A DNA stretch of 64,000 nt from Planktothricoides raciborskii GIHE-MW2 (lineage in GTDB: Bacteria > Cyanobacteriota > Cyanobacteriia > Cyanobacteriales > Laspinemataceae): NCBI RefSeq assembly GCF_040564635.1, contig NZ_CP159837.1, forward strand, positions 6,435,001 to 6,499,000, written 5' to 3'. The notes beneath the pieces are model-generated. The model was not told the DNA's origin. It did not search any database and saw nothing but the letters and a program-made list of their open reading frames with translations. Positions 1 to 64,000 of the stretch are shown here, piece by piece; the first letter of the stretch is position 1; each line of letters opens with the position of its first letter. The position numbers and the translations under genes were made by a program.

Positions 1-322
1 GATGGTTTGCGATAGCGAGGATCCGAGTGCAAATCCCTTAGTTGATGGGTGGGTGGAACGGATTCCCTTGAGTAAGGAACTGCAAGCCGAGTTAGATCGG
101 GCAACGGAGAGCGATCGCCCCTCGATTTATGCCCGCGCCGGCATTTGGCATGAAGCTTTAACCAGTCTGGCTTACCTGCTTTACCAGCATCCTGATGATC
201 CGGTGATTCTCTCACGGTGGAATGAATTTTTACGCTCAGTGAACTTGGGCGAATTCACTCAAGAACCCCTGATCTGGCCTGAAGTGATTGTTAAGCCACA
301 GCCTGCCACGGAGATGAGTTAA
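1..322 (+). CDS. DUF928 domain protein, C-terminal part (5' end outside window)
   Basis: The frame is open from the window edge to the TAA at 320-322, so only the last ~106 residues are visible. The segment WVERIPLSKELQAEL, then ...GIWHEALTSLAYL, then ...DPVILSRWNEFLRSVNLGE matches what I know of the C-terminal half of cyanobacterial DUF928 proteins: a short helical region ending in a W-x-x-L-L-x-x-V-x-L-x-x-I-like motif. The function of DUF928 is unknown. The family is often found beside CHAT, haemagglutinin-like and CHASE2 genes in cyanobacteria, and that is the order here: the next gene starts 65 bp downstream on the same strand. The ATG at position 2 is probably internal. The family call is from memory of the pattern, not a search. 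Confidence 0.7.
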   Translation, partial: MVCDSEDPSANPLVDGWVERIPLSKELQAELDRATESDRPSIYARAGIWHEALTSLAYLLYQHPDDPVILSRWNEFLRSVNLGEFTQEPLIWPEVIVKPQPATEMS

Positions 323-387
323 TCAAGTGAGTTAAACCGATGAGTTTAATATATATATATTGAATAGATTTCGAGGATAAACCATAT

Positions 388-3300
388 ATGTCGTTACGGG
401 TAGTCAGAAATCACGGTCTTCTCGTTGCCGCTATGGGCTTGCTTCCGGGGATGATTTGGCAGCCAGTGGTGGCTCAAACCATTGTTCCCGGTGGAGATAC
501 CGGCACTCAGGTTATCCGTAACGGCGATCGCCTCGACATCCAGGGCGGCGCCCTCTCAGGGGATGGCAGCAACTTATTTCATACCTTTGAGCAATTTAAT
601 GTCCCCACAGGAGAAACCGCTAACTTTCTCTCTGCCCCCCAAATTCAAAATATCTTAGGTCAAGTGGTCGGGGGCAATGCCTCGATCATTAACGGCATTC
701 TCCAGGTGACAGGCAGCAATGCCAATTTATTTTTACTCAACCCAGCGGGAATTGTCTTTGGCCCGAACGCTACACTCAATGTCCCAGGGGCTTTTACCGC
801 TACCACCGCCAACGGGGTGGGTTTTAATGGGGGCTGGTTTGGTGGCACCACTAATGATTATCAAGCCCTAGTAGGCAGTCCCAACAGCTTTATTTTTGCT
901 ACATCTGCTACATCACAGCCTGGGGTTGTGTTTAATGCCGGAAATCTGGCGGTGGGCGATCGCCAATCTCTGAATTTAATTGGTGGGATGACCGTCAATA
1001 CGGGGTCACTTTCTGCCCCAGGGGGACAAATTACCATTGCCGCAGTTCCCGGAGAAACAGAAAATTTAGTCTTAGTCCGCATCAATCAATCCGGGATGCT
1101 GCTGAGTTTGGATATCTTACCGTCGGAATGGACTGAAGCGAACCAGAATCCATTCTTAAATTCATCTTTAAATCTGATTAATCCCCTGACATTACCGGAA
1201 TTACTGACCGGCGGTAATGTCAGTGATGCCACTAATGTCACCATAAACCCTGATGGCACCGTTTCTCTGACGGGTTCCACAGTCCGTATTCCTACGGAAA
1301 CCGGCACAACCATTGTCTCAGGTCAGGTATCCGTATCTACGGAGCAGGGTGCTGGGGGCAGTGTGACGGCGATCGGGGACAAAGTAGGGGCGATCGGCGC
1401 CCAAATTGATGCATCGGGTAGTCTGGGGGGCGGTGATGTCAGAATTGGCGGAGATTATCAGGGTAATGGGCTTTTACCCACGGCTGCCAGAACTTTTGTG
1501 AGTAATGATGCGATGATTCGGGCGGATGCGAGTTCGGGCAATGGCGGTCGGGTAATTGTTTGGGCTGATGAATTAACGGGATTTTATGGCCAAATTTCTG
1601 CCCGGGGCGGGGAGAATTTCGGCAATGGTGGCTTTGCGGAAGTTTCCGGCAAAGAAAACCTGATTTTTAATGGCTTGGTTGATTTAACTGCCCCCAATGG
1701 TATTTGGGGCACTTTGCTACTTGATCCAAAAAATATTACGATTTCCAATGCGGCAGATAGTGACCCAGAGTTGGCGAGTGATTTCGTGAATACTTTAAAG
1801 AACACTCCTGGGAGTGAAGATATTACAATTAGTGTTGCCACCCTGGAAAAACAATCAGGGGATATTGTCCTGGAAGCTACAGATAATATCACCATAGCCC
1901 CTGGAGTTTCTTTAACCTTTAACTCCGCTAGTTCGGTGACATTTACTGCCGATTCAGATAACAAAAGTGGCGGTGCTTTTTCAATGGATCCGACGCAATC
2001 CATCACTGCTTCTGGAGCCGATGTGGAAATTTCGGGAGCCCAGATTACTGTAGGAACTATTGATACATCAGGCAAAGGAACGAACTCTCCCGGGGGAGAT
2101 ATTACCCTGACTGCTAATGGCATCCTGAATGCTAATAGCGGAAATATTACTACGGGTCAACTGAATTCTAGTGCTACAGGTAATGCGATCGCCGGAACTA
2201 TTAGCCTGACCAGCACAAATGGCGATATTACCGTTAACGCTGATGTTAAGGCTAACGAAGCTGCCGTGAATTCATCTAACACAGATCAGGGTACTAGCGG
2301 CAATATTATCCTCACAGTGAATGAGACGGGAAATATTGACATCACCAATGCGACTTTAAACTCTTCTACCAACAAGGGCACAGCGGGAACAATTGATCTA
2401 ATTACCCAGGGCGGAGATATTACTACAGGTGCTTTGAATGCTGGGGCAGCGAGTGGCACCGCCGGGGATATTAATATTGATGCGGCCAGTGGATTAGTGA
2501 ATATAAACGACGATGTGTCGAGCAATAATCTAACAATAAGAGGTGCAGAAATTGATTTTACTGGAGGTCCAAACTTTGTAGACAAAGGAGAAAACAAAGG
2601 AGAAAGAATTTTAACGTTAACACCATGGCCGGATAATCCAAATATTGAGATCGGATTATCCCCTGATAACACAGCGAACACACCAGCATTGGATATATCC
2701 CAAGAAGATTTAAAAGCTATAGCCAGTGGTTTTAATAAGATTATTATTGGTGACCCTGAAGTTGATCTCACAGGCACCATCACCCTAGGACTGGAAGCAA
2801 CTTTTCGATCTCCCGTTCAGATTCAAGGTGGATCAACTCTAGTCCTGCAAAACCCAGAAAGCACCTGGGATCAGGACGCAGAGAATAATGGCACCGTGAC
2901 TAATCCCGACGTGGATTTTTTCAAGATTGAGACGGTCGAAGGTGGCAAGAAAAATCCTGTTCCTGCTGCGGCGCCAGTCCAGGAAAGCCCGCCATTGGAT
3001 CTGCAATTTGTCTTGGATCAAGATGCCAACGACTCCTCAGACACCACTGGTTCTGCCTCACCCACCCAGGTTTCTCAGGCAAAACCAGAAACAACCAACA
3101 CTTCACAATCCACTGATGCTTCGGCAGCTACCCCGGTTTCAGCCCCCACACTGGAAACCGCTACAAATCCACCACTCCCGCAACCGGCAACAGAATCCAT
3201 TGTGGTTTCTGAACCCACCCCTGTGAATACGACCCCAGAAATCCCAGCACCAGTCGAAGCGATCGCCCCACCAATCACCGAAGCGATCGCCCCACCAACC

Positions 3301-5118
3301 ACCGAAGCGATCGCGCAACCAACCACCGAAGCGATCGCCCCACCAATCACCGAAGCGATCGCCCCACCAATCACCGAAGCGATCGCCCCACCAATCACCG
3401 AAGCGATCGCCCCACCAATCACCGAAGCGATCGCCCCACCAATCACCGAAGCGATCGCCCCACCAATCACCGAAGCGATCGCCCCACCAATCACCGAAGC
3501 GATCGCCCCACCAATCACCGAAGCGATCGCCCCACCAATCACCGAAGCGATCGCCCCACCAATCACCGAAGCGATCGCCCCACCAACCACCGAAGCGATC
3601 GCCCCACCAATCACCGAAGCGATCGCGCAACCAGCAACCGAAGCGATCGCGCAAATCCCATCAGAAACCGCCCCAGTTGTAGATCCGAATAATCCAGGAT
3701 CTAACCTACTCAACGAAGTCAATATTCCAGAACCAACAAATGCGGCGGATTTTAGCTTTAATACTCCGTCACAAATTGATCCGATTTATCCGTTTACTCA
3801 ATCTCGTGAACCTCAAATCTCTATCGATAATTCACTCAGCCTCAGTCTTCAAGCACCGAGACTGGACTTGAGCAACCGGCAAGAACTGGAACAACTGATC
3901 AACAGTGGCCAACTAGAACGAGCAGTCCAAATGGGCGATCGCCTATTTACTGAAGAATTTTGGGATTACTTACGCCCAGATATGAACCGCTCGCATCTGT
4001 CGTTTGCCTCAATGCAACTTCAGCTACAACAGATTGCCAAAACTACGGGGAATCAAACAGCGATTATCTATGTTTTTACCAGGGAAAAGCAGTTAGATTT
4101 AATTGTCGTTCCCCCGCTTGGCAAGCCCATTTATAAGAATGTGGCGATCAATTCCAAAGAATCTCTCTTGGAGCAAGTCGAGGAATTTCAAAACCAAATT
4201 ACCGATCCGATTTTCCGGCAAACAACGACCTATTTACCATTAGCAAAGCAACTCTATCAACTAATTATTTCTCCCCTAGAAGAGGACTTAAAAAAATTAA
4301 ACACTGATACCCTCATTTTTAGTGTCGATGCGGGTTTGCGAACCTTACCTTTGGCCGCATTAAATGATGGGGAAAAGTTTCTCATCGAAAAATATAGTCT
4401 CAGTCTGACCCCTAGTTTACACTTATTGGATGCTCGTTACCACGATATTCAGAATTCTCGCGTCTTAGCAATGGGCATCTCAGAATTTCCTGACAAAAAT
4501 CCTTTACCTGCGGTGCCCGTAGAACTGCAAGCGATCGCCAAAAAGTGGTCAGTGGAAACCATTTTCGGTCAATCGGCCACTTTGGCAAATTTACGCCGAT
4601 TGCGTTCCAAAGCCAACCCGAGCATCATTCACATTGCCACTCATGCCCAATTTAAATCCGGTCAACTGCACAACTCATACATCCAACTATCGGATCAGCC
4701 GCTACACTTGGATCAAATGCCAGAGTTAAACTGGAATAATCCCCCGGTAGAATTATTGGTCTTGAGTGCCTGCCGCACGGCGATCGGCGACCAAGAAACC
4801 GAGTATGGTTTTGCTGGGTTAGCAGTGCAAGCTGGTGTAAAATCAGCTTTGGCCAGTCTCTGGTATGCGAATGATGCCGCGACTTTGGGGCTAATGAGCG
4901 AATTTTACGCCCATTTGCGATCGACTCCGATCAAAGCCGAAGGGCTCCGACAAGCGCAAATTGCTATGCTTCAGGGTGAGCTATCTTTAACTGATGGTTT
5001 TTTGGTTGGCACCTTCGGACAAATAGAACTGCCACCAGCACTTAAAGAACTAGGGAATCGAAACTTAAACCATCCTTATTATTGGTCTGGATTTACCATG
5101 ATCGGCAGTCCTTGGTGA
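388..5118 (+). CDS. Secreted TPS-domain (filamentous haemagglutinin-like) protein with C-terminal CHAT caspase-like domain
   Basis: This 1576-residue protein starts at ATG 388, with GAGG upstream at 373-376. Residues 1-30 form a signal peptide (hydrophobic core ending near VVAQ). Residues ~35-300 are the two-partner-secretion domain, with the typical [18 protein letters not shown] motif. Then follows a beta-helix-like repetitive stretch to ~880, a Pro/Thr/Ala-rich linker, 17 tandem copies of an eight-residue EAIAPPIT-type unit (~957-1090), and a CHAT domain (~1270-1576). The CHAT catalytic pair is visible: His1419 in HIATHAQF and Cys1462 in [12 protein letters not shown] proteins are exported by an FhaC/ShlB-type pore, which is not in the window. 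CHAT domains are caspase-like peptidases. A surface-delivered protease is the straightforward inference; the substrate is unknown. The DUF928 gene upstream and the CHASE2 kinase downstream form a recurrent neighbourhood. Confidence 0.88.
3256..3654 (+). repeat. 17-copy 24-bp coding repeat, each unit carrying one HIP1 octamer
   Basis: GCGATCGC recurs exactly every 24 bp from 3259 to 3643, 17 times, inside the TPS/CHAT gene. Each unit encodes EAIA followed by PPIT, PPTT, QPTT or QPAT. The central ten units encode the same EAIAPPIT and look nearly identical; variants lie at both ends, as expected for expansion by slippage or unequal crossing over. The linker it encodes is probably extended and lies between the secretion module and the CHAT domain. 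Confidence 0.97.
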
Positions 5119-5243
5119 TTTTTTGCTTGCCCTTTGTCTACCGCAGTCCTCAGCTTGGGTTGGCTAAGTTCGATCGGGACATTTAAAATGGCTAGTCGGT
5201 AGATCATTTTTTGGTGGGCGATGCCCACTACGATGTGGGCAAA

Positions 5244-7427
5244 ATGTGGGCAAAATTTAAACAAAAAATTCGGCGAGCCAAAAAAACATTGTTCATTGCA
5301 CCCGCGATCGCCGCATTGGTGATTGGAGTGCGAATGACCGGCTTATTACAATCATTAGAATTATCAGCCCTGGATCAATTTTTTCTCTTGCGTCCGGCTG
5401 CCGAACCGGACGATCGCATTGTCATTTTGGGCGTTGACGAACAAGATTTACGTTATGTGGGAAAATGGCCAATTCCTGATGGGGTATTGGCTGAGTTACT
5501 CAAAAAAGTCAGACAGCAACAACCTAAAGCCATTGGTCTGGATATTTATCGCGATATCCCCGTACAACCGGGACATGAAAAACTGGTGCAAGTTTTTCAA
5601 ACCACGCCCAATTTGATTGGAATTAGCAAAATAGTCGGCGAACAGGTTGACCAGATCCCAGCGCCTCCAGCCCTCAGCGACCGAAATCAATTCGCGGCCA
5701 ACGATTTCCCTTACGATGTGGATGGCAAAGTGCGTCGGGCTTTTTTATATCTTAGTGATAAGAATGACGAGAATGTCTTTAGTTTGGGATTTCAACTCGC
5801 TTTGATGTATCTCAAAGATTTGGGCATTCACCCCAAAATGATCGATGAGCAAAAATTTAAAATTCAACTCGGTCAAGCACTCTTTACTCCTTTTCGGCGG
5901 AATGATGGAGGCTATGTTTGGGCGGCTGATGAAGGCTACCAAATTTTGCTGAATTATCGCGGCCCCCAGGGTTTTTTTCAGACAGTCTCGCTTCGGGATG
6001 TTTTAAACGATAAAATTTCGCCCACTTTAATGCGCGATCGCATTGTCATCATTGGTTCCACCGCTATCAGCGTCAAAGATGTTTTATTGACTCCTTATAG
6101 TACCAGGCTGTTTGATTCTTTACCCCACCCCATGCCCGGAGTTGAAGTCCATGCCAATGTCACCAGTCATTTTATTAGTGCGGCTTTAGACGGGCGATCG
6201 CTGTTGCAAACCTGGCCAGAAGCGATCGAGTGGATCTGGATTTTCTTCTGGTCGCTCATTGGCGCCACTGTAACTTGTCAATGGCGTTCTGACGGCAACC
6301 TGAATAAAATACTAATCGGCCAAACTAGCATCATAATTCCCATCACCTCCCTGGCTTTAATCCTCTTATGTTATATTGCATTTTTACGCAATTGGTGGAT
6401 TCCCCTAGTCAGCCCCCTACTCACCCTGATCGGTTCCACCACCTTTAAAATTGGCTATACCCTGTGGGAAAACCTTCTGCTTTCTCACAAACAACTTGAA
6501 GAATATGCCCGGACTCTAGAAATCAAAGTTGAAGAACGTACCCAAGAACTAAAAGATAAAAATTATGCTCTGGAACAAACCCTGCAAAAACTTCAAGCCG
6601 CCCAAAAGCAAATCATCGCCCAAGAAAAGTTAGCCTATCTCGGTTCTCTCACCGCTGGCATTGCCCATGAGATTAGAAATCCTTTAAACTTTATTAACAA
6701 TTTTGCCCAGATTTCCGGGGAACTCACGGAAGAATTAGTAGAAGAAATTAAAGCCGTATTTGAGGAAACCGAAAATGACAGCGTAGACCCAGACGAAGTG
6801 GAAAATATTTACGATATGTTGACAGATTTGAAAGACAGCGTGGCGGATATCGAAAGTCATGGCAAAAGAATTGAAACCATTATTCAGAGTATGATGATGC
6901 ATACTCCCACGCAAAAAGGTCATCGAGAAATGACAAACATCAATCTGTTATTATCCGAATCCATTGAACTAGCTTACAATAGCTATTTAGCCAAAGGTAA
7001 TCGCTGTGCCATCACTCTGGCAACTGACTACGATGAGGCGATCAGGGAAATCGAGGTCATCCCTCAAGATATGGCCCGGGCTTTTGTAAATATCATTAAA
7101 AATGCTTGTGATGCAGTTAGCGATCGCCAAAAAGCCCTAGGGGAAAAATTTCAGCCGATGATTTCGGTGAAAACGCGAAATCAAGATGAAGCCATAACCA
7201 TCTCCATCCAAGATAATGGCATTGGCATCCCTCCAGAAATTGTTGATAAAATTTTTAACCCATTTTTTACAACCAAGCCGCCTGGAGAGGGTACGGGTCT
7301 GGGCTTATCCCTGACCTATGATACCATTGTTGGAGAACATCAAGGAGACATCAAGGTAAAAAACGATTCAGAAGCATCCACAGAGTTTATCATTGTTATA
7401 CCCAAGAAAAGCTCGTCAAATCTGTAA
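5244..7427 (+). CDS. CHASE2-domain sensor histidine kinase
   Basis: The protein is 727 residues from ATG 5244. A longer reading from TTG 5211 has no better ribosome site and runs into a GGGC-rich repeat. There is one N-terminal membrane segment, an extracytoplasmic CHASE2 domain ([10 protein letters not shown]..., [14 protein letters not shown]), then about three membrane helices, a coiled-coil linker, a HisKA box ([13 protein letters not shown], His near residue 475) and a HATPase domain ([24 protein letters not shown]). CHASE2 kinases sense unknown extracellular signals. The gene follows the TPS/CHAT gene and precedes the response-regulator kinase by 34 bp, so the last two form an operon and probably one phosphorelay. 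Confidence 0.9.
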
Positions 7428-7461
7428 GAAAAATTTGTAAAACCCAAAGGGGAGTATTTGG

Positions 7462-8709
7462 ATGATTCCTAAGATTTTATTCGTAGACGATGAACCGGCT
7501 TTGTCTCGCTTAATCAAAACCAAATATAGAAGCAAAGTCAAAGCCAAAGAATTGGAATTCTTCTTTGCGGAAAATGGACTGGCGGCTTTAAATACGTTGA
7601 AAGAACAAACCATCCATATCGTCATTACTGACATTAATATGCCAGAAATGAATGGACTGGTATTACTGGATAAAATTCAATACCTGGATTTACCAGTGCA
7701 AACCATTGTCTTGTCCGCGTATGGCGATATGCAAAATATTAGATCCGCCATGAATCGGGGGGCTTTTGATTTTCTCAACAAACCCATTGACTTTGAAGAT
7801 TTAGAAATCACCATTCAAAGAGCCTTAGATCATTTAAAAAAAATTCAGGAAAATCAACAAAAACTCCAACAAGCCCAAACTCAACTTATTCAAAGTGAAA
7901 AAATGTCTACTCTCGGTGAATTAGTTGCCGGAGTCGCTCACGAAATTAATAACCCAGTAGGTTTTCTCACTGGTAACATTACCATCGCTGAAGACTATTT
8001 CACCGAAATCGTCGAACTATTAAATCTCTATGAAGAGAAATTTCCGGATCCGGGGGCAGAAATCATTCACAAAATGCAAGAAATTGATCTGGATGCTATG
8101 AAAGAAGATATTCCAGAACTCATTTCATCTATGCGAGAAGGAACCGATCGCATACTTTCCTTAAGTACCTCCCTAAGAACCTTTTCGCGATCGGATATTT
8201 CCGCCAAAAGTTCCTTTAACATCCATGATGGCATTGATAGCACCCTGCGAATTTTAAAGCACCGTCTTAAAGCTAATGAATTTCGTCCCGATATTCACAT
8301 CATCAAAGACTACGGAGACTTGCCAACCGTGGAATGTTATCCAGGGCAACTCAATCAAGTCTTTATGAATATTTTTGCCAATGGGATTGATGCCTTAGAT
8401 CAATCAAGTATGGGTCAGTCCTATGAAGAAATCCTGGAAAATCCCAAGACAATTACCATTCGCACCGAAGTCAAGCCCGAAAATGGCACAGTGATTATCG
8501 GCATTCGAGACAATGGCTCAGGAATTCCCGAAAACGTCAAAGAGCATATCTTTGAATATTTATTTACCACCAAGCCCGTTGGCAAAGGCACTGGTTTAGG
8601 TTTGTCGATTTCTTATCAAATCATTGTGGAAAAACACTCAGGGCAAATTAGTTGTGTTTCCGAACTCGGAGAAGGCACCGAGTTCATTATCGAGATTCCG
8701 ATTCAATAA
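7462..8709 (+). CDS. Hybrid protein: receiver domain followed by histidine kinase
   Basis: A 415-residue protein with ATG 7462 preceded by AAAGGGGAG. Residues 1-125 are a CheY-like receiver (VDDEP; phospho-acceptor Asp57 in ITDINMPEMNG; conserved Lys in NKPIDFED). A short coiled coil leads to HisKA (GVAHEINNPVGF, His160) and a HATPase domain (NGIDALDQ, DNGSGIPENV, GKGTGLGLSISYQ). The receiver-first order, with no DNA-binding output, suits an intermediate in a phosphorelay. The CHASE2 kinase immediately upstream is the obvious partner. No membrane segment is visible, so it should be cytoplasmic. Confidence 0.9.
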   Translation: MIPKILFVDDEPALSRLIKTKYRSKVKAKELEFFFAENGLAALNTLKEQTIHIVITDINMPEMNGLVLLDKIQYLDLPVQTIVLSAYGDMQNIRSAMNRGAFDFLNKPIDFEDLEITIQRALDHLKKIQENQQKLQQAQTQLIQSEKMSTLGELVAGVAHEINNPVGFLTGNITIAEDYFTEIVELLNLYEEKFPDPGAEIIHKMQEIDLDAMKEDIPELISSMREGTDRILSLSTSLRTFSRSDISAKSSFNIHDGIDSTLRILKHRLKANEFRPDIHIIKDYGDLPTVECYPGQLNQVFMNIFANGIDALDQSSMGQSYEEILENPKTITIRTEVKPENGTVIIGIRDNGSGIPENVKEHIFEYLFTTKPVGKGTGLGLSISYQIIVEKHSGQISCVSELGEGTEFIIEIPIQ

Positions 8710-9050
8710 ATTTACGCCAGTGATATTTTTCAGTGAAATTACCAGGCATTACCTGGCGATCGCTCATAAATGTCGCTCATAAATGTCGCTCATCAATACA
8801 TTGCTCAAACAAATCCAGGGAACTATTACTGAGCATCGATAAATATGTGAGCCAGCGATCGCCTAAAATGATAGGATAGATTATGAATTTAACAATCTTC
8901 TTTTGCTTCCAGAAAACTCCTGCATTTCGTGAACAGAAAAGCATTATCCCAAACATAATCAATCACAGTTTTAGCATCATCTAAGGATAATACTTGACAA
9001 CATACTTGGTTGTCATAATTCAGGAGAGAAACTTCACGAATATTCTGTGG
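8710..9050. other. Intergenic region, no supported gene
   Basis: It holds a short direct repeat (CGCTCATAAATGT, 8760-8795). On the minus strand there is an open stretch of about 50 codons (around 9025-8900, ...SLDDAKTVIDYVWDNAF...) that I do not recognise and that has no clear start. It may be the tail of another decayed gene next to the DUF3754 pseudogene. Confidence 0.5.
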
Positions 9051-10243
9051 TTATTCAGTGTTTTTCATCACCTGACCGCGAATGGTTTGTAAATTTTGTA
9101 AAAAGCCTTTAATATCAAAATAAATTTTTGGATCAAATTTCTCATTCATCCATTGTTCAATGATGTCATCTAATTCTTCAGGAGTCATGGGTTCTGGATT
9201 CCTTAATAGGTGATAGTAAACCAGGATAATCTCCTTACACTCTTCTTCTTCAGCCGCATCAATCAAGGATTAAAACACCCCCACATTAATCGCTAAATTT
9301 CTAAAAAATCAAGTCTCCGTAACATTTTTTTGAAATTGAATCTGTTTATTTTTGTAGCTGTTGTACTGTTTAAACGCAAAACCCCCTAGGGTGACTAACA
9401 GAGATCCGCTGGCAATCAATGCTGGCATAATATTTTTCACGTCTTCTTTTTTAGCCTGCACATAAAGCTTTTTGGGGCAAAAATAATAAATAAAATTACC
9501 GCAACAATTAAAATTATCTCTGGTAAAATAGTATAATTAAAATACCTGCCCCAATTCCCGGAATCCCAAACAGGAGTCTATCTTTCCATGTCATGCTGAT
9601 GTCCACATTAGGAAAAAAAACTCTAAATCAAAGGTATATTTTTATAGACATAAACATAATTTTTGCCGGGAATACAATTAAGCTTACTAAGTTTAATATA
9701 TTTTTTTGGCATCTTTATTCTCCATCTTAAAATTTAATTAATAAAGCCAATCAAAAATATCAATTTTTTTTGAAAATTGTTTAAATAATTTATTATGATA
9801 AACATTTTTATAAATATCTCATCGAGAATAACAAACCATCTGCTGAAAATCATTAAAATTTACCGATATTTTTAGTTATATTAATGATTTTTCCGCAAAA
9901 GCTCTTTCTAAGCTATCGGCGGATAAGGGAAAATAATTGGCTCTTTTCAGTAGCTTGGTGAAATCCTGAATCAGTTCAGTTTCCATTGCCGCAAGCTGAG
10001 TGGGGTTGGGCTGGATCCGAGATTTTGTTTCAGCATCGGGATCGAAAGGAGCGTAGTTATCTTTGTTATCTTTTAAAGTTTCGAGGGTATGATGGAAATG
10101 AAAATGATAATAAGCTGATAAAATATCACCAAAGTCGCGAAAGGTACATCAGCAAGAGATAGCTTCCCATCTTCAATACATAGTTAGATTAGGTCGGTGC
10201 GCCGATAAGGAATAAACGCTTCCCGGTCTTCATAGACTGCCAT
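9051..10243 (-). pseudogene. DUF3754 (TMEM143-like) membrane protein, decayed
   Basis: Pieces of one protein family appear in order on the minus strand. Near 10243 there is a good start, MAVYEDREAFIPYRR. Then RTDLI is followed by an in-frame TAA (where the family has Glu), LCIEDGKLSLADVPF, a one-base frameshift, FRDFGDILSAYYHFHFHHTL, and a stretch to about 9880 (LERAFAEKSLI). After an A/T-rich decayed middle come TWKDRLLFGIPGIGAG (near 9590), FKQYNSYKNKQIQFQKNVTET (near 9330), FFRNLAINVGVF, and finally the intact tail LIDAAEEEECKEIILVYYHLL (9266-9051). At least two stops and two frameshifts are present, and the span is shorter than a full gene. DUF3754 function is unknown; some members have two membrane helices. 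The family call is from memory of its C-terminal motif. Confidence 0.75.
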
Positions 10244-10839
10244 ATTATTTCTTAACTCCTTCCGATGACCCTCAGTAAGCGACTAAGGGCTTATCTGATA
10301 TGCTGCTGACAAAACTTGGTGACATTTTTTCTGCGTTTATTCTATAATAAAATTGAACGATGATCTAGTGTATATCTAGTGTAAAATATCTTATATCTGC
10401 GAGGAAATTTAGTCTATCGTTACCGAATGATTGATTGGCATGACCCCAGTAGAAATATATGGGGTAGTCCATCGGAGTCAAGACAATACAAAAGAATGCT
10501 TTCCCAAGCTAAAACGCCTAGTGGCGCCCTTTTCCGCCCTCGGTTGGGGGGATCGCTCCGTCCCATTTGCACTCTTGTCTAATATACTAAAAAATATTCC
10601 GAGATCAATTTTGGGTTAATGATGACGATCGCCTCTCAGCTTACCTGGGATAAAAAACGACAAATAGGCCAGGTTATAATTAAACTTATATGGCCATTGT
10701 TCTATTGTTTTTTGATTTATGCTTTACTCCCATCAATTTTTTCAAAAAATTCATCACCATTCATCACCAATGGGTCAATGAATCAGCAAAATTAATCAGC
10801 AATCAGCAAAATTATTGGCGAATAAATCAGTAAGAGGAC
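10244..10839. other. Intergenic region upstream of the WD40 gene
   Basis: A 596-bp A/T-rich spacer. A 62-codon open frame at 10431-10619 has no recognisable motif, no ribosome site and proline-rich, repeat-like content, so I do not call it. Near the 3' end there are overlapping copies of ATCAGCAAAATTA (10785-10815). The promoter of the WD40 gene must lie here but no clear -35/-10 pair stands out. Confidence 0.5.
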
Positions 10840-12729
10840 ATGAATATGAATCCTAGTCGAGATAATGCGGAAAAAAAAAACCCACAGTCGAAAACATCTC
10901 TAACGCCCGAAGCATCCGGCTCAAATTTAAAACTATTGTATGGCGCCTTAATTAACACTTTCAGCGGTCATCATAGGAAAGTTACTTCTGTGGCTATTAC
11001 TCCAGATAATTTGCGATCGCTTTCTGCGTCTGATGACCGTACTATTAAAGTTTGGAACCTAGCAAATGGCCGAGAAATGATGACTCTTTCTGGTCATAAT
11101 GACTGGGTACGATCCGTCACCGTGACCCCCGATGGAAAACAGGCAATTACTGCATCAGATGACCGCACTATTAAAGTTTGGGATTTGACAACCGGAAGTG
11201 AACTGTTTACCCTTACAGGTCATACGGATATGATCCGAACCCTCATCGTCACACCCGATGGCAAACAGTTAATTTCTGGATCTTCTGACCATACAATTAA
11301 AATTTGGTGCTTGGCAACCGCTAAAGAAATAGATACCCTAATCGGGCACCATTCTTGGGTGCGTTCTCTGGCCATCACTGCCGATGGTAAACTTCTTATT
11401 TCTGGTTCTTTTGACAATACAATTAAAGTCTGGGATTTGAAAAAACGCAAAGAATTAAGCACTTTAACCGGCCATAAAGAAGCTGTGGTGACAGTGGCGG
11501 TGACTCCCGACGGCAAACGAGTCATTTCCGGGTCATTAGACCACACCATTAAAGTTTGGAATTGGAAAACTGAGGAAAATATTTTTACCCTGAAAGGTCA
11601 TACAGAACCCGTGCGATCATTGGTGGTCAGTGCCGATGGAGAATTGTTATTTTCAGCGGGCAATGACAAAATTATTAAAATTTGGAAGCTGAAAAATGGC
11701 CAAGAAATTTTTACCCTGCAAGGTCATAGCACCATTGTGCGATCGCTGGCAATTACCTCTGATGGTCATAAACTGATTTCTAGTGCGGAAGATGGCAGCG
11801 TCAAAGTCTGGAATTTAACCAAAGATGATAAATTTTGGTCTGTTAAAGCTCATGGCGATCGCATCATGGGACTGGCCATCACACCGGATCAAAAATACCT
11901 GGTTTCCGCTTCTTTTGATAAAACTGTCAAAGTCTTAAAGCTCAAACAAGGTGAAGAAGTAGTGACTCTTAAAAGTCACACCGATAAAGTGCAAGCAGTG
12001 GCCATCATTCCTCATAAAATGCAGGCAATTTCTGGGTCACGAGATAATACCTTGAAACTCTGGGATCTACACAGTGGAAAACTGGTTAAAACCCTTTATA
12101 GCGATCCACGCCAAGGTCATGCCGCATGGATCCGCGCTGTCACCGTAACTCCCGATGGCAAACAAGCCATTTCTGGTTCCGTTGACCACAAACTTCAAGT
12201 CTGGAATTTGGCCGCTGGAGCCGAACTCAAAACCATCGCGGGTCACGCCAGCGCGGTGCAAGCGGTGGTCATCACCCCTGATGGCGATCGCGTGATTTCT
12301 GCTTCCGTAGACACAACGGTGAAAGTTTGGGATCTGGCAACGGGAGCCGAACTGTTGGAGTTAAAGGGTCATCACGGCACAGTGCGATCGCTCTGTGTCA
12401 CTGCCGATGGTTCAAAAGTCATTTCTGGCTCCTCCGATTGCCATATTATTGTCTGGAATTTAGCCACTGGGGAAAAACTTTTTACCCTCAGCGGCCATAC
12501 GGGACGAGTGCGGGGGTTGGCTGTCACCAGCGATAGCAAATATTTGATTTCTGCATCGGAAGATTGCACCCTCAAAGTTTGGGATTTGCCGCAGCAAAAA
12601 GAAATCGCCACCATCCGAGGCGCTGATGCTTTTTGGTGTTGCGCCCTTTCTGCGGATAGTCAAATCATTGCCGTTGGCGATTATTCAGGACAAGCCTATT
12701 GCGCTCAAATAGCTGATTTAATCAGTTAA
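10840..12729 (+). CDS. WD40 repeat protein, 14 repeats (two predicted seven-bladed propellers)
   Basis: A 629-residue protein; ATG 10840 follows AGAGGA. After a ~40-residue polar N-terminus, I count 14 successive ~42-residue WD repeats (GH...V-x-x-x-x-x-x-PDG-x-x-x-x-S-x-S-x-D-x-T-x-K-V-W). The first begins at HHRKVTSVAI and the last, degenerate one ends at the C-terminus. Fourteen repeats would fold into two seven-bladed propellers. No enzyme or NTPase domain is attached, unlike the many cyanobacterial WD40-NTPase fusions, so it is probably a protein-binding scaffold. Repeat 9 carries a short insertion (YSDPRQG). The partner is unknown, and the neighbouring genes are not obviously related. 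Confidence 0.93.
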   Translation: MNMNPSRDNAEKKNPQSKTSLTPEASGSNLKLLYGALINTFSGHHRKVTSVAITPDNLRSLSASDDRTIKVWNLANGREMMTLSGHNDWVRSVTVTPDGKQAITASDDRTIKVWDLTTGSELFTLTGHTDMIRTLIVTPDGKQLISGSSDHTIKIWCLATAKEIDTLIGHHSWVRSLAITADGKLLISGSFDNTIKVWDLKKRKELSTLTGHKEAVVTVAVTPDGKRVISGSLDHTIKVWNWKTEENIFTLKGHTEPVRSLVVSADGELLFSAGNDKIIKIWKLKNGQEIFTLQGHSTIVRSLAITSDGHKLISSAEDGSVKVWNLTKDDKFWSVKAHGDRIMGLAITPDQKYLVSASFDKTVKVLKLKQGEEVVTLKSHTDKVQAVAIIPHKMQAISGSRDNTLKLWDLHSGKLVKTLYSDPRQGHAAWIRAVTVTPDGKQAISGSVDHKLQVWNLAAGAELKTIAGHASAVQAVVITPDGDRVISASVDTTVKVWDLATGAELLELKGHHGTVRSLCVTADGSKVISGSSDCHIIVWNLATGEKLFTLSGHTGRVRGLAVTSDSKYLISASEDCTLKVWDLPQQKEIATIRGADAFWCCALSADSQIIAVGDYSGQAYCAQIADLIS

Positions 12730-12836
12730 CCGGATCGGCTTGGCCTTTTCTCTCAAGCTGCCGGAAGCTGAATCAGCCCGTTTTTGTAAACTAATAATCG
12801 AAAGTAAAAGAAACCAGAGTAACTAGCTCTCATCTT

Positions 12837-13616
12837 ATGCACCTAACTTACTTAGACAGTAATTCTTGGCTGATTGAATTCGGCGGCAAACGAATACTAC
12901 TTGACCCCTGGTTAGTTGGCCCTTTGGTCTTTGGCAATGCCGGATGGTTTTTCAAAGGGGAACGCCGGACAGCCCGTCCCATTCCAGAGAATATCGACCT
13001 GATTCTCTTATCCCAGGGATTAGAAGATCATGCTCACCCAGAAACCCTGAAAAAACTCGATCGCCAAATTCCCGTAGTCGGATCTCCCAATGCGGCCAAA
13101 GTGGTGCGACAGTTGGGCTATACCCAGGTGACAGAACTAGCCCACGGCCAATCTCTGCCCCTGGGTGGGCTGGAAATTCAAGCGGTTCCCGGTTCTCCCA
13201 TTGGCCCAATGCTGACCGAAAACGGTTATGTGCTCAAAGAATTAGAGAGTGGTTACACCCTGTACTATGAACCCCACGGATATCATTCTCCTACTCTGAA
13301 AGACTTGGCGCCCATTGATGTGGTGATGACACCGATCATTGATTTAGGATTACCCCTGCTAGGACCAATTCTCAAGGGAACCGAAACCGCTCTCAAGTTG
13401 GCCGAATGGGTAAAACCCCAAGTGATGCTGCCCACAGCGGCAGGGGGGGATATTGCTTTTGAGGGTTTATTAGTGTCTTTGCTGCGTGCAGAAGGGAATC
13501 TAGAAGATTTTCGCTCGATGTTAGCTCGGCACAATCTGGCGGCGCGAGTGATTTCTCCGACTCCCTGGGAACGGTTTGAAGTGCCTTTAACACCGCGAAC
13601 GGCTACGGTGGCTTAA
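12837..13616 (+). CDS. MBL-fold (UlaG-like) metal-dependent hydrolase
   Basis: A 259-residue protein. The N-terminus (MHLTYLDSNSWLIEFGGKRILLDPWL) is the first strand pair of UlaG-type metallo-beta-lactamase-fold proteins. The usual THxHxDH metal motif is changed to SQGLEDHAHPET (residues ~58-69), keeping only the Asp-His pair. Later conserved points are GSP (97), PTAAGGD near residue 200 and the long C-terminal helix. Similar proteins occur in cyanobacteria and plastids with no known substrate. The gene converges on psaK and shares a palindromic terminator with it. I cannot tell whether metal binding is intact. Confidence 0.8.
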   Translation: MHLTYLDSNSWLIEFGGKRILLDPWLVGPLVFGNAGWFFKGERRTARPIPENIDLILLSQGLEDHAHPETLKKLDRQIPVVGSPNAAKVVRQLGYTQVTELAHGQSLPLGGLEIQAVPGSPIGPMLTENGYVLKELESGYTLYYEPHGYHSPTLKDLAPIDVVMTPIIDLGLPLLGPILKGTETALKLAEWVKPQVMLPTAAGGDIAFEGLLVSLLRAEGNLEDFRSMLARHNLAARVISPTPWERFEVPLTPRTATVA

Positions 13617-13621
13617 GAAAA

Positions 13622-13651
13622 GTAGGGTGGGCAAAAATTTGCCCACCCTAC
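13622..13651. terminator. Palindrome between convergent genes, likely bidirectional terminator
   Basis: GTAGGGTGGGCAAA is followed immediately by its inverted partner TTTGCCCACCCTAC, giving a ~14-bp stem with an A/T-rich centre. It lies 6 bp after the MBL stop and about 20 bp after the psaK stop. The same GGGTGGGC/GCCCACCC core recurs elsewhere in the window (near 5213 and 37346), so it may be a repeat element reused as terminator. Confidence 0.65.
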
Positions 13652-13671
13652 GAATAGCTACAATTGGCTGA

Positions 13672-13950
13672 CTACAATAGACCGGCGTTACCGAGTCCTA
13701 AAATCATTCCTGCCCCCAGCAAGTGGCCAAAACTCATGGTTGCCAGTAATTCCGGGACGCCAAAGCCCGTAAATAATCCTGGTAGTCCGGGGATTGCAGG
13801 CCCTGTTCCTGCTTGTTGAATCGCTTTATATCCAATAGAAACGGCAAATAGATTGCAGAAGATCATCACGATCGCTACATTAAAAGACCATTCTGGTGTG
13901 ATGACACTTGCTGCGGCGATCGGGCTGAATAATAAACTCGTGTAAAGCAA
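13672..13950 (-). CDS. psaK: Photosystem I reaction centre subunit PsaK
   Basis: A 92-residue protein. TPEWSFNVAIVMIFCNLFAV and PELLATMSFGHLLGAGMILGL are the two membrane helices of PsaK, joined by a Gly/Pro-rich loop; the GHLLGAG motif is typical. The length fits PsaK precursors. PsaK sits at the edge of photosystem I and helps bind antenna chlorophyll or IsiA and phycobilisome contacts. The start is unusual: the frame begins with TTG at 13950-13948, preceded by AGGAGA with 8 bases of spacing, and the next in-frame ATG lies inside helix 1. I therefore accept TTG as the start. The gene stands alone and is transcribed against the upstream MBL gene. Confidence 0.93.
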   Translation of the reverse strand: MLYTSLLFSPIAAASVITPEWSFNVAIVMIFCNLFAVSIGYKAIQQAGTGPAIPGLPGLFTGFGVPELLATMSFGHLLGAGMILGLGNAGLL

Positions 13951-14091
13951 GTTCTTATCTCCTAATATTGATAAATCGTTACAACTGTAGAGGATTTTAA
14001 AAATTTTCTTTCAAAAACGCAGTAATTTGTATTAAAGATTCACAATTTTTTTAAGTTTTGCTACAAAGACCAAGAATCAAGGGAGGTGGGA

Positions 14092-14736
14092 ATGCGAGTT
14101 AAAATATGTGGGATTACAACACCATTACAAGCAGAGGCGATCGCGAATCTGGGCGCCACCGACCTGGGTTTTATTTGCGTCCCCACATCCCCGCGCTATG
14201 TTACTCCCGATCAAATTAGGACTGTGGTGCAGCACTTATCCCGATCCATCCCCTGCATAGGGGTATTCGCAAATACCACAATCGATAAAATTTGTCAAGT
14301 ATTTAGGGAGGGAAATTTAACAGCGGTGCAGCTACATAGCCATGAATCCCCAGAATTTTGTCAGCAGTTACGCGCCAGTTTGCCCACTGGGGTGGAAATT
14401 ATCAAGGCTATCCGAGTGAAAAACGCCGCTGCTTTAGCTCAGGCGGAGATTTACGCAGAAGTTGTGGATACTTTGCTGCTCGATGCCTATCATCCAGGGC
14501 AACTCGGTGGCACGGGACAACCTTTAGACTGGGCTGCTTTACAACAGTTTTCCCCCAAATGTCCCTGGTTGTTGGCTGGGGGACTGACCCCGGACAATAT
14601 CTTAGATGCCCTAAAACAAGTAAATCCCACTGGCATAGACCTCTCTAGTGGGGTAGAGCGATCGCCAGGGGATAAAGATTTAACCAAAGTAGCCAGACTA
14701 TTTGAGCAACTTCAGCAATTATCTTTGCTCAAATAA
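14092..14736 (+). CDS. trpF: Phosphoribosylanthranilate isomerase TrpF
   Basis: A 214-residue TIM-barrel enzyme of tryptophan synthesis. It converts N-(5-phosphoribosyl)anthranilate to CdRP in an Amadori rearrangement. The N-terminal KICGIT holds the catalytic Cys, and [16 protein letters not shown] holds the catalytic Asp and the start of the phosphate site. LAGGLTPDN and [16 protein letters not shown] complete the phosphate-binding loops. I chose ATG 14092 rather than the upstream GTG 14086, because GGGAGG at 14081-14086 is spaced correctly for the ATG and overlaps the GTG. It is not next to other trp genes, as is common in cyanobacteria. It converges with folE. Confidence 0.96.
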
Positions 14737-14827
14737 TGTGATTGGTTATTTGTGAGAAAGTTATTTGGGATTAAATAACAAAAGAATCCCTAACCAATAA
14801 CCAACAACCAACAACCAACAACATTTT

Positions 14828-15538
14828 TTAGAAAAATGCGGGCTGGTGGCGAATCAGGTTCAGGAACTCTTCGCGAGTTTTTTGATCTTCACTGAAAATT
14901 CCCAGCATGGCACTGGTGACAGTCCAAGAACCGGGCTTTTGCACCCCGCGCATTACCATACACATGTGGCTGGCTTCCATCACCACCGCCACCCCTCGCG
15001 GTTCTAAAATTTCCTGAATCGCTTCAGCCACCTGACGATTCAGGCGTTCTTGGACTTGTAAGCGACGGGAAAACATTTCCACAATCCGCGCTAGTTTGCT
15101 CAATCCCACCACTTTTTGATTGGGAATATAAGCCACATGAGCTTTGCCCATGAAGGGTAGCATATGGTGTTCGCAGAGGCTGAAAAAATTAATATCGCGC
15201 ACGAGCACCATTTCATTGTGACCTTCGTCAAAAATCGCGCCGTTGACTAATTCTTCTAAGCTCTGACTATAGCCACTGGTGAGAAAGCGCATTGATTCTG
15301 CCACCCGCTTGGGTGTTTTGAGCAAGCCTTCCCGTTGGGGATCTTCGCCCACACTCAGGAGAATATCCTTGACGGCTCCCACCATGCGCTCATAGTCTTC
15401 GTCGGTGGGGGGATGTAAATTCGGATTGCTGCCATTGGCTAAGTTGCGATCGGGTCGGGTTTGAATCCGCCGGTCTCCATTTAAACTGTCAGATAAATCA
15501 AAACGGAGATTGGAACCGTGGGAGGAAGCAATAGTCAT
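14828..15538 (-). CDS. folE: GTP cyclohydrolase I FolE
   Basis: A 236-residue enzyme that converts GTP to 7,8-dihydroneopterin triphosphate, the first step of folate and pterin synthesis. [11 protein letters not shown] supplies zinc-binding Cys and His, [14 protein letters not shown] supplies the second Cys and the substrate loop, and [23 protein letters not shown] is the family signature. An N-terminal extension of ~45 residues (NSDRR-like, charged, HIP1-derived DRNL region) precedes the core. ATG 15538 (MTIASSHGS) fits better than the further upstream ATG at 15589, which would add residues with no family match. It is followed by convergent trpF with a 91-bp A/C-rich spacer. Confidence 0.95.
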
Positions 15539-16437
15539 AAGACAAATTATTGAATAATTGGACAAATTTAAACTGGAGTGATTGGTCAATGGCGATCGCT
15601 TTGAAAATTTGATTTAATTGTGAAATCGATCGCCCCCACCAATTCACTGCCATTAAAGAAACAGAAAATTTCAGCCGTTAGAAAACGGCATTTGCAGTAA
15701 CAGATGGTTCGTTGTCAGCGCCCCAACCAGGACATGTCTGGTATTTTCGGTATCTCTGCTGACTAAAGCCAGATCCATCCCCCTATAGGGAGATGCGGAT
15801 CTACATCGATCGCTCTCACTATTGGCGCTGGCGATCGAAACTTGCTGCTGTGGGAGAACAATGTTCATAAATAATTCCGAAATTCCGAAGTTTTTCTGGT
15901 TCATGCTGACTTAATCAATCTTGCCTGAATTGCTCAGAAGAGAAGTTGATTTTTTTCATTTTTCCATGGGGAGTAAAAGCCTTAATTTCCTTAAATACGA
16001 CTGTAGTTAGTGGTGATACCAAATCCGGTTCTCCCCTAGGGGCGATTCTTCAGATGTCCCGAACCGCGAAGGCGTGAATCCACAAGCGTTTTAGAGGAAG
16101 ATCCTAGGGGCGAGAAAGCGAATCGCCCGTATACAAGTGGATTTGGTATGATATATAAGAAGCATTTAAAGACTTTATTAAATATTTATTAAATCTTTAT
16201 TAACCAAATTTAACCAAAAGATTACCAACCTCTGATGCCGTAAATTAAAGCAATCGAGGCTATTAATCTATTTTTAGTTTGACATTCAGTGCCAAATTAC
16301 CGCCCTTAATAATTATATCATTGAACCGCCATAATTTTTGCCCGTTTTTGTTAGAGATTTAACCTTTTTTAGCTATTTGATTTGATCTGATGGGCATTTG
16401 AATAACCAATGAACATTACTCGGTCTGGATCGGTTTT
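15539..16437. other. Long intergenic region between folE and accA
   Basis: About 900 bp. A 77-codon minus-strand open frame (15671-15904, MNQKNFGISELF...) has no recognisable motif or ribosome site; I leave it uncalled. A MITE-like element lies at 16016-16149. The remaining A/T-rich DNA (16150-16437) should include sequence downstream of accA. No RNA gene was recognised. Confidence 0.5.
16016..16149. repeat. MITE-like element with 11-bp perfect terminal inverted repeats
   Basis: ATACCAAATCC at 16016-16026 is repeated exactly in inverse orientation at 16139-16149 (GGATTTGGTAT). The interior is G/C-rich, with partly palindromic CCTAGGGGCGATT / GAATCGCCC segments. It has no coding capacity. Size (134 bp) and shape fit a non-autonomous transposon or a cyanobacterial intergenic repeat. 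Confidence 0.7.
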
Positions 16438-17418
16438 TTAGGCGGAAACTTCCATAAACATCCCCATGCGACGAAACTTTTCATAACGCAATTCCCGCCG
16501 CTGTTGACTGGTCATTTGCTGAAGTTCATCTAAGTTTTCTAACAGGGCTGCTTTTAGAGTCTCAGAGGCTTTTAAGGGATGAGAATGGGCGCCGCCCACA
16601 GGTTCGGGCAAAATTTGATCGATAATGCCTAAGTTTTTTAGGTCTGATGAAGTAATTTTTAAGGCTTCAGCGGCTTGGGGGGCTTTACCGGCATCTTTCC
16701 AAAGAATAGCGGCACAGGCTTCAGGGGTGGCTACGGTGTAAACCGCATTTTCCAAGATTAATAGGCGATCGCCTACGCCAATTCCCAGGGCGCCACCGGA
16801 TCCTCCTTCGCCAATCACCGTACAAATAATTGGCACATCCAGCCGAAACATTTCCCGCAGGTTATAGGCGATCGCCTCTCCTTGGCCGAGATGTTCTGCT
16901 TCTACCCCAGCCCAAGCCCCCGGAGTATCAATAAAGGTAAAAATCGGCATCCCAAAGCGATCGGCGTGTTCCATTAAGCGCATAGCCTTCCGGTAGCCCC
17001 CTGGGGAAGCCATGCCAAAATTCCGCAGCACATTATCTTTGGTATCTCGACCCTTTTGATGACCCAGAATCACTACGGGAATGCCAGCCACGCGAGCGAT
17101 CCCCCCGACCAACGCCGGATCGTCACTGCCCCGGCGATCGCCGTGCAGTTCCACCCATTCATCCGTAATTCCTTGGATATAATCCAAGGTACTCGGGCGG
17201 CGGGGATGTCGAGCCAGTTGTAAGCGTTGGATCGGCGACAAGCTACTAAAAATCTCTTGCCGTAATTGATCGGCGCGGGCTTCCAACTGTTGAATTTGCT
17301 CAGAAACATCCACCCCATTTTCAGACGCTAAGTCTCTAATTTGTTGGATGCGTGCCTCTAGTTCGGCCAGGGGCTTTTCAAAATCTAAGAGAAATACTCT
17401 ACGCTCGCGGGTTGACAT
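16438..17418 (-). CDS. accA: Acetyl-CoA carboxylase carboxyltransferase subunit alpha
   Basis: A 326-residue protein. [17 protein letters not shown] is the usual cyanobacterial N-terminus. The crotonase-like carboxyltransferase core shows [36 protein letters not shown] and [18 protein letters not shown]. Together with AccD it transfers the carboxyl group from carboxybiotin to acetyl-CoA, giving malonyl-CoA for fatty acid synthesis. ATG 17418 is preferred over the TTG two codons upstream, because cyanobacterial AccA proteins start just before the ERRVFLLDF motif. It follows aar on the same strand with a ~90-bp gap, a conserved cyanobacterial neighbourhood coupling fatty-acid supply to alkane synthesis. 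Confidence 0.97.
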
Positions 17419-17510
17419 TCGCAATTCGTCACTAATGGTTACAGGTAAAAAATCGCTTTTCTTTAAATTCAGTTAAATTTTGGTTAAGAATTCACCAAAA
17501 TTTCGCCAGA

Positions 17511-18536
17511 TTAAAAAAAGTTGAGTAACGGTTGAAATCCATGTTTTCTAGATAGAAGTCCAATTTGTTCCATCTTTTCCACGGTAATTTGGTTTCTGCC
17601 CCAAGAGAAATTGGTGTAGATTTTTTCAAACTCCAACAGCATGGATTCCGCAAAACAAGCAAATAACTGCCGAGCCGGGATATCCATATTGACAATTTGC
17701 ATAATTTGCCAGTCAATATCTAGAGAATGCTCGACGATGCCGCCGTTCAGTACCGAAACCCCTGGATGTTGAATTTGACCGCCGAGGTTTTTCGGATAAC
17801 CCCCATCAATCACCAAAGAAGGTTGTTTCATCTTTTCTGGGTCAATGGGAATTCCCTTGGGAAGGCTGGCAACACATACTAAAATATCCGCTTTGGGCAA
17901 GGCTTCTTCAAAGCTGGCAATTTGCCCCCGCCCTAATTCCGTCTGTAAGGCTTCTAGTCTTTCTTGGTCTCGAGCAATCAGTAACAGTTCTTGAACATCG
18001 GTACGACTGGTTAGCCAACGGCAAATCGCACTGCCAATATCCCCTGTGGCTCCCAAGATGGCGATCGTCGCCTGCGAGAGGGAAATACCTAATTTAACCG
18101 ATGCCTGTTCAATTTGTTGGCAAATAATATAGGCCGTGTGCGTATTTCCCGTGGTAAATCGTTGGAACTCCAGGGTAATGTTCCGAACGTTGCGGAATTG
18201 CTCTAATTTAAAATTTTCAAAGATAATCGAGGAAAAGCCACCCAGAGCGGTAATGTTAATCCCATGTTTCTGAGCATGAGCCATCGCGTTGAGAATTTTA
18301 CGCGTGGCCGCTTTGATGCGACGGTTGGCCAGCATTTCGGGCAGAAAGCACGATTCCACATACCGTCCTTCAATTTGCTGTCCAGTAATGCTTGTGACTT
18401 TAATCGTGTCTACTATCTGGGGCGGGGCTGCACACCAGAAATCAAGCCCTTGATCAGCATATTCCGGGTAGCCCAAATCTCTGGCGACAGACTGGGCGTG
18501 AGTCAAACTGGTAAGATGACCGATAAGACCAAACAT
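17511..18536 (-). CDS. aar: Long-chain acyl-ACP reductase (alkane pathway)
   Basis: A 341-residue enzyme, the usual length, that reduces fatty acyl-ACP or acyl-CoA to the fatty aldehyde with [25 protein letters not shown] is the characteristic start. [17 protein letters not shown] is the Rossmann nucleotide-binding loop, and [15 protein letters not shown] and the C-terminal [18 protein letters not shown] are typical. I use ATG 18536 because the family begins at MFGLIGHL; the longer frame adds 25 unrelated residues. It acts directly before ADO, whose gene lies upstream on the same strand, 399 bp away. Confidence 0.97.
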
Positions 18537-18935
18537 GAAGCGTTTACAGTAAACCCGTAAATCGGGCAAAATGGGGTTAACAGGACAACGGTTTTTCAGC
18601 AACCTTAACAATAGTACACAAAATTCTCCTCATTAAATCCATTTTTCCGGAATCGGTATGGAAATTTTTGATGAACCAGAAATGGTAGGGCTATTTGATC
18701 GCACCGCTAATCCCCTCTAACAGGCTTTTCCCTAAGACTTTGAGCCTTTGCCATCCACTCCTGAGTAGGGAATGTGGGTGCGATCGCGCTCTCTGGGAGA
18801 GAAAGAGAGAGGCCATTGATGGCTGCTCTCCCTCGCTCGTCAATTGCCTCAATTGTCCCTGAGAGACAATCAGGGGTGTATCGATGCTTGGATCGACACT
18901 TGGATCGACACTTAGATCGATACTTAGATCGATAC
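18537..18935. other. Spacer between aar and ado
   Basis: 399 bp with no supported gene. It contains HIP1-type sites and most of the 12-bp tandem repeat that touches the ado stop codon. The aar promoter or a read-through region must lie here. There is no clear rho-independent terminator, so co-transcription with ado is possible. Confidence 0.5.
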
Positions 18936-18940
18936 TTAGA
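18881..18940. repeat. Five 12-bp tandem units covering the ado stop codon
   Basis: Five successive units (TCGATGCTTGGA, TCGACACTTGGA, TCGACACTTAGA, TCGATACTTAGA twice) fill 18881-18940. The last unit contains the TAA of ado (18936-18938, minus strand). The gradient of changes from one end to the other suggests stepwise duplication. Confidence 0.9.
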
Positions 18941-19637
18941 AACTGCCGGTCAGTCCATAAGCGGACATCCGCATAATTTCTCCGGTCGAGAAACCAATAT
19001 TGCTCAGGGCTTCGCCGTAGGCGATCATAAAGTCTTCTACCAAGGCTTCTTTTTCCATAGCCAGGGTACGAGCATCTTTAGCCACTTCGTTGAGCATTTT
19101 CCAGACTAAGGGTAGGTTCTGCTTGTTGGCTTGTTCGAGTTCGGCTTTGGATTTCTCAAAATGCGCCTTGAGCCATTTTTCGCCAAAGTTGAGATGACTG
19201 TACTCGTCTTTGACCACGCCTTCGGTGATCTTGCGGGCAAAGGGATCTGCCACGGGAATGTAGATGTTGTAGGCAGCGATCGCAAAGCACTCAATAATCA
19301 GCGATTGGATTAACAGGCAGGTGACAACTTTTCCTTCCTTTGCGGCATCCTGGAAATTTTGGTGCAGTTTGGCAAAAAACTTTTGGGCGAACTCCATGTC
19401 TGGCATAACATTGAGGTTTTTACCACAGGCTTCAAACCCTTTTTTGTGCCGGTTCTCCATTTTGGCCAAACGGATCAACTCTTCTTTGCTCTCCGTCAGC
19501 ATTTCCGCCAGTTGGATGTAGTTATCATTGGCTTCTTGTTCGCCCTCGATCACAATCGCGTTAATCCGGCTGTAAGCGTCTTTATATACGTCACTATGAA
19601 AATCAATGGCTGGGCTAGAGGCCTCAAGCTGCGGCAT
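18936..19637 (-). CDS. ado: Aldehyde-deformylating oxygenase (cyanobacterial alkane synthase)
   Basis: A 233-residue ferritin-like di-iron enzyme that converts C(n) fatty aldehydes to C(n-1) alkanes plus formate. It begins [13 protein letters not shown], close to known family N-termini. The expected iron ligands can be placed by comparison with the family: Glu33 (IEGEQEA), Glu61 and His64 ([14 protein letters not shown]), Glu116 ([14 protein letters not shown]), and Glu145 and His148 ([10 protein letters not shown]). The length is normal. It forms the ado-aar-accA cluster seen in many cyanobacteria. The stop codon lies within a 12-bp tandem repeat. Confidence 0.98.
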
Positions 19638-20659
19638 AGGTCTATCGTCTCCTGATGATGTTCGGTATTATATTGAGTCCACCTTAGAGGTTCTAAGGTT
19701 ATGGAATCAGTTGTTGTATCCACTTAAACAACTTATATGTTACTTTAACTCTCTCAACACAGAATTACATAGAATTTTTACCCAGGAGGAAAATTGCTCC
19801 TGGATAAAAAGTTGGGCAAGGGTTCAGCTTCAGCGATTTTTCTCCATCCCCCGGGGCATCCCTGAGCGATTGTCACTGGAAATTTTCCTAGGTAGAACGA
19901 CCCCTAATCGATCGCGGTCATCCTAGGAAGGCTGCCCTTGTCCGGTGAAAACATAATTTTTTTATTGTACTAGGAAGCAGGCGGCGATTCCTTGGGCGTG
20001 CTTAATGATTCCCTTCGATTTCCGTCTGATCGGGCGTCAGAGTGAGCATATCTGCTTAAGAGCAATGGCTGATTCCTTGGGATTCACGGCAGCTAAGGGC
20101 TGGGGAATTGTTTGGTTCTGAATGTGATGATTTGATGACAATTTAACCTTGGTGGTGGTTGCCTAAGAAACGAAATAAGAAAACTGGGCTTTAACCGTGT
20201 CCGTTCTTATGGTGATGGTGGGAAATTCTCATCGTTCTCTGCATGGTGATGAGGCGATCGCCCTCCTTATGGCCATCTCTCTCTTTTTCTTCTATTAATA
20301 TCTTTTGTTGAAGAATTTTTCTGGTAAAAAATATTGACAATTACCAATAACCCAGAAACCGGGTTTATGCATCGGCATATCACAGTTATCTTTGGGGTAC
20401 ACAGAAGAAACCCGGTTTCTTTGCCCTCGCTTGGCAGCGGATATTGGCAGCGGATAGATAACGGATAAAAGAATTATCTCATACAGAAAATAGAATGATC
20501 CATCCGCTGCTAACCATTATTCTCAAATAAAATAGTCAATATCCATCCGCTGCCAACTTGCCTGTATTGGTTAAAGGTTAAATAAAAACCACTTTCGACA
20601 CAAAGACCACGAAGAATATCTCTTTGTGTCCTTTGTGGTGAAATTATCTCTAAAAAACC
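19638..20659. other. Intergenic region upstream of ado with repeat sequences
   Basis: No gene is supported. The first ~300 bp should contain the ado promoter. Further on are two copies of the GAAACCGGGTTT palindrome (near 20352 and 20407) and a duplicated 'ccatccgctgc' stretch (20445-20560). An imperfect inverted repeat at 20598-20640 (GACACAAAGACCAC / CTTTGTGTCCTTTGTGG) is of a type that recurs near 33080 and 62205. Confidence 0.6.
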
Positions 20660-20689
20660 TTGACAAATTTGCCAATAAACTGATAGTAT
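20660..20689 (+). promoter_or_regulatory. Sigma-70-type promoter for the structured RNA
   Basis: TTGACA at 20660-20665 and TAGTAT at 20684-20689 are separated by 18 bp. It is one of the best consensus promoters I could see. It points into the structured region at 20740-20890 and away from any coding sequence. Confidence 0.6.
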
Positions 20690-20739
20690 ATAGTCATCAA
20701 GAATAATTCAGGTTTATTGGGGCAGGAAAAACATCCAAC

Positions 20740-20890
20740 AAGCCCAAACGATACCTGGGACTACCCGGCCCGGAGTGGCGAAAAAAGTAAGAGCGAAAAA
20801 CCCATAACCTCTCCGGGCCTGGTAAAATCCCTAACTCGTTTCAAAACTCACTTCGGGGAGCCCAGGTGAGGGGCTTCCTCTTGGGCTTTT
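20740..20890 (+). ncRNA. Rod-like structured RNA, 6S RNA candidate
   Basis: Three helices nest in order. AAGCCCAA (20740-20747) pairs with TTGGGCTT (20881-20888). ACCTGGG (20753-20759) pairs with CCCAGGT (20861-20867). TACCCGGCCCGGAG (20762-20775) pairs with CTCCGGGCCTGGTA (20811-20824) with one mismatch. A mostly unpaired stretch (20825-20860) opposes a short 5' linker, the closing stem runs into TTTT, and a consensus promoter lies upstream. A closing stem, an internal bubble, an apical hairpin, ~150-195 nt and a U-tail together describe 6S RNA, which binds RNA polymerase by imitating an open promoter. The structure is seen directly; the 6S identity is inferred and could be wrong. Confidence 0.5.
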
Positions 20891-20894
20891 AATC

Positions 20895-21075
20895 GGAGAA
20901 ACCGGGTTTCTTTTCGGGATATCTGCATCTGTGGAATCCAAAAAAGAAACCCGGTTTCTTGCTTGGGAGAAAGAGAAAGCGATCGCTATTTGAAAATCAA
21001 ATAACTCCAGAAACCGGGGTTCTTTTCGGGATATCTGCATCTGTAGGATACCCAACAGAAACCCGGTTTCTGTTG
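20895..21075. repeat. Paired GAAACCGGGTTTC palindromes
   Basis: Two head-to-head modules follow one another. Each has AGAAACCGG(G)GTTTCT-type palindromes about 45 bp apart around the shared spacer TTTTCGGGATATCTGCATCT (20897-20959 and 21009-21075). The family recurs at 20352, 20407, 27932, 27982, 38933, 47556, 47573, 50111, 50128, 54150 and 54195. The last palindrome lies just past the arsA-like stop and could act as its terminator. Confidence 0.85.
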
Positions 21076-21093
21076 GGTTTATTAGCCCTCTAG

Positions 21094-22281
21094 TTAAACT
21101 TTCGTGGGTTGAGCAAAGCGGATTTTCAGATAATCATCATCCATTTTTGCCCCGGCAGGTTGCAAAGCTGCTAACGCTTGGGGCAATACCAAATTACGTC
21201 GATGATTGCCAATGCGTACATTCAACTCATCCCCAGTTTTACTAAGCTGAATTTGGTCTTTAGCAATTCCCGGTAAATACAATTCCAAACTGTATTGATT
21301 ATTTTCTTGTACCATCCGCACCGTGTTTTCTTTATAGTAAACCTGAGCGGGGTCTTCATCGGCGTACAAGGTTTCTTTCAATCGGTCTAAAGCTTCTAAC
21401 CCACACATTTCCTCCGAATACAACGGCACTTCTTTGACCGGCAACGGACGGAAATTCTCATGGATTTCTTGCTTATACTGATCTTGGTTTTCTTTCCAGC
21501 GTTGGAAAAATGGATCGGTGACGGAATTCGGAATAATTCGATTCGCGATTACCAAGTCCGTTGAGACATTGTATAAGCTCAAATAGGCATGAGCTCGCAA
21601 AGATTCTTTAATCACCATCTTTTCTGGGTTGGTGACTAAACGGACTGAGGTTTGCGTATTGTCGGTTAAAACTTTTTCTAACGCTTCAATTTGCTCATAG
21701 AATTCATAAGGTGCATCCATCACCTCATTGGTTGGCAAGGAAAAACCGGCAATGGGTTTAAAAATTGGTTCGACTAATGGTCGGAGGGCGGCGGAGATGC
21801 CCTGGAATGGCTTGTAGAACTTCCGCATATACCAACCCCCTACCTCCGGTAAACTTAATAACCGCAGGGCGGTTCCGGTGGGCGCCGAGTCAATAATCAA
21901 TACATCATAAGTGCCTTCATCATAGTGGCGCTTCATCCGCACTAAGCCAAAAATCTCATCCATCCCTGGCAAAATCGCCAATTCTTCGGCTTCAATGCCA
22001 TCTAAACCTCGCGCTTGTAACACTTCGGTAATATAGCGTTTGACTGCACCCCAGTTGCTTTCTAGTTCAATTAATGCATCTAGTTCAGCCCCCCAAAGGT
22101 TTGGTCGCACGAGTCTGGGGTCATGGCCGAGTTCCATGTCAAAGCTATCTGCCAAGGAGTGGGCAGGATCGGTGCTGAGTACCAGAGTCTTATAGCCCAA
22201 TTCCGCACAACGTAAGCCTGTGGCTGCGGCAACGGAGGTCTTGCCTACTCCACCTTTTCCGGTCATCAGGATTAAGCGCAT
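21094..22281 (-). CDS. ArsA/Get3-type ATPase with C-terminal HSP20-like domain
   Basis: A 395-residue protein. [18 protein letters not shown] is the deviant Walker A of the ArsA/Get3 family, [12 protein letters not shown] is switch I-like, and [18 protein letters not shown] is the Walker B/switch II region. After the ATPase (to ~300) the C-terminal ~80 residues ([20 protein letters not shown]...[15 protein letters not shown]) form an alpha-crystallin/HSP20-like sandwich, as in the cyanobacterial and plastid subgroup. There are no paired metal-binding cysteines for arsenite and no ars genes nearby. A role in protein targeting or chaperone-like handling is therefore more likely than arsenite export. 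ATG 22281 is chosen over a TTG six codons upstream, as it directly starts the strand before the P-loop. Confidence 0.9.
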
Positions 22282-22329
22282 TGATGATTTCTTCCCCAAC
22301 CTGAGAAATGTTTACATTACTTTACTTTA

Positions 22330-22725
22330 TTAGTTTAGCGGTTTTTTACTGGCAATGAAGTGTTGTTTGAGGACATCGAGGCGAGAAATGTCCCAGTAGT
22401 CGATGTGTGAACTGATTAATCCTTCTGGGTTGAGCTTTAATTCACTCCAGCCGGGGATGGATATTCTGGGTTGCCACGGTAAAGGGGTTGTCCAATTTAA
22501 TGTCCAGCGAGTTTTGATGGTGTTTTCCTGTTGGGAAATTTCATGTAATTCTAGTTGAATTTCTTTAAACCAGGTACGAATAAATCCGATCATTTGCCGG
22601 TAGCGCTCTATGCCGAGAAATTGATTCATTGGGTCTTTGAAGTAAACATTTTCGGCATAAATGCTATAAGTTTGGTCAGCGGGAAATTTTTGATAATCTT
22701 GTTTGAGTATTTCTATAATTTTCAT
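22330..22725 (-). CDS. DUF2358 (SnoaL-like) protein
   Basis: A 131-residue protein. The pattern MKIIEILKQDYQKFPADQTYSIYAENVYFKDPMNQFLGIERYRQMI, then a Trp-rich second half (TRWTLNWTTPLPWQPRISIPGWSELKLN) and HIDYWDIS matches DUF2358. This is an NTF2/SnoaL-like family found in cyanobacteria and chloroplasts with no known activity. It lies 48 bp upstream of the ArsA-type ATPase on the same strand and may be co-transcribed with it. Confidence 0.8.
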   Translation of the reverse strand: MKIIEILKQDYQKFPADQTYSIYAENVYFKDPMNQFLGIERYRQMIGFIRTWFKEIQLELHEISQQENTIKTRWTLNWTTPLPWQPRISIPGWSELKLNPEGLISSHIDYWDISRLDVLKQHFIASKKPLN

Positions 22726-22819
22726 GGTTTTTTATTCAAAAAAATTTTTTTTGCCAGCTTTTAACTGACAAATTAACCATTCAATTTAGGGCTAATATTG
22801 AATGGTTAATAGCCAGATT

Positions 22820-23386
22820 TTAAGGTTCTATTTCCGGCCAAAGCCGTTCGAGTTGATAACGCCATGCGGCTAAGGTTGCTTCTCGTGCTGCTGCCCCTTG
22901 GTCCATCTCGCCCATGAGTCCTTCTTGATAAAATCTTTCTAAGGTTTGTAGGGTGGTTGCTAAGGTTTGTTTTTGCATTTTTGCGGCTTTAATAATTTGC
23001 CGAATCTGAGTTTCTATTAGCTGCTGAAAACAGTCAGATAGTCCGCGATCGCCCATACTAACTAGCCGTTGAATCGCTGTGGAAAAATCTGGAACAGTTA
23101 AACTGTCTAAAGGATGCTGAAATACCCCCCAGAGGATATTCTGATGCAAGGCATAGCGAGTTTCCAGAGTCAGATCGAAGTTATCAATCATTAGTTGTTC
23201 TAAGAAGTCTTGGGCTTCGGAAAACGGGGCTATAGGAATTAATACTCTTAGCCATGAGTGGTCTTCAGATAATAATACTAATAATCTGAAATTATCTGTT
23301 TCAATTTGCCATGAATCAGGCGGGCTAATTTGAAGATTTGAGCTAAAGAGTTGTTGTAGGGTTTCGGTAATTTGTTCTGGTTTCAT
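22820..23386 (-). CDS. Conserved hypothetical protein (possible CesT-like fold)
   Basis: A 188-residue soluble protein of unknown function. The first half alternates short strands and helices (DSWQIETDNFRLLVLLSEDHSWLRVLIPIAPFSEAQDFLEQLMIDNFDLTLETRYALHQNILWGVF), which resembles the CesT/YbjN-like chaperone fold. The second half is helical and charged. Codon use is normal, the start ATG 23386 is clean, and the gene sits in a same-strand run with the DUF2358 and ArsA-type genes. The fold suggestion is a guess from the strand pattern only. Confidence 0.6.
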   Translation of the reverse strand: MKPEQITETLQQLFSSNLQISPPDSWQIETDNFRLLVLLSEDHSWLRVLIPIAPFSEAQDFLEQLMIDNFDLTLETRYALHQNILWGVFQHPLDSLTVPDFSTAIQRLVSMGDRGLSDCFQQLIETQIRQIIKAAKMQKQTLATTLQTLERFYQEGLMGEMDQGAAAREATLAAWRYQLERLWPEIEP

Positions 23387-23426
23387 GCGGTTATTTTATT
23401 GGGAGTCTTGATAGTCGATTATAGTG

Positions 23427-23515
23427 GCGATCGCGATCGCGATCGCGATCGCCTATATTCTATATTCTATATTCTCTATTCTCTTCTCTATTGGGATTCT
23501 ATATTGGGGGTCTTT
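23427..23515. repeat. Overlapping HIP1 run followed by TATATTC microsatellite
   Basis: GCGATC repeated four times plus GC (23427-23452) gives four overlapping HIP1 octamers. It is followed directly by TATATTC-type tandem units to about 23510. No gene overlaps this stretch. Confidence 0.9.
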
Positions 23516-23559
23516 GGCGTCTTTGAGGAGTATGGAATTCCTTGAAGGAATAGCAAATA

Positions 23560-23590
23560 AAAAGCCCCCGGCCAAATCGGGGGCAGTCGT
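23560..23590 (-). terminator. Rho-independent terminator of the DUF4912 gene
   Basis: On the minus strand, GCCCCCG-ATTTGGC-CGGGGGC (23584-23564) is followed by TTTTTATTT. It lies about 40 bp after the stop codon of the DUF4912 gene and is the clearest intrinsic terminator in the window. Confidence 0.88.
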
Positions 23591-23626
23591 TATGAGTTCA
23601 TGGGGAACTCAACACGCAGAGCAAGA

Positions 23627-24871
23627 TTAAGCGAGCCATTCTTCAACGGCTTCTTCTTTGGTGTTGGTGTGCCGTGAAGGAGTTTCACGGGTGAACTTCA
23701 TGTGGATCGAGCGGTTTTGCTCGCCATCGGCTGCCACTGCCATGATGGGATAGTCAATCAAGCCATCTTGGAAGGACATCTGGAAGCGGAAGGTGCCGTC
23801 AGAGTTCAACTTAATCGGACGACCGCCGATGGTCACGGTGGCATCGGGTTCGGTAGCCCCGTAAACAATCAGTTCGGCGTCAGCAATCAGCCAGAACTTG
23901 CGAGGACGGATTGGCGGCATAGAAGCGGAGAAGCCCACACCAGACATCCCGACACCAGACATGGTTAGACCAGACATGGTGGGAACTGCCCACATCCCAA
24001 CTCCAGAGGGGAAGACGTAGGAACTGACGGTTTCGATGGAGGGGATGGAACCGGGGACGTGAGAGCCGGGGACGTGCTGCATGGAACCAAACAGAGAACC
24101 TGCGACCCGCTGGGCTTCCACCCCTTGAGCCATGTCGAAGATTTGGTCGTAGATGGGGTTCTCGGCGTAGACCTTCTTGCTGGGGGGAACCAGAGTAAAT
24201 AAGGTCTTGCTCCGCAGGTCTTCTTCCCAGTCTACGGTGATGAAGTGGTCTTCAATCCAGTCAGAAGGATAGACAGGAGGAATATGAACTTCAGCCGAAC
24301 GAGCCAGAATCAGCCAGCGACCATCGGCGCAACGATAGCCAATGTCAATCACATAGTCGCGATCGCTTACGGGAATTGGCATATACCATTCGCGAGCCAA
24401 TTCATCACAGGGATATTCCTGAATGCTGTGAGGGCTTTCGTATTCCAGGTTCACATCAGTGACATCGTAGATGCGGAGAGCCAGTTGTTGACCCCCTTTG
24501 CGGCGCATTTCTTGTTTATGCTCGTTGGTGACATCCCAGTAAGCATAAGCCCATTGGGGGTCACGGGGCATTAACACAATCCGGCTTTCACCATAGCCAC
24601 CGGGCAGATCGCTGAGTTCTTCATCCACAGAAGCAAGAGTGCCACCAGTGCGATCGTCTTGACCTAATTCAAATTTTGCTGCTTCCACTTCTTCTTGCGC
24701 CTCCAATTGCGTATATGGATTTTGAGAAACTTTCGTTTTTTGTTTGTCTTGAATTGCTGACAGCAGTTGCGCTTTCCGCATCCGGCTGTAGCGAGAGATG
24801 CCTAATGCACTAGCAACTTTACGCAGTTGCCGCAATGTCATCTCTTCGAGCGGTGGGCGTTCTTTTGCCAT
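23627..24871 (-). CDS. DUF4912 protein with N-terminal Rho-N/SAP-like helix pair
   Basis: A 414-residue protein. Residues 1-45 (LEEMTLRQLRKVASALGISRYSRMRKAQLLSAI) form a Rho-N/SAP-like helix-extended-helix module that often binds nucleic acid. Residues ~80-230 are the DUF4912 domain (RIVLMPRDPQWAYAYWDV..., LRIYDVTD..., REWYMPIPVSDRDYVIDIGY...). A Met/Gly/Ser-rich linker with GVGMSGVG repeats leads to a second small beta domain (LIVYGATEPDATVTIGGRP...FRFQMSFQDGLIDY). The protein is abundant across cyanobacteria; its function is unknown. It has its own terminator downstream and a long (1 kb) upstream region. Confidence 0.87.
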   Translation of the reverse strand: MAKERPPLEEMTLRQLRKVASALGISRYSRMRKAQLLSAIQDKQKTKVSQNPYTQLEAQEEVEAAKFELGQDDRTGGTLASVDEELSDLPGGYGESRIVLMPRDPQWAYAYWDVTNEHKQEMRRKGGQQLALRIYDVTDVNLEYESPHSIQEYPCDELAREWYMPIPVSDRDYVIDIGYRCADGRWLILARSAEVHIPPVYPSDWIEDHFITVDWEEDLRSKTLFTLVPPSKKVYAENPIYDQIFDMAQGVEAQRVAGSLFGSMQHVPGSHVPGSIPSIETVSSYVFPSGVGMWAVPTMSGLTMSGVGMSGVGFSASMPPIRPRKFWLIADAELIVYGATEPDATVTIGGRPIKLNSDGTFRFQMSFQDGLIDYPIMAVAADGEQNRSIHMKFTRETPSRHTNTKEEAVEEWLA

Positions 24872-25921
24872 TAATCTGGCCTCCGATAACTTTGATGGCT
24901 ATTTGGTTGCGACTGGTTTGAACACCAAGTCAGTGCATATGAAATTGGTGCGATCGCGGCAACCCATAAAAGCCTACCTTGATCCGATCACGATCCCGTA
25001 TATTTCCTAGGGGTTTTAGTAATCAACAATTCGGTGTAATGATCGACATAGAGATTGACGATATTTGACGATTTTGTCCTAATTACTAATCCATTGATTC
25101 TTAAAGAGCGATCGCATGAACTCCTGTTTTCTCATCACAGAAAATTGGTGGGAATGCAGGTAGCAATTATTTGCCTAAGCTGAAAAAATCTTTTTACCTG
25201 CAAAGGGAGCTTATCTAATTTTTTCACCATCTAATCACTTAACCCGATCAATTCCTTTCTCACCACCTGCATTCTTATCACCTCCATTTATAAAACTTAT
25301 GGGAAATTTTATCGATTCACATTTTGTTACATTCAATACACTCTTTCTTTGGGATCATCGGGATCGCTTTACTAAGTAAATATTGCAAAAAATTTTCTAT
25401 TCGATCAAGGGGGTGACAAGTTCATTCCAAGTAGATTTACGGATTCATAGGCAGATCGGGGATCATTTGGTTAATTTTTCTTGACATAAAGCCCGTCAAG
25501 CACGGTTCTAGAAGGCCAAAATGTCATATTTTCATAACAAATTAAGCCATAGTATCCTAAACAACAGACATTTGAGGGATCTACCTGGGCAAAAGCCGAT
25601 GAAATGAGGTCGTGAAATTAGGCAGGAAAAAATGGCGATCGCCCCTAGCCGCCAGAAAACTCCGGCCGGCGTCGCCAACAAACTCCCTCAAAATAATCCA
25701 GATACCCGCTTTGGCATCAAATAAACACCAAGTACGAACCCGCGCATTCGGATATTAAATTTGGGGGTTAACACTTGTTAAATTATTGCCCGAAGGCGAA
25801 AGCCCCTACATCAAGGCTGAATCTCAGAAATCATTTCAGCATCGCCATGAAAGTCCTGTTAAAACTAATCGAAAAATCCTATAAACAGACAAAAAACCAG
25901 GCAATGCTTAAGAAATCTTCT
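24872..25921. other. 1-kb intergenic region, one possible small ORF
   Basis: I see no repeat family, tRNA or clear riboswitch here. A 30-codon ORF (25632-25724) is listed separately. The region contains G/C-rich blocks at 25640-25690 and 25790-25830 and probably the promoter of the DUF4912 gene near 24900-25020. The downstream 190 bp, next to the zipN stop, show no clear terminator. Confidence 0.5.
25632..25724 (+). CDS. Possible 30-residue small protein
   Basis: A short frame starting MAIAPSRQKTPAGVANKL and ending in RFGIK. It has AGGAAA upstream of the ATG, a normal base composition and a HIP1 site at its start. It is basic and proline-rich with no membrane segment. I do not recognise it and cannot exclude chance. 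Confidence 0.25.
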   Translation: MAIAPSRQKTPAGVANKLPQNNPDTRFGIK

Positions 25922-28438
25922 CTATTGTAAAATCTCCCAATTACGCAGTCGCCATTGACCATTATTTTTATCGCGAACTAATTCATACCGAACCCGCAAC
26001 TGTTCATTTCCATCTCTAACAAACTGACCGCCTTCATATAATTTACCCACTTCAGTCACATCTACTTCCACCGTAGCTTGATTCGGATCGGTTTTATTCA
26101 CTTCAATTTGTCTAACATTAAGCTGATGCTGCTGATACTCCCAGTACCAATTTTGCTGTTTGGCCAACTGGGCTGTTTCTCGCCAACTAGACAAAGCCGG
26201 ATCGAGCAAAATCGTATTGAGTTGCTCAAATTGATGCTGTGGACCGAGGGCTTGTGATTTCAGGGCAAACCATTGCTGAATCACCTGAGTCGCCTGTTGC
26301 TGATTTAACTCCGTATTGCCTGACGGGGCGGCAGATTTTTGGGGATCGGGAATCGGGATGACTGCCGATTTGTCGGCCAAGTTAACATCACTTAAGTAAA
26401 TCTGGAGTTGTTCCCCTTTGAGGGTTGGACCAGAGAAAAAGATCGCTCTGAGCAAACTCCAAAACAGCCAAATTCCCACCAGACCTACAGCCCCGACTAA
26501 AACCAGCCGTTCAACCTTCAGCCCTTTAATCATCAGGGCTTCGGAGCTTTTTTTCGAGGATTTGGCGGCACTGCGAGGTGAAGTCCCACTACTCTGGGGG
26601 GGATAAGGGGGGGTTCCTACCCGGGCTGCTATGGGCAAACGAGACTTATCTTCGGATCTGGTCTCCCCAGACACCGAGTTGCTTCTAAAGGTATCGGCGG
26701 ACGCAACCCGGTTTCTGATGTTGCCAGTAGTTTCCAGCGGTCTAGAAATTGGCCGACTACTTCTGTCAGCGGGTAAGCTTGGGGAAGGGGTGGAAACCGG
26801 AACCTTTGAAGGGCTCGGATTTCTAATCGCACTCGGCAAGGGACTAGAGATTGTGGTAGGGGTTGTGCCGCCAGAAGTTACAGACCCCCGAGGACTCTGA
26901 CTACTTGACCCGGCAATAATTCCGTTACTCGGAGACTGCCCCGATGTAGCATTAGTAGCATTAGATTCTGCCATCCGTTCGCTTAGAGATGGCATGGTCA
27001 AAGTCGGTTCCCGATAAGCTGCGGGTTGGGGCAATCCTACAGTAATCGGAGATTTTGGCGGTGGCACAACCATCCATTGATTGGCCTCATCCACTGAAGA
27101 CTCCGGCAAGGATTCCAAATAGGCTTGACAGTTGGGATCGGCAAAATAATCCTTTAAAGAGACTTGAGCTTGGAGCAAATCTCTAAAATAAGGAAAAACT
27201 TCTGATTGCAGCCAGCGTTCGCCATACAAACATAATCCGGGCAGTAAATCGGGAGAATCTTTAGAATTTTCTCTAATAAACTCCAGCACATCATGTTCTT
27301 GGGTCAGATCCAACGCATGAGACGCTTGCTCGGTCTGACCGAGTAATAAAGCACAGACTGCTTGTTCTAAGTGAACATCTTGCCTGCGGGCTAAATGAGT
27401 CAACATTAAACTAGCACGGCGAATCAGTGCCGGTTGTCTGTTGGCAAAGCCACGGGCTATTAATGCATAGACCGCTAGATAGGTGGCGACCGCCGAGGGA
27501 CGACGGGCTTCGGCTTCAAATAATTCTTGTTGTTCGCCTGCGGTTAAGTGGCTGCGGAGTTGTTGGATAAACCGGAGAAAGTCATCGACATTTAAACCGG
27601 AACGGTCATCGCCGCTGCCATCAATTCCTTGGCGTTCTTCTAACATATCGCGCAGGAGTTCCAAGCCATGCCGACGTTCTTTTACTTTTGACTCAGGCAG
27701 GGCTAATAATTCTAAGATGCGATAAGGCCGCAGTTTATACAGGTCTGCTTGAATTTCTCCCCGGACGCTGGGAAATAATTCTTCACGCAAGAGTAATTCT
27801 TGGCCAGTTTCTAAAGATGTGGCGGCTTTTTGATATTGCCCTTGTTGCCATTGTTCTCTTCCCAGTTCTAAACAAGCTAGGGCTAAAGTCAGCACAATAT
27901 CGGGGACAACTAGCTGAGGATCGCCAAATTTAGAAACCGGGTTTCTATGAGAAATGTCTGTTGCCCCACCGGCTTCTACATAGAAACCCGGTTTCTGGCT
28001 AATGTTATTGGCATTATTTGCACCTAGATGGGGCAGACCTAGTTTGAGTACAAGCTCATATTCTCCTAATTCCTGGAGAATCAGCAAGGCACCTACGAGT
28101 TGTTGTGGTTCTATTCCAATACTCGGAGTATGAGGATCAAAGTCAGCGCTTCCCGGTTGAGTCCGATTGATCGATGGCTTGGCTTCCAATTGCTTGCCGG
28201 ATTCCATCTCATTGTATGTTTTAGCTAGGAAGCTGGCATCATAAATTTGGCGTTCTTCAGGATCGCTCAGAATAGCATAAGCTTCGTCTATGAGTTGTTT
28301 GCGTAAATCAATGGCAATATCAGAATATTCTCGACGCGGATATTGTCGGCTGCGATCGCGATGGGCTTGTTGTAATTGTTCAGCGGTTGCTTGGATCGGT
28401 AAACCGAGAATGCGGTAATAATCAAGTGGAACTAGCAC
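25922..28438 (-). CDS. zipN: Cell-division protein ZipN/Ftn2 (ARC6 homologue)
   Basis: An 838-residue protein. The N-terminus is a divergent J-domain (LDYYRILGLPIQATAEQLQQAHRDR...YPRREYSDIAIDLRKQLIDEAYAILSDPEERQIYD) lacking the HPD motif, as in ARC6/Ftn2. A helical region to ~450 follows, then a Ser/Pro-rich linker, one membrane helix (LVLVGAVGLVGIWLFWSLL, ~675-695) and a C-terminal IMS/DUF4101 domain (QQATQVIQQWFALKSQALG... to the end). ZipN tethers FtsZ to the membrane at the divisome. The start is GTG 28438 after an AGGGGGA site. Two AGAAACC(C/G)GGTTTCT palindromes sit inside the coding region (27932-27996), adding about 22 residues near residues 148-169. Confidence 0.92.
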   Translation of the reverse strand: MLVPLDYYRILGLPIQATAEQLQQAHRDRSRQYPRREYSDIAIDLRKQLIDEAYAILSDPEERQIYDASFLAKTYNEMESGKQLEAKPSINRTQPGSADFDPHTPSIGIEPQQLVGALLILQELGEYELVLKLGLPHLGANNANNISQKPGFYVEAGGATDISHRNPVSKFGDPQLVVPDIVLTLALACLELGREQWQQGQYQKAATSLETGQELLLREELFPSVRGEIQADLYKLRPYRILELLALPESKVKERRHGLELLRDMLEERQGIDGSGDDRSGLNVDDFLRFIQQLRSHLTAGEQQELFEAEARRPSAVATYLAVYALIARGFANRQPALIRRASLMLTHLARRQDVHLEQAVCALLLGQTEQASHALDLTQEHDVLEFIRENSKDSPDLLPGLCLYGERWLQSEVFPYFRDLLQAQVSLKDYFADPNCQAYLESLPESSVDEANQWMVVPPPKSPITVGLPQPAAYREPTLTMPSLSERMAESNATNATSGQSPSNGIIAGSSSQSPRGSVTSGGTTPTTISSPLPSAIRNPSPSKVPVSTPSPSLPADRSSRPISRPLETTGNIRNRVASADTFRSNSVSGETRSEDKSRLPIAARVGTPPYPPQSSGTSPRSAAKSSKKSSEALMIKGLKVERLVLVGAVGLVGIWLFWSLLRAIFFSGPTLKGEQLQIYLSDVNLADKSAVIPIPDPQKSAAPSGNTELNQQQATQVIQQWFALKSQALGPQHQFEQLNTILLDPALSSWRETAQLAKQQNWYWEYQQHQLNVRQIEVNKTDPNQATVEVDVTEVGKLYEGGQFVRDGNEQLRVRYELVRDKNNGQWRLRNWEILQ
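27932..27996. repeat. In-frame GAAACCGGGTTTC palindrome pair inside zipN
   Basis: AGAAACCGGGTTTCT (27932-27946) and AGAAACCCGGTTTCT (27982-27996) are arranged as in the intergenic modules of the same family, but here they are translated (NISQKPGFYVEAGG...SHRNPVSKF). The reading frame is kept. Confidence 0.92.
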
Positions 28439-28778
28439 TATTAATCCCCCTGCTCACGAGTAACATCTAGTTAGCTTATAGTTAGCTGTTTTTGGCTTCT
28501 GACCGAACGCACCGTTATCGTGCGATAATTATACGCTCTAGCTTCATAGCTAAAAGTGTACACGCATTCATTAATCGTAGCGACTCGCCACTTAGGATCG
28601 GTGAACGCCTTCTCGCTCGTAGAGAAGAGAGGAGAGAGGATGCATGGCTAACCGTTGACCGTTGACCGTCAACCATAAATCGTCATCCGATCGGATCTGT
28701 TGCCAAGGTAGTGGCGATCGAGGATGATAAGTTGAAAAAACCTGTCTAAATTTTATTTGCGATCGGTAGGAGAATTAA
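28439..28778. other. Divergent promoter region between zipN and pdhA
   Basis: 340 bp with divergent flanking genes, so both promoters should lie here. It includes a GAGAGGAGAGAGGATGCAT stretch (28630) related to the low-complexity tract at 29870-30000, and several HIP1 half sites. I see no operator. Confidence 0.5.
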
Positions 28779-29813
28779 ATGTTTCAGGAGCGAACTGCAC
28801 CAGTTTATCAGGCCAGCGCAACAGAAGTCACTAAAGAAGAAGGATTGATGTTGTATGAAGATATGGTCTTGGGGCGGTTGTTTGAGGATAAATGCGCCGA
28901 AATGTATTATCGGGGCAAGATGTTTGGCTTTGTTCACCTCTACAATGGCCAAGAAGCCGTGTCTACTGGGGTTATTCGGGCGATGCGGCGAGATGAAGAT
29001 TATGTGTCGAGTACCTATCGCGATCACGTTCATGCTTTGAGTGCGGGTGTTCCAGCCCGGGAAGTGATGGCGGAGTTGTTTGGCAAGGCGACGGGTTGCT
29101 CTAAAGGTCGTGGGGGTTCGATGCACTTGTTTTCCGCAGAACACCGGCTTCTGGGGGGTTATGCGTTTGTGGCGGAAGGTATTCCCGTGGCAATGGGGGC
29201 GGCTTTTCGCAGCAAATATTGCCGAGAAACTATGAGTGATGAGAATGCGGATCAAGTGACCGCTTGCTTTTTTGGCGATGGGGCTGCCAATAATGGCCAG
29301 TTTTTTGAATGTTTGAATATGTCGGTGTTGTGGAAACTGCCGATTCTTTATGTGGTGGAAAATAATAAGTGGGCGATCGGGATGTCCCACGAACGCGCTA
29401 CCTCTGTGCCAGAAATTTATAAGAAAGCCAGCGCTTTTGGGATGCATGGTGTTGAGGTGGATGGGATGGATGTGCTGGCAGTGCGGGCTGCGGCTAAGGA
29501 GGCGATCGCCCGTGCTCGTGCCGGAGAAGGTCCAACCCTGATTGAAGCCCTGACTTATCGTTTCCGAGGTCACTCTTTGGCTGACCCCGATGAAATGCGG
29601 TCGAAAGAAGAAAAAGAATTTTGGCACGCCCGCGATCCAATTAAGCGATTGGCAGACCATCTGATTACTTATGGTTTGGCTTCTGAGGAAGAGTTGAAGG
29701 CGATCGATCAAAGAATTCAAGGGGTGATCGATGATTCCCTGGAATTTGCCACCACCAGTCCCGAACCAGATGCCAGTGAACTGTATCGCTTTATTTTTGC
29801 GGAAGATGTATAG
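28779..29813 (+). CDS. pdhA: Pyruvate dehydrogenase E1 component, alpha subunit
   Basis: A 344-residue protein; ATG 28779 follows GGTAGGAGA. It carries the thiamine-diphosphate motif with GDG at 166-168 and NN at 171-172 ([14 protein letters not shown]), the GRGGSMHLF substrate loop, YRDHVHAL, and the regulatory-loop region [15 protein letters not shown]. With PdhB it decarboxylates pyruvate and passes the acetyl group to the E2 lipoyl domain, feeding acetyl-CoA to fatty acid synthesis. The length and motifs are typical of the cyanobacterial/plastid type. It stands alone, as is usual in cyanobacteria. Confidence 0.97.
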
Positions 29814-30186
29814 AGCGTAGTTCTTTTTGGGGAGCGGGGGAAAGTGAAAAGTCGTAGGGGCGAATGGCCAAGAGAGAAAAGAGAGGAGAGAAAAGAGAGG
29901 AGAGAATATCTTTCCTATGCATCCTCTTTCCTATGCATCCTCTTTCCTATGCATCCTCTTTCCTCTTTCCTATGCATCCTCTTTCCTATGCATCCTCCCT
30001 TTCACTATTCACTATTCACTCTCCCCTCTGCCCCTCCGCTCCTCTGCCCCCTATCACCCCTGCCCCCTCCGGGGGAGCGATCGAAAATACCATCTAATTT
30101 CTATGCGTTTACCATAGTTCTGAGCCAATCTAGTTGGTAAGGTTGAAGCATCAAGCTAAAAGATTATTTAGATTATCGAGATACTT
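29814..30186. other. Low-complexity spacer with 16-bp tandem repeats
   Basis: A purine tract (GAGAGGAGAGAAAAG, 29870-29907) is followed by five copies of the core CTATGCATCCT in CTTTCCTATGCATCCT units (29909-29998) and a C/T-rich tract to 30070. Several short open frames run through it in repeats of MHPLSYASSF; these are artefacts of the repeat. The VWA operon promoter should lie at 30090-30180. Confidence 0.8.
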
Positions 30187-31464
30187 ATGTTTGACCTTCA
30201 ACTTGACTGGGATCTTCCCGCTAAGATTAGTTCTCAGAATACCAATCACGTTCTGCGGGTGCGGATGACCCCGATCGCAGATGCGCCGAAAATGCCCTTG
30301 CACCTAGCGATCGCCCTCGATACCAGTTCCTCCATGCACGGGGAAAAACTGGAACGGGCTAAAGCGGCTTGTGAAATGGTGATTCGTCAACTCAGAGACA
30401 GCGATCCGCAGAACCCCCCCTTGCCCCCCCTTAGTAAGGGGGGGTTAAGGGGGTTGAGCGATCGCCTCTCCCTGGCTAGTTTTGCCACCAATGTTTCTCC
30501 TTTAATTAACGCCACTTCGGGGAATACCTCTCAGACACGAGAAGCGATCGCCCAACTTCGCGCTAACGGTGTCACCCGTACCGACCTTGCCCTAAAATGG
30601 TTGCAACAAGCCCTACCTCCAGAACCCGGAGTTGCCAGAGTTGCCATCCTAATTACCGACGGGCATCCCACCAACAATCAAGGACAGATTCTCGAAAATA
30701 CCGACTCTCTGATTGATATGGCTAGACAATGCGCCAATTCGGGGATTAATCTTTGTACCGTGGGCTTGGGCAATGCCGCACATTTCAATACGGACTTTCT
30801 GGTGACATTAAGCGATCGCGGTCGTGGGGCATTTATTTACGCTGATACTCCCAGCAGCTTAGAACCACAATTACAAGAACGGTTATCCAGCTACCAGGCG
30901 ATCGCCTTCGACGCAGTGCAACTAATTCTCACTCCTCTCGCTGGGTCTGAGGTGGAAAGCTTCTGTCGCTATCGTCCCGAATACCTGCCTTTAGAAGAAA
31001 CTGCCCCCAACGAACTCATCCTCACCGCCCTTTCCTCCACCGAACCCACCGACGTTCTGATTCTAGTCAACGTCCCTCCTCTGGGTTTTAATGACCCTAG
31101 CACCTCTAAACCCGTGCTCAATGTTCAACTACAAGGGCCAAACATGAATCCCGTCCGCGCTACTGCGGCGATCGAATATACCACTTCCTATAGAAAAGCT
31201 CAGACCGTGAATCAAGAAGTCGATCGCGATCGCCTCGGATGGGAAATTAACCTCAACAGCACCGAACTGCCCAGCAGCCACGACCCCAACCGCACCGGGG
31301 AACTGCTCACCAACATTCAAGTTGCCGCTTACAAATCCGGTCGCACGGACATAATGCAGCAAGCCGCACAACAGCTTCAAGAATTACAAAATTCAGGAAA
31401 ACTGAACCCCGATCGCATGACTTCACTGCTACGGGATACCCGCAAAACTGGAGAAATCCTATGA
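30187..31464 (+). CDS. VWA-domain protein (TerY-like)
   Basis: A 425-residue protein with a von Willebrand factor A domain. The MIDAS metal site is visible: Asp45-x-Ser47-x-Ser49 (ALDTSSSM), Thr130/132 (GVTRTD) and Asp158 (ITDGHP). A beta-rich domain (220-345) and a helical tail follow. It overlaps the FHA gene by ATGA, so translation is coupled. VWA, PP2C and kinase genes together form TerY-P-like signalling triads in other bacteria, and all three are present here. Residues 76-89 (NPPLPPLSKGGLRG) come from a CCCCCTTAGTAAGGGGG palindrome inserted between the first helix and second strand, without loss of frame. Confidence 0.9.
   Translation: MFDLQLDWDLPAKISSQNTNHVLRVRMTPIADAPKMPLHLAIALDTSSSMHGEKLERAKAACEMVIRQLRDSDPQNPPLPPLSKGGLRGLSDRLSLASFATNVSPLINATSGNTSQTREAIAQLRANGVTRTDLALKWLQQALPPEPGVARVAILITDGHPTNNQGQILENTDSLIDMARQCANSGINLCTVGLGNAAHFNTDFLVTLSDRGRGAFIYADTPSSLEPQLQERLSSYQAIAFDAVQLILTPLAGSEVESFCRYRPEYLPLEETAPNELILTALSSTEPTDVLILVNVPPLGFNDPSTSKPVLNVQLQGPNMNPVRATAAIEYTTSYRKAQTVNQEVDRDRLGWEINLNSTELPSSHDPNRTGELLTNIQVAAYKSGRTDIMQQAAQQLQELQNSGKLNPDRMTSLLRDTRKTGEIL
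30410..30453. repeat. In-frame CCCCCTTAGTAAGGGGG palindrome inside the VWA gene
   Basis: The palindrome CCCCCCCTTAGTAAGGGGGG with C/G-rich flanks also occurs between genes at 33208-33240 and, in variant form, at 45118-45150. Here it encodes PPLPPLSKGGLRG inside the VWA fold. Confidence 0.9.
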
Positions 31465-31865
31465 TGGACGGATTTGGACTCGACCCCATTCCCAGACGGC
31501 AACGACTCCTTCCCGAAACCACTTACTTAGTGGTACTCAACGGGCCGCAAAAAAATCGGCTTTTTCCCCTAACGCAAATGCGATCGCTGGTCGGACGGAA
31601 CGACCCGCCCCACTGCCAGGTAGAGATCGATCTCAATGACTGCGAACTAGGCAACCCACCAATGGTTTCGCGTCGTCATGCCCTATTGCAATGGCAAGAC
31701 GGAAGCCTACAAATTCGCGATTTAGGTAGTCGCAACGGAACATTTATCAACGAGAAAAAATTAGATGTTCCGCCCAATCAAAAATTTTCCGAACCTGTTG
31801 CCCTAGAAATTGGCAGTCGCATTCGCTTAGGCAACATTCAACTTGAGGTAATTAACCGTGAATAA
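31461..31865 (+). CDS. FHA-domain protein
   Basis: A 134-residue single-domain protein. The FHA motifs are SLVGRND, VSRRHALLQW and IRDLGSRNGTFIN, which bind phosphothreonine peptides. It starts at ATG 31461, overlapping the VWA stop, and its own end overlaps the PP2C start by 8 bases, so the three genes are translationally coupled. Its likely ligand is a kinase-phosphorylated partner in this locus. Confidence 0.94.
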   Translation: MMDGFGLDPIPRRQRLLPETTYLVVLNGPQKNRLFPLTQMRSLVGRNDPPHCQVEIDLNDCELGNPPMVSRRHALLQWQDGSLQIRDLGSRNGTFINEKKLDVPPNQKFSEPVALEIGSRIRLGNIQLEVINRE

Positions 31866-32814
31866 ACCGATAAATAACTCTGAAAATAACTCTATAAATA
31901 TCCCTGAAAATAACTCTATAAATTCCCTTGAATTAGCCCCAATTCAAGTTAGCCAACTTAACTGGGCTACTCTCTGTTCGGTTTCCCATATTGGAAAAGT
32001 GCGTACCGAAAACCAAGATGCTTTTTTACTGGAACCTTGGCCGGATAAATCAGCAATTTTGGCCGTAGTTGCTGATGGCATGGGGGGAGGTCGTGGCGGA
32101 AAACGAGCCGCTGAATTAGCCATTGAAACCTTTCGAGAACTGTTAGGCGAACCCTTGGCTAAACCTAGTAATAATAGTAATACTTTACTGGAACAATCAA
32201 ACGAAAATTTGTCAGAAACCTCCGCAAGTCTATCAGACATATTATATCATAAATTAATCGAAAAATTTTACCAGGCTGACGAAAAAATTCGCTTAGAAGG
32301 CAGTCAAAGTTTCCAACTGATCGGCATGGGAACCACCGTAGTTGCTGCCATCATTACCCCTGAAGAATGCGTTCATCTTTATGCCGGAGATAGTAGACTT
32401 TATCACTTTAGAGAACCGCAGCACCTCTACAAAACCGCCGACCATTCCATCGTGCGGATTTTACTCGAAGTCGGTAAAATAACTCCCGAACAAGTGGAAA
32501 ATCATCCTATGCGATCGCTCCTTAGTTCTTGTTTAGGTGGCAAAGAAGGCACCGGACAATTTTCAATCGACCCTAAATTTGGCCAACAACCATCACCGTT
32601 TTTGCCGCTACAACCAAACGATATTATTCTATTATCTAGCGATGGTTTACATGGGCATATTTCCGACTCAGAAATGCAACATTTAATCACTGAAAATATC
32701 AGCAATCCCGAACAGTTAATCACCGCCTTACGCGATCGGGCCTTAGACCAAGGAGGCAAAGACAACATTACCGCCTTAATCATTCAGCTTCAACCCAACT
32801 CTCAACTTTCTTAA
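31858..32814 (+). CDS. PP2C-family Ser/Thr protein phosphatase
   Basis: A 318-residue protein starting at GTG 31858 inside the end of the FHA gene. Metal-binding and family motifs are VRTENQDAFL, VADGMGGGRGGKRAAE, YAGDSRLYHF, DHSIVRILLE, LLSSDGLHGH and GGKDNITALII. The first ~35 residues are an Asn-rich, low-complexity segment built from a repeated ENNSIN unit. It should reverse phosphorylation by the Ser/Thr kinase encoded 2 kb downstream on the opposite strand. Confidence 0.95.
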   Translation: MNKPINNSENNSINIPENNSINSLELAPIQVSQLNWATLCSVSHIGKVRTENQDAFLLEPWPDKSAILAVVADGMGGGRGGKRAAELAIETFRELLGEPLAKPSNNSNTLLEQSNENLSETSASLSDILYHKLIEKFYQADEKIRLEGSQSFQLIGMGTTVVAAIITPEECVHLYAGDSRLYHFREPQHLYKTADHSIVRILLEVGKITPEQVENHPMRSLLSSCLGGKEGTGQFSIDPKFGQQPSPFLPLQPNDIILLSSDGLHGHISDSEMQHLITENISNPEQLITALRDRALDQGGKDNITALIIQLQPNSQLS

Positions 32815-33293
32815 CTATAGCAATCCTATTTCAATCGTAATATTTTTGTAGGGGCGAATGGCCATTCGCCCTTGTAGGGGCGAATGGCCATTCGCCCCTA
32901 CTGCTTGAAATATTAAATAAACTGCCGGAATGCGCGGGCCCGCTCTCCGCGAATAAATTATAAATATCTGTAGGGGCAAAGCATTTGCGCTATTAGCACT
33001 GCCCTGTCCTCCTGCCATATCCTTGTTCCCTTCTTAAAACATTCTCGATCGACAAAATCTCTCCAAAATCTCCCCAAAATCTCTCTTTGTGTCCTCTGTG
33101 TCTCTGTGGTTTCGATCCAGCCGTGTCCTTCGTTATCTCTCGTTCCCAGGCTCTGACTGGGAATGCCCCTCTAGAGGCTCTGCCTCGTGTCAGAAAAACC
33201 CGAAAAAACCCCCCCAACCCCCCCTTACTAAGGGGGGGCTTACTGATAAAATAGGGAAAAAAATCCTAGCCCCGACGTGCCCGTCCAACCACA
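32815..33293. other. Intergenic repeats
   Basis: It contains TAGCAATCCTATTTCAATCG and two tandem copies of TGTAGGGGCGAATGGCCATT (32848-32900). There is a CTTTGTGTCC-type repeat at 33080, a CGTTCCCAGGCTCTGACTGG repeat at 33139, and the CCCCCTTACTAAGGGGG palindrome at 33208-33240. No gene was seen. The palindrome ends ~60 bp before the FHA/wHTH start. Confidence 0.75.
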
Positions 33294-34052
33294 ATGGCAG
33301 ACTTAATTCCCTATCTGATCATTCAATCCCCCAGTGGCGAAGAAAAAAAACTCGAACTCCGTGACACCCACTACACCATTGGCCGACTTTCTGATAATGA
33401 CATATCTTTATCCGAAGATCCAAATAGTCTCATTACCCGCATCAAGCACTGTATTTTATATCGAGAAGCGGGACAATGGTTATTAACTGATAATAGCACC
33501 AATGGCACCATCGTGCAATGGGGCGAAAACCAAGAAAACATTCACCAAAAAACCATCGCCCTGAAACCGGAATCAGCGATTTTAATTCACCATTGGAAAA
33601 TCACATTTTTCGACCCCAATGCCACCAACAAATATAAAACTAAGATCGTAAAATCATCGGCAGAATTAGCAGAATTATCGGAATTACCGAAAAAGCCATT
33701 AGAAATCAGCAGATTTATTTACAAAATCTCTCAAGCTACCTTGTATCATCAAATTGGCACAGAACGCACTGCAATTCCCTGCCGTCCCCAAGTAAATGCC
33801 ATGCTGCGATATATGGCACAAAAAAATTTAGATAATCAAGGAGAACCCATTGTTTGTGAATATCAAGCACTGATTTCTGCGGTTTGGGGCAACGGGCCAG
33901 ACGCGGAAGGACGCACTGCTTTAGAAGTCAATGGATTAGCCCGCGATATTCGTAAATTATTAGAAGAATATAGTAATATAAATGATGCAGAAGCAGCATT
34001 AGTCACTATCCGACGTATGGGTTATTTATTAAAAATTCAATCTGAATGGTAA
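33294..34052 (+). CDS. FHA domain fused to winged-helix DNA-binding domain
   Basis: A 252-residue protein. Residues 1-110 are an FHA domain (THYTIGRLSDNDISL, ITRIKHCILYR, LLTDNSTNGTIV). Residues ~140-252 are an OmpR/PhoB-like winged helix (RPQVNAMLRYMAQKN...VCEYQALISAVWGN...EVNGLARDIRKLLE...LVTIRRMGYLLKI). Such EmbR-like fusions let phosphothreonine binding control transcription. By position it is the transcriptional output of the VWA-FHA-PP2C-kinase set. The target promoter is unknown. Confidence 0.9.
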   Translation: MADLIPYLIIQSPSGEEKKLELRDTHYTIGRLSDNDISLSEDPNSLITRIKHCILYREAGQWLLTDNSTNGTIVQWGENQENIHQKTIALKPESAILIHHWKITFFDPNATNKYKTKIVKSSAELAELSELPKKPLEISRFIYKISQATLYHQIGTERTAIPCRPQVNAMLRYMAQKNLDNQGEPIVCEYQALISAVWGNGPDAEGRTALEVNGLARDIRKLLEEYSNINDAEAALVTIRRMGYLLKIQSEW

Positions 34053-34100
34053 TTAGGTGGGCAAATTTTTTAGATTTGGCAATAATTTAAGGATTTTATA

Positions 34101-34458
34101 GCAATCCTAAATTGGTTGTGGTAATTGTAGGGGCGATCCCCCCGTGGTCGCCCCGTGTCCCTACTGTTGCATTAATTTTTGTAAATGGTATTATGAAGTA
34201 CAAAAAAACCTGTCATTCCCGCGAATGCGGGAATCCAGAAAACCTCTGTACTTCATCCAGGTAATAACCGCTATATATAGCAATCCTAAATTGGTTGTGG
34301 TAATTGTAGGGGCGATCCCCCCGTGGTCGCCCCGTGTCCCTACTGTTGCATTAATTTTTGTAAATGGTATTATGAAGTACAAAAAAACCTGTCATTCCCG
34401 CGAATGCGGGAATCCAGAAAACCTCTGTACTTCATCCAGATAATAACCGCTATATATA
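34101..34458. repeat. Two tandem copies of a 179-bp unit
   Basis: The unit starts GCAATCCTAAATTGGTTGTG and occurs at 34101-34279 and 34280-34458; I noted only one mismatch near the end (CCAGGTAATAA / CCAGATAATAA). Each unit contains an inner inverted repeat ATGAAGTAC...GTACTTCAT around CATTCCCGCGAATGCGGGAAT-like DNA. The near identity points to a recent duplication. Confidence 0.95.
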
Positions 34459-34588
34459 GCAATCCTAAAGTGATGCGAAAAATTTTGTAGGGGCAATTCC
34501 TTTGGCGGTGGCTGCCCCTGGACGCTCCGGGGCAACCACGGGGGGATTGCCCCTACAAAAATATTACGATTGAAATAGGACTGCTATA
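34455..34588. repeat. MITE-like element, 12-bp terminal inverted repeats
   Basis: TATAGCAATCCT (34455-34466) and AGGACTGCTATA (34577-34588) match at 11 of 12 positions as inverted repeats. The interior holds GGGGCAA...TTGCCCC palindromes. A half of the same family (TAGCAATCCTATTTCAATCG) begins at 32818. Confidence 0.8.
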
Positions 34589-34600
34589 ACCAAAAAGCTC

Positions 34601-34622
34601 AAAAAAAAAGGCGCTTCGCGCC
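34601..34622 (-). terminator. Hairpin plus T-run after the kinase/FGE gene
   Basis: On the minus strand GGCGCGAAGCGCC (34622-34610) is followed by nine T. It lies 34 bp after the kinase stop codon. It fits an intrinsic terminator. It also matches the short G/C-rich hairpins often seen just downstream of DGR variable regions, so both roles are possible. Confidence 0.8.
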
Positions 34623-34655
34623 AAGAGGGAAAGAGGGAAAAAGAGTAAAGAGAAA

Positions 34656-36584
34656 TTAAGTTCTCGGCAGGGAGACGGCAATACGAAACCCAACGAGGTA
34701 GCCCCGACCGCCGGGACTGCTGCAGTACCGAGCCGCCGAACGGCAGTACCTCGGAACGAGGTTCCAGTCCCCACCGCGCAACAGCTTATTTTTTTTATGT
34801 TCCAGAAATTTTTTCAGTAAATTTTGCCAATTCTCAAAATGATAATCATTATCATTCTTATTTTTAACAAAAATGCTTGAAAAAATAATTAAGTTAAAAA
34901 TATTTTGAGAATCATTATCATTAGTATCTAGCCAGGGGCGACCGTCAGTCGGGGCGCCAGTATAGCTGTCATGCCAATCATCTAAACACCATTCCCACAC
35001 ATTCCCATGCATATCGTGCAAACCCCAAGCATTCGCCGCATTCAGGCTACCCACCGGAATGGTCTCTCCCAGACGAACCCCTTTCTGACCCCTGCCGTAA
35101 GTATGGTTGCCGTCGTAGTTAGCCACTTCTGCCGAAATAGTTTCCCCAAAATGAAAGGGGGTAGTGGTGCCAGCACGACAGGCATATTCCCATTCTGCCT
35201 CGCTGGGCAGACGGTAGTTTTTCCCTGTTTTCTGACTCAACCGCGCACAGAATTCGATACAGTCGTACCAAGTAACACACTCTACGGGGCGGTTGTCCCC
35301 TTTGAAGTCTGACGGGTCGGGGTCGAGGTCGCGGTGAATTTTCGGCAAATTAGCCACCACCCGCCATTGAGCCTGGGTAACTTGAGTTTGCCCCAGGCAA
35401 AATTCCGCGATACTGACTCGATGTTGCGGACTTTCAGCCTTCGTTCGTCCTGCTTCTGTGTGCGGGGAACCCATCAGGAAGCTGCCAGAGGGAATTCTCA
35501 GCAAGGGAAACTCCACGCCGTTGATAAGTTCGATATAGCCTTGGTTGCTGCCCTGGTTGCGGCTGCTGATATTGCCTTGGGGGTCGAGTTTTACTACAGC
35601 GTAAGAGAATGTTTTCCAGTCTTCCCGCCCTTTGAGGATTTCCAGCGCGGGAATAACCGGAGAAATGACAGGTGGGTGGATTCCCGCCTGCGCGGGAATG
35701 ACAGGAGGATGGATTCCCGCCTGCGCGGGAATGACAGGAGGATGGATTCCCGCGCAGGCGGGAATGACAGGTGGTTTCAGCGCCTCTAGTACCCGTTCAG
35801 CCGTCCACCGTTGCCGTCTGTCCTCTTGCAAACAGCCCCGGACAATTGACTCTAACTCTGAGGGAATATTATTTGGCAAAACTAAATTACCAGTCATCAC
35901 CTGCTTGAGCAACTGAGTTTTTCCGTCAAAACTATAAGGAACTTGTCCGCTAACCGCATTCACCACCATAATTCCCAGAGACCAAACATCCCAAGCCGTA
36001 GAAATCTTACCTCGATCGCCGAATGCTTCCGGGGGCGTATAGGCAATGGTGCCACTAGGGTTGGCAGTTTGGGCATAACTCTGACTGCCCAAACTCCGCA
36101 CTAAACCAAAATCAGACAATTTCCAGGTATTGTTCAGCCAGAGAACATTTCCCGGCTTCAAATCCCGATGCACTTTATTTTGACCGTGCAGGTAAACCAA
36201 CCCCGCCGCCACATCCCCAGCCAATTTTTTCGTATCGGCCACGGACAGCTTGCCCTGTTCTAGGCGCTTCTCTAGGGAATATTCGGCTTTTTCCATCACT
36301 AAATAAAGAAAGTCAATCCCATTTAACTGGCAATCTCCTGCTGCATAAGAGCGGATTAAATTAGGATGGTCTAAACGAGTCGCTTCGATCAATTCCTCGA
36401 GTTGCTCGTTGGTATTATCGGCAATCAATTTAATCGCCAATTCTCGCAGCAGCCGGTCTCGGACTACTTCATCGGCCAGAAAAACGCCCCCAAAGCCCCC
36501 AGCGCCGAGCACTTTTCTTAAATGGTACAGGTCTTTGATTACCTGTCCTACGAGCATTTTGTATAGCAGTTCAGCTTGATTCAT
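34656..36584 (-). CDS. Ser/Thr protein kinase fused to FGE-sulfatase (C-type lectin fold) domain with DGR-like variable region
   Basis: 642 residues from ATG 36584, 4 bp after the radical-SAM stop. The kinase domain (20-270) is complete: Gly27-x-Gly29 loop, Lys52 (AIK), His-Arg-Asp141 (VHRDLKPGN), Asp158 (SDFG) and the APE-like PPEAFGD. A linker (271-312) is made of three PPVIPAQAGIH-like units from an inserted palindrome array. The FGE domain spans ~355-642 (IPSGSFLMGSP, YRLPSEAEWEYACRAG, GNVWEWCLDDW). Residues 557-600 are an A/T-rich insert that is Asn/Lys/Phe rich. The last part, RGGDW...GFR (603-634), has the layout of a retroelement-diversified ligand site. It is probably a cytoplasmic sensor kinase; no membrane helix is visible. 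Confidence 0.93.
   Translation of the reverse strand: MNQAELLYKMLVGQVIKDLYHLRKVLGAGGFGGVFLADEVVRDRLLRELAIKLIADNTNEQLEELIEATRLDHPNLIRSYAAGDCQLNGIDFLYLVMEKAEYSLEKRLEQGKLSVADTKKLAGDVAAGLVYLHGQNKVHRDLKPGNVLWLNNTWKLSDFGLVRSLGSQSYAQTANPSGTIAYTPPEAFGDRGKISTAWDVWSLGIMVVNAVSGQVPYSFDGKTQLLKQVMTGNLVLPNNIPSELESIVRGCLQEDRRQRWTAERVLEALKPPVIPACAGIHPPVIPAQAGIHPPVIPAQAGIHPPVISPVIPALEILKGREDWKTFSYAVVKLDPQGNISSRNQGSNQGYIELINGVEFPLLRIPSGSFLMGSPHTEAGRTKAESPQHRVSIAEFCLGQTQVTQAQWRVVANLPKIHRDLDPDPSDFKGDNRPVECVTWYDCIEFCARLSQKTGKNYRLPSEAEWEYACRAGTTTPFHFGETISAEVANYDGNHTYGRGQKGVRLGETIPVGSLNAANAWGLHDMHGNVWEWCLDDWHDSYTGAPTDGRPWLDTNDNDSQNIFNLIIFSSIFVKNKNDNDYHFENWQNLLKKFLEHKKNKLLRGGDWNLVPRYCRSAARYCSSPGGRGYLVGFRIAVSLPRT
34683..34778 (-). 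other. Putative DGR variable region (VR) at the 3' end of the kinase/FGE gene
   Basis: Codons 603-634. Between fixed residues (RGG, W607, P611, R612, C614-A617, R619, P624, R627, GFR) lie 14 codons: CTC, GTT, TAC, GCT, TAC, TGC, AGC, AGT, GGC, GGT, GGC, TAC, CTC, GTT. All end in C or T, as expected if each came from AAC or AAT in a template repeat by adenine mutagenesis. The fixed frame matches the WNNNPRNCRSANR...GFR layout of DGR targets with this fold. No matching template repeat or DGR reverse transcriptase was found in the window, so it would be a remote target, or a fossil. Confidence 0.6.
35668..35774. repeat. Array of ATTCCCGC...GCGGGAAT palindromes translated within the kinase gene
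   Basis: Three successive units of GGATTCCCGCCTGCGCGGGA type (the third inverted in its core) are translated as VIPACAGIH, VIPAQAGIH and VIPAQAGIH. The same palindrome occurs at 34214, 34393, 37600, 38282 and 38696 outside genes. Confidence 0.93.
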
Positions 36585-36588
36585 TTCT

Positions 36589-37233
36589 CTAAACCCGAAT
36601 GATAATTCCGCGTTTTTGCATTTGTGCCTCGAACTGTTGGCGAAATTGAGGCATCCCCGGCACGCCAGTAAAATAAACCTCCCCATTGCTTCCAGACACA
36701 AAGGTGAGTCCCGCTGAGTTATCCCCAGCCGCCAAACGTTCTGCCACCGTGACTCGATACCGTGGGGTCAAGCAGAGCAAACGCTGATTCCGAGAACCCC
36801 GCCACAATAGGTCATCGTGTTGGGACTGAATATATGTCCCATCTACCAGTAAATCAATTTTTTGCAACAATTGTCTTTGGGAGTTGGTTCCCTGTTGTTG
36901 AAGTGCTTCCAGTCGATATCCCGTATAGCACATTACTCCTAAATCCCGTTCCTGGCGAATCAGATCGATTAACTGAGTTAAAGCCCCTGCTTGGATCGTC
37001 GGTTCGCCCCCAGATAAGGTAATGCCTTCGATGTGCGGTTGCCCCAATACCCAGTCAGCCAGTTCCCCTAGGGTAATTTCTTCGCCACCGTTATGATCCC
37101 AAGATTCGGGAACGATACAACCGGGACAAGCGAAAGCACAGCCTTGAACCCAGATAACCGCTCGTTGTCCGGGTCCCAATACTCCCACGGGGGCTTCTCG
37201 ACGAAAAATGCGTAAGGTGGTTTGCGGTGTCAT
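36589..37233 (-). CDS. Radical-SAM 4Fe-4S protein, NrdG-like activase
   Basis: A 214-residue protein. WVQGCAFACPGCIVPESWD holds the CxxxCxxC cluster motif of activase-type radical-SAM enzymes. GITLSGGEPTIQ is the SAM-binding GGEP motif, and the short domain ends in a beta strand (RGIIIRV). It is of the size of anaerobic ribonucleotide reductase activators, but no nrdD is nearby. Instead it lies 4 bp upstream of the kinase/FGE gene in one operon. A role in modifying a protein of this locus, perhaps the FGE partner or the AAA+ complex, is inference only. Confidence 0.88.
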   Translation of the reverse strand: MTPQTTLRIFRREAPVGVLGPGQRAVIWVQGCAFACPGCIVPESWDHNGGEEITLGELADWVLGQPHIEGITLSGGEPTIQAGALTQLIDLIRQERDLGVMCYTGYRLEALQQQGTNSQRQLLQKIDLLVDGTYIQSQHDDLLWRGSRNQRLLCLTPRYRVTVAERLAAGDNSAGLTFVSGSNGEVYFTGVPGMPQFRQQFEAQMQKRGIIIRV

Positions 37234-37865
37234 AAGCCTGAAAGATGTTTTAAATGTTGCTATTCGTAGTCTGGCATTTTGTCAGCAGTGGCGGAATGAC
37301 AGGAAGATGCCAGTCTTATGGTAACTGCATGGAAATTAAGATCGTAGGGTGGGCAAATGAATCAAAGCCTTACAGCGGTTTTCTTTCTTACTGAACCACG
37401 ATCTGACCCGCGCCCAAGCGTAGGGGCGAATGCGAGAACGCCCCTACATTTAATATTTTTCCTCGTTTTCCTCGTTCGTTTTCCTCGTTCCCAGGCTCCA
37501 GCCTGGGAATGCCAGTCGAGAGGCTCTGCCTCGCGAGGGCTGGTTATAAGTAGGTGGGCAGAAATAAATGCACCACAGACCAGATCGGGAGAAAAACTGT
37601 CATTCCCGCGCAGGCGGGAATCCACAGCCTATCGGCGGGGAACGAAAAGTGCAATTAATTATGTTCACCTACTTACCAAGTTATACCAAGCATCAAAAAT
37701 TATTGCTACGATTTCGAGGTTAATTTGGGCGCAAGCATTGCGCCCCTACAGATGCCAAATCACCAGATATTGTAGGGGCGAATGCGAGAACGCCCCTACA
37801 TTTAATATTTTTCCTCGTTCCCAGGCTCCAGCCTGGGAACGAGAATGGAATCTTGCCCATCCTAC
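37234..37865. other. Intergenic repeats and first MITE copy
   Basis: It contains two direct copies of a ~70-bp block (37418-37513 and 37771-37845) with GTAGGGGCGAATGCGAGAAC and CCCAGGCTCCAGCCTGGGAA cores, plus the MITE at 37549-37673. Open frames here only read through repeats. Confidence 0.8.
37549..37673 (+). repeat. TA-flanked MITE, copy A
   Basis: The element starts AGTAGGTG and ends CACCTACT, is flanked by TA on both sides, and is 125 bp long. It contains the ATTCCCGCGCAGGCGGGAAT palindrome. Copies B and C lie 0.7 and 1.1 kb away. TA duplication is typical of IS630/Tc1-type non-autonomous elements. Confidence 0.9.
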
Positions 37866-38396
37866 TTACCAAATTGTCTGAATATTAGTTAAGGATTGAA
37901 TTTGCGCGTCGCGAGTGACTAAGGGAAGATTCAAAGATAACGCAGTGGCGGCAATAATCCTATCAGGCATATCTGGCACTAGATGGCGGGGAATCTGACG
38001 CAAAGTTTGTGCTGTTATTAAATTTAAAGGGGCTATTTCTAATTCAGTCTCCGCATCGGATAAAGCCTGAATTAGTTGCCCAAATGCCTCTTCTGGCAAT
38101 CGATATCTTTCCACTAGATAGCCTACTTCTACCACAGAAATCGCTGATACATAAATCAGATATCCTCCTGTAGATGCAGTATCTAAAGCATTCATAGCGG
38201 CTGGCGATAATCGAGTATGATCGCGCAAATAAGTAGGTGGGCAGAAATAAATGCACCACAGACCCAATGAGAAAAAAACTGTCATTCCCGCGAAGGCGGG
38301 AATCCACAGCCTATCGGCGGGGAACGAAAAGTGCAATTAATTATGTTCACCTACTTACCAGATAATTGTATGAGTGTCAGCGACAACGGCTGTCAT
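37866..38396 (-). pseudogene. vapC: VapC-type PIN toxin gene split by a MITE
   Basis: The original start is ATG 38396-38394: MTAVVADTHTIIW, holding the first PIN-domain Asp. The next codon is broken by MITE copy B, giving TGG-TAA. After the MITE the reading resumes at YLRDHTRLSPAAMNALD and runs through IYVSAISVVEVGYL and MPDRIIAATALSLNLPLVTRD to TAA at 37866. Removing 38230-38355 (element plus one TA) rejoins ...ATC TGG TAT TTG CGC..., an exact PIN reading frame. An alternative start inside the MITE could give a ~156-residue product, but it would lack the catalytic N-terminal Asp. The toxin is therefore almost certainly inactive. Confidence 0.93.
38232..38355 (+). repeat. TA-flanked MITE, copy B, inserted in vapC
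   Basis: 124 bp, same ends as copy A, flanked by TA at 38230-38231 and 38356-38357. The interior palindrome is ATTCCCGCGAAGGCGGGAAT. It is nearly identical to copy A, so movement was probably recent. Confidence 0.95.
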
Positions 38397-38620
38397 TAAA
38401 AATCCTCTCTGGGAAAATTTCCCCACATTTCCTTTCTAGCTTGGGCGATATCTGCTTCCGTAATATTGATATCTAAATTATTCCACATTCCTTTAACACT
38501 TTTCCGAGGTTTTTTAGGAATGATTTTTTGTTGAAGAAACTCAGCAAAATCTAAAACTTCTTGTTGCTTATCTGGGGGCAATGTCTGCAACTTATCTAAA
38601 ACGGCTTGCTCTAAATTCAT
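38396..38620 (-). CDS. vapB: DUF2281 antitoxin (VapB-like)
   Basis: A 74-residue protein. MNLEQAVLDKLQTLPPDKQQEVLDFAEFLQQK is the helix-rich N-terminus of DUF2281 antitoxins, and the C-terminal half is charged and probably unfolded until it binds toxin. Its TAA overlaps the vapC ATG (TAATG), so the two genes were translationally coupled. The ATG at 38620 has GGAG about 10 bases upstream. The 5' promoter area is now occupied by MITE copy C. It appears intact although its toxin is broken. Confidence 0.88.
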   Translation of the reverse strand: MNLEQAVLDKLQTLPPDKQQEVLDFAEFLQQKIIPKKPRKSVKGMWNNLDINITEADIAQARKEMWGNFPREDF

Positions 38621-38977
38621 TGTTAATTTTCTCCGTAATTATAAGTAGGTGAACATAATTAATTGCTCTTTTCGTTCCCCGCCGATAGGCTGTGGATTCC
38701 CGCCTGCGCGGGAATGACAGTTTTTCTTCTAATGGGGTCTGCGGTGCATTTATTTCTGCCAGTCTACTTACCTGATTTTTTTCATGTTTTAGCCAATATG
38801 CTCCGGCGATCGCATTTTTGCCATGACTTTGAGCTAATTACTATCCTATCAAATTCCATGTAAATTCCATATTCCTGACATTCTTCTCCTATGGAGTTTT
38901 TCCCCAACCAACCTTAGTCTGGAGATAACCCTAGAAACCGGGTTTCTGCATCAACTTATATATAAGGAGAAACTCCC
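38621..38977. other. Spacer upstream of vapB and of the coiled-coil gene
   Basis: It holds MITE copy C (38644-38768) and one GAAACCGGGTTTC palindrome (38933). The last 40 bp contain AAGGAG for the next gene. Nothing else was seen. Confidence 0.7.
38644..38768 (-). repeat. TA-flanked MITE, copy C, inverted
   Basis: An inverted copy of A and B, 125 bp, flanked by TA at 38642-38643 and 38769-38770. A few bases differ at its right end (CCAGTCTACT instead of CCCACCTACT). Confidence 0.9.
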
Positions 38978-40255
38978 ATGAGTGGTAGCCCTAAATATTC
39001 CAGTGCGGAACTAGACCGCCAACGCCAAGAAAAACTGGAACGCGATCGCCGAGAACGGGCAGCAGAAGAAGAACGGCGCCGCCAAGAAGCGGCAGCCCGG
39101 GAAAAGCAACGTCGCCTAGAAAATCGTCGGACTAAAGTGCGGGAACAGGCGCAAAAGTTTCAGGCTGAATTGTCCCAACAACAAGCTAACCTGTATCCCA
39201 AGGCAGCCCAAACTCTGCAACAACAACTGCAACAGCATCAGCAAAAGATCCAAACAGCCCAGTCCGAACCGACTTTACAAGAAATTTCTCAGCATCTGGA
39301 ACAATTGCAACAGGAAATGCAGGGTCATATTGCCCAAAAACGGCGCGATGATGAGGAGAAAAAGCGCCAAGCGGAACTGGACCGGCAACAGTTTGCCCTG
39401 GAAGAGTTGCAACGGCAATTAACGCAAATTCCCGATGGGGCTAAGTTTGCCCCCCAGTCTGAAGCTGATATAGCACAAAAACTGCAAAATGTCAAGCAAT
39501 TCATCCAAACTGGCAACCCGATCGCCGTCCGACAACCCCTGCAAGCGGCAGAACAAGCCCTGGCACAACATCGCCAACGAGTGACCGAACGCCGCGCTGA
39601 GTGGCAACGACGCCAAGCCCAAGCAGAACAACAGTTAGGAGACTTGCAAGCCCTGATTGCCGGACTGCAAGCAGACCCGGTAGTGATGCGGTGGCAGCCC
39701 CAAGAAGTCGCGCAACTGGAAAGTCAAATCGCGGCGGCAACACAAGCGATTACCTCGGAACAGTTCGAGGTAGTGGGTGAAATTCTGGCCACTTGCCAAC
39801 AGCAAAGCCAAAATACGATTAAAACTGCCAACGCCGCCCAACTTAAAGCAGACCAACGGGACTACATTGCCGATAGTATCGCCCAAAGCTTAGAGTCTCT
39901 GGGTTTTAGCATTCTCGCCCGCCAAGCGGAACATCCCGATAACCCTGCCAGTGCGGTAATTTTGGGCGCGGCCACCTATGCGGGGAAAGGTATTAGCGTT
40001 AGCATTCCCGTGGAAGGGGAAGTTTTCTACGATGTGGAGGGCTATAGCAAGAGTACGGAAGCGGCTGTGGGTGGGGGTTCGGCGGCAACCTGCGATGAAG
40101 CCGAAGCGGTGCTGAATGAAATGGGCAAAATTCTGGAGACGGAGTTTGGGGTACAAATGGGCGAGTTGCAATGGGAGGGAAAGGACCCTAACCGGAATAT
40201 TCACCAAGCGGATAGCCTCCCCCGTAGTCAGGGTTCGCGATCGCGGACTGCGTGA
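38978..40255 (+). CDS. Coiled-coil protein with small C-terminal globular domain
   Basis: A 425-residue protein; ATG 38978 follows AAGGAG. Residues 10-290 are almost continuous coiled coil, rich in Arg, Glu and Gln, with heptad-like EERRRQEAAAREKQRR and LQQQLQQHQQKIQ segments. Residues ~295-405 are globular (YIADSIAQSLESLGFSILAR..., SAVILGAATYAGKGISVSIPVEGEVFYDVEG..., AEAVLNEMGKILETEFG). I do not recognise the family. It lies directly before the AAA+ gene, so it may be an adaptor or substrate-binding partner. The last ~15 residues read into repeat-like DNA and may be recently added. Confidence 0.82.
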   Translation: MSGSPKYSSAELDRQRQEKLERDRRERAAEEERRRQEAAAREKQRRLENRRTKVREQAQKFQAELSQQQANLYPKAAQTLQQQLQQHQQKIQTAQSEPTLQEISQHLEQLQQEMQGHIAQKRRDDEEKKRQAELDRQQFALEELQRQLTQIPDGAKFAPQSEADIAQKLQNVKQFIQTGNPIAVRQPLQAAEQALAQHRQRVTERRAEWQRRQAQAEQQLGDLQALIAGLQADPVVMRWQPQEVAQLESQIAAATQAITSEQFEVVGEILATCQQQSQNTIKTANAAQLKADQRDYIADSIAQSLESLGFSILARQAEHPDNPASAVILGAATYAGKGISVSIPVEGEVFYDVEGYSKSTEAAVGGGSAATCDEAEAVLNEMGKILETEFGVQMGELQWEGKDPNRNIHQADSLPRSQGSRSRTA

Positions 40256-40272
40256 ATCTGAATACACCAAGC

Positions 40273-40336
40273 GGGCGCAAGCATTGCAGGGCGCAAGCAT
40301 TGCAGGGCGCAAGCATTGCAGGGCGCAAGCATTGCG
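40273..40336. repeat. Four tandem 16-bp units before the AAA+ gene
   Basis: GGGCGCAAGCATTGCA occurs three times and GGGCGCAAGCATTGCG once, end to end. It lies between the coiled-coil stop and the AAA+ ribosome site, and the last unit runs into CCCCTAC of the GTAGGGGCG repeat family. Confidence 0.97.
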
Positions 40337-40367
40337 CCCCTACACCCCTAGTTTCGAGGACACCACC

Positions 40368-42395
40368 ATGAACTTTCCGCTAATTTCCGCTCGTTGGATT
40401 TCTGACTTTGACAAACAACTACACCGCCGCAGTCATATTCTCCTTTACGGTGATATTCACGACCCCTTAGTATGGCGGGGAAACTATCTGTCTATTCAGG
40501 ACTTTCTGAGCAGCTATTTCCAAGAACTCGACTTTAACCTGATCCTCCGCTATGACAGTATTGATGGGTTCACCTTTGCCGAACCGCAGATGCAGCAAGA
40601 GTTCCAGCGGATTTCTCAGGAACAACTCCGCCATCGTCATGGGGCAGCCCCAGACCTGCAACCTCCTAATGCTAATCCTGCTCCTAATGGTAATCCTGCT
40701 CCTAATGGTAATCCTGTGGCTGCACCACCTCGCGGCAACCCAGGGGCCGTTCTGCAACAACGTGGCAATGCTCAACTAAATCGCCGCATTCCCCCAGAAG
40801 AAGCTTTTGGACAATTGCGTTCTGTCCTCTGCCAAACCGAAACCGCGATCGCCGCAGTCATCGATTTGGGAGATATGCTCACTGCTGACCCCGATCGCTA
40901 TGCTACGGAAGAACGCAACGCGCTGATTTTGCTGCAACGCTGCACTTTAGAAGCGGCGACGATCCAAGCAGGAACACTTCGAGGCTACCGCAATACGGTG
41001 ATAATTTTGGCCAGCGACTTGAAACGAGTTCCCGTCTGGTTCTACAACAACAATCCTTATGTCAATTTAGTCCAAGCCACCTATCCCAACAAAGCCGAAC
41101 GAAAATATTTTGCTTTGCGCTTTGGGGCAAATTTCTATGAGGGCGATCGGCTAAATGCGCGATCGGCTAACCCAAACCAAGCCTCGGAACTCGAACAAGT
41201 CGCCGAAGAATTCGCCGACCTCACCGACGGGTTTAAAACGATGGACTTAGAAGCCCTGCGTCTGACGTCAATTCAAAACCGTCTGCCTTTGAATCAACGA
41301 GACGCTATGCGCTTAGTGGACTTCTATAAATTCGGACAGCGAGACGAACCCTTTGAACAACTCAGCCGGGAAAAAGTGTCTCGGGCTGCGGAAACTTTGT
41401 CCCAAGAAGTCATCGGACAACCTCGGGCAATTCAAGCGGTGACGGATATGCTGACCACAGCGAAGGTGGGCATCAGCCTCAGCCAAGTTCGCGGACGCAA
41501 CAGTAAACCAAAAGGCGTCTTTTTCTTTGTCGGTCCGACCGGGGTGGGCAAAACGGAGTTAGCCAAATCTCTCAGTCGTCTGATTTTTGGAGACGAGGAA
41601 GCTTTCGCCCGATTTGATATGAGTGAATATAAAGAGGAACACGCTGCGGAAAAGTTGGCCGGTTCTCCTCCGGGTTTTGTGGGCTATGAAGAAGGGGGAC
41701 AATTGACCAACCGCGTTTTAGCCAATCCCTATAGCATTCTGTTATTTGATGAGATTGAAAAAGCACATCCAAAGGTATTGGACAAGTTTCTGCAAGTTCT
41801 CGAAGATGGTCGCTTAACTGATGGTAAAGGGCAGACGGCTTATTTCAATCAAACGGTAATTATTTTTACTAGCAATATCGGGGCTTCAGATTTAACCGAC
41901 CCGCAAACCGGGGCGCTAATTCGTCCCGGAATTATGAATCAAGTACAGCATGAAGGAACGAGTCAGTACACTTATGACCAAGTTAACCAGCATTTTCGTG
42001 AGGAAGTAAGCTGGTATTTTTCCAGCCGAATTGGTCGAGCCGAATTACTGAACCGCTTAGGGGATAATATTGTCGTGTTCGACTTGTTGCGATCGCAATT
42101 TGTCACGCAAATTGGTCAGAAGTTTTTGGGACAATTGCAAGCATCATCCCAAGAAAAATATCGGTTATCCCTGAAATTTGATGCCTCGATTTTAACCGGG
42201 TTAACTGATTCTATGCAAGCCGGAGATAATTTGCTGTTTGGCGGTCGGAGAATTAAAACTTTGCTAGAAAGTTTGGTAGAACGACCTTTAAATCGGTGGA
42301 TTTTTGATAATTATGTCAATCTATCAGAGATGGCTGGACAAACTTTAGAATTAAGTTTAGAGGTTGATAATAAATTGCGGGTTCAGCGTTCATAA
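40368..42395 (+). CDS. ClpB/ClpA-like AAA+ ATPase with degenerate N-terminal ATPase-like domain
   Basis: A 675-residue protein. ATG 40368 follows TCGAGGA; a longer frame (from 40116) reads through the preceding gene and repeats and is rejected. Residues 1-310 resemble a degenerate AAA-like module (SHILLYGDIHDPLVW, ALILLQRCTLEAATIQ, NTVIILASDLKRVPVWF) without a Walker A, interrupted by an Asn/Pro repeat (NPAPNGNPAPNGN). The second module is a complete ClpB-type ATPase: GPTGVGKTELAK (389-400), SPPGFVGYEEGGQLTNRV, Walker B LLFDEIEKAHP (Asp461-Glu462) and sensor FTSNIG. It probably remodels or unfolds a partner; the coiled-coil protein upstream is the best candidate. No ClpP-binding loop is obvious. 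Confidence 0.9.
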   Translation: MNFPLISARWISDFDKQLHRRSHILLYGDIHDPLVWRGNYLSIQDFLSSYFQELDFNLILRYDSIDGFTFAEPQMQQEFQRISQEQLRHRHGAAPDLQPPNANPAPNGNPAPNGNPVAAPPRGNPGAVLQQRGNAQLNRRIPPEEAFGQLRSVLCQTETAIAAVIDLGDMLTADPDRYATEERNALILLQRCTLEAATIQAGTLRGYRNTVIILASDLKRVPVWFYNNNPYVNLVQATYPNKAERKYFALRFGANFYEGDRLNARSANPNQASELEQVAEEFADLTDGFKTMDLEALRLTSIQNRLPLNQRDAMRLVDFYKFGQRDEPFEQLSREKVSRAAETLSQEVIGQPRAIQAVTDMLTTAKVGISLSQVRGRNSKPKGVFFFVGPTGVGKTELAKSLSRLIFGDEEAFARFDMSEYKEEHAAEKLAGSPPGFVGYEEGGQLTNRVLANPYSILLFDEIEKAHPKVLDKFLQVLEDGRLTDGKGQTAYFNQTVIIFTSNIGASDLTDPQTGALIRPGIMNQVQHEGTSQYTYDQVNQHFREEVSWYFSSRIGRAELLNRLGDNIVVFDLLRSQFVTQIGQKFLGQLQASSQEKYRLSLKFDASILTGLTDSMQAGDNLLFGGRRIKTLLESLVERPLNRWIFDNYVNLSEMAGQTLELSLEVDNKLRVQRS

Positions 42396-42409
42396 AATCA
42401 ATAAATCCG

Positions 42410-42910
42410 CATTGGGGGCTTTATGTCAAAAAGAGTTTTTGGCACCAATGGTGTATGAAGGATATTCTACATCTCAGGTAATTGAGACAAAGGCTAGAAC
42501 AAGTGTTATTACTCAATCTCAAAAAAGGTCAAGTCATAATTAGGCATAATGCCCGGTTCCATCAAGGAAAAAAGTCAGATAATTAATTGAGAATGCGGGT
42601 TGTGAATTATTATTTTTACCAAAGGGAACAGGCAACAGGCAACTACTGCTACAGACAACAGGATGCTAATGAAAGAGGTGAATTATGAAAGAGGAAAACT
42701 CTCTCTTCTCTCTTCTCTCTTCTCTCTTCTCTCTTCTCTCTTCTCTCTTCTCTCTTCTCTCTCCTCCGAACCGCGTTCCCCAATATTCTCCTGACTTAAA
42801 TCCAATTGAGCATTGGTGGCAAAAAAATCAAGAACGCTATCAAAAAAGAACTCCACCAGTATGATTTTAATCTCGATAAGGCGGTAGATGCAGTATTTGC
42901 GTATTTGTAG
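42410..42910 (+). pseudogene. IS630-family transposase C-terminal remnant
   Basis: Successive frames give GALCQKEFLAPMVYEGYSTSQV, then (frameshift) LEQVLLLNLKKGQVII, then (stop and shift) IENAGCELLFL. About 170 bp of foreign DNA with a CTCTCTT microsatellite (42693-42765) follows, then PQYSPDLNPIEHWW and IKNAIKKELHQYDFNLDKAVDAVFAYL ending at TAG 42908. These are the second half of the DDE domain of IS630 transposases, in the correct order. The catalytic Glu motif (SPDLNPIEH) is intact, but the gene is dead. Confidence 0.88.
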
Positions 42911-44345
<1,435 letters not shown>

Positions 44346-44640
44346 ACAATTCTGGCAAAATATCTGGCAAAATAAGCGATCGATCCTCCCAACCCCCCCT
44401 TAAAAAGTAAACCACACCCGTCGGGGATTAAAATCCCCGCCTCATAGCGCAAGTCGGTTTTAACCGACTAATCATGCTTGGTAGGGGTCAACGACCGTTG
44501 GCCCCTATAACAGCCCTTGACCCGTAAAGAATTTTAGTCAGTTTTAACCGACTGTAGGGGTCAACGGCCGTTGACCCCTACAGTCGGGATTTAATTCCCT
44601 GGCGGTTAATGTGGTTTATCTATCTGAAAAGCCCTGTAAG
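44346..44640. other. Spacer occupied by a MITE-like repeat
   Basis: After ~60 bp following the tocopherol cyclase stop, the space is the left MITE copy (44408-44618). No gene was seen. Confidence 0.8.
44408..44618. repeat. MITE-like element, left copy
   Basis: It runs from TAAACCACACCCG to TGTGGTTTA, 211 bp, and is built of nested palindromes: CGGGGATTAAAATCCCCG, GTCGGTTTTAACCGAC, GGGGTCAACGGCCGTTGACC. Its first 73 bp match the right copy in inverse orientation (45271-45343) with one mismatch. It carries an extra inner block that the right copy lacks. Confidence 0.88.
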
Positions 44641-45024
44641 CTAAGTTTTGACCAATTCTTCTGCGACATTTTCAGTAACTACATTGTCAGTAACCGGGTA
44701 ATCTATTTTTTCCGGTTCATTATCAACTTTAACGGTTAATTTTAATCCCACAACTTGCAGCCATTCAGCTAAATTATAAATCACCTCACTGCCACCATTA
44801 GATAGCAATCGTTCCAGCTTTTCTAGGTGAATTTTAACTTCTTCTGGGGTGAGGCGATCGCCTGCCAATGCTTGAGCAACATCTTTGAGGGCCAAAGCCA
44901 ATAGTGCCTGGTCGGGTGCTTCGTCTTTTTCTAATTCTAAATGAGTTTCCACATAGCCAACGGCATAGTTGCGATCTTTTAACTTGGCCATCAAAAAATC
45001 ATCATAAGATACAGATTTATTCAT
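44641..45024 (-). CDS. HigA/COG3636-like antitoxin
   Basis: A 127-residue protein. SYDDFLMAKLKDRNYAVGYVETHLEL and ALLALALKDVAQALAG resemble putative addiction-module antidotes, which have a Cro-like helix-turn-helix after a short N-terminal helix. Here the central part (EEVKIHLEKLERLLSNG...IYNLAEWLQVVGLKLTVKV) keeps the end of that domain. The C-terminal 25 residues are acidic and unique. The expected partner, a HigB-like toxin, lies upstream on the same strand as a truncated remnant (45384-45512). The toxin-then-antitoxin order is that of higBA modules. The family match is moderate. Confidence 0.65.
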   Translation of the reverse strand: MNKSVSYDDFLMAKLKDRNYAVGYVETHLELEKDEAPDQALLALALKDVAQALAGDRLTPEEVKIHLEKLERLLSNGGSEVIYNLAEWLQVVGLKLTVKVDNEPEKIDYPVTDNVVTENVAEELVKT

Positions 45025-45090
45025 AGTTTTAACTCCGATATTCTAAATAGCCCCCTTTTTACAGCGGTTTTTAGATTAAAAAACCACATT

Positions 45091-45170
45091 AGACCTCTTG
45101 CAAAATAAATATTTCGACCCCCCCAACCCCCCTTTTTAAGGGGGGCTTTTAGGAATTTTGCAAGAGGTCT
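45091..45170. repeat. 80-bp element with 16-bp perfect inverted ends
   Basis: AGACCTCTTGCAAAAT (45091-45106) and ATTTTGCAAGAGGTCT (45155-45170) are exact inverted repeats. The interior is a CCCCCCTTTTTAAGGGGGG palindrome of the same family as that in the VWA gene. Confidence 0.92.
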
Positions 45171-45171
45171 A

Positions 45172-45343
45172 TTAACCACATTAACCACATTAACCACATT
45201 AACCGCCAGGGAATGAATTCCCTGGCTAATAGCTAAAGTCGGTTAAAACCGACTGAAATTCTGATAAATACAAGCATAATTAGTCGGTTTTAACCGACTT
45301 GCGCTATGAGGCGGGGATTTTAATCCCCGACGGGTGTGGTTTA
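45172..45343. repeat. MITE-like element, right (inverted) copy
   Basis: 172 bp running from four TTAACCACA-type units (TTAACCACAT repeated) and ACCGCCAGGGAAT to CGGGTGTGGTTTA. 45271-45343 is the inverted partner of 44408-44480 (72 of 73 bases). The two copies bracket the antitoxin gene. Confidence 0.9.
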
Positions 45344-45360
45344 CTCAGTCTGGTGTAAAA

Positions 45361-45399
45361 GCTTTCTTGTCTAGCTTTCTTGTCTAGCTTTCTTGTCTA
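45361..45399. repeat. Three 13-bp tandem units at the broken end of the toxin remnant
   Basis: GCTTTCTTGTCTA occurs three times in a row. The stop codon of the toxin remnant (45384-45386) is the TAG of one unit, so the repeat created the truncation or marks its repair. Confidence 0.92.
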
Positions 45400-45512
45400 T
45401 CGATCGTAGTTTTGGCTTTTTCGTCTTGGAGAGAATCAAACCACTTGGAAAAAGGAATCTTTCCCGCAGGGGTGATGTAAAGTTGAATATCTCTTGGTTG
45501 TGCTTCTGCCAT
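45384..45512 (-). pseudogene. HigB-like toxin (COG3657-type), N-terminal remnant
   Basis: 42 codons from ATG 45512: MAEAQPRDIQLYITPAG, then KIPFSKWFDSLQDEKAKTTID, ending RQES and TAG. This is the N-terminus of putative addiction-module killer proteins (RelE/HigB fold), normally ~95-110 residues. The rest, with the catalytic region, is missing. The break coincides with a 13-bp tandem repeat. The antitoxin gene follows on the same strand after ~360 bp of inserted repeats. Confidence 0.78.
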
Positions 45513-45725
45513 ATCATTCTAGCTAAGGTATCTTTGAGAAACAGGGTTTCTTGGTCAACCGTCTCACTTGAGTACCAAGTCAGCCCCGAGACAGAAAACT
45601 GAAATTTAACCAAAAAATCTGATTTCTCAGGATTGATCTGGTTAAATTACCAACTTGATCTGTTACAATTATTCATAAATTCTGCTGAATACAAACTAAT
45701 ATCACGTTTATCCTAGACGCAAGTT

Positions 45726-47519
45726 ATGAGTCTTCCCATTCGCAACGTCGCTATCATTGCCCACGTCGATCACGGCAAAACCACTCTGGTGGATGCCCTC
45801 CTGAAACAATCTGGTATTTTTCGTGAAGGGGAAGACGTCCCTGATTGCGTCATGGACTCCAACCCCCTGGAACGGGAACGGGGGATTACGATTCTCTCCA
45901 AAAATACCGCCGTTCGCTACAAAGACACCTTAATTAATATTGTGGATACCCCCGGTCACGCTGACTTTGGCGGTGAAGTGGAACGGGTGCTCGGCATGGT
46001 CGATGGTTGTTTGCTAATTGTTGATGCTAACGAAGGGCCGATGCCACAAACTCGGTTTGTGCTGAAAAAAGCCTTAGAAAAAGGACTTCGCCCTATTGTG
46101 GTGGTGAACAAAATTGACCGCCCTCGCGCTGAACCTCATGGGGCAGTGGATAAGGTTTTAGACCTGTTTTTGGAACTCGGCGCCGACGACGATCAGTGCG
46201 AATTCCCCTATTTATTTGCTTCCGGTCTAGATGGATATGCCAAGAAAAACCTGGAAGAAGAAGGGGTGGATATGCAGCCACTATTTGAGGAAATCCTCGC
46301 CCATGTCCCAGCCCCGGTCGGCGATCCTACGAAACCCCTGCAATTACAAGTGACCACTTTGGATTATTCCGAATATATCGGTCGGATCGTGATTGGTCGG
46401 ATTCACAATGGCACCATCAAAGCTGGGCAGCAAGCGGCTTTGGTGAAAGAAGATGGGTCAATTGTTAAGGCCAAAATTACTAAATTGATGGGCTTTGAAG
46501 GGTTAAGCCGCGTGGAAATTGCGGAATCCTCAGCGGGTAATTTGGTGGCAGTGGCGGGTTTTGCCGATGCGAATATTGGCGAAACTATTACTTGCCCCAA
46601 TGAACCCCAAGCCCTGCCACTGATTAAGGTGGATGAACCTACTTTACAGATGACTTTCTGGGTGAATGATTCCCCGTTTGCCGGACAGGAAGGCACTTTT
46701 GTTACTTCCCGTCAGTTGCGCGATCGCCTAATGCGGGAACTGGAAACCAACGTTGCCCTACGGGTGGAAGAAGCGGACACCCCAGATAAATTATTAGTGT
46801 CCGGTCGTGGGGAACTGCACCTGGGTATTTTGATTGAAACCATGCGCCGGGAAGGTTATGAATTCCAAGTTTCCCAGCCCCAGGTGATTTACCGGGAAAT
46901 TGGCGGTCAGCCTTGCGAACCGTTTGAATGTTTAGTCCTGGATGTCCCCGAAGAGGCGGTGGGTGCTTGCATCGAACGCTTGGGACAGCGCAAAGGGGAA
47001 ATGCAAGATATGCGGGTGATTACTGGGGGTCGGACTCAGCTAGAATTTGCTATTCCCGCACGGGGATTAATCGGTTTCCGGGGTGAATTCCTGCGGATCA
47101 CCCGTGGGGAAGGGATTATGAACCATAGCTTCTTGGATTATCGTCCTTTATCTGGGGATGTGGAAACCCGCCGCAATGGGGTGATTGTGGCTTTTGAAGA
47201 AGGAACCGCTACTTTCTATGCCCTGAAAAACGCTGAAGATCGCGGAGTTTTCTTTATTACTCCCGGTACTAAGGTGTATAAAGGCATGATTGTGGGCGAA
47301 CATAATCGTGCTCAAGATTTGGATTTGAATGTCTGCAAAACCAAGCAGTTGACGAATATGCGATCGGCTAGTGGCGATGAATTAGTTCAGCTACAAACGC
47401 CGATTGATATGAGTTTAGAACGGGCGTTAGAATATATCAGTTCTGATGAACTGTTGGAAGTGACCCCGGAATCGATTCGTCTGCGGAAGATGAACGCGAA
47501 GAAATTAGCGAAACGCTAA
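45726..47519 (+). CDS. typA: Translational GTPase TypA/BipA
   Basis: A 597-residue protein. GTPase motifs: G1 AHVDHGKTT (12-20), G2 RERGITI, G3 [17 protein letters not shown]4 NKIDRP. Then EF-G-like domains III and V and the TypA-specific C-terminal domain ([26 protein letters not shown]...). It binds the ribosome and assists 50S assembly and stress adaptation, notably in cold. It starts at ATG 45726. It stands alone and is followed by a GAAACCGGGTTTC repeat pair that may act as terminator. Confidence 0.97.
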
Positions 47520-47540
47520 AGAAAACCCTGGAAAAAATAT

Positions 47541-47594
47541 GGGGGCAACCGCAGAAGAAACCGGGTTTCTGTGCAGAAACCCGGTTTCTGGCTT
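47541..47594. repeat. Direct repeat left of the restriction-modification genes
   Basis: GGGGGCAACC, then a pair of AGAAACCGGGTTTCT / CAGAAACCCGGTTTCT palindromes, ending GGCTT. It matches 50095-50148 at 52 of 54 positions in the same orientation. Confidence 0.95.
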
Positions 47595-47642
47595 AATTTT
47601 TAACTTAATCATATAGACAAAATTTTATAGGCAGGATTTTTA

Positions 47643-49079
47643 ATGGCGATCGGTCTGTCAAGCATCTCTAATATCATCCCTCAAGCAGAAACAGAAAATC
47701 TCAGGGAAATTGATATCCTTGACAAGCAATTATATGACCACTTTAAAACTAAATTTTTAGTCCAATCCTCCCTGACTAGACTTTTAGTCAGCTTTCAGGC
47801 AAATAAAACCAAACCAATGTATCGGTGGTACAAGTATAAAGAGGCGTTTTCCGCTTCTTTGGTGGAGTTTTTATTCCAGAAATATGAGATTTTCCAAGGG
47901 AAGATTTTAGATCCTTTTGCAGGGAGCGGGACGGCTTTATTTGCTGCCGGGGATCTGGGTCTTGATGGTGATGGCATTGAATTATTGCCCATTGGTCAAA
48001 CCATAATTGAGACGAGAAAAATTTTTAATTCTGAATTTACCTCCGATGATATTGCCCGTTTAAAAGACTGGGTTAAATTGCCGTTATGGAAAAATTTTGA
48101 ACATGAAACAAGTCTGCCAGAATTTAGAATTACTCAGGGGGCTTATTCCCTAGAAACTAAAACAGCCATTGAGGAATATATAGCCCGGTGCGATCGCGAA
48201 AATCCCAGAGTAAAAGCAGTTTTAATGTTTGCTTTACTTTGTATCTTGGAATCCGTAAGTTATACCCGAAAAGATGGGCAATATCTGCGGTGGGATTATC
48301 GTTCTGGTCGGGGTTCGGGGAAAAAACCTTTTAACAAAGGTGAAATTTTAACCTTCGAGATTGCCATCAGTCAGAAAATCAATGAAATCATCAATGATTT
48401 AGAACCAAACATAGAGCAAATCGAGCTTTTTCCCACCCAAAAGCCGCAAGGTCTGATTAATTTGTACAAAGGATCTTGTTTGGAATTAATGCCCAGTTTA
48501 CCTGATGCCAGCTATGATGCTATTATGACCTCTCCCCCCTATTGTAATCGATATGATTACACTCGTACTTATGCCTTAGAACTGGCTTTATTGGGGGTTT
48601 CAGAACAGGGATTAATTGAGTTTCGTCAGCAAATGTTAAGTTGTACGGTTGAAAATCGTCCTAAAAATTTGTTAGCTATTAATTCAAACTGGGAATTGGC
48701 TGTAAATCTGGCAGATAGTCAATCTCTATTGCAAGCTATTTTAAAATATTTAGATAACCAAAAAATAGAAGGTTTATTAAATAACAAAAATATCCCCAGA
48801 ATGGTCAAAGGATATTTCTATGAAATGGCTTGTGTCATCCAAGAATGCTCTCGTGTCCTTAAACCAGGAGCGCTTTTATTTATGGTTAATGACAATGTGC
48901 GTTATGCTGGGGCAAGCATTTCCGTGGACATGATTCTTTCTGCCTTGGCTGAAAAAGTAGGCTTTATTGTAGAGAATATTCTGGTTTTACCCAGTGATAA
49001 AGGCAACAGTAGTCAACAGATGGGAAATCATGGCCGCGACCCTTTAAGAAAGTGTGTTTATGTATGGAAAAAGCAATAA
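47643..49079 (+). CDS. DNA amino-methyltransferase of an AvaI-like restriction-modification system
   Basis: A 478-residue protein. Motif I (AdoMet binding) is [20 protein letters not shown] near residue 82, and the catalytic motif IV is [14 protein letters not shown] near residue 295. TSPPY is typical of N4-cytosine methylases. The long gap between the two motifs should hold the target-recognition region. The endonuclease gene follows after 44 bp on the same strand. By analogy with its partner it should protect CYCGRG sites; the modified base is inferred. Confidence 0.9.
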
Positions 49080-49123
49080 ATGAGATGAATTTAAATCAGA
49101 TTAATTTAAATTAATTTAAATCT

Positions 49124-50092
49124 ATGAGCGCTTATCTTAACCATCTGAAATCTAGTGACGATCTGGTGACAACTTATGAAGCCACCCGTGCCGGATTTGT
49201 AGCCCTTGCCCTGGAGAGAAATCGACAGGCTGCACCTTATATTGCCGAAGCAAAAGCACTTCAAGCAGCGGCAAGTCAAGCTGTCAGTGCGGCTGATTTG
49301 CTCAAGATTAAGGATATTGAGGTGGGATTGTTAACAGCGGCAGGACTATCTCAAAAATCTCTTAATTATTTGACTCCAGAAGATAAAATTGATGCAATCA
49401 ATGGGCTGATTCAGAATTTTCTTGAGCCAGCAGCGGCAAATTTTGTGGAGGAATTGGTGTTTAGATTTCTCCTGACTCGTGGTGACACCCTTGGTGGTTC
49501 AATGCGTAATATCGGTGGAGCATTAGCACAAAGAAAGTTAACCCGTGCTATCCTTTCGACTCTGAAAATTGCAGGTCGTCAATATTCTTGGCAAGATTCC
49601 AGGACTAAACAATGGATAGCCATGACCAATGATGATATAGAAATTGAGTTATCTTTACGCGGGATAAACTGGCAGAGTGAAGGAGAGAATCGCACCCTAA
49701 TTTATAATCTGAAGGTGCCATTAGTCAGGAGCAATGTGGATCTATGTTTATTTAATCTTCCCCCGACCGAACTGGTAGTGAATAAATCCAGTAAAATTCA
49801 GCCATCTGAAACTGCACCATCTATCATCGCTTTGGGTGAACTAAAAGGAGGCATAGATCCAGCCGGAGCAGATGAGCATTGGAAAACAGCACAAGCCGCA
49901 CTAAATCGGATTCGGGAAGCATTTTCTAAAGTTGGCTATTTTCCTAATACTTTCTTTGTCGGATCGGCAGTAGCAAAAAGGATGGCCGATGAAATTTGGC
50001 ATCAACTGGAGGAGGGGACGCTCACTAATGCGGCTAACCTGAATCAAGAGAATCAAGTTGCATCGATCGCTCGTTGGCTATGCAATTTATAA
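49124..50092 (+). CDS. AvaI/BsoBI-family type II restriction endonuclease
   Basis: A 322-residue protein, close to AvaI (315) and BsoBI (323) in length. It matches the family throughout as I recall it: STYEATR-like [36 protein letters not shown], and the catalytic core NVDLCLFN (Asp206) and [18 protein letters not shown] (Glu239, Lys241, His252). In BsoBI the Asp, Glu-x-Lys and a His are the active-site residues. The expected recognition sequence is CYCGRG. It follows its methylase and ends 2 bp before a direct repeat. No controller gene is visible. Confidence 0.95.
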
Positions 50093-50094
50093 CT

Positions 50095-50148
50095 GGGGGC
50101 AACCCCAGGAGAAACCGGGTTTCTGTGCAGAAACCCGGTTTCTGGCTT
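50095..50148. repeat. Direct repeat right of the restriction-modification genes
   Basis: It has the same 54-bp module as 47541-47594, beginning 2 bp after the endonuclease stop codon. The two copies enclose exactly the methylase and endonuclease genes. Confidence 0.95.
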
Positions 50149-50171
50149 GATTATGATGCGGCTAATTCTCA

Positions 50172-51470
50172 TCAATTTTGGCAAAAATTTCTGACATATT
50201 CTTGCATCACGGGAGATAGTTGAAATAAAAGCCGTTCGCGGTTAATTTTCCTGACTAAATAACGCTGTTGTAAAGATTGCAACCCATTCATTAAGTCCAT
50301 TGAAGATAAGTCTAAACGTTGCCTAAGTTCTTCTCTGGATAAAGCTTGGTCTTGACTCAAGGCTAAAATAAGTTGCTGTTCGCTGGGGGAAAGTCGGTTA
50401 AATAGCTGCTGCAAAGCAACCTGCATTTCTTTGGTGATGACCAAAGTATTCTCGTCTAAAAACTCAGCTACATGACCGGCAAAAATATTTTTAATTAAAA
50501 TCGCAATACTTTTTAAATCAGCGGGATTTCCTTGATATAAATTAAGCAGCGAAGTCCAGCTATCTTCATCTTGTAATCCTGTATGGTTGAGGATTTCTAC
50601 CCCATCTAATCTTGATAACTCTAGGCATTTAATGGGATATAACTCTTCGTCTAAGCATTCCATTTCCGCAGATTTTTCTTGACTGATTAAAATTAAATGA
50701 CTTTGATGGTCACGTCCGGCGATCGCTTTAAAAAAGTTTTGATAATCTTGATATTCTGGTTGATATTGTCCGGCAAATTAACCAGGGATAAATAGATTTT
50801 GCACATCATTCATCCAGGATGATTAAACACCGTTTTTCCGCGAACAGGGCAAATAATTGTTTGAGGCGATCGCTCATAGTTTATTTTGGTTCTTGATGAC
50901 AAACTTGCAATAAATCATTGACCAAGACATCCAAAGATTCGGGAAATTTTAAGTTTCGCCAAATGATGATTTCAAATCGATCTAAGGTGCGATTCCGCGA
51001 AGCGGATCCGGAAAGGGAATCGACCAATCTTTTCACCAGAGTAGTTTTGCCAATTCCCGATAATCCTAATACGGCGATTAAACGAGTATTTTGATTAATT
51101 AACCAGTCGGATAGGGTTTAGAGTTCCGTATCTCTGCGATAAAAATGAATAATTTTCGGGGCTAAGGTTAAATCGATTTTTTGGGATTTATCTTCATTTT
51201 TTGGTTCTTGTTCTTGAGATGGATAAGGATATGAACAAAATTTAAAATTATGGCTGCTTTGTATATTAATAAATTGTGATGATTTTAATTCTAACCTTTC
51301 AAAAGTTGATCGAAAATTATTTTTTTTAACATCCTCACCCAATGCTTCTGATAAGATTTGCCATAGTTTATAACCCACATCTCTAACATAGCGCTCACTC
51401 AAGTGAGATATACGGGCAATTTCCTCATAAGTTGTACTTTCCTAAACTCCCTTAATCACTGTTTATCCAC
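50172..51470 (-). pseudogene. NB-ARC (STAND) NTPase gene, decayed
   Basis: Family pieces appear in order on the minus strand: TYEEIARISHLSERYVRDVGYKLWQ (the vMAP-like N-terminal helical domain seen in cyanobacterial NB-ARC proteins); a stop after RRDTEL; TLSDWLINQNTRLIAVLGLSGIGKTTLVKRL (P-loop); FEIIIWRNLKFPESLDVLV; a stop; CLIILDE (Walker B); further frame breaks; then an intact tail LELSRLDGVEILNHTGL...YQGNPADLKSIAILI...FNRLSPSEQQLILALS (winged-helix region), to TAA 50172. There are at least three disabling changes. Intact relatives are signalling NTPases often linked to conflict or cell-death functions. Confidence 0.85.
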
Positions 51471-51559
51471 GGTTGCTAAATCTCCTAAAAAAAGTGGAGA
51501 GCAGCACCTCCGACTCCAATCGGTAGCGGTTGCCTTCAACTTTCCACGGTGATTATACT

Positions 51560-51910
51560 TTATTTCTTAGGATAGATTTCATCCATCAATGATTGCCAGA
51601 TAAGTTCTGTCATCCGCGCCGCTGTCCGCTGAATCGCTAGTTTCTTCCATTTTTTCTGAGTGTCTTCTTCTTCTTTTGGTAAGTAACTTTCTACAGAAAT
51701 AGACCGCTCGATCGCTGCTTTCATGTCAGCCAATATTTGATAATCTATTATCTCCTTGAATGGCTTGTCTAAGGCTGCTTTGGCTTTTTTGATTGCTTGT
51801 TTTCGTTCGCGTTCGGCGATCGCACGTGGATCGGTATTCCACCGATGTACCAGGCTTTTGTAGTAGGAAAGCACCAAGTCTTGCTGCTTTGTCGTGCAGT
51901 AAGGAGTCAT
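51560..51910 (-). CDS. Hypothetical protein whose ATG is supplied by the IS end
   Basis: An open frame of 116 residues, rich in Lys, Glu and Arg (AIAERERKQAIKKAKAALDKPFKEI...), probably helical. Its first codons ATG ACT CCT lie across the left end of the ISAzo13 element (51903-51910) and the 3-bp target duplication, so the original start was elsewhere or upstream. Joined across the IS the frame would meet TAG, so it may be the remnant of a longer gene. I do not recognise it. Confidence 0.4.
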   Translation of the reverse strand: MTPYCTTKQQDLVLSYYKSLVHRWNTDPRAIAERERKQAIKKAKAALDKPFKEIIDYQILADMKAAIERSISVESYLPKEEEDTQKKWKKLAIQRTAARMTELIWQSLMDEIYPKK

Positions 51911-53244
51911 GTAAAAATAAGTTGGTCAATTATGCCTCGACTCGGGGCTTAATGATATAGTTCCATTCACCCCGAAAAGAGTGGAGCGAAATCACAATAG
52001 AATTAAACTCTTGGTCGGTCACTTTGATTCCTGTTTCGTAGCGACTTTCATCTAAGTTGGCTTGCACTTCTAATCCTTCCAAGGTCGTTGTATTTTTAAT
52101 TAAATTAATCAGGACTTGCAAGCTTGTTATTGGTCTGCCCCGCCAATTTTGAGTCAGATGACAGAATCAGCGATGCTCAATTTTATTCCATTTACTGGTT
52201 CCCGGAGGAAAATTACAGACTTGAATCGGTTTCTGAATTTCGTCGGCCAACTCTTGGAGTTTTAACTTCCAGAGTCTCGACCGATAGCTATTACTTCCTC
52301 CACAATCTGCTGTAATCATTATCTTTTGACTATGGGGATAACAATCTTTTCCCATTGACTGCCACCAATGACGAATTGATTCCACCGCAAATTCCGCTGT
52401 ATCATGGTCAATTCCCACATTGACCCATCCTTTATTCTGGGTTAAATCATAAATCCCATAAGGAATAGCTTTACCCAAATTTGGGTCTACAAAGTCATGC
52501 CTTCGGACTTCAATAGGCGGCGCCTTAAGCGTCCACTCTTTTCCTTCGTTTTTAAAGTCTCCAATTAATTCTTTTTTCTTGGTATCAACAGAGATTACGG
52601 GTTCGTTGGCGGCTTGAAAACTTTTGACTTCTGAATAAATATGTAAAAATTGCTCATCTCTATCTTGACAAGATGAGCCATCCCGAGTTTTCCGATTTGA
52701 TTGTAAGCTATAGCCTAGATGTTCTAGTAAATTATAAACGCTTTTTGGACTGATTCTATGTCCCCCACCATTTAGCTCTTTGGCCAGTTTGGCTACACTG
52801 TTACAAGTCCATTTTAGCGGAGACTCCGGGTCTCCCAATGTCATAGGTTCTATCAAGGATTCCAAATCTGATAGCAGCATTCCATCTTTTTCTTCTAGTA
52901 ATTTACGTCCACCCCCCTGACGACGGATCCGAGGAAGCTCTTTTTCTGATGGAGTGCCCGAAGATTCAGACAGTTCGCGGATTCCGGAATTTATTGTCGT
53001 CCGGGATAGTCCAGTTGCCTTGGCAGTAAGTGTTACACCTCCCCATCCCAAAGACAAGGCTTCACAAGCTGCCCAAATCCTTCGTGTTTTTTCATTCAAA
53101 TAAGGTGATAATGACTAATATTTATCTTTAATGCTTTAATGCTTTTGAGGGTTTCGTTATCCACAATCATCAGGCTCGCGGTAGCGCTACTTCTTGATTA
53201 TCCCACTTCCGGTCTAATTGGTCAACTTATTTTTACACGACTCC
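51903..53244 (-). mobile_element. ISAzo13-family insertion sequence, complete ends
   Basis: Terminal inverted repeats: GGAGTCATGTAAAAATAAGT at 51903 and its partner ACTTATTTTTACACGACTCC ending at 53244 (a ~30-bp imperfect match). TAA directly flanks both ends (51900-51902, 53245-53247), a 3-bp target duplication. It contains one transposase gene, now with a nonsense codon. The element is 1342 bp. Confidence 0.9.
51930..53099 (-). pseudogene. ISAzo13 transposase with a single in-frame TGA
   Basis: 389 codons. The N-terminal helix-turn-helix (GVTLTAKATGLSRTTINSGIREL) is followed by the DDE core: VISVDTKKKELIGDFKN (first Asp), HDTAEFAVESIRHWWQ, ITADCGGSN (second Asp) and PPGTSKWNKIEHR (catalytic Glu). 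The stop TGA at 52169-52167 follows EHR. The same frame continues FCHLTQNWRGRPITSLQ...TGIKVTDQEF...GEWNYIIKP to TAA at 51930, the normal C-terminus. Only one base change separates it from an intact gene. The catalytic Asp-Asp-Glu residues precede the stop, but the truncated form lacks ~80 residues. Confidence 0.93.
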
Positions 53245-53247
53245 TAA

Positions 53248-53700
53248 CGCTATGGAAACACGCGGATGTCGAAATTAAATGACACACCTTAGTCAACCCT
53301 GACAAATCCCCTTATGACGGAGATTGGGTTTATTGGAGTACCAGGCGAGGACAAGACATTGAACCCCCTACAAGAGTGGCAAAACTGTTGAAAAAACAGA
53401 AGGGCAAATGCCCATATTGCGGGCAATACTTCACAAGCAGCGACCCGTGAGAAGTAGACCACATCATACCTAGAAGCTTAGGTGGAAAGGATGAATACAA
53501 AAACCTGCAATTGCTTCACGCTCATTGTCACGACTTAAAGTCAAGATATGACGGAAGCGCCCAAGGGCGGAGGAAGAACTACCACTCTGGTAGACGTACC
53601 TGTGTAAAAGGTCAATTTAGGTAGGAGCCTAGTGCCGTGAAAGTGGCACGCTGGGTTCTGAATGGGAGGTGGGGAGAACGATTTCCCCATCGACCCCTAA
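53248..53700 (+). mobile_element. Group II intron 3' remnant (maturase HNH domain plus domains V and VI)
   Basis: The end of an intron-encoded protein can be read: SPYDGDWVYWSTRRG, VAKLLKKQKGKCPYCGQYF, an in-frame TGA, EVDHIIPRSLGGKDEYKNLQLLHAHCHDLKSRYD (HNH motif with Cys and His ligands), ending near 53620. Directly after it, 53625-53660 folds as domain V: GAGCC pairs with GGTTC, and GTGCC with GGCAC around GTGAAAGT. A second hairpin (GGTGGGGAGAACGATTTCCCCATC) fits domain VI. The 5' part of the intron and the reverse transcriptase are missing, cut at the IS element. Confidence 0.88.
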
Positions 53701-53754
53701 TAAATATGAAGTTATCCTGTTAATTGTTGATATTGAAAAATAAGAAGTCAGAAA

Positions 53755-54093
53755 ATGGACAAATTAACCGATTATCAAAATTTTCTTAAAAAAATCTTAA
53801 ATGAGTATGAAATAATCTCAGCACAAGTCCCCGATCCTGATATAGATGAGGTCTTAATGTTTGACGATCAAATGAGTGAATATTTTTGGTTTAATATTGG
53901 CTGGAAAAATAAGCGACGAGTTAAGGCAATTTTTGTTTATGTTCGCCTTAAAAATGAGAAAATTTACATTGAGGAAGATTGGACAGAGGAGGGAATTAGT
54001 GAGTTGTTAAGGGAGGGAGTGCCGTCCAAGGATATTGTGTTAGCGTTCCATGATCCTGAGAGTCGGAAGTTTACGGATTTTGCGATTGCTTGA
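53755..54093 (+). CDS. xisI: XisI-like protein (fdxN-element excision controlling factor)
   Basis: A 112-residue protein. MDKLTDYQNFLKKILNEYE, FDDQMSEYFWFNIGWKNKRRVKAIFVYVRLKNEKIYIEEDWTEEGI and LLREGVPSKDIVLAFHDPE are the whole XisI pattern. XisI and XisH, originally linked to excision of the fdxN element in heterocystous cyanobacteria, form a common pair whose biochemical role is not clear. XisH, normally just upstream, is absent here; the group II intron end occupies that position. It is therefore an orphan copy, probably vestigial. Confidence 0.93.
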   Translation: MDKLTDYQNFLKKILNEYEIISAQVPDPDIDEVLMFDDQMSEYFWFNIGWKNKRRVKAIFVYVRLKNEKIYIEEDWTEEGISELLREGVPSKDIVLAFHDPESRKFTDFAIA

Positions 54094-54253
54094 GTCAGGT
54101 TGGTAAGGCGATCGCTATAGTTGTTTTATCTGGATCGATCGCCAATAAACCGGGTTTCTCTGGTGGGCCGATCGCATGACTTTGGCCTGCCAAAAAGAAA
54201 CCCGGTTTCTAGGAAGTTTTGGGAAATAACTTATTTAGAGTTATTTATTAGAC

Positions 54254-56239
54254 TTATTTAGTGGCGCGATCGGTTAAAGTGGTGAGCACTTGGTTAGAAC
54301 GCTGGACAAAGGCTTTCATCCCATCAGCATCAAAGCCTTTTTGGGCCATTAAAGCCAGGTCATAAACGTGCTGACAAATCATATTTGCCAGTTCCCCAGA
54401 GGGAGAAGTGCCATCAGGCCCAATAATGGTGCCACTGCTGAGTTGAGCCAGATTTTTGATTAAGGGGTGGGCAGTATTTACTAATAAAATATGTTCTTCG
54501 GGGAATTTGGCGACTTCTTGGGACATGAGGGCACTCATATCTTGAATTCGGCGCATGAATTCCGGTAAGAGTACCATTGCCGGAGGACTGCCTTGGGGGT
54601 CGGAGGATTTGAGGGCTTCGGTACGAATATTTACCTTGGGTTTGTTCAGCGCTTTTTCAAAGATTTCTTTGATTTGTTCGCTGCGGGTTTTGTTGGTGGT
54701 GGGGTCAACAATTTCTTTTTCTTGGTCTTTGTCCAAGAGTTTGTCGTCAATTTCCGAGTCTACCCGTGAGAATTTAACATCGGTGTGTTCCCGTTCTAGG
54801 AAGGAAATAAAGTGGGTGTCGATGAAGGAGTCCATAATTAGGACTTCTAAGCCTTGACTCTTATGGAGTTGAATGTAGGTGGCTTGTTGGGCTTCATCGG
54901 TGGCATAGAACACCCGGTTTTCATGGCGTTCTTTGTTGCGGTCTAGGTAGTCTTGGAGAGTGGTGTAAGAGCCCCATTGAGTCCCCCCTTTGCTATTTTT
55001 TGGGGTGACATCTTGCCAAACGTCTCCCGCTTCGGACTGGACTTCCACTGCTGGGGTTTCCGGTTCGGCTTTACTCAGGTCAGCGGTGGTGCGGAAGATG
55101 ACGATATCGTTGACTTGTTTTTTGAATTTGTCGTCGTTGAGGCAGCCAAATTTGACGAAGGTGCCAATGTCTTGCCAGCAACGAACATATTCGTTCCAGT
55201 CTTGTTTGTAGAATTCGTTGAGGCGATCGCCTACTTTTTTGGCGACAAAATCGGCAATCTTGCGGACGGTGCGATCAACTTGTAAGGCGCTACGGGAAAC
55301 GTTCAGAGGAATATCCGGGCTGTCAATCACCCCGCGCATAGGCAGCAAGAATTTGGGAATAATTTCCTCAACGTGCTCGCTGACAAAGACGTGATTGCAG
55401 TAGAGTTTAATTTCCCCTTTGGTGACATCCACATCAGGGCGCAGTTTGGGGAAATAGAGAATGCCGTTAATGTCAAACGGATAGTCAGTTTTGAGATGTA
55501 CCCACAGCAGAGGTTCATCTTGGAACGGATAAAGATAACGATAGAATTCCAGATAGTCTTCTTTGGTCAGGTTGTTGGGAGACTCTCGCCAAGGGGACTT
55601 TTGTTTGTTGATCGCTTCCCCGTCGAGTTTGATGGGTACGGGCATAAAGTCACAGTAGGTTTTCACCAACTGTTTGATTCGAGAAGCTTCAGTGTATTCT
55701 TTTTCTTCGTCGAGCAGGTGTAGGGTGATGGTGGTGCCGCGAGTGGTGCGGGTGGAATCTTCCAAGGTGAAGGAGGGAGAACCGTCACAAGACCAGTGAA
55801 CCGCTTGGGCGCCTTCTTGATAAGACAGGGTATCGATTTCTACTTTGCTAGAAACCATGAAGGATGAGTAAAAACCCAGCCCGAAGTGACCGATGATTTG
55901 TTCTCCGGCAGATTTGTATTTTTCTAGAAATTCCTCGGCGCTGGAGAAGGCGACTTGGTTAATGTATTTTTTCACCTCGTCAGCGGTCATGCCAATGCCG
56001 TTGTCGGAAATGGAGAGGGTGTTTTTGCTGCTGTCGAGTTCGATGGTGATTTCCGGTTCGCCTACGTCCCCCTTGAATTCGTCGCTGAAGGACACCATTT
56101 TCATTTTGGTGATGGCGTCTACGGCGTTGGACATCAGTTCCCGAAAGAAGACTTCGTGACCAGAGTAGAGGGACTTCTTGATGATCGGGAAGATGTTCTC
56201 GGTATGGATCGTAATGTTGCCCTGTTCGAGTACGGCCAT
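54254..56239 (-). CDS. htpG: Molecular chaperone HtpG (Hsp90)
   Basis: A 661-residue protein. N-terminal GHKL ATPase: FFRELMSNAVDAITKM, SISDNGIGMTADEVKKYI, GHFGLGFYSSFMVS and TTITLHLL. The middle domain holds VPIKLDGEAINKQKSPWRESP and the catalytic-loop Arg region MRGVIDSPDIPLNVSRSALQVD. The C-terminal dimerisation domain has LMSQE...HILLVNTAHPLI. It is an ATP-dependent chaperone needed for heat and oxidative stress survival and phycobilisome assembly in cyanobacteria. The start is ATG 56239. A GAAACCGGGTTTC pair follows its end. No CIRCE-like inverted repeat was seen upstream. Confidence 0.97.
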   Translation of the reverse strand: MAVLEQGNITIHTENIFPIIKKSLYSGHEVFFRELMSNAVDAITKMKMVSFSDEFKGDVGEPEITIELDSSKNTLSISDNGIGMTADEVKKYINQVAFSSAEEFLEKYKSAGEQIIGHFGLGFYSSFMVSSKVEIDTLSYQEGAQAVHWSCDGSPSFTLEDSTRTTRGTTITLHLLDEEKEYTEASRIKQLVKTYCDFMPVPIKLDGEAINKQKSPWRESPNNLTKEDYLEFYRYLYPFQDEPLLWVHLKTDYPFDINGILYFPKLRPDVDVTKGEIKLYCNHVFVSEHVEEIIPKFLLPMRGVIDSPDIPLNVSRSALQVDRTVRKIADFVAKKVGDRLNEFYKQDWNEYVRCWQDIGTFVKFGCLNDDKFKKQVNDIVIFRTTADLSKAEPETPAVEVQSEAGDVWQDVTPKNSKGGTQWGSYTTLQDYLDRNKERHENRVFYATDEAQQATYIQLHKSQGLEVLIMDSFIDTHFISFLEREHTDVKFSRVDSEIDDKLLDKDQEKEIVDPTTNKTRSEQIKEIFEKALNKPKVNIRTEALKSSDPQGSPPAMVLLPEFMRRIQDMSALMSQEVAKFPEEHILLVNTAHPLIKNLAQLSSGTIIGPDGTSPSGELANMICQHVYDLALMAQKGFDADGMKAFVQRSNQVLTTLTDRATK

Positions 56240-56614
56240 AGTTATCTCTCGCTGATTGATCTGTTATGTTATTGTAGGGTGCGTTAGCAAAGCGTAACGC
56301 ACCGTTAATTGATTGTGGGCGATCTCTACCCTAGGATGGATCGCGGATAGCCCCCCGCTAGGGATGCGGATTTCCCTACACGCGACGATTAGATTTCGGG
56401 GCGATCGGGCCAATTACTATGGCGATCGCGCTTAAGTCCCTTCTCCAGAACTGCGAGAATCTCGGAAAACTTACTGCCCGCCGCCCGCCATTTACGCCTT
56501 GCATCCCATGACTCTTACACCCCATGACTAGAGAAACCGATCAAAAAAATCGTGAAATCGTTAATCGGACTCGGCAAGTGATGTCATTGCCCAATATTCA
56601 GCTATGAGGTCATC
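56240..56614. other. Divergent promoter region between htpG and the MBOAT gene
   Basis: 375 bp. It includes a GTAGGGTGCGTTAGC...AACGCACC hairpin (56274-56303), typical of cyanobacterial intergenic repeats, and HIP1 half sites. No heat-shock operator of the CIRCE type (TTAGCACTC-N9-GAGTGCTAA) is visible. Confidence 0.5.
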
Positions 56615-58093
56615 GTGTTATTTAACTCTTATGTTTTTATTTTAGGTTTTTTACCGATTACCCTGATGATTTTTTTCGGCTTGCTGCGGTTTGGTCATCG
56701 TCAATTTGCTCTCCTCTGGATGACTCTAGCTTCTTTATTTTTTTATGGCTATTGGAATCCTGCCTATTTACCTTTATTACTGATTTCAATTGGGGGAAAT
56801 TATTGGTTTGGCTGGGAAATTAATCGCGGTGAACCGAAAAGTACCAAGTCCCGAAATTTGTTAATTTTAGGGATAGCTTTTAACTTGGTAATTTTGGGTT
56901 ATTATAAATATGCCAACTTTTTTGTCAATTCTTTGAATCAAATTTGGTCAACCGATTGGCAATTGCCCACAATTATTCTGCCCCTGGCGATTTCTTTTTA
57001 TAGTTTTACCCAAATTGCTTACCTAGTGGATGCATATCGTGGGGAAACCCAGGATTCTGATTATGATTTAATCACCTATACCTTATTTGTGACGTTTTAC
57101 CCCCAACTGATTGCCGGGCCAATTTTGCGCCATGATGAGCTGATTCCCCAATTGCGCGATCGCCAGAAAGTTTTCTTCTCTGAGGCGAAGTTTGCCCAAG
57201 GTTTAACCTTATTTATTTTAGGACTTGCCAAAAAGGTTTTAATTGCGGATAATTTATCTCCTTGGGTTTCCTTAGTTTTTGACAATGCCAATGATGTCGG
57301 TTTCCTAGAAGCTTGGGTCGGGGCGTTAGCTTATACCTTTCAGCTTTACTTTGATTTTTCTGGTTACTCTGATATGGCGATCGGGTTAGCATGGATGGTG
57401 AATATCGATCTGCCATTAAATTTTAACTCTCCCTATAAATCTACCTCAATTATTGAATTTTGGCGGCGTTGGCATATTACCTTATCAAATTTTCTCAGAG
57501 ATTATCTTTATATTTTCCTCGGTGGCAATCGCAAAGGGGAAATTCGGCGGTATATTAATCTCATTATTACCATGTTACTGGGAGGACTATGGCATGGGGC
57601 AGGCTGGACTTTTGTCTTGTGGGGTGGAATGCATGGGTTTTATTTGGCGATTAACCAAGCATGGCGCAAATTGGGAATATTTTTGCCCAAAATAGTGGCA
57701 TGGATGATTACTTTTTTGGCTGTGGTCTTTAGTTGGGTATTATTTAGGGCTAGTAGTATTAGTGATGCAGTAGAAATGTTTAAGGCAATGACGGGAATTA
57801 AACCAATTGAAATGCCCCTTGCCTATCAAGGTTTTTTGGGGTGGTTATCGTTATTGGGCGGAAAATTTGAGCCGTGGAATAACTTTACTTACTTACCCGA
57901 AAATTTAGGAAATAATTATATCTTATTGATTCTGTTAGGATTAATGTTAGCAGTTATTTGGTTGCCGAACAACCAGGCAATTATGGATTGGTTTAAACCT
58001 CGGTTGTGGGTTGCTTGCTTAACAAGTTTGTTGGCGCTTTTTTGTTTGCTTTCTCTGAATCGTGTTTCGGAATTTCTTTACTTTCAGTTTTGA
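56615..58093 (+). CDS. MBOAT-family O-acyltransferase (AlgI/DltB-like)
   Basis: A 492-residue protein with about eleven membrane helices. The start is GTG 56615 after ATGAGGT. SLFFYGYWNPAYLPLLLISIGGNYWFG is the AlgI start. SFYSFTQIAYLVDAYRGE, GYSDMAIGLAWMVNIDLPLNFNSPYKS and WHITLSNFLRDYLYIFLGGNRKGE are MBOAT signatures. The catalytic His is His327 in GGLWHGAGWTF. It transfers acyl groups, usually acetyl, across the membrane onto an exported glycan. The next gene, starting 6 bp after it, is the likely extracytoplasmic partner. Confidence 0.94.
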   Translation: MLFNSYVFILGFLPITLMIFFGLLRFGHRQFALLWMTLASLFFYGYWNPAYLPLLLISIGGNYWFGWEINRGEPKSTKSRNLLILGIAFNLVILGYYKYANFFVNSLNQIWSTDWQLPTIILPLAISFYSFTQIAYLVDAYRGETQDSDYDLITYTLFVTFYPQLIAGPILRHDELIPQLRDRQKVFFSEAKFAQGLTLFILGLAKKVLIADNLSPWVSLVFDNANDVGFLEAWVGALAYTFQLYFDFSGYSDMAIGLAWMVNIDLPLNFNSPYKSTSIIEFWRRWHITLSNFLRDYLYIFLGGNRKGEIRRYINLIITMLLGGLWHGAGWTFVLWGGMHGFYLAINQAWRKLGIFLPKIVAWMITFLAVVFSWVLFRASSISDAVEMFKAMTGIKPIEMPLAYQGFLGWLSLLGGKFEPWNNFTYLPENLGNNYILLILLGLMLAVIWLPNNQAIMDWFKPRLWVACLTSLLALFCLLSLNRVSEFLYFQF

Positions 58094-58098
58094 TCAGA

Positions 58099-59286
58099 AT
58101 GAAGCTTTATCAAACCTATCAAAAATATAATTTAATTTTATTTGTTTGTCTATTATCTCAGATATTAGCGATTGTGTCTTTTAATGTGATCGTAGATCCT
58201 TATGTAGTTTTTAATAGTCCAAAAATTGTCGGTTTCAATAAAGTCAAAAAGGAAACCCATAGTCATGCTAGACTTTTTAAAGCAATGGAAGCAATTCGTG
58301 TCCGTCCGCAAACCGTGTTTCTGGGGTTTTCGAGAACTGAGTTTGGGTTAGATCCAGCCCATCCGGCTTTTCGCGATCGCCAGCCCGCGTATAATTTGGC
58401 GCTTCCCGGCGCCAATATGTATGAAGCAAGACGTTATTTTGACCATGCAATTTACCTGAACCCCGACCTAAATTTAGTGGTCATTGGGGTTGATTTTATG
58501 ATGTTTACGACTTTCGATGAGATTAAACCCGATTTTAAAGAAGAGCGATTAGAAACAAAAAATATTGTCGCGACAGATTTACTGGATGTCTTATTTTCCC
58601 TTGATGCGGTTTTTGGCAGTTTAAAAACAATTAAAGCCAATATCCTCTCTCCCAATGATGTAGGTTTTTATTATCCAAACGGTCTGAGGGAGCCAGAATT
58701 TTTTAAAAAACATATTTTCGGGGGAATTTCTAATCAAGGCAGATTTAAAAAATTTTTGCAAGAAGACTTGGCATCCTTAAGGAAAAGTATGAATAATTAC
58801 CAACCTATCATCTCAACAGCATATTTAAATGACCTAAAGAAAGTTGTGGAGATTTGTCGCGAAAAAAATATCAAAATAAAACTTTTTATCTCTCCAGTTC
58901 ATGTCAGTCTTTGGGAATCTCGGCGTTTGCTCAATGTTTGGCCTAGCTTTGAAGAATGGAAACGAGAATTAGTCAAAATTGCTCCGGTTTGGGATTTTTC
59001 GGGATATAACAGTATCACCACTGAACCAATTGGTCAAGAAGACATGAAAAATTACATCGATCCTTCTCATTATACCAAGGAAGTAGGAGATTTAATATTG
59101 AATAGAATGTTTGACGTGAATCAGGAGACTGTCCCGCAAGATTTTGGGGTGTTGGTGACTGATAAAAATATTGAAGAACACTTAAAACAGATCGAACGGC
59201 AAAGAGCAAAATGGATCCAAGAAGATCCAGAAATGTTAAAATATGTGGAAACATTTGTACCACCGGAAGATTGGAGCCAAAAATGA
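58099..59286 (+). CDS. Membrane-anchored SGNH-like partner of the acyltransferase (AlgJ/AlgX-type role)
   Basis: 395 residues from ATG 58099, just after the MBOAT stop; the longer frame from 58006 overlaps that gene and is rejected. One N-terminal membrane anchor (LILFVCLLSQILAIVSFNVIV) is followed by VFLGFSRTEFGLDPAHP and YNLALPGANMYEARRYFDHAI, then an extracytoplasmic domain with KIKLFISPVH and a late Asp/His motif YIDPSHYT. These elements (block I GxSR, final DxxH) resemble the SGNH hydrolase-like fold of AlgJ/AlgX. I infer it takes the acyl group from the MBOAT protein and delivers it to the polysaccharide. Confidence 0.75.
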   Translation: MKLYQTYQKYNLILFVCLLSQILAIVSFNVIVDPYVVFNSPKIVGFNKVKKETHSHARLFKAMEAIRVRPQTVFLGFSRTEFGLDPAHPAFRDRQPAYNLALPGANMYEARRYFDHAIYLNPDLNLVVIGVDFMMFTTFDEIKPDFKEERLETKNIVATDLLDVLFSLDAVFGSLKTIKANILSPNDVGFYYPNGLREPEFFKKHIFGGISNQGRFKKFLQEDLASLRKSMNNYQPIISTAYLNDLKKVVEICREKNIKIKLFISPVHVSLWESRRLLNVWPSFEEWKRELVKIAPVWDFSGYNSITTEPIGQEDMKNYIDPSHYTKEVGDLILNRMFDVNQETVPQDFGVLVTDKNIEEHLKQIERQRAKWIQEDPEMLKYVETFVPPEDWSQK

Positions 59287-59322
59287 TAGTAATTCTAATT
59301 TTCACTAGAGGAGTTGGCAGTG

Positions 59323-60597
59323 ATGAAACCGAGTTATCCTCCCGAATTTAAAAAGTTCGTCGATCCAAACACAAATCACACGGTGATTCAATGGACAAAT
59401 TCAACGGCTAAAGACCAGCATTTCTATTTCACCACTTATAGTATTACCCAAGACGATCGCTGGTTAGTATTTATTTCAGAACGAGATGGACATCCGAATT
59501 TATATGCGATCGCCCGTTCTTCTGGGGAAATTTATCAACTGACTCATAACCAAAATGGGTTAATCAGAAGTTATGTCTATCCTCAAGGAGGACTTAAGGG
59601 ATTAAGTAAAACATCTCCTTGTCTAGATCCGATTAATAACCGAGTCTATTGGACTCAGGATGATATCTTATTTTCTATTGAATTAGATACCGGAAATAAA
59701 CGGGTTATTTGTCATTTACCCGAATATTGGTGGACGGCTTATAATCATATTTATCCTGATGGAAAATTACTCTGCGTTCCAGTCACCCAACCCGAAGCAT
59801 TTCCTGATGGAATTGTTGACCAATGGGAACAACTGCAAACCATACCAAAACGGATGGTTGAACAAGGATTTGTAACTCGATTATATCGCATTGATGCGAA
59901 TACTGGAACAGCAGAAATTTGGGCAAAAGTTCCATTTTGGGTGACTCATGTTCAGTTCGATCCCCTTGGCAGTGGTCGGTTAATTTTTAACCGAGAAGGA
60001 CATGGAGAATACACCACACCTAGAATCTGGTGTTTAGAACCCAATGGCAATTATCGCCCGTTATTTGACCAACCGAAAAATACTCTCTGCACTCACGAAA
60101 ACTGGTCGCCTACAGGAGAATTTATTGTTTACCACGGTTGGAATTCTCAAGGCCCTTTTTTGGCTGCCAGAACTTGGGAGGGAGACTTAGTTCATCAAAT
60201 CCCTATGCCGAATTTTTCTCTCGGTCATGTCACCAGTACCCTCGATAGTCGTCACTTTATTATTGATGGGATGGATGGGTTTGTCACCCTGGCTGAACCC
60301 ATAATCGGCCAAGAAAAAAATCCGCTGAACCAGTGGTTAAATAAAATATCTTGGCTGTTACGTCGGCAAAAGGTTCAAGCATTATGGCCAGGAATGATTT
60401 CTCGTCTGGAAAAACAAGTCACGGATATGTATGTTCGGCGACTGTTAAAGATAACTCACTTGTGCAAGCATGATACCGATCCGTCGTTAAAAGACCAAGA
60501 TGCTCATGTCCATGCGGCGATCGCCCCTCACGGACGCAGTATTGTCTTTACCTCAGACCGCGAGGGAACTTGTAATGTTTATGAGGTAATTTTATAA
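59323..60597 (+). CDS. Oligogalacturonate-lyase-like beta-propeller protein
   Basis: 424 residues. The start is probably ATG 59323, 9 bases after GAGGAG; a GTG three bases upstream is possible. The fold is a seven-bladed propeller with TolB-like repeats (DRWLVFISERDGHPNLYAI, DDILFSIELDTGNKRVI, GRLIFNREGHGEYTTPRIW, NWSPTGEFIVYHGW, GHVTSTLDSRHFIIDGMDG, SIVFTSDREGTCNVYEV). HENWSPTGE and GHVTSTLD match the oligogalacturonate lyase family (PF14583-like). No signal peptide is visible, so it would be cytoplasmic. Pectin degradation is unlikely here; a role in handling a uronic-acid glycan of the same cluster is possible. Confidence 0.78.
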   Translation: MKPSYPPEFKKFVDPNTNHTVIQWTNSTAKDQHFYFTTYSITQDDRWLVFISERDGHPNLYAIARSSGEIYQLTHNQNGLIRSYVYPQGGLKGLSKTSPCLDPINNRVYWTQDDILFSIELDTGNKRVICHLPEYWWTAYNHIYPDGKLLCVPVTQPEAFPDGIVDQWEQLQTIPKRMVEQGFVTRLYRIDANTGTAEIWAKVPFWVTHVQFDPLGSGRLIFNREGHGEYTTPRIWCLEPNGNYRPLFDQPKNTLCTHENWSPTGEFIVYHGWNSQGPFLAARTWEGDLVHQIPMPNFSLGHVTSTLDSRHFIIDGMDGFVTLAEPIIGQEKNPLNQWLNKISWLLRRQKVQALWPGMISRLEKQVTDMYVRRLLKITHLCKHDTDPSLKDQDAHVHAAIAPHGRSIVFTSDREGTCNVYEVIL

Positions 60598-60645
60598 GCA
60601 ATTTTTGGCGAAATCTTGTCAATCAATCAATCAGGAGTGTCAACC

Positions 60646-62190
60646 TTGAAAAACATTCGCCGCTATTGGCAGAATTTAATCATTCTGATTGTGTGCCTAA
60701 TGGTTCCAGGAAATGCCCAGGCAAAACCAATTCATGTTTTTATTTTGGCTGGTCAATCTAATGCCGTAGGCAGTGGCACCATTGGATCTTATTTATCTCA
60801 ACCGGATGCGATTAATCGGTATAGTCGGGATCTTAGCAGCCAACCTGACATCGAATTTTTCTATGAAATATCCTTAAATGAAGAATGTTTTTTCCTTGAC
60901 ACCCCAGTTGTCTATAATTCTGCTGGCAATTGGGTGCCATTAGGTCTTCAGCAAGCCGCTCCCTATACCAGTGGCCCATTTTGTAATCCTTTCTATAATG
61001 CACCGACTCTGGCCAATGGTTTTGGCCCTGAAATTACCTTGGGTCGGTGGTTGGCTGACAATGAATCCATACCAGTGGCGATCGTTAAATTTGCCGTCGG
61101 TGCCACTTTATTAGGCGATCCCGTGAGGGGATGGATGCCCGGAGGTAAACTGCATCAGCATTTATTAGCAGTTCTGGACAATGCTACGGCGGCTTTAACT
61201 GCCCGTGGAGATAGCTTTGAAATTCGGGGAGTTTTTTGGATGCAGGGAGAATCCGATGCCACCGATAAATATCATAAGCAAGTTTATTTGACCTACGAAG
61301 AAAACCTCACGAACCTAAAGAAATCCCTGCGAGACTATGCTAAAAATTCATTTTTACCATTTGTGATTGGGGAAATTTCTCCCCATGTGGGTTCCCAGGC
61401 AAAATATGAGTATTTTGTGCGAAATTCTCAGTTTAATGTGGCCTTAAATGACCCATTTACTATCGTAGTAAATACCAGCGATCTAGAAAAAACCCCCAAA
61501 GACGAAATTCATTATAGTTCCCAAGGACAATTAGACCTGGGTCAACGGTTTGCCCAGGCTTATTTTTATTTAACCCAAGATTTCCCCAAGACCCCAGAAA
61601 AAGTTGCGATCGCCTTTGATTGGTCTACGGAGTCTGCTGGATTCGATCTAGCGAATTTCTTTGGGGTTGAGGTGGGAAAACCTTTGGCCGGAACCGGAAT
61701 ATTATCCTACTATCCTAAAACCCCTTACTATAGCTGGATTGGAGATTATCCAGGAGCCATAGAATTCAGCTTAAGCAATGATCAAAAAACCCTGGAATTT
61801 AAATCACAAATCGATCAGACTCGTGAACCTAGCGATCGCGGTTTAGACTTGCGGTTAGCGGAACAGAAAGAAGATGGTAGTTTATTGTATAAAGCCTTTG
61901 GTAGATTTTTATGGCCTGAATTAAATAGGGCTGAAATTCAAACGGAAGTAGAACTCACTTTTGAGCAGTTTAATCCTGAATTTGCCTGTAGCCAAAATCG
62001 GGGAAATTCTGGGCTTTTGCTCCTGCCCCCTGCGGAATGTTTTCTCAGTCCAGGAGGCACAAATTATCAGGCAAATCTTCAAGTTTTCGTTAGCATTCTC
62101 ACCTATCCCAAAGTCCCTACTGACTGCCCAAATTGTCAGCCAAATTCTCAGCAAACTTTGTTAAAGCTGGCTAATTTAAAGCTAATTTAA
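60646..62190 (+). CDS. Secreted SGNH/sialate-O-acetylesterase-like carbohydrate esterase
   Basis: 514 residues from TTG 60646, chosen because AGGAG lies 8 bases upstream and the product then starts with a signal peptide (KNIRRYWQNLIILIVCLMVPGNAQA). The catalytic domain begins VFILAGQSNAVGSG (Ser in GQSN), continues WMQGESDAT, and ends with IHYSSQGQLDLGQRFA (His), the layout of PF03629-type esterases. A beta-sandwich (~340-514) with four cysteines follows. It should remove or transfer acetyl groups on exported glycans, complementing the MBOAT pair. Confidence 0.87.
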   Translation: MKNIRRYWQNLIILIVCLMVPGNAQAKPIHVFILAGQSNAVGSGTIGSYLSQPDAINRYSRDLSSQPDIEFFYEISLNEECFFLDTPVVYNSAGNWVPLGLQQAAPYTSGPFCNPFYNAPTLANGFGPEITLGRWLADNESIPVAIVKFAVGATLLGDPVRGWMPGGKLHQHLLAVLDNATAALTARGDSFEIRGVFWMQGESDATDKYHKQVYLTYEENLTNLKKSLRDYAKNSFLPFVIGEISPHVGSQAKYEYFVRNSQFNVALNDPFTIVVNTSDLEKTPKDEIHYSSQGQLDLGQRFAQAYFYLTQDFPKTPEKVAIAFDWSTESAGFDLANFFGVEVGKPLAGTGILSYYPKTPYYSWIGDYPGAIEFSLSNDQKTLEFKSQIDQTREPSDRGLDLRLAEQKEDGSLLYKAFGRFLWPELNRAEIQTEVELTFEQFNPEFACSQNRGNSGLLLLPPAECFLSPGGTNYQANLQVFVSILTYPKVPTDCPNCQPNSQQTLLKLANLKLI

Positions 62191-62248
62191 AACAGAGATA
62201 TTTACCACAAAGACACAGAGAACACAAAGATCAGATATATCTATTATT

Positions 62249-63505
62249 CTAACCTAGAATATCTTGATATAAATTGATATAAGCCCGAGCTAAAATTTCC
62301 ATCGTAAATTTCTGCTCAACGGTTTTTATAGCGCATTGGGAAAGCGATCGCCTGCGGTTTTCATCCTGCAAAACCCAAGTAATTCCTGCGGCTAAATCAT
62401 CCTCACTAAAACATTTCGCCCGATAGCCATTTTGTTGATGATCGACAATTTCTTTTAAGCCGCTGCTATCAAAACAAACCACTGGAGTGCCACAAGCTAA
62501 AGACTCAATCGGCGTTTTCGGACAAGCATCGAGATAGGAAGGAACAATCATCACATCTGCTGCGGCATAAACTAAGGCTAAAGTTAAATCATCATTTAAC
62601 CGTCCTAGATAAGTCGTTTTCATGCCCAAATTCGGGCGATCGCGAGGTTCTGAAGCTCCAAATATCACTAATTCTGTATCAGCGGCTAAATCACTTTCGG
62701 CAAATTTTTTAATCGCAGAACTCAAATATTCAAAACCTTTGCGGCGATCGCTCGTTGCTCTGATTGCCCCAAATAAAATCAACTTACGATTCTCTGGTAA
62801 ATTCAGCAATTGTCTCGCTAACTTTTTATCTCTGGGCTGAAAAGTTAACGTATTAATCGCATTATAAATAACTTCTATTCGGGAATCTTTAAACAAACTA
62901 CTTTGTCTCGTACAGTCTGCCAACCACTGACTAACCGCTACAATCGTCATATTTAAATCATTAAACGATTTTTGTTTTCGGTGCCAAAGCTTTCGAGATA
63001 AATCGTGTTCTTTTCCCGACCCTAAATGAGGACATAACCCACAATTCACTTGATAGCGAGTGCAGTCCTCCGTATAATGGCAGCCTCCCGTGAACCCCCA
63101 CATATCCCGAAATGTCCAGACAATTGGTTTTTCAATTTTAGCAATAGTTTCGGGATTCAAGAAAGATTTACCAATCCAATGGATATTCACAATATCTGGG
63201 TTAATCGATTTAACTTTAGACAAGATATTTTGGGAATACCAAGCGGGAGAAAACAATTCTTTTTTTTGATTTTTATATTGTTTCAGCGGCCATTCATCAA
63301 TATATTCACCAATATCTCTGCGGAGTTTCTCCGATATCGTCCTATACTGACTGCCCATCACCGTATAATCGTCACTCAACTTATGACCCACCAGCATCAT
63401 AGAATTCACACCTGCTTTTAAGAGAGACTGGTGCATCCAATAAGCCCCACGAGAAGCCCCTCCTTCAATATCCCAAGTATTCAAATGTAATATTTTCATT
63501 ATCAT
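62249..63505 (-). CDS. GT4-family glycosyltransferase
   Basis: A 418-residue GT-B fold enzyme. The N-terminal domain has MKILHLNTWDIEGGASRGAYWMHQSLL, and the linker shows SINPDIVNIHWIGKSF. A Cys-rich loop, GGCHYTEDCTRYQVNCGLCPHLG, is typical of a subgroup that ends in -CPHLG. The donor-binding domain has LILFGAIRATSDRRKGFEYL and MIVPSYLDACPKTPIESLACGTPVVCFDSSGLKEIV with the EX7E-like motif. It probably adds a sugar during assembly of a surface polysaccharide. The start is ATG 63505 or ATG 63499; neither has a strong ribosome site. It converges with the esterase gene. Confidence 0.92.
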   Translation of the reverse strand: MIMKILHLNTWDIEGGASRGAYWMHQSLLKAGVNSMMLVGHKLSDDYTVMGSQYRTISEKLRRDIGEYIDEWPLKQYKNQKKELFSPAWYSQNILSKVKSINPDIVNIHWIGKSFLNPETIAKIEKPIVWTFRDMWGFTGGCHYTEDCTRYQVNCGLCPHLGSGKEHDLSRKLWHRKQKSFNDLNMTIVAVSQWLADCTRQSSLFKDSRIEVIYNAINTLTFQPRDKKLARQLLNLPENRKLILFGAIRATSDRRKGFEYLSSAIKKFAESDLAADTELVIFGASEPRDRPNLGMKTTYLGRLNDDLTLALVYAAADVMIVPSYLDACPKTPIESLACGTPVVCFDSSGLKEIVDHQQNGYRAKCFSEDDLAAGITWVLQDENRRRSLSQCAIKTVEQKFTMEILARAYINLYQDILG

Positions 63506-63667
63506 TATGAACTATAGACAAAAAACCTGTACCAAGCTGCCCTCGTTCGGGAATCCATCTTTTTAAGCATCTCAGCAGACAAATCGATCTTGGCATCGCA
63601 TCAGGCGTGAGTTTTAGATCAATTTTATATCATAGACATTCGGCAATCTATGATTACTCGGTAAAAA

Positions 63668-64000
63668 TTATGCAGATAGCTTTTTCAAATTCTCGATCAA
63701 GATTCTGGATTGCTTAGGCAGAAAAATCGTGATTAATATTTTTATTAGCAGCACCGACACAAATCGTGATTTCGTCAGGATCGATGGATTGTGAAGAATC
63801 GCTTTCACAAAACATTTAAATGCAATCAATCCTTCTTGTGTAGTGGGATAATTTTCTAAAGCCTTGGCCATCAAATATTTGTATCGATTTGCTAAACAAA
63901 TCTTCTTTAAATGTTGGAGAGATTCAGGCGCATTAGCAAATGCTCTTTCCAGGGTTTTTAGGCTAACTTGCTCCATTTTCAAAACATTTTGAGTCACAGA
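63668..64000 (-). CDS. C-terminal part of a probable glycosyltransferase (continues beyond window)
   Basis: The frame stays open to the right edge, so the 109 visible residues are only the tail. They are helical: YLMAKALENYPTTQEGLIAFKCFVKAILHNPSILTKS, then a hydrophobic stretch (VSVLLIKILITIFLP) and KQSRILIENLKKL. Cyanobacterial GT2 glycosyltransferases often end like this, with a helix and ...LLP-K-... The gene lies upstream of, and on the same strand as, the GT4 gene, so they may form one operon. The family call is a weak inference. Confidence 0.5.
   Translation of the reverse strand, partial: SVTQNVLKMEQVSLKTLERAFANAPESLQHLKKICLANRYKYLMAKALENYPTTQEGLIAFKCFVKAILHNPSILTKSRFVSVLLIKILITIFLPKQSRILIENLKKLSA

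Follow-up and report, generated by a model that had tools for sequence, protein, structure and literature searches.

Introduction

AvaI and BsoBI cut and methylate CYCGRG, and a type II restriction-modification system of their family is recognised by an endonuclease gene beside that of its cognate methyltransferase. Cyanobacteria are also home to the small mobile repeats of Elhai et al. 2008, which are said to be very small, dispersed and apparently mobile, a description that the repeats considered here share.

Dispersed palindromes have been tied to Y1 transposases in two related settings. In REPIN-RAYT systems, palindromic REP units lie in extragenic inverted pairs and flank the RAYT gene itself, and in GTAG REPs the units have a GT[AG]G foot; as described in the part of PMC3733652 used here, GTAG-12, -15 and -16 REP systems are known in cyanobacteria, and REP ends can supply stop codons. 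The same part of that study describes TIRYTs and TIRtrons, in which the terminal inverted repeats flanking a Y1 transposase make up families of repeats, and names no cyanobacterial TIRYT. A 2018 survey connects these TIRYTs with a transposase subclass 2.1, for which its table lists the motifs NHYH, FQ and YIHLNP, and, in the sections on which we draw, it reports having found no REP-like neighbours for that subclass (PMC6006769). Integrons in cyanobacteria, with restriction functions among their cassettes, are known in general terms from two further papers (PMC8618304, PMC2426708).

Here, a BsoBI/AvaI-type gene pair bracketed by two palindromic direct repeats in Planktothricoides raciborskii GIHE-MW2 is compared with these systems. 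In our preferred reading, to which we give a probability of about 0.8, the brackets are members of a dispersed palindrome family moved by a transposase, and the restriction pair was probably gained by horizontal transfer at an earlier time, with no dependence on them.

The restriction-modification pair and its two modules

The DNA analysed, called the window throughout, is a stretch of 64,000 nt at positions 6435001–6499000 of contig C1 of the 7.2-Mb genome (G000), and is 99.9% identical to Planktothricoides sp. SR001 across 10.9 kb. The order along it is typA, left module, methyltransferase, endonuclease and right module. The typA/bipA gene, for a translational GTPase, occupies 45726–47519 (+; TIGR01394, 963.8 bits against a cut-off of 757.3); the DNA methyltransferase gene 47643–49079 (+; PF01555; PADLOC type II methyltransferase PDLC03224, E 4.9e-160); and the type II restriction endonuclease gene 49124–50092 (+; PF09194, E 9e-160; BsoBI, PDB 1dc1, E 3.1e-109). 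These matches uphold the original prediction of an AvaI-like restriction-modification pair downstream of typA, and with the endonuclease beside its cognate methyltransferase the pair belongs to the BsoBI/AvaI family, its enzymes resembling the known ones with nothing notable in them. The methyltransferase has a TSPPY motif, which is typical of N4-cytosine or N6-adenine enzymes. The methyltransferase–endonuclease order recurs in 16 of the 17 loci examined, the 17th (L058) being interrupted by a contig end.

Several other features lie nearby. Upstream of typA is a 75-bp inverted repeat, 96% complementary (44406–44480 and 45271–45345), which contains smaller palindromes such as AGTCGGTTTTAACCGACT and is perhaps another dispersed repeat. 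To the right of the pair, 50172–51402 (-) holds interrupted reading frames, ATPase-like by eye only and collinear in the related genome S07.Bin090; a Pfam search with a 163-aa piece of them gave no match. An ISAzo13-type transposase gene (PF07592; 52167–53099, -) follows just past 51464, where collinearity with S07.Bin090 ends, and a XisI-family protein (PF08869) is encoded at 53755–54093 (+).

The two modules are direct repeats at 47540–47598 and 50094–50152 (both +), 59 nt each, identical at 56 of 59 positions and 2554 bp apart. Their description in the original prediction is accurate: within a 54-bp stretch they match at 52 positions, they enclose exactly the two genes, and the right copy lies 2 bp past the endonuclease stop, which ends at 50092, the 54-bp copy beginning at 50095. 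Each module consists of an extension (GGGGGCAACC[G/C]CAG[A/G]AG) and a near-perfect palindrome of 34 bp whose loop is GTGC; the palindromes lie at 47556–47589 and 50110–50143. The left extension reads GGGGGCAACCGCAGAAG; at the same place in S07.Bin090 the left module is present as GGGGGCAACCCCAGGAG... Searched with a free loop and up to three mismatches, the 34-bp core (AGAAACCGGGTTTCT-GTGC-AGAAACCCGGTTTCT) has two matches in the window against none in 100 shuffles, which excludes chance as the source of the repeats. Both modules are strong palindromes, so that they are inverted as well as direct repeats of each other. Across the 7.2-Mb genome, the extension joined to the arm start has exact matches at the two modules only, four other matches having three mismatches, and a whole 63-bp query matched full-length only at the same two places (40 of 698 candidates scored).

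The folding energies of the 76-nt module stretches are -29.4 kcal/mol (z -5.4) and -39.7 kcal/mol (z -6.1). Folds of -29 to -40 kcal/mol just past two stop codons, in cyanobacteria, which lack Rho according to the part of PMC13289151 used here, are what would be expected if the modules had been selected as 3'-end hairpins of typA and the endonuclease, serving as terminators or mRNA stabilisers, with their position reflecting function and not mobility. No clear T-run is apparent by eye, however, the endonuclease gene of the sister genome lacks the hairpin altogether, and the clusters and tandem arrays in which such elements occur elsewhere are not expected of terminators. As an explanation of the arrangement this is unlikely, although a 3'-end role and mobility are compatible and not exclusive of one another.

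One module in the sister genome

S07.Bin090 (JAABRM010000019.1; G001), a metagenome-assembled genome, is the only genome of the same genus in the search for relatives. It carries typA, module, methyltransferase and endonuclease in the window's order at 97.7% identity, has the left module only, and after the endonuclease runs straight into the sequence found past the window's right copy. A 68-bp stretch (50092–50159, +), present in SR001, is absent from it, the blastn blocks stopping at 50091 and restarting at 50160. This stretch starts within the endonuclease stop codon, which is TAA in the window, its last base coming from the stretch, and TAG in S07.Bin090; besides the right module, the sister genome is missing 2 bases before it and 7 to 11 after it, the range depending on where the module is taken to end. 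As the pair is present there with a single copy, the gain or loss of the second copy did not involve the genes.

Over its first 55 bases (50094–50148) the window's right copy matches the left copy of S07.Bin090 exactly, whereas the window's own left copy differs from that of S07.Bin090 at two positions in the 54-bp stretch. The simplest order of events would therefore begin with a left element after typA, common to window and sister; a second element, a close copy of the left one, would then have arrived at the endonuclease stop in the window lineage, and two later changes would have affected the window's left copy. No microhomology or target duplication is visible at the right-copy joint in the alignment with S07.Bin090, because of which a gain is favoured. 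The polarity rests on two distinct lineages, SR001 being 99.9% identical to the window, and on sequence comparison the right copy looks like a gain in the window lineage; it may instead have been lost by deletion in S07.Bin090.

Such a loss is needed if the pair was inserted with a long target duplication, doubling a 59-bp repeat of which the sister later lost the right copy, a process reportedly proposed for Helicobacter restriction systems. Exactly two genes are enclosed, and the identity of the right copy with the sister's left copy over 55 bp is as expected of a duplicated target. Yet the later loss in S07.Bin090 would have to leave a joint without repeat, and the target would belong by coincidence to a family of 1442 arms. 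We regard this as quite improbable.

The original prediction had been that recombination between the repeats inserts or removes the whole pair, a simple cassette mechanism without a transposase. The repeats are direct, agree at 52 of 54 positions and form a unique pair with exactly two genes between them, and recombination between them is physically possible. Against the proposal stand the sister genome, in which the same site holds the genes and a single copy, and the distribution of sites: in 21 typA loci of relatives, none had typA followed by a single repeat and no genes. Arms of the kind found in the modules lie within 150 bp after typA in 3 of the 21 (G001, G002 and G039). G002, which has no endonuclease match, resembles a single-copy empty site at first glance, but was rejected as one: the loop of its element is 20 nt long, the 18-bp extension is missing, and against window positions 40000–56000 typA alone aligns. 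In G039, too, the elements are of another form.

The same conclusion follows from the surroundings of related pairs. Exact direct repeats of at least 16 bp within 3 kb of the pair are absent from 15 of 17 loci; SR001 has the one under study, and L059 has seven. Of the 15 loci from other cyanobacteria in this set (L053–L066 and L094, the upstream side of L058 being truncated), L059 is the only one with such repeats, and its three longest lie 0.5–1.9 kb from the genes. With the module core also common next to other genes, we hold it highly unlikely that the pair is a cassette entering and leaving by homologous recombination between the 54-bp repeats; the repeats are best read as part of a transposase-associated palindrome family.

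Other element sites were compared with S07.Bin090 wherever the two genomes are collinear. The window is collinear with its contig C99 over about 8 kb only, and two other regions were also searched; four further short- or medium-loop sites lie in collinear stretches, elements outside these being left out. Three of the four are absent or replaced, two of which align poorly and so are replacements as much as absences, and one is shared with its arms exchanged. This shared short-loop element (L123:8768 against contig C10 of S07.Bin090) has the look of a palindrome that was either inverted or replaced.

A dispersed palindrome family

The preferred reading places the brackets in a genome-wide family of palindromes, of which they would be two members, with inverted 15-bp arms and loops mostly of 35/36 or 3/4 nt. 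The arm, AGAAACC[C/G]GGTTTCT, occurs exactly 1442 times in the window's genome and 1191 times in S07.Bin090. Exact arms are found in 28 of the 59 genomes searched (the window's included), 24 of them with at least 10. The window itself holds three arm pairs of the same family with 33–37-nt loops at 20354–21071, a member with a 35-nt loop at 27932–27996 and one with a 36-nt loop at 54145–54210, none with an assigned strand.

Family structure was assessed in a 464-kb sample made up of 20 stretches of 20 kb, some of them picked around known hits, and the window. Allowing up to two mismatches, this contains 248 arms and 87 G..C inverted arm pairs within 80 bp, with loops of 35/36 nt in 51 and of 3/4 nt in 18. 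The arm centre falls inside an ORF in 39 of the 248, against a coverage of 68% of the sample by ORFs of at least 120 aa; the elements thus settle mainly between genes. There are 63 neighbouring cluster pairs, 24 of which, the restriction-pair modules included, are spaced 1–4 kb apart. Since 21 of these 24 enclose at least one complete ORF, and eight enclose two or more, gene bracketing by the element is ordinary in this genome, and the core, far from being specific to the restriction pair, is common beside unrelated genes. What is unusual about this pair of elements is the shared extension and loop, not the bracketing of genes; TGGGGGCAAC is also found before two other elements in the sample. 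Arms can form tandem arrays, as at G000:C1:933756-934999, with 16 consecutive forward matches at an 82-bp period, and arrays of other periods are found elsewhere.

As high-copy extragenic palindromes in inverted pairs, the arms qualify as REP- or REPIN-like sequences, and like a RAYT gene the associated transposase gene described below is flanked by them. They differ from GTAG REPs in being near-perfect odd palindromes without a conserved foot: base frequencies around 214 distinct arms show no conservation of the GT[AG]G of canonical GTAG REPs. No earlier description of the arm family was found among the open-licence papers searched.

A candidate transposase

The PF01797 profile of Y1 transposases matches six stretches of the genome. 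Two are genes, at 2487566–2488123 and 2510770–2511327, that are 92% identical, encode a 186-residue protein and are both hemmed by arms. The second scores 82.7 bits with the NCBIfam model REP_Tyr_transpos (NF047646; cut-off 80), and the REP-associated tyrosine transposase matches TnpArep (PDB 4er8) at E 1e-4. Of the remaining four, L124 encodes a protein of the IS200 type; no arms lie within about 1.5 kb of L124, L127 or L129, and the nearest to L128 is about 1.2 kb away.

Relatives of the transposase with at least 66% identity are encoded in 10 of the 59 genomes, and all 10 have arms, from 16 to 1442. The other 49, with no close relative, comprise 14 with at least 10 arms and 35 with fewer (Fisher p 3e-5, a value that ignores kinship); as 14 of the 24 arm-rich genomes are without a close transposase, arms can persist or arise without it. 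At the best locus in each of the 10 genomes, arms (up to two mismatches) are found on both sides of the gene, 12–56 bp away on the low side and 9–72 bp on the high side, the upstream arm copies in G020 looking degenerate. By comparison, 8 of 268 ORFs in the 464-kb sample, which includes one of the transposase genes, are flanked within 75 bp on both sides, and no arms were found beside 10 loci whose proteins are more distantly related (58% identity or less, part of those found).

The motifs NHYH, FQ and YIHLNP are invariant across 11 aligned transposase proteins and, as an assignment by motifs only, fit subclass 2.1 or the TIRYT type. The setting agrees with that in the part of PMC3733652 used here, in which TIRYTs and TIRtrons have a RAYT-like gene hemmed by a dispersed repeat, with dimers and clusters and no GTAG tag; flanking on both sides by a GTAG-less dispersed repeat holds at 10 of the 10 best loci of relatives with at least 66% identity. 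There are also differences. The subclass 2.1 protein has 238 residues as tabulated in the portion of PMC6006769 used, against 186 here, and the TIR families are called 'moderately abundant' in the corresponding portion of PMC3733652, against 1442 arms here. The GGGGWSAS motif of many, not all, TIRs lies within 200 bp of the gene in only 2 of 11 loci (L131 and L134); L139 has five matches further off from the gene.

A Y1 (HUH) REP-associated transposase, encoded at two sites in the genome, thus most likely moves or copies the elements in trans. No transposition event has been observed, and the right copy has no clean target-site footprint. A more specific version, in which a transposase of the subclass 2.1/TIRYT type drives, in filamentous cyanobacteria, a tag-less family of well over 1000 arms that spreads preferentially to nearby sites, so that the copy at the endonuclease stop would be a daughter of the typA copy 2.5 kb away, is put forward tentatively, the odds being somewhat against it.

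Related pairs as integron cassettes

A scan of genome contigs gave 53 loci with relatives of the endonuclease; by genome, 7 of 59 have one, the window's included (G034 only at E 8e-4). Eighteen cyanobacterial loci in which the endonuclease is complete or almost so were retained (L051–L066, L094 and L046, the last in genome G016). Four loci from Nostoc in which it is partial (L093, L097, L098 and L101) were kept out of this set and included in the attC model search; more distantly related cyanobacterial pairs, those of G033, G034, G039 and G040, were left out of both.

An integron attC site directly follows the endonuclease in 7 of the 18 loci (L046, L059, L060, L061, L064, L065 and L066); with the covariance model used, none was found after the pair in the other 11. 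The model was built on five sites (L060, L061, L065, L066 and G016), and outside this set it matched L059 (E 4e-8), L064 (E 4e-5) and three more sites in L060 (E 6e-23, 6e-8 and 0.004). In the genome of L066, a Leptolyngbyaceae metagenome-assembled genome, the surroundings of two integrase genes (L159, E 3e-7; L167, E 6e-5) each gave one attC match as well.

L060, from a Spirulinaceae metagenome-assembled genome, has attC sites on one strand at 2776–2862, 4350–4435, 6981–7066 and 10738–10825, the last weak (E 0.004). Its restriction pair, at 4436–6980, fits exactly between the second and third, and is one cassette of an array. The integron integrases at L159 and L167 score 474 and 427 bits (curated cut-off 265); G016 has partial integron integrase matches only, some with stops.

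Folded singly as DNA, the five model sites were equalled by 10, 42, 10, 5 and 121 of 200 shuffles (L060, L061, L065, L066 and G016), and the folding of individual sites is weak evidence for attC. A regular-expression scan, which had found L060 and L065 along with chance-like hits in L057 and L062 (0 to 3 in shuffles), was replaced by the covariance model because it missed degenerate sites. Of the weak model matches, those in L053 (E 0.28) and in L072 (E 0.54) were put down to chance, and the one in L093 (E 0.04) lies away from the gene.

The window, SR001 and S07.Bin090 differ from these seven attC-bearing pairs in having no attC: none was matched at E up to 1 in the window, L038, L051 or L052, and no integron integrase at E up to 0.001 in the window's genome or S07.Bin090. 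The pair was probably acquired horizontally at an earlier time, has no need of the repeats, and may once have travelled as an integron cassette in the window lineage too. No earlier description of an AvaI-type integron cassette was found among the open-licence papers searched.

Shortage of CYCGRG

The AvaI/BsoBI site is scarce in the three pair-carrying genomes sampled. In the 464-kb sample of the window's genome, CYCGRG occurs 55 times against 288 expected from a maximal-order Markov model (55 against 251.5 with arms masked); in 115 kb of S07.Bin090 (C99) the figures are 13 against 72.7, and in 14 kb of G016, where the pair is also present, 0 against 10.2. Seven genomes that lack the pair, pooled to 94 kb, gave 74 against 108.5 expected, G015 alone having 0 against 4.4. 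The shortage fits a long residence of the enzyme, and leaves its specificity unproven.

Conclusions

When a common palindromic element inserts repeatedly and independently, the outcome can be a striking picture of genes between direct repeats, and at this locus one such element is present in one of two sister genomes and absent from the other. A candidate transposase is now linked to a cyanobacterial repeat of very high abundance. AvaI-type pairs of cyanobacteria that bear attC, in one case as a two-gene cassette, may explain the patchy spread of these restriction systems better than the repeats do.
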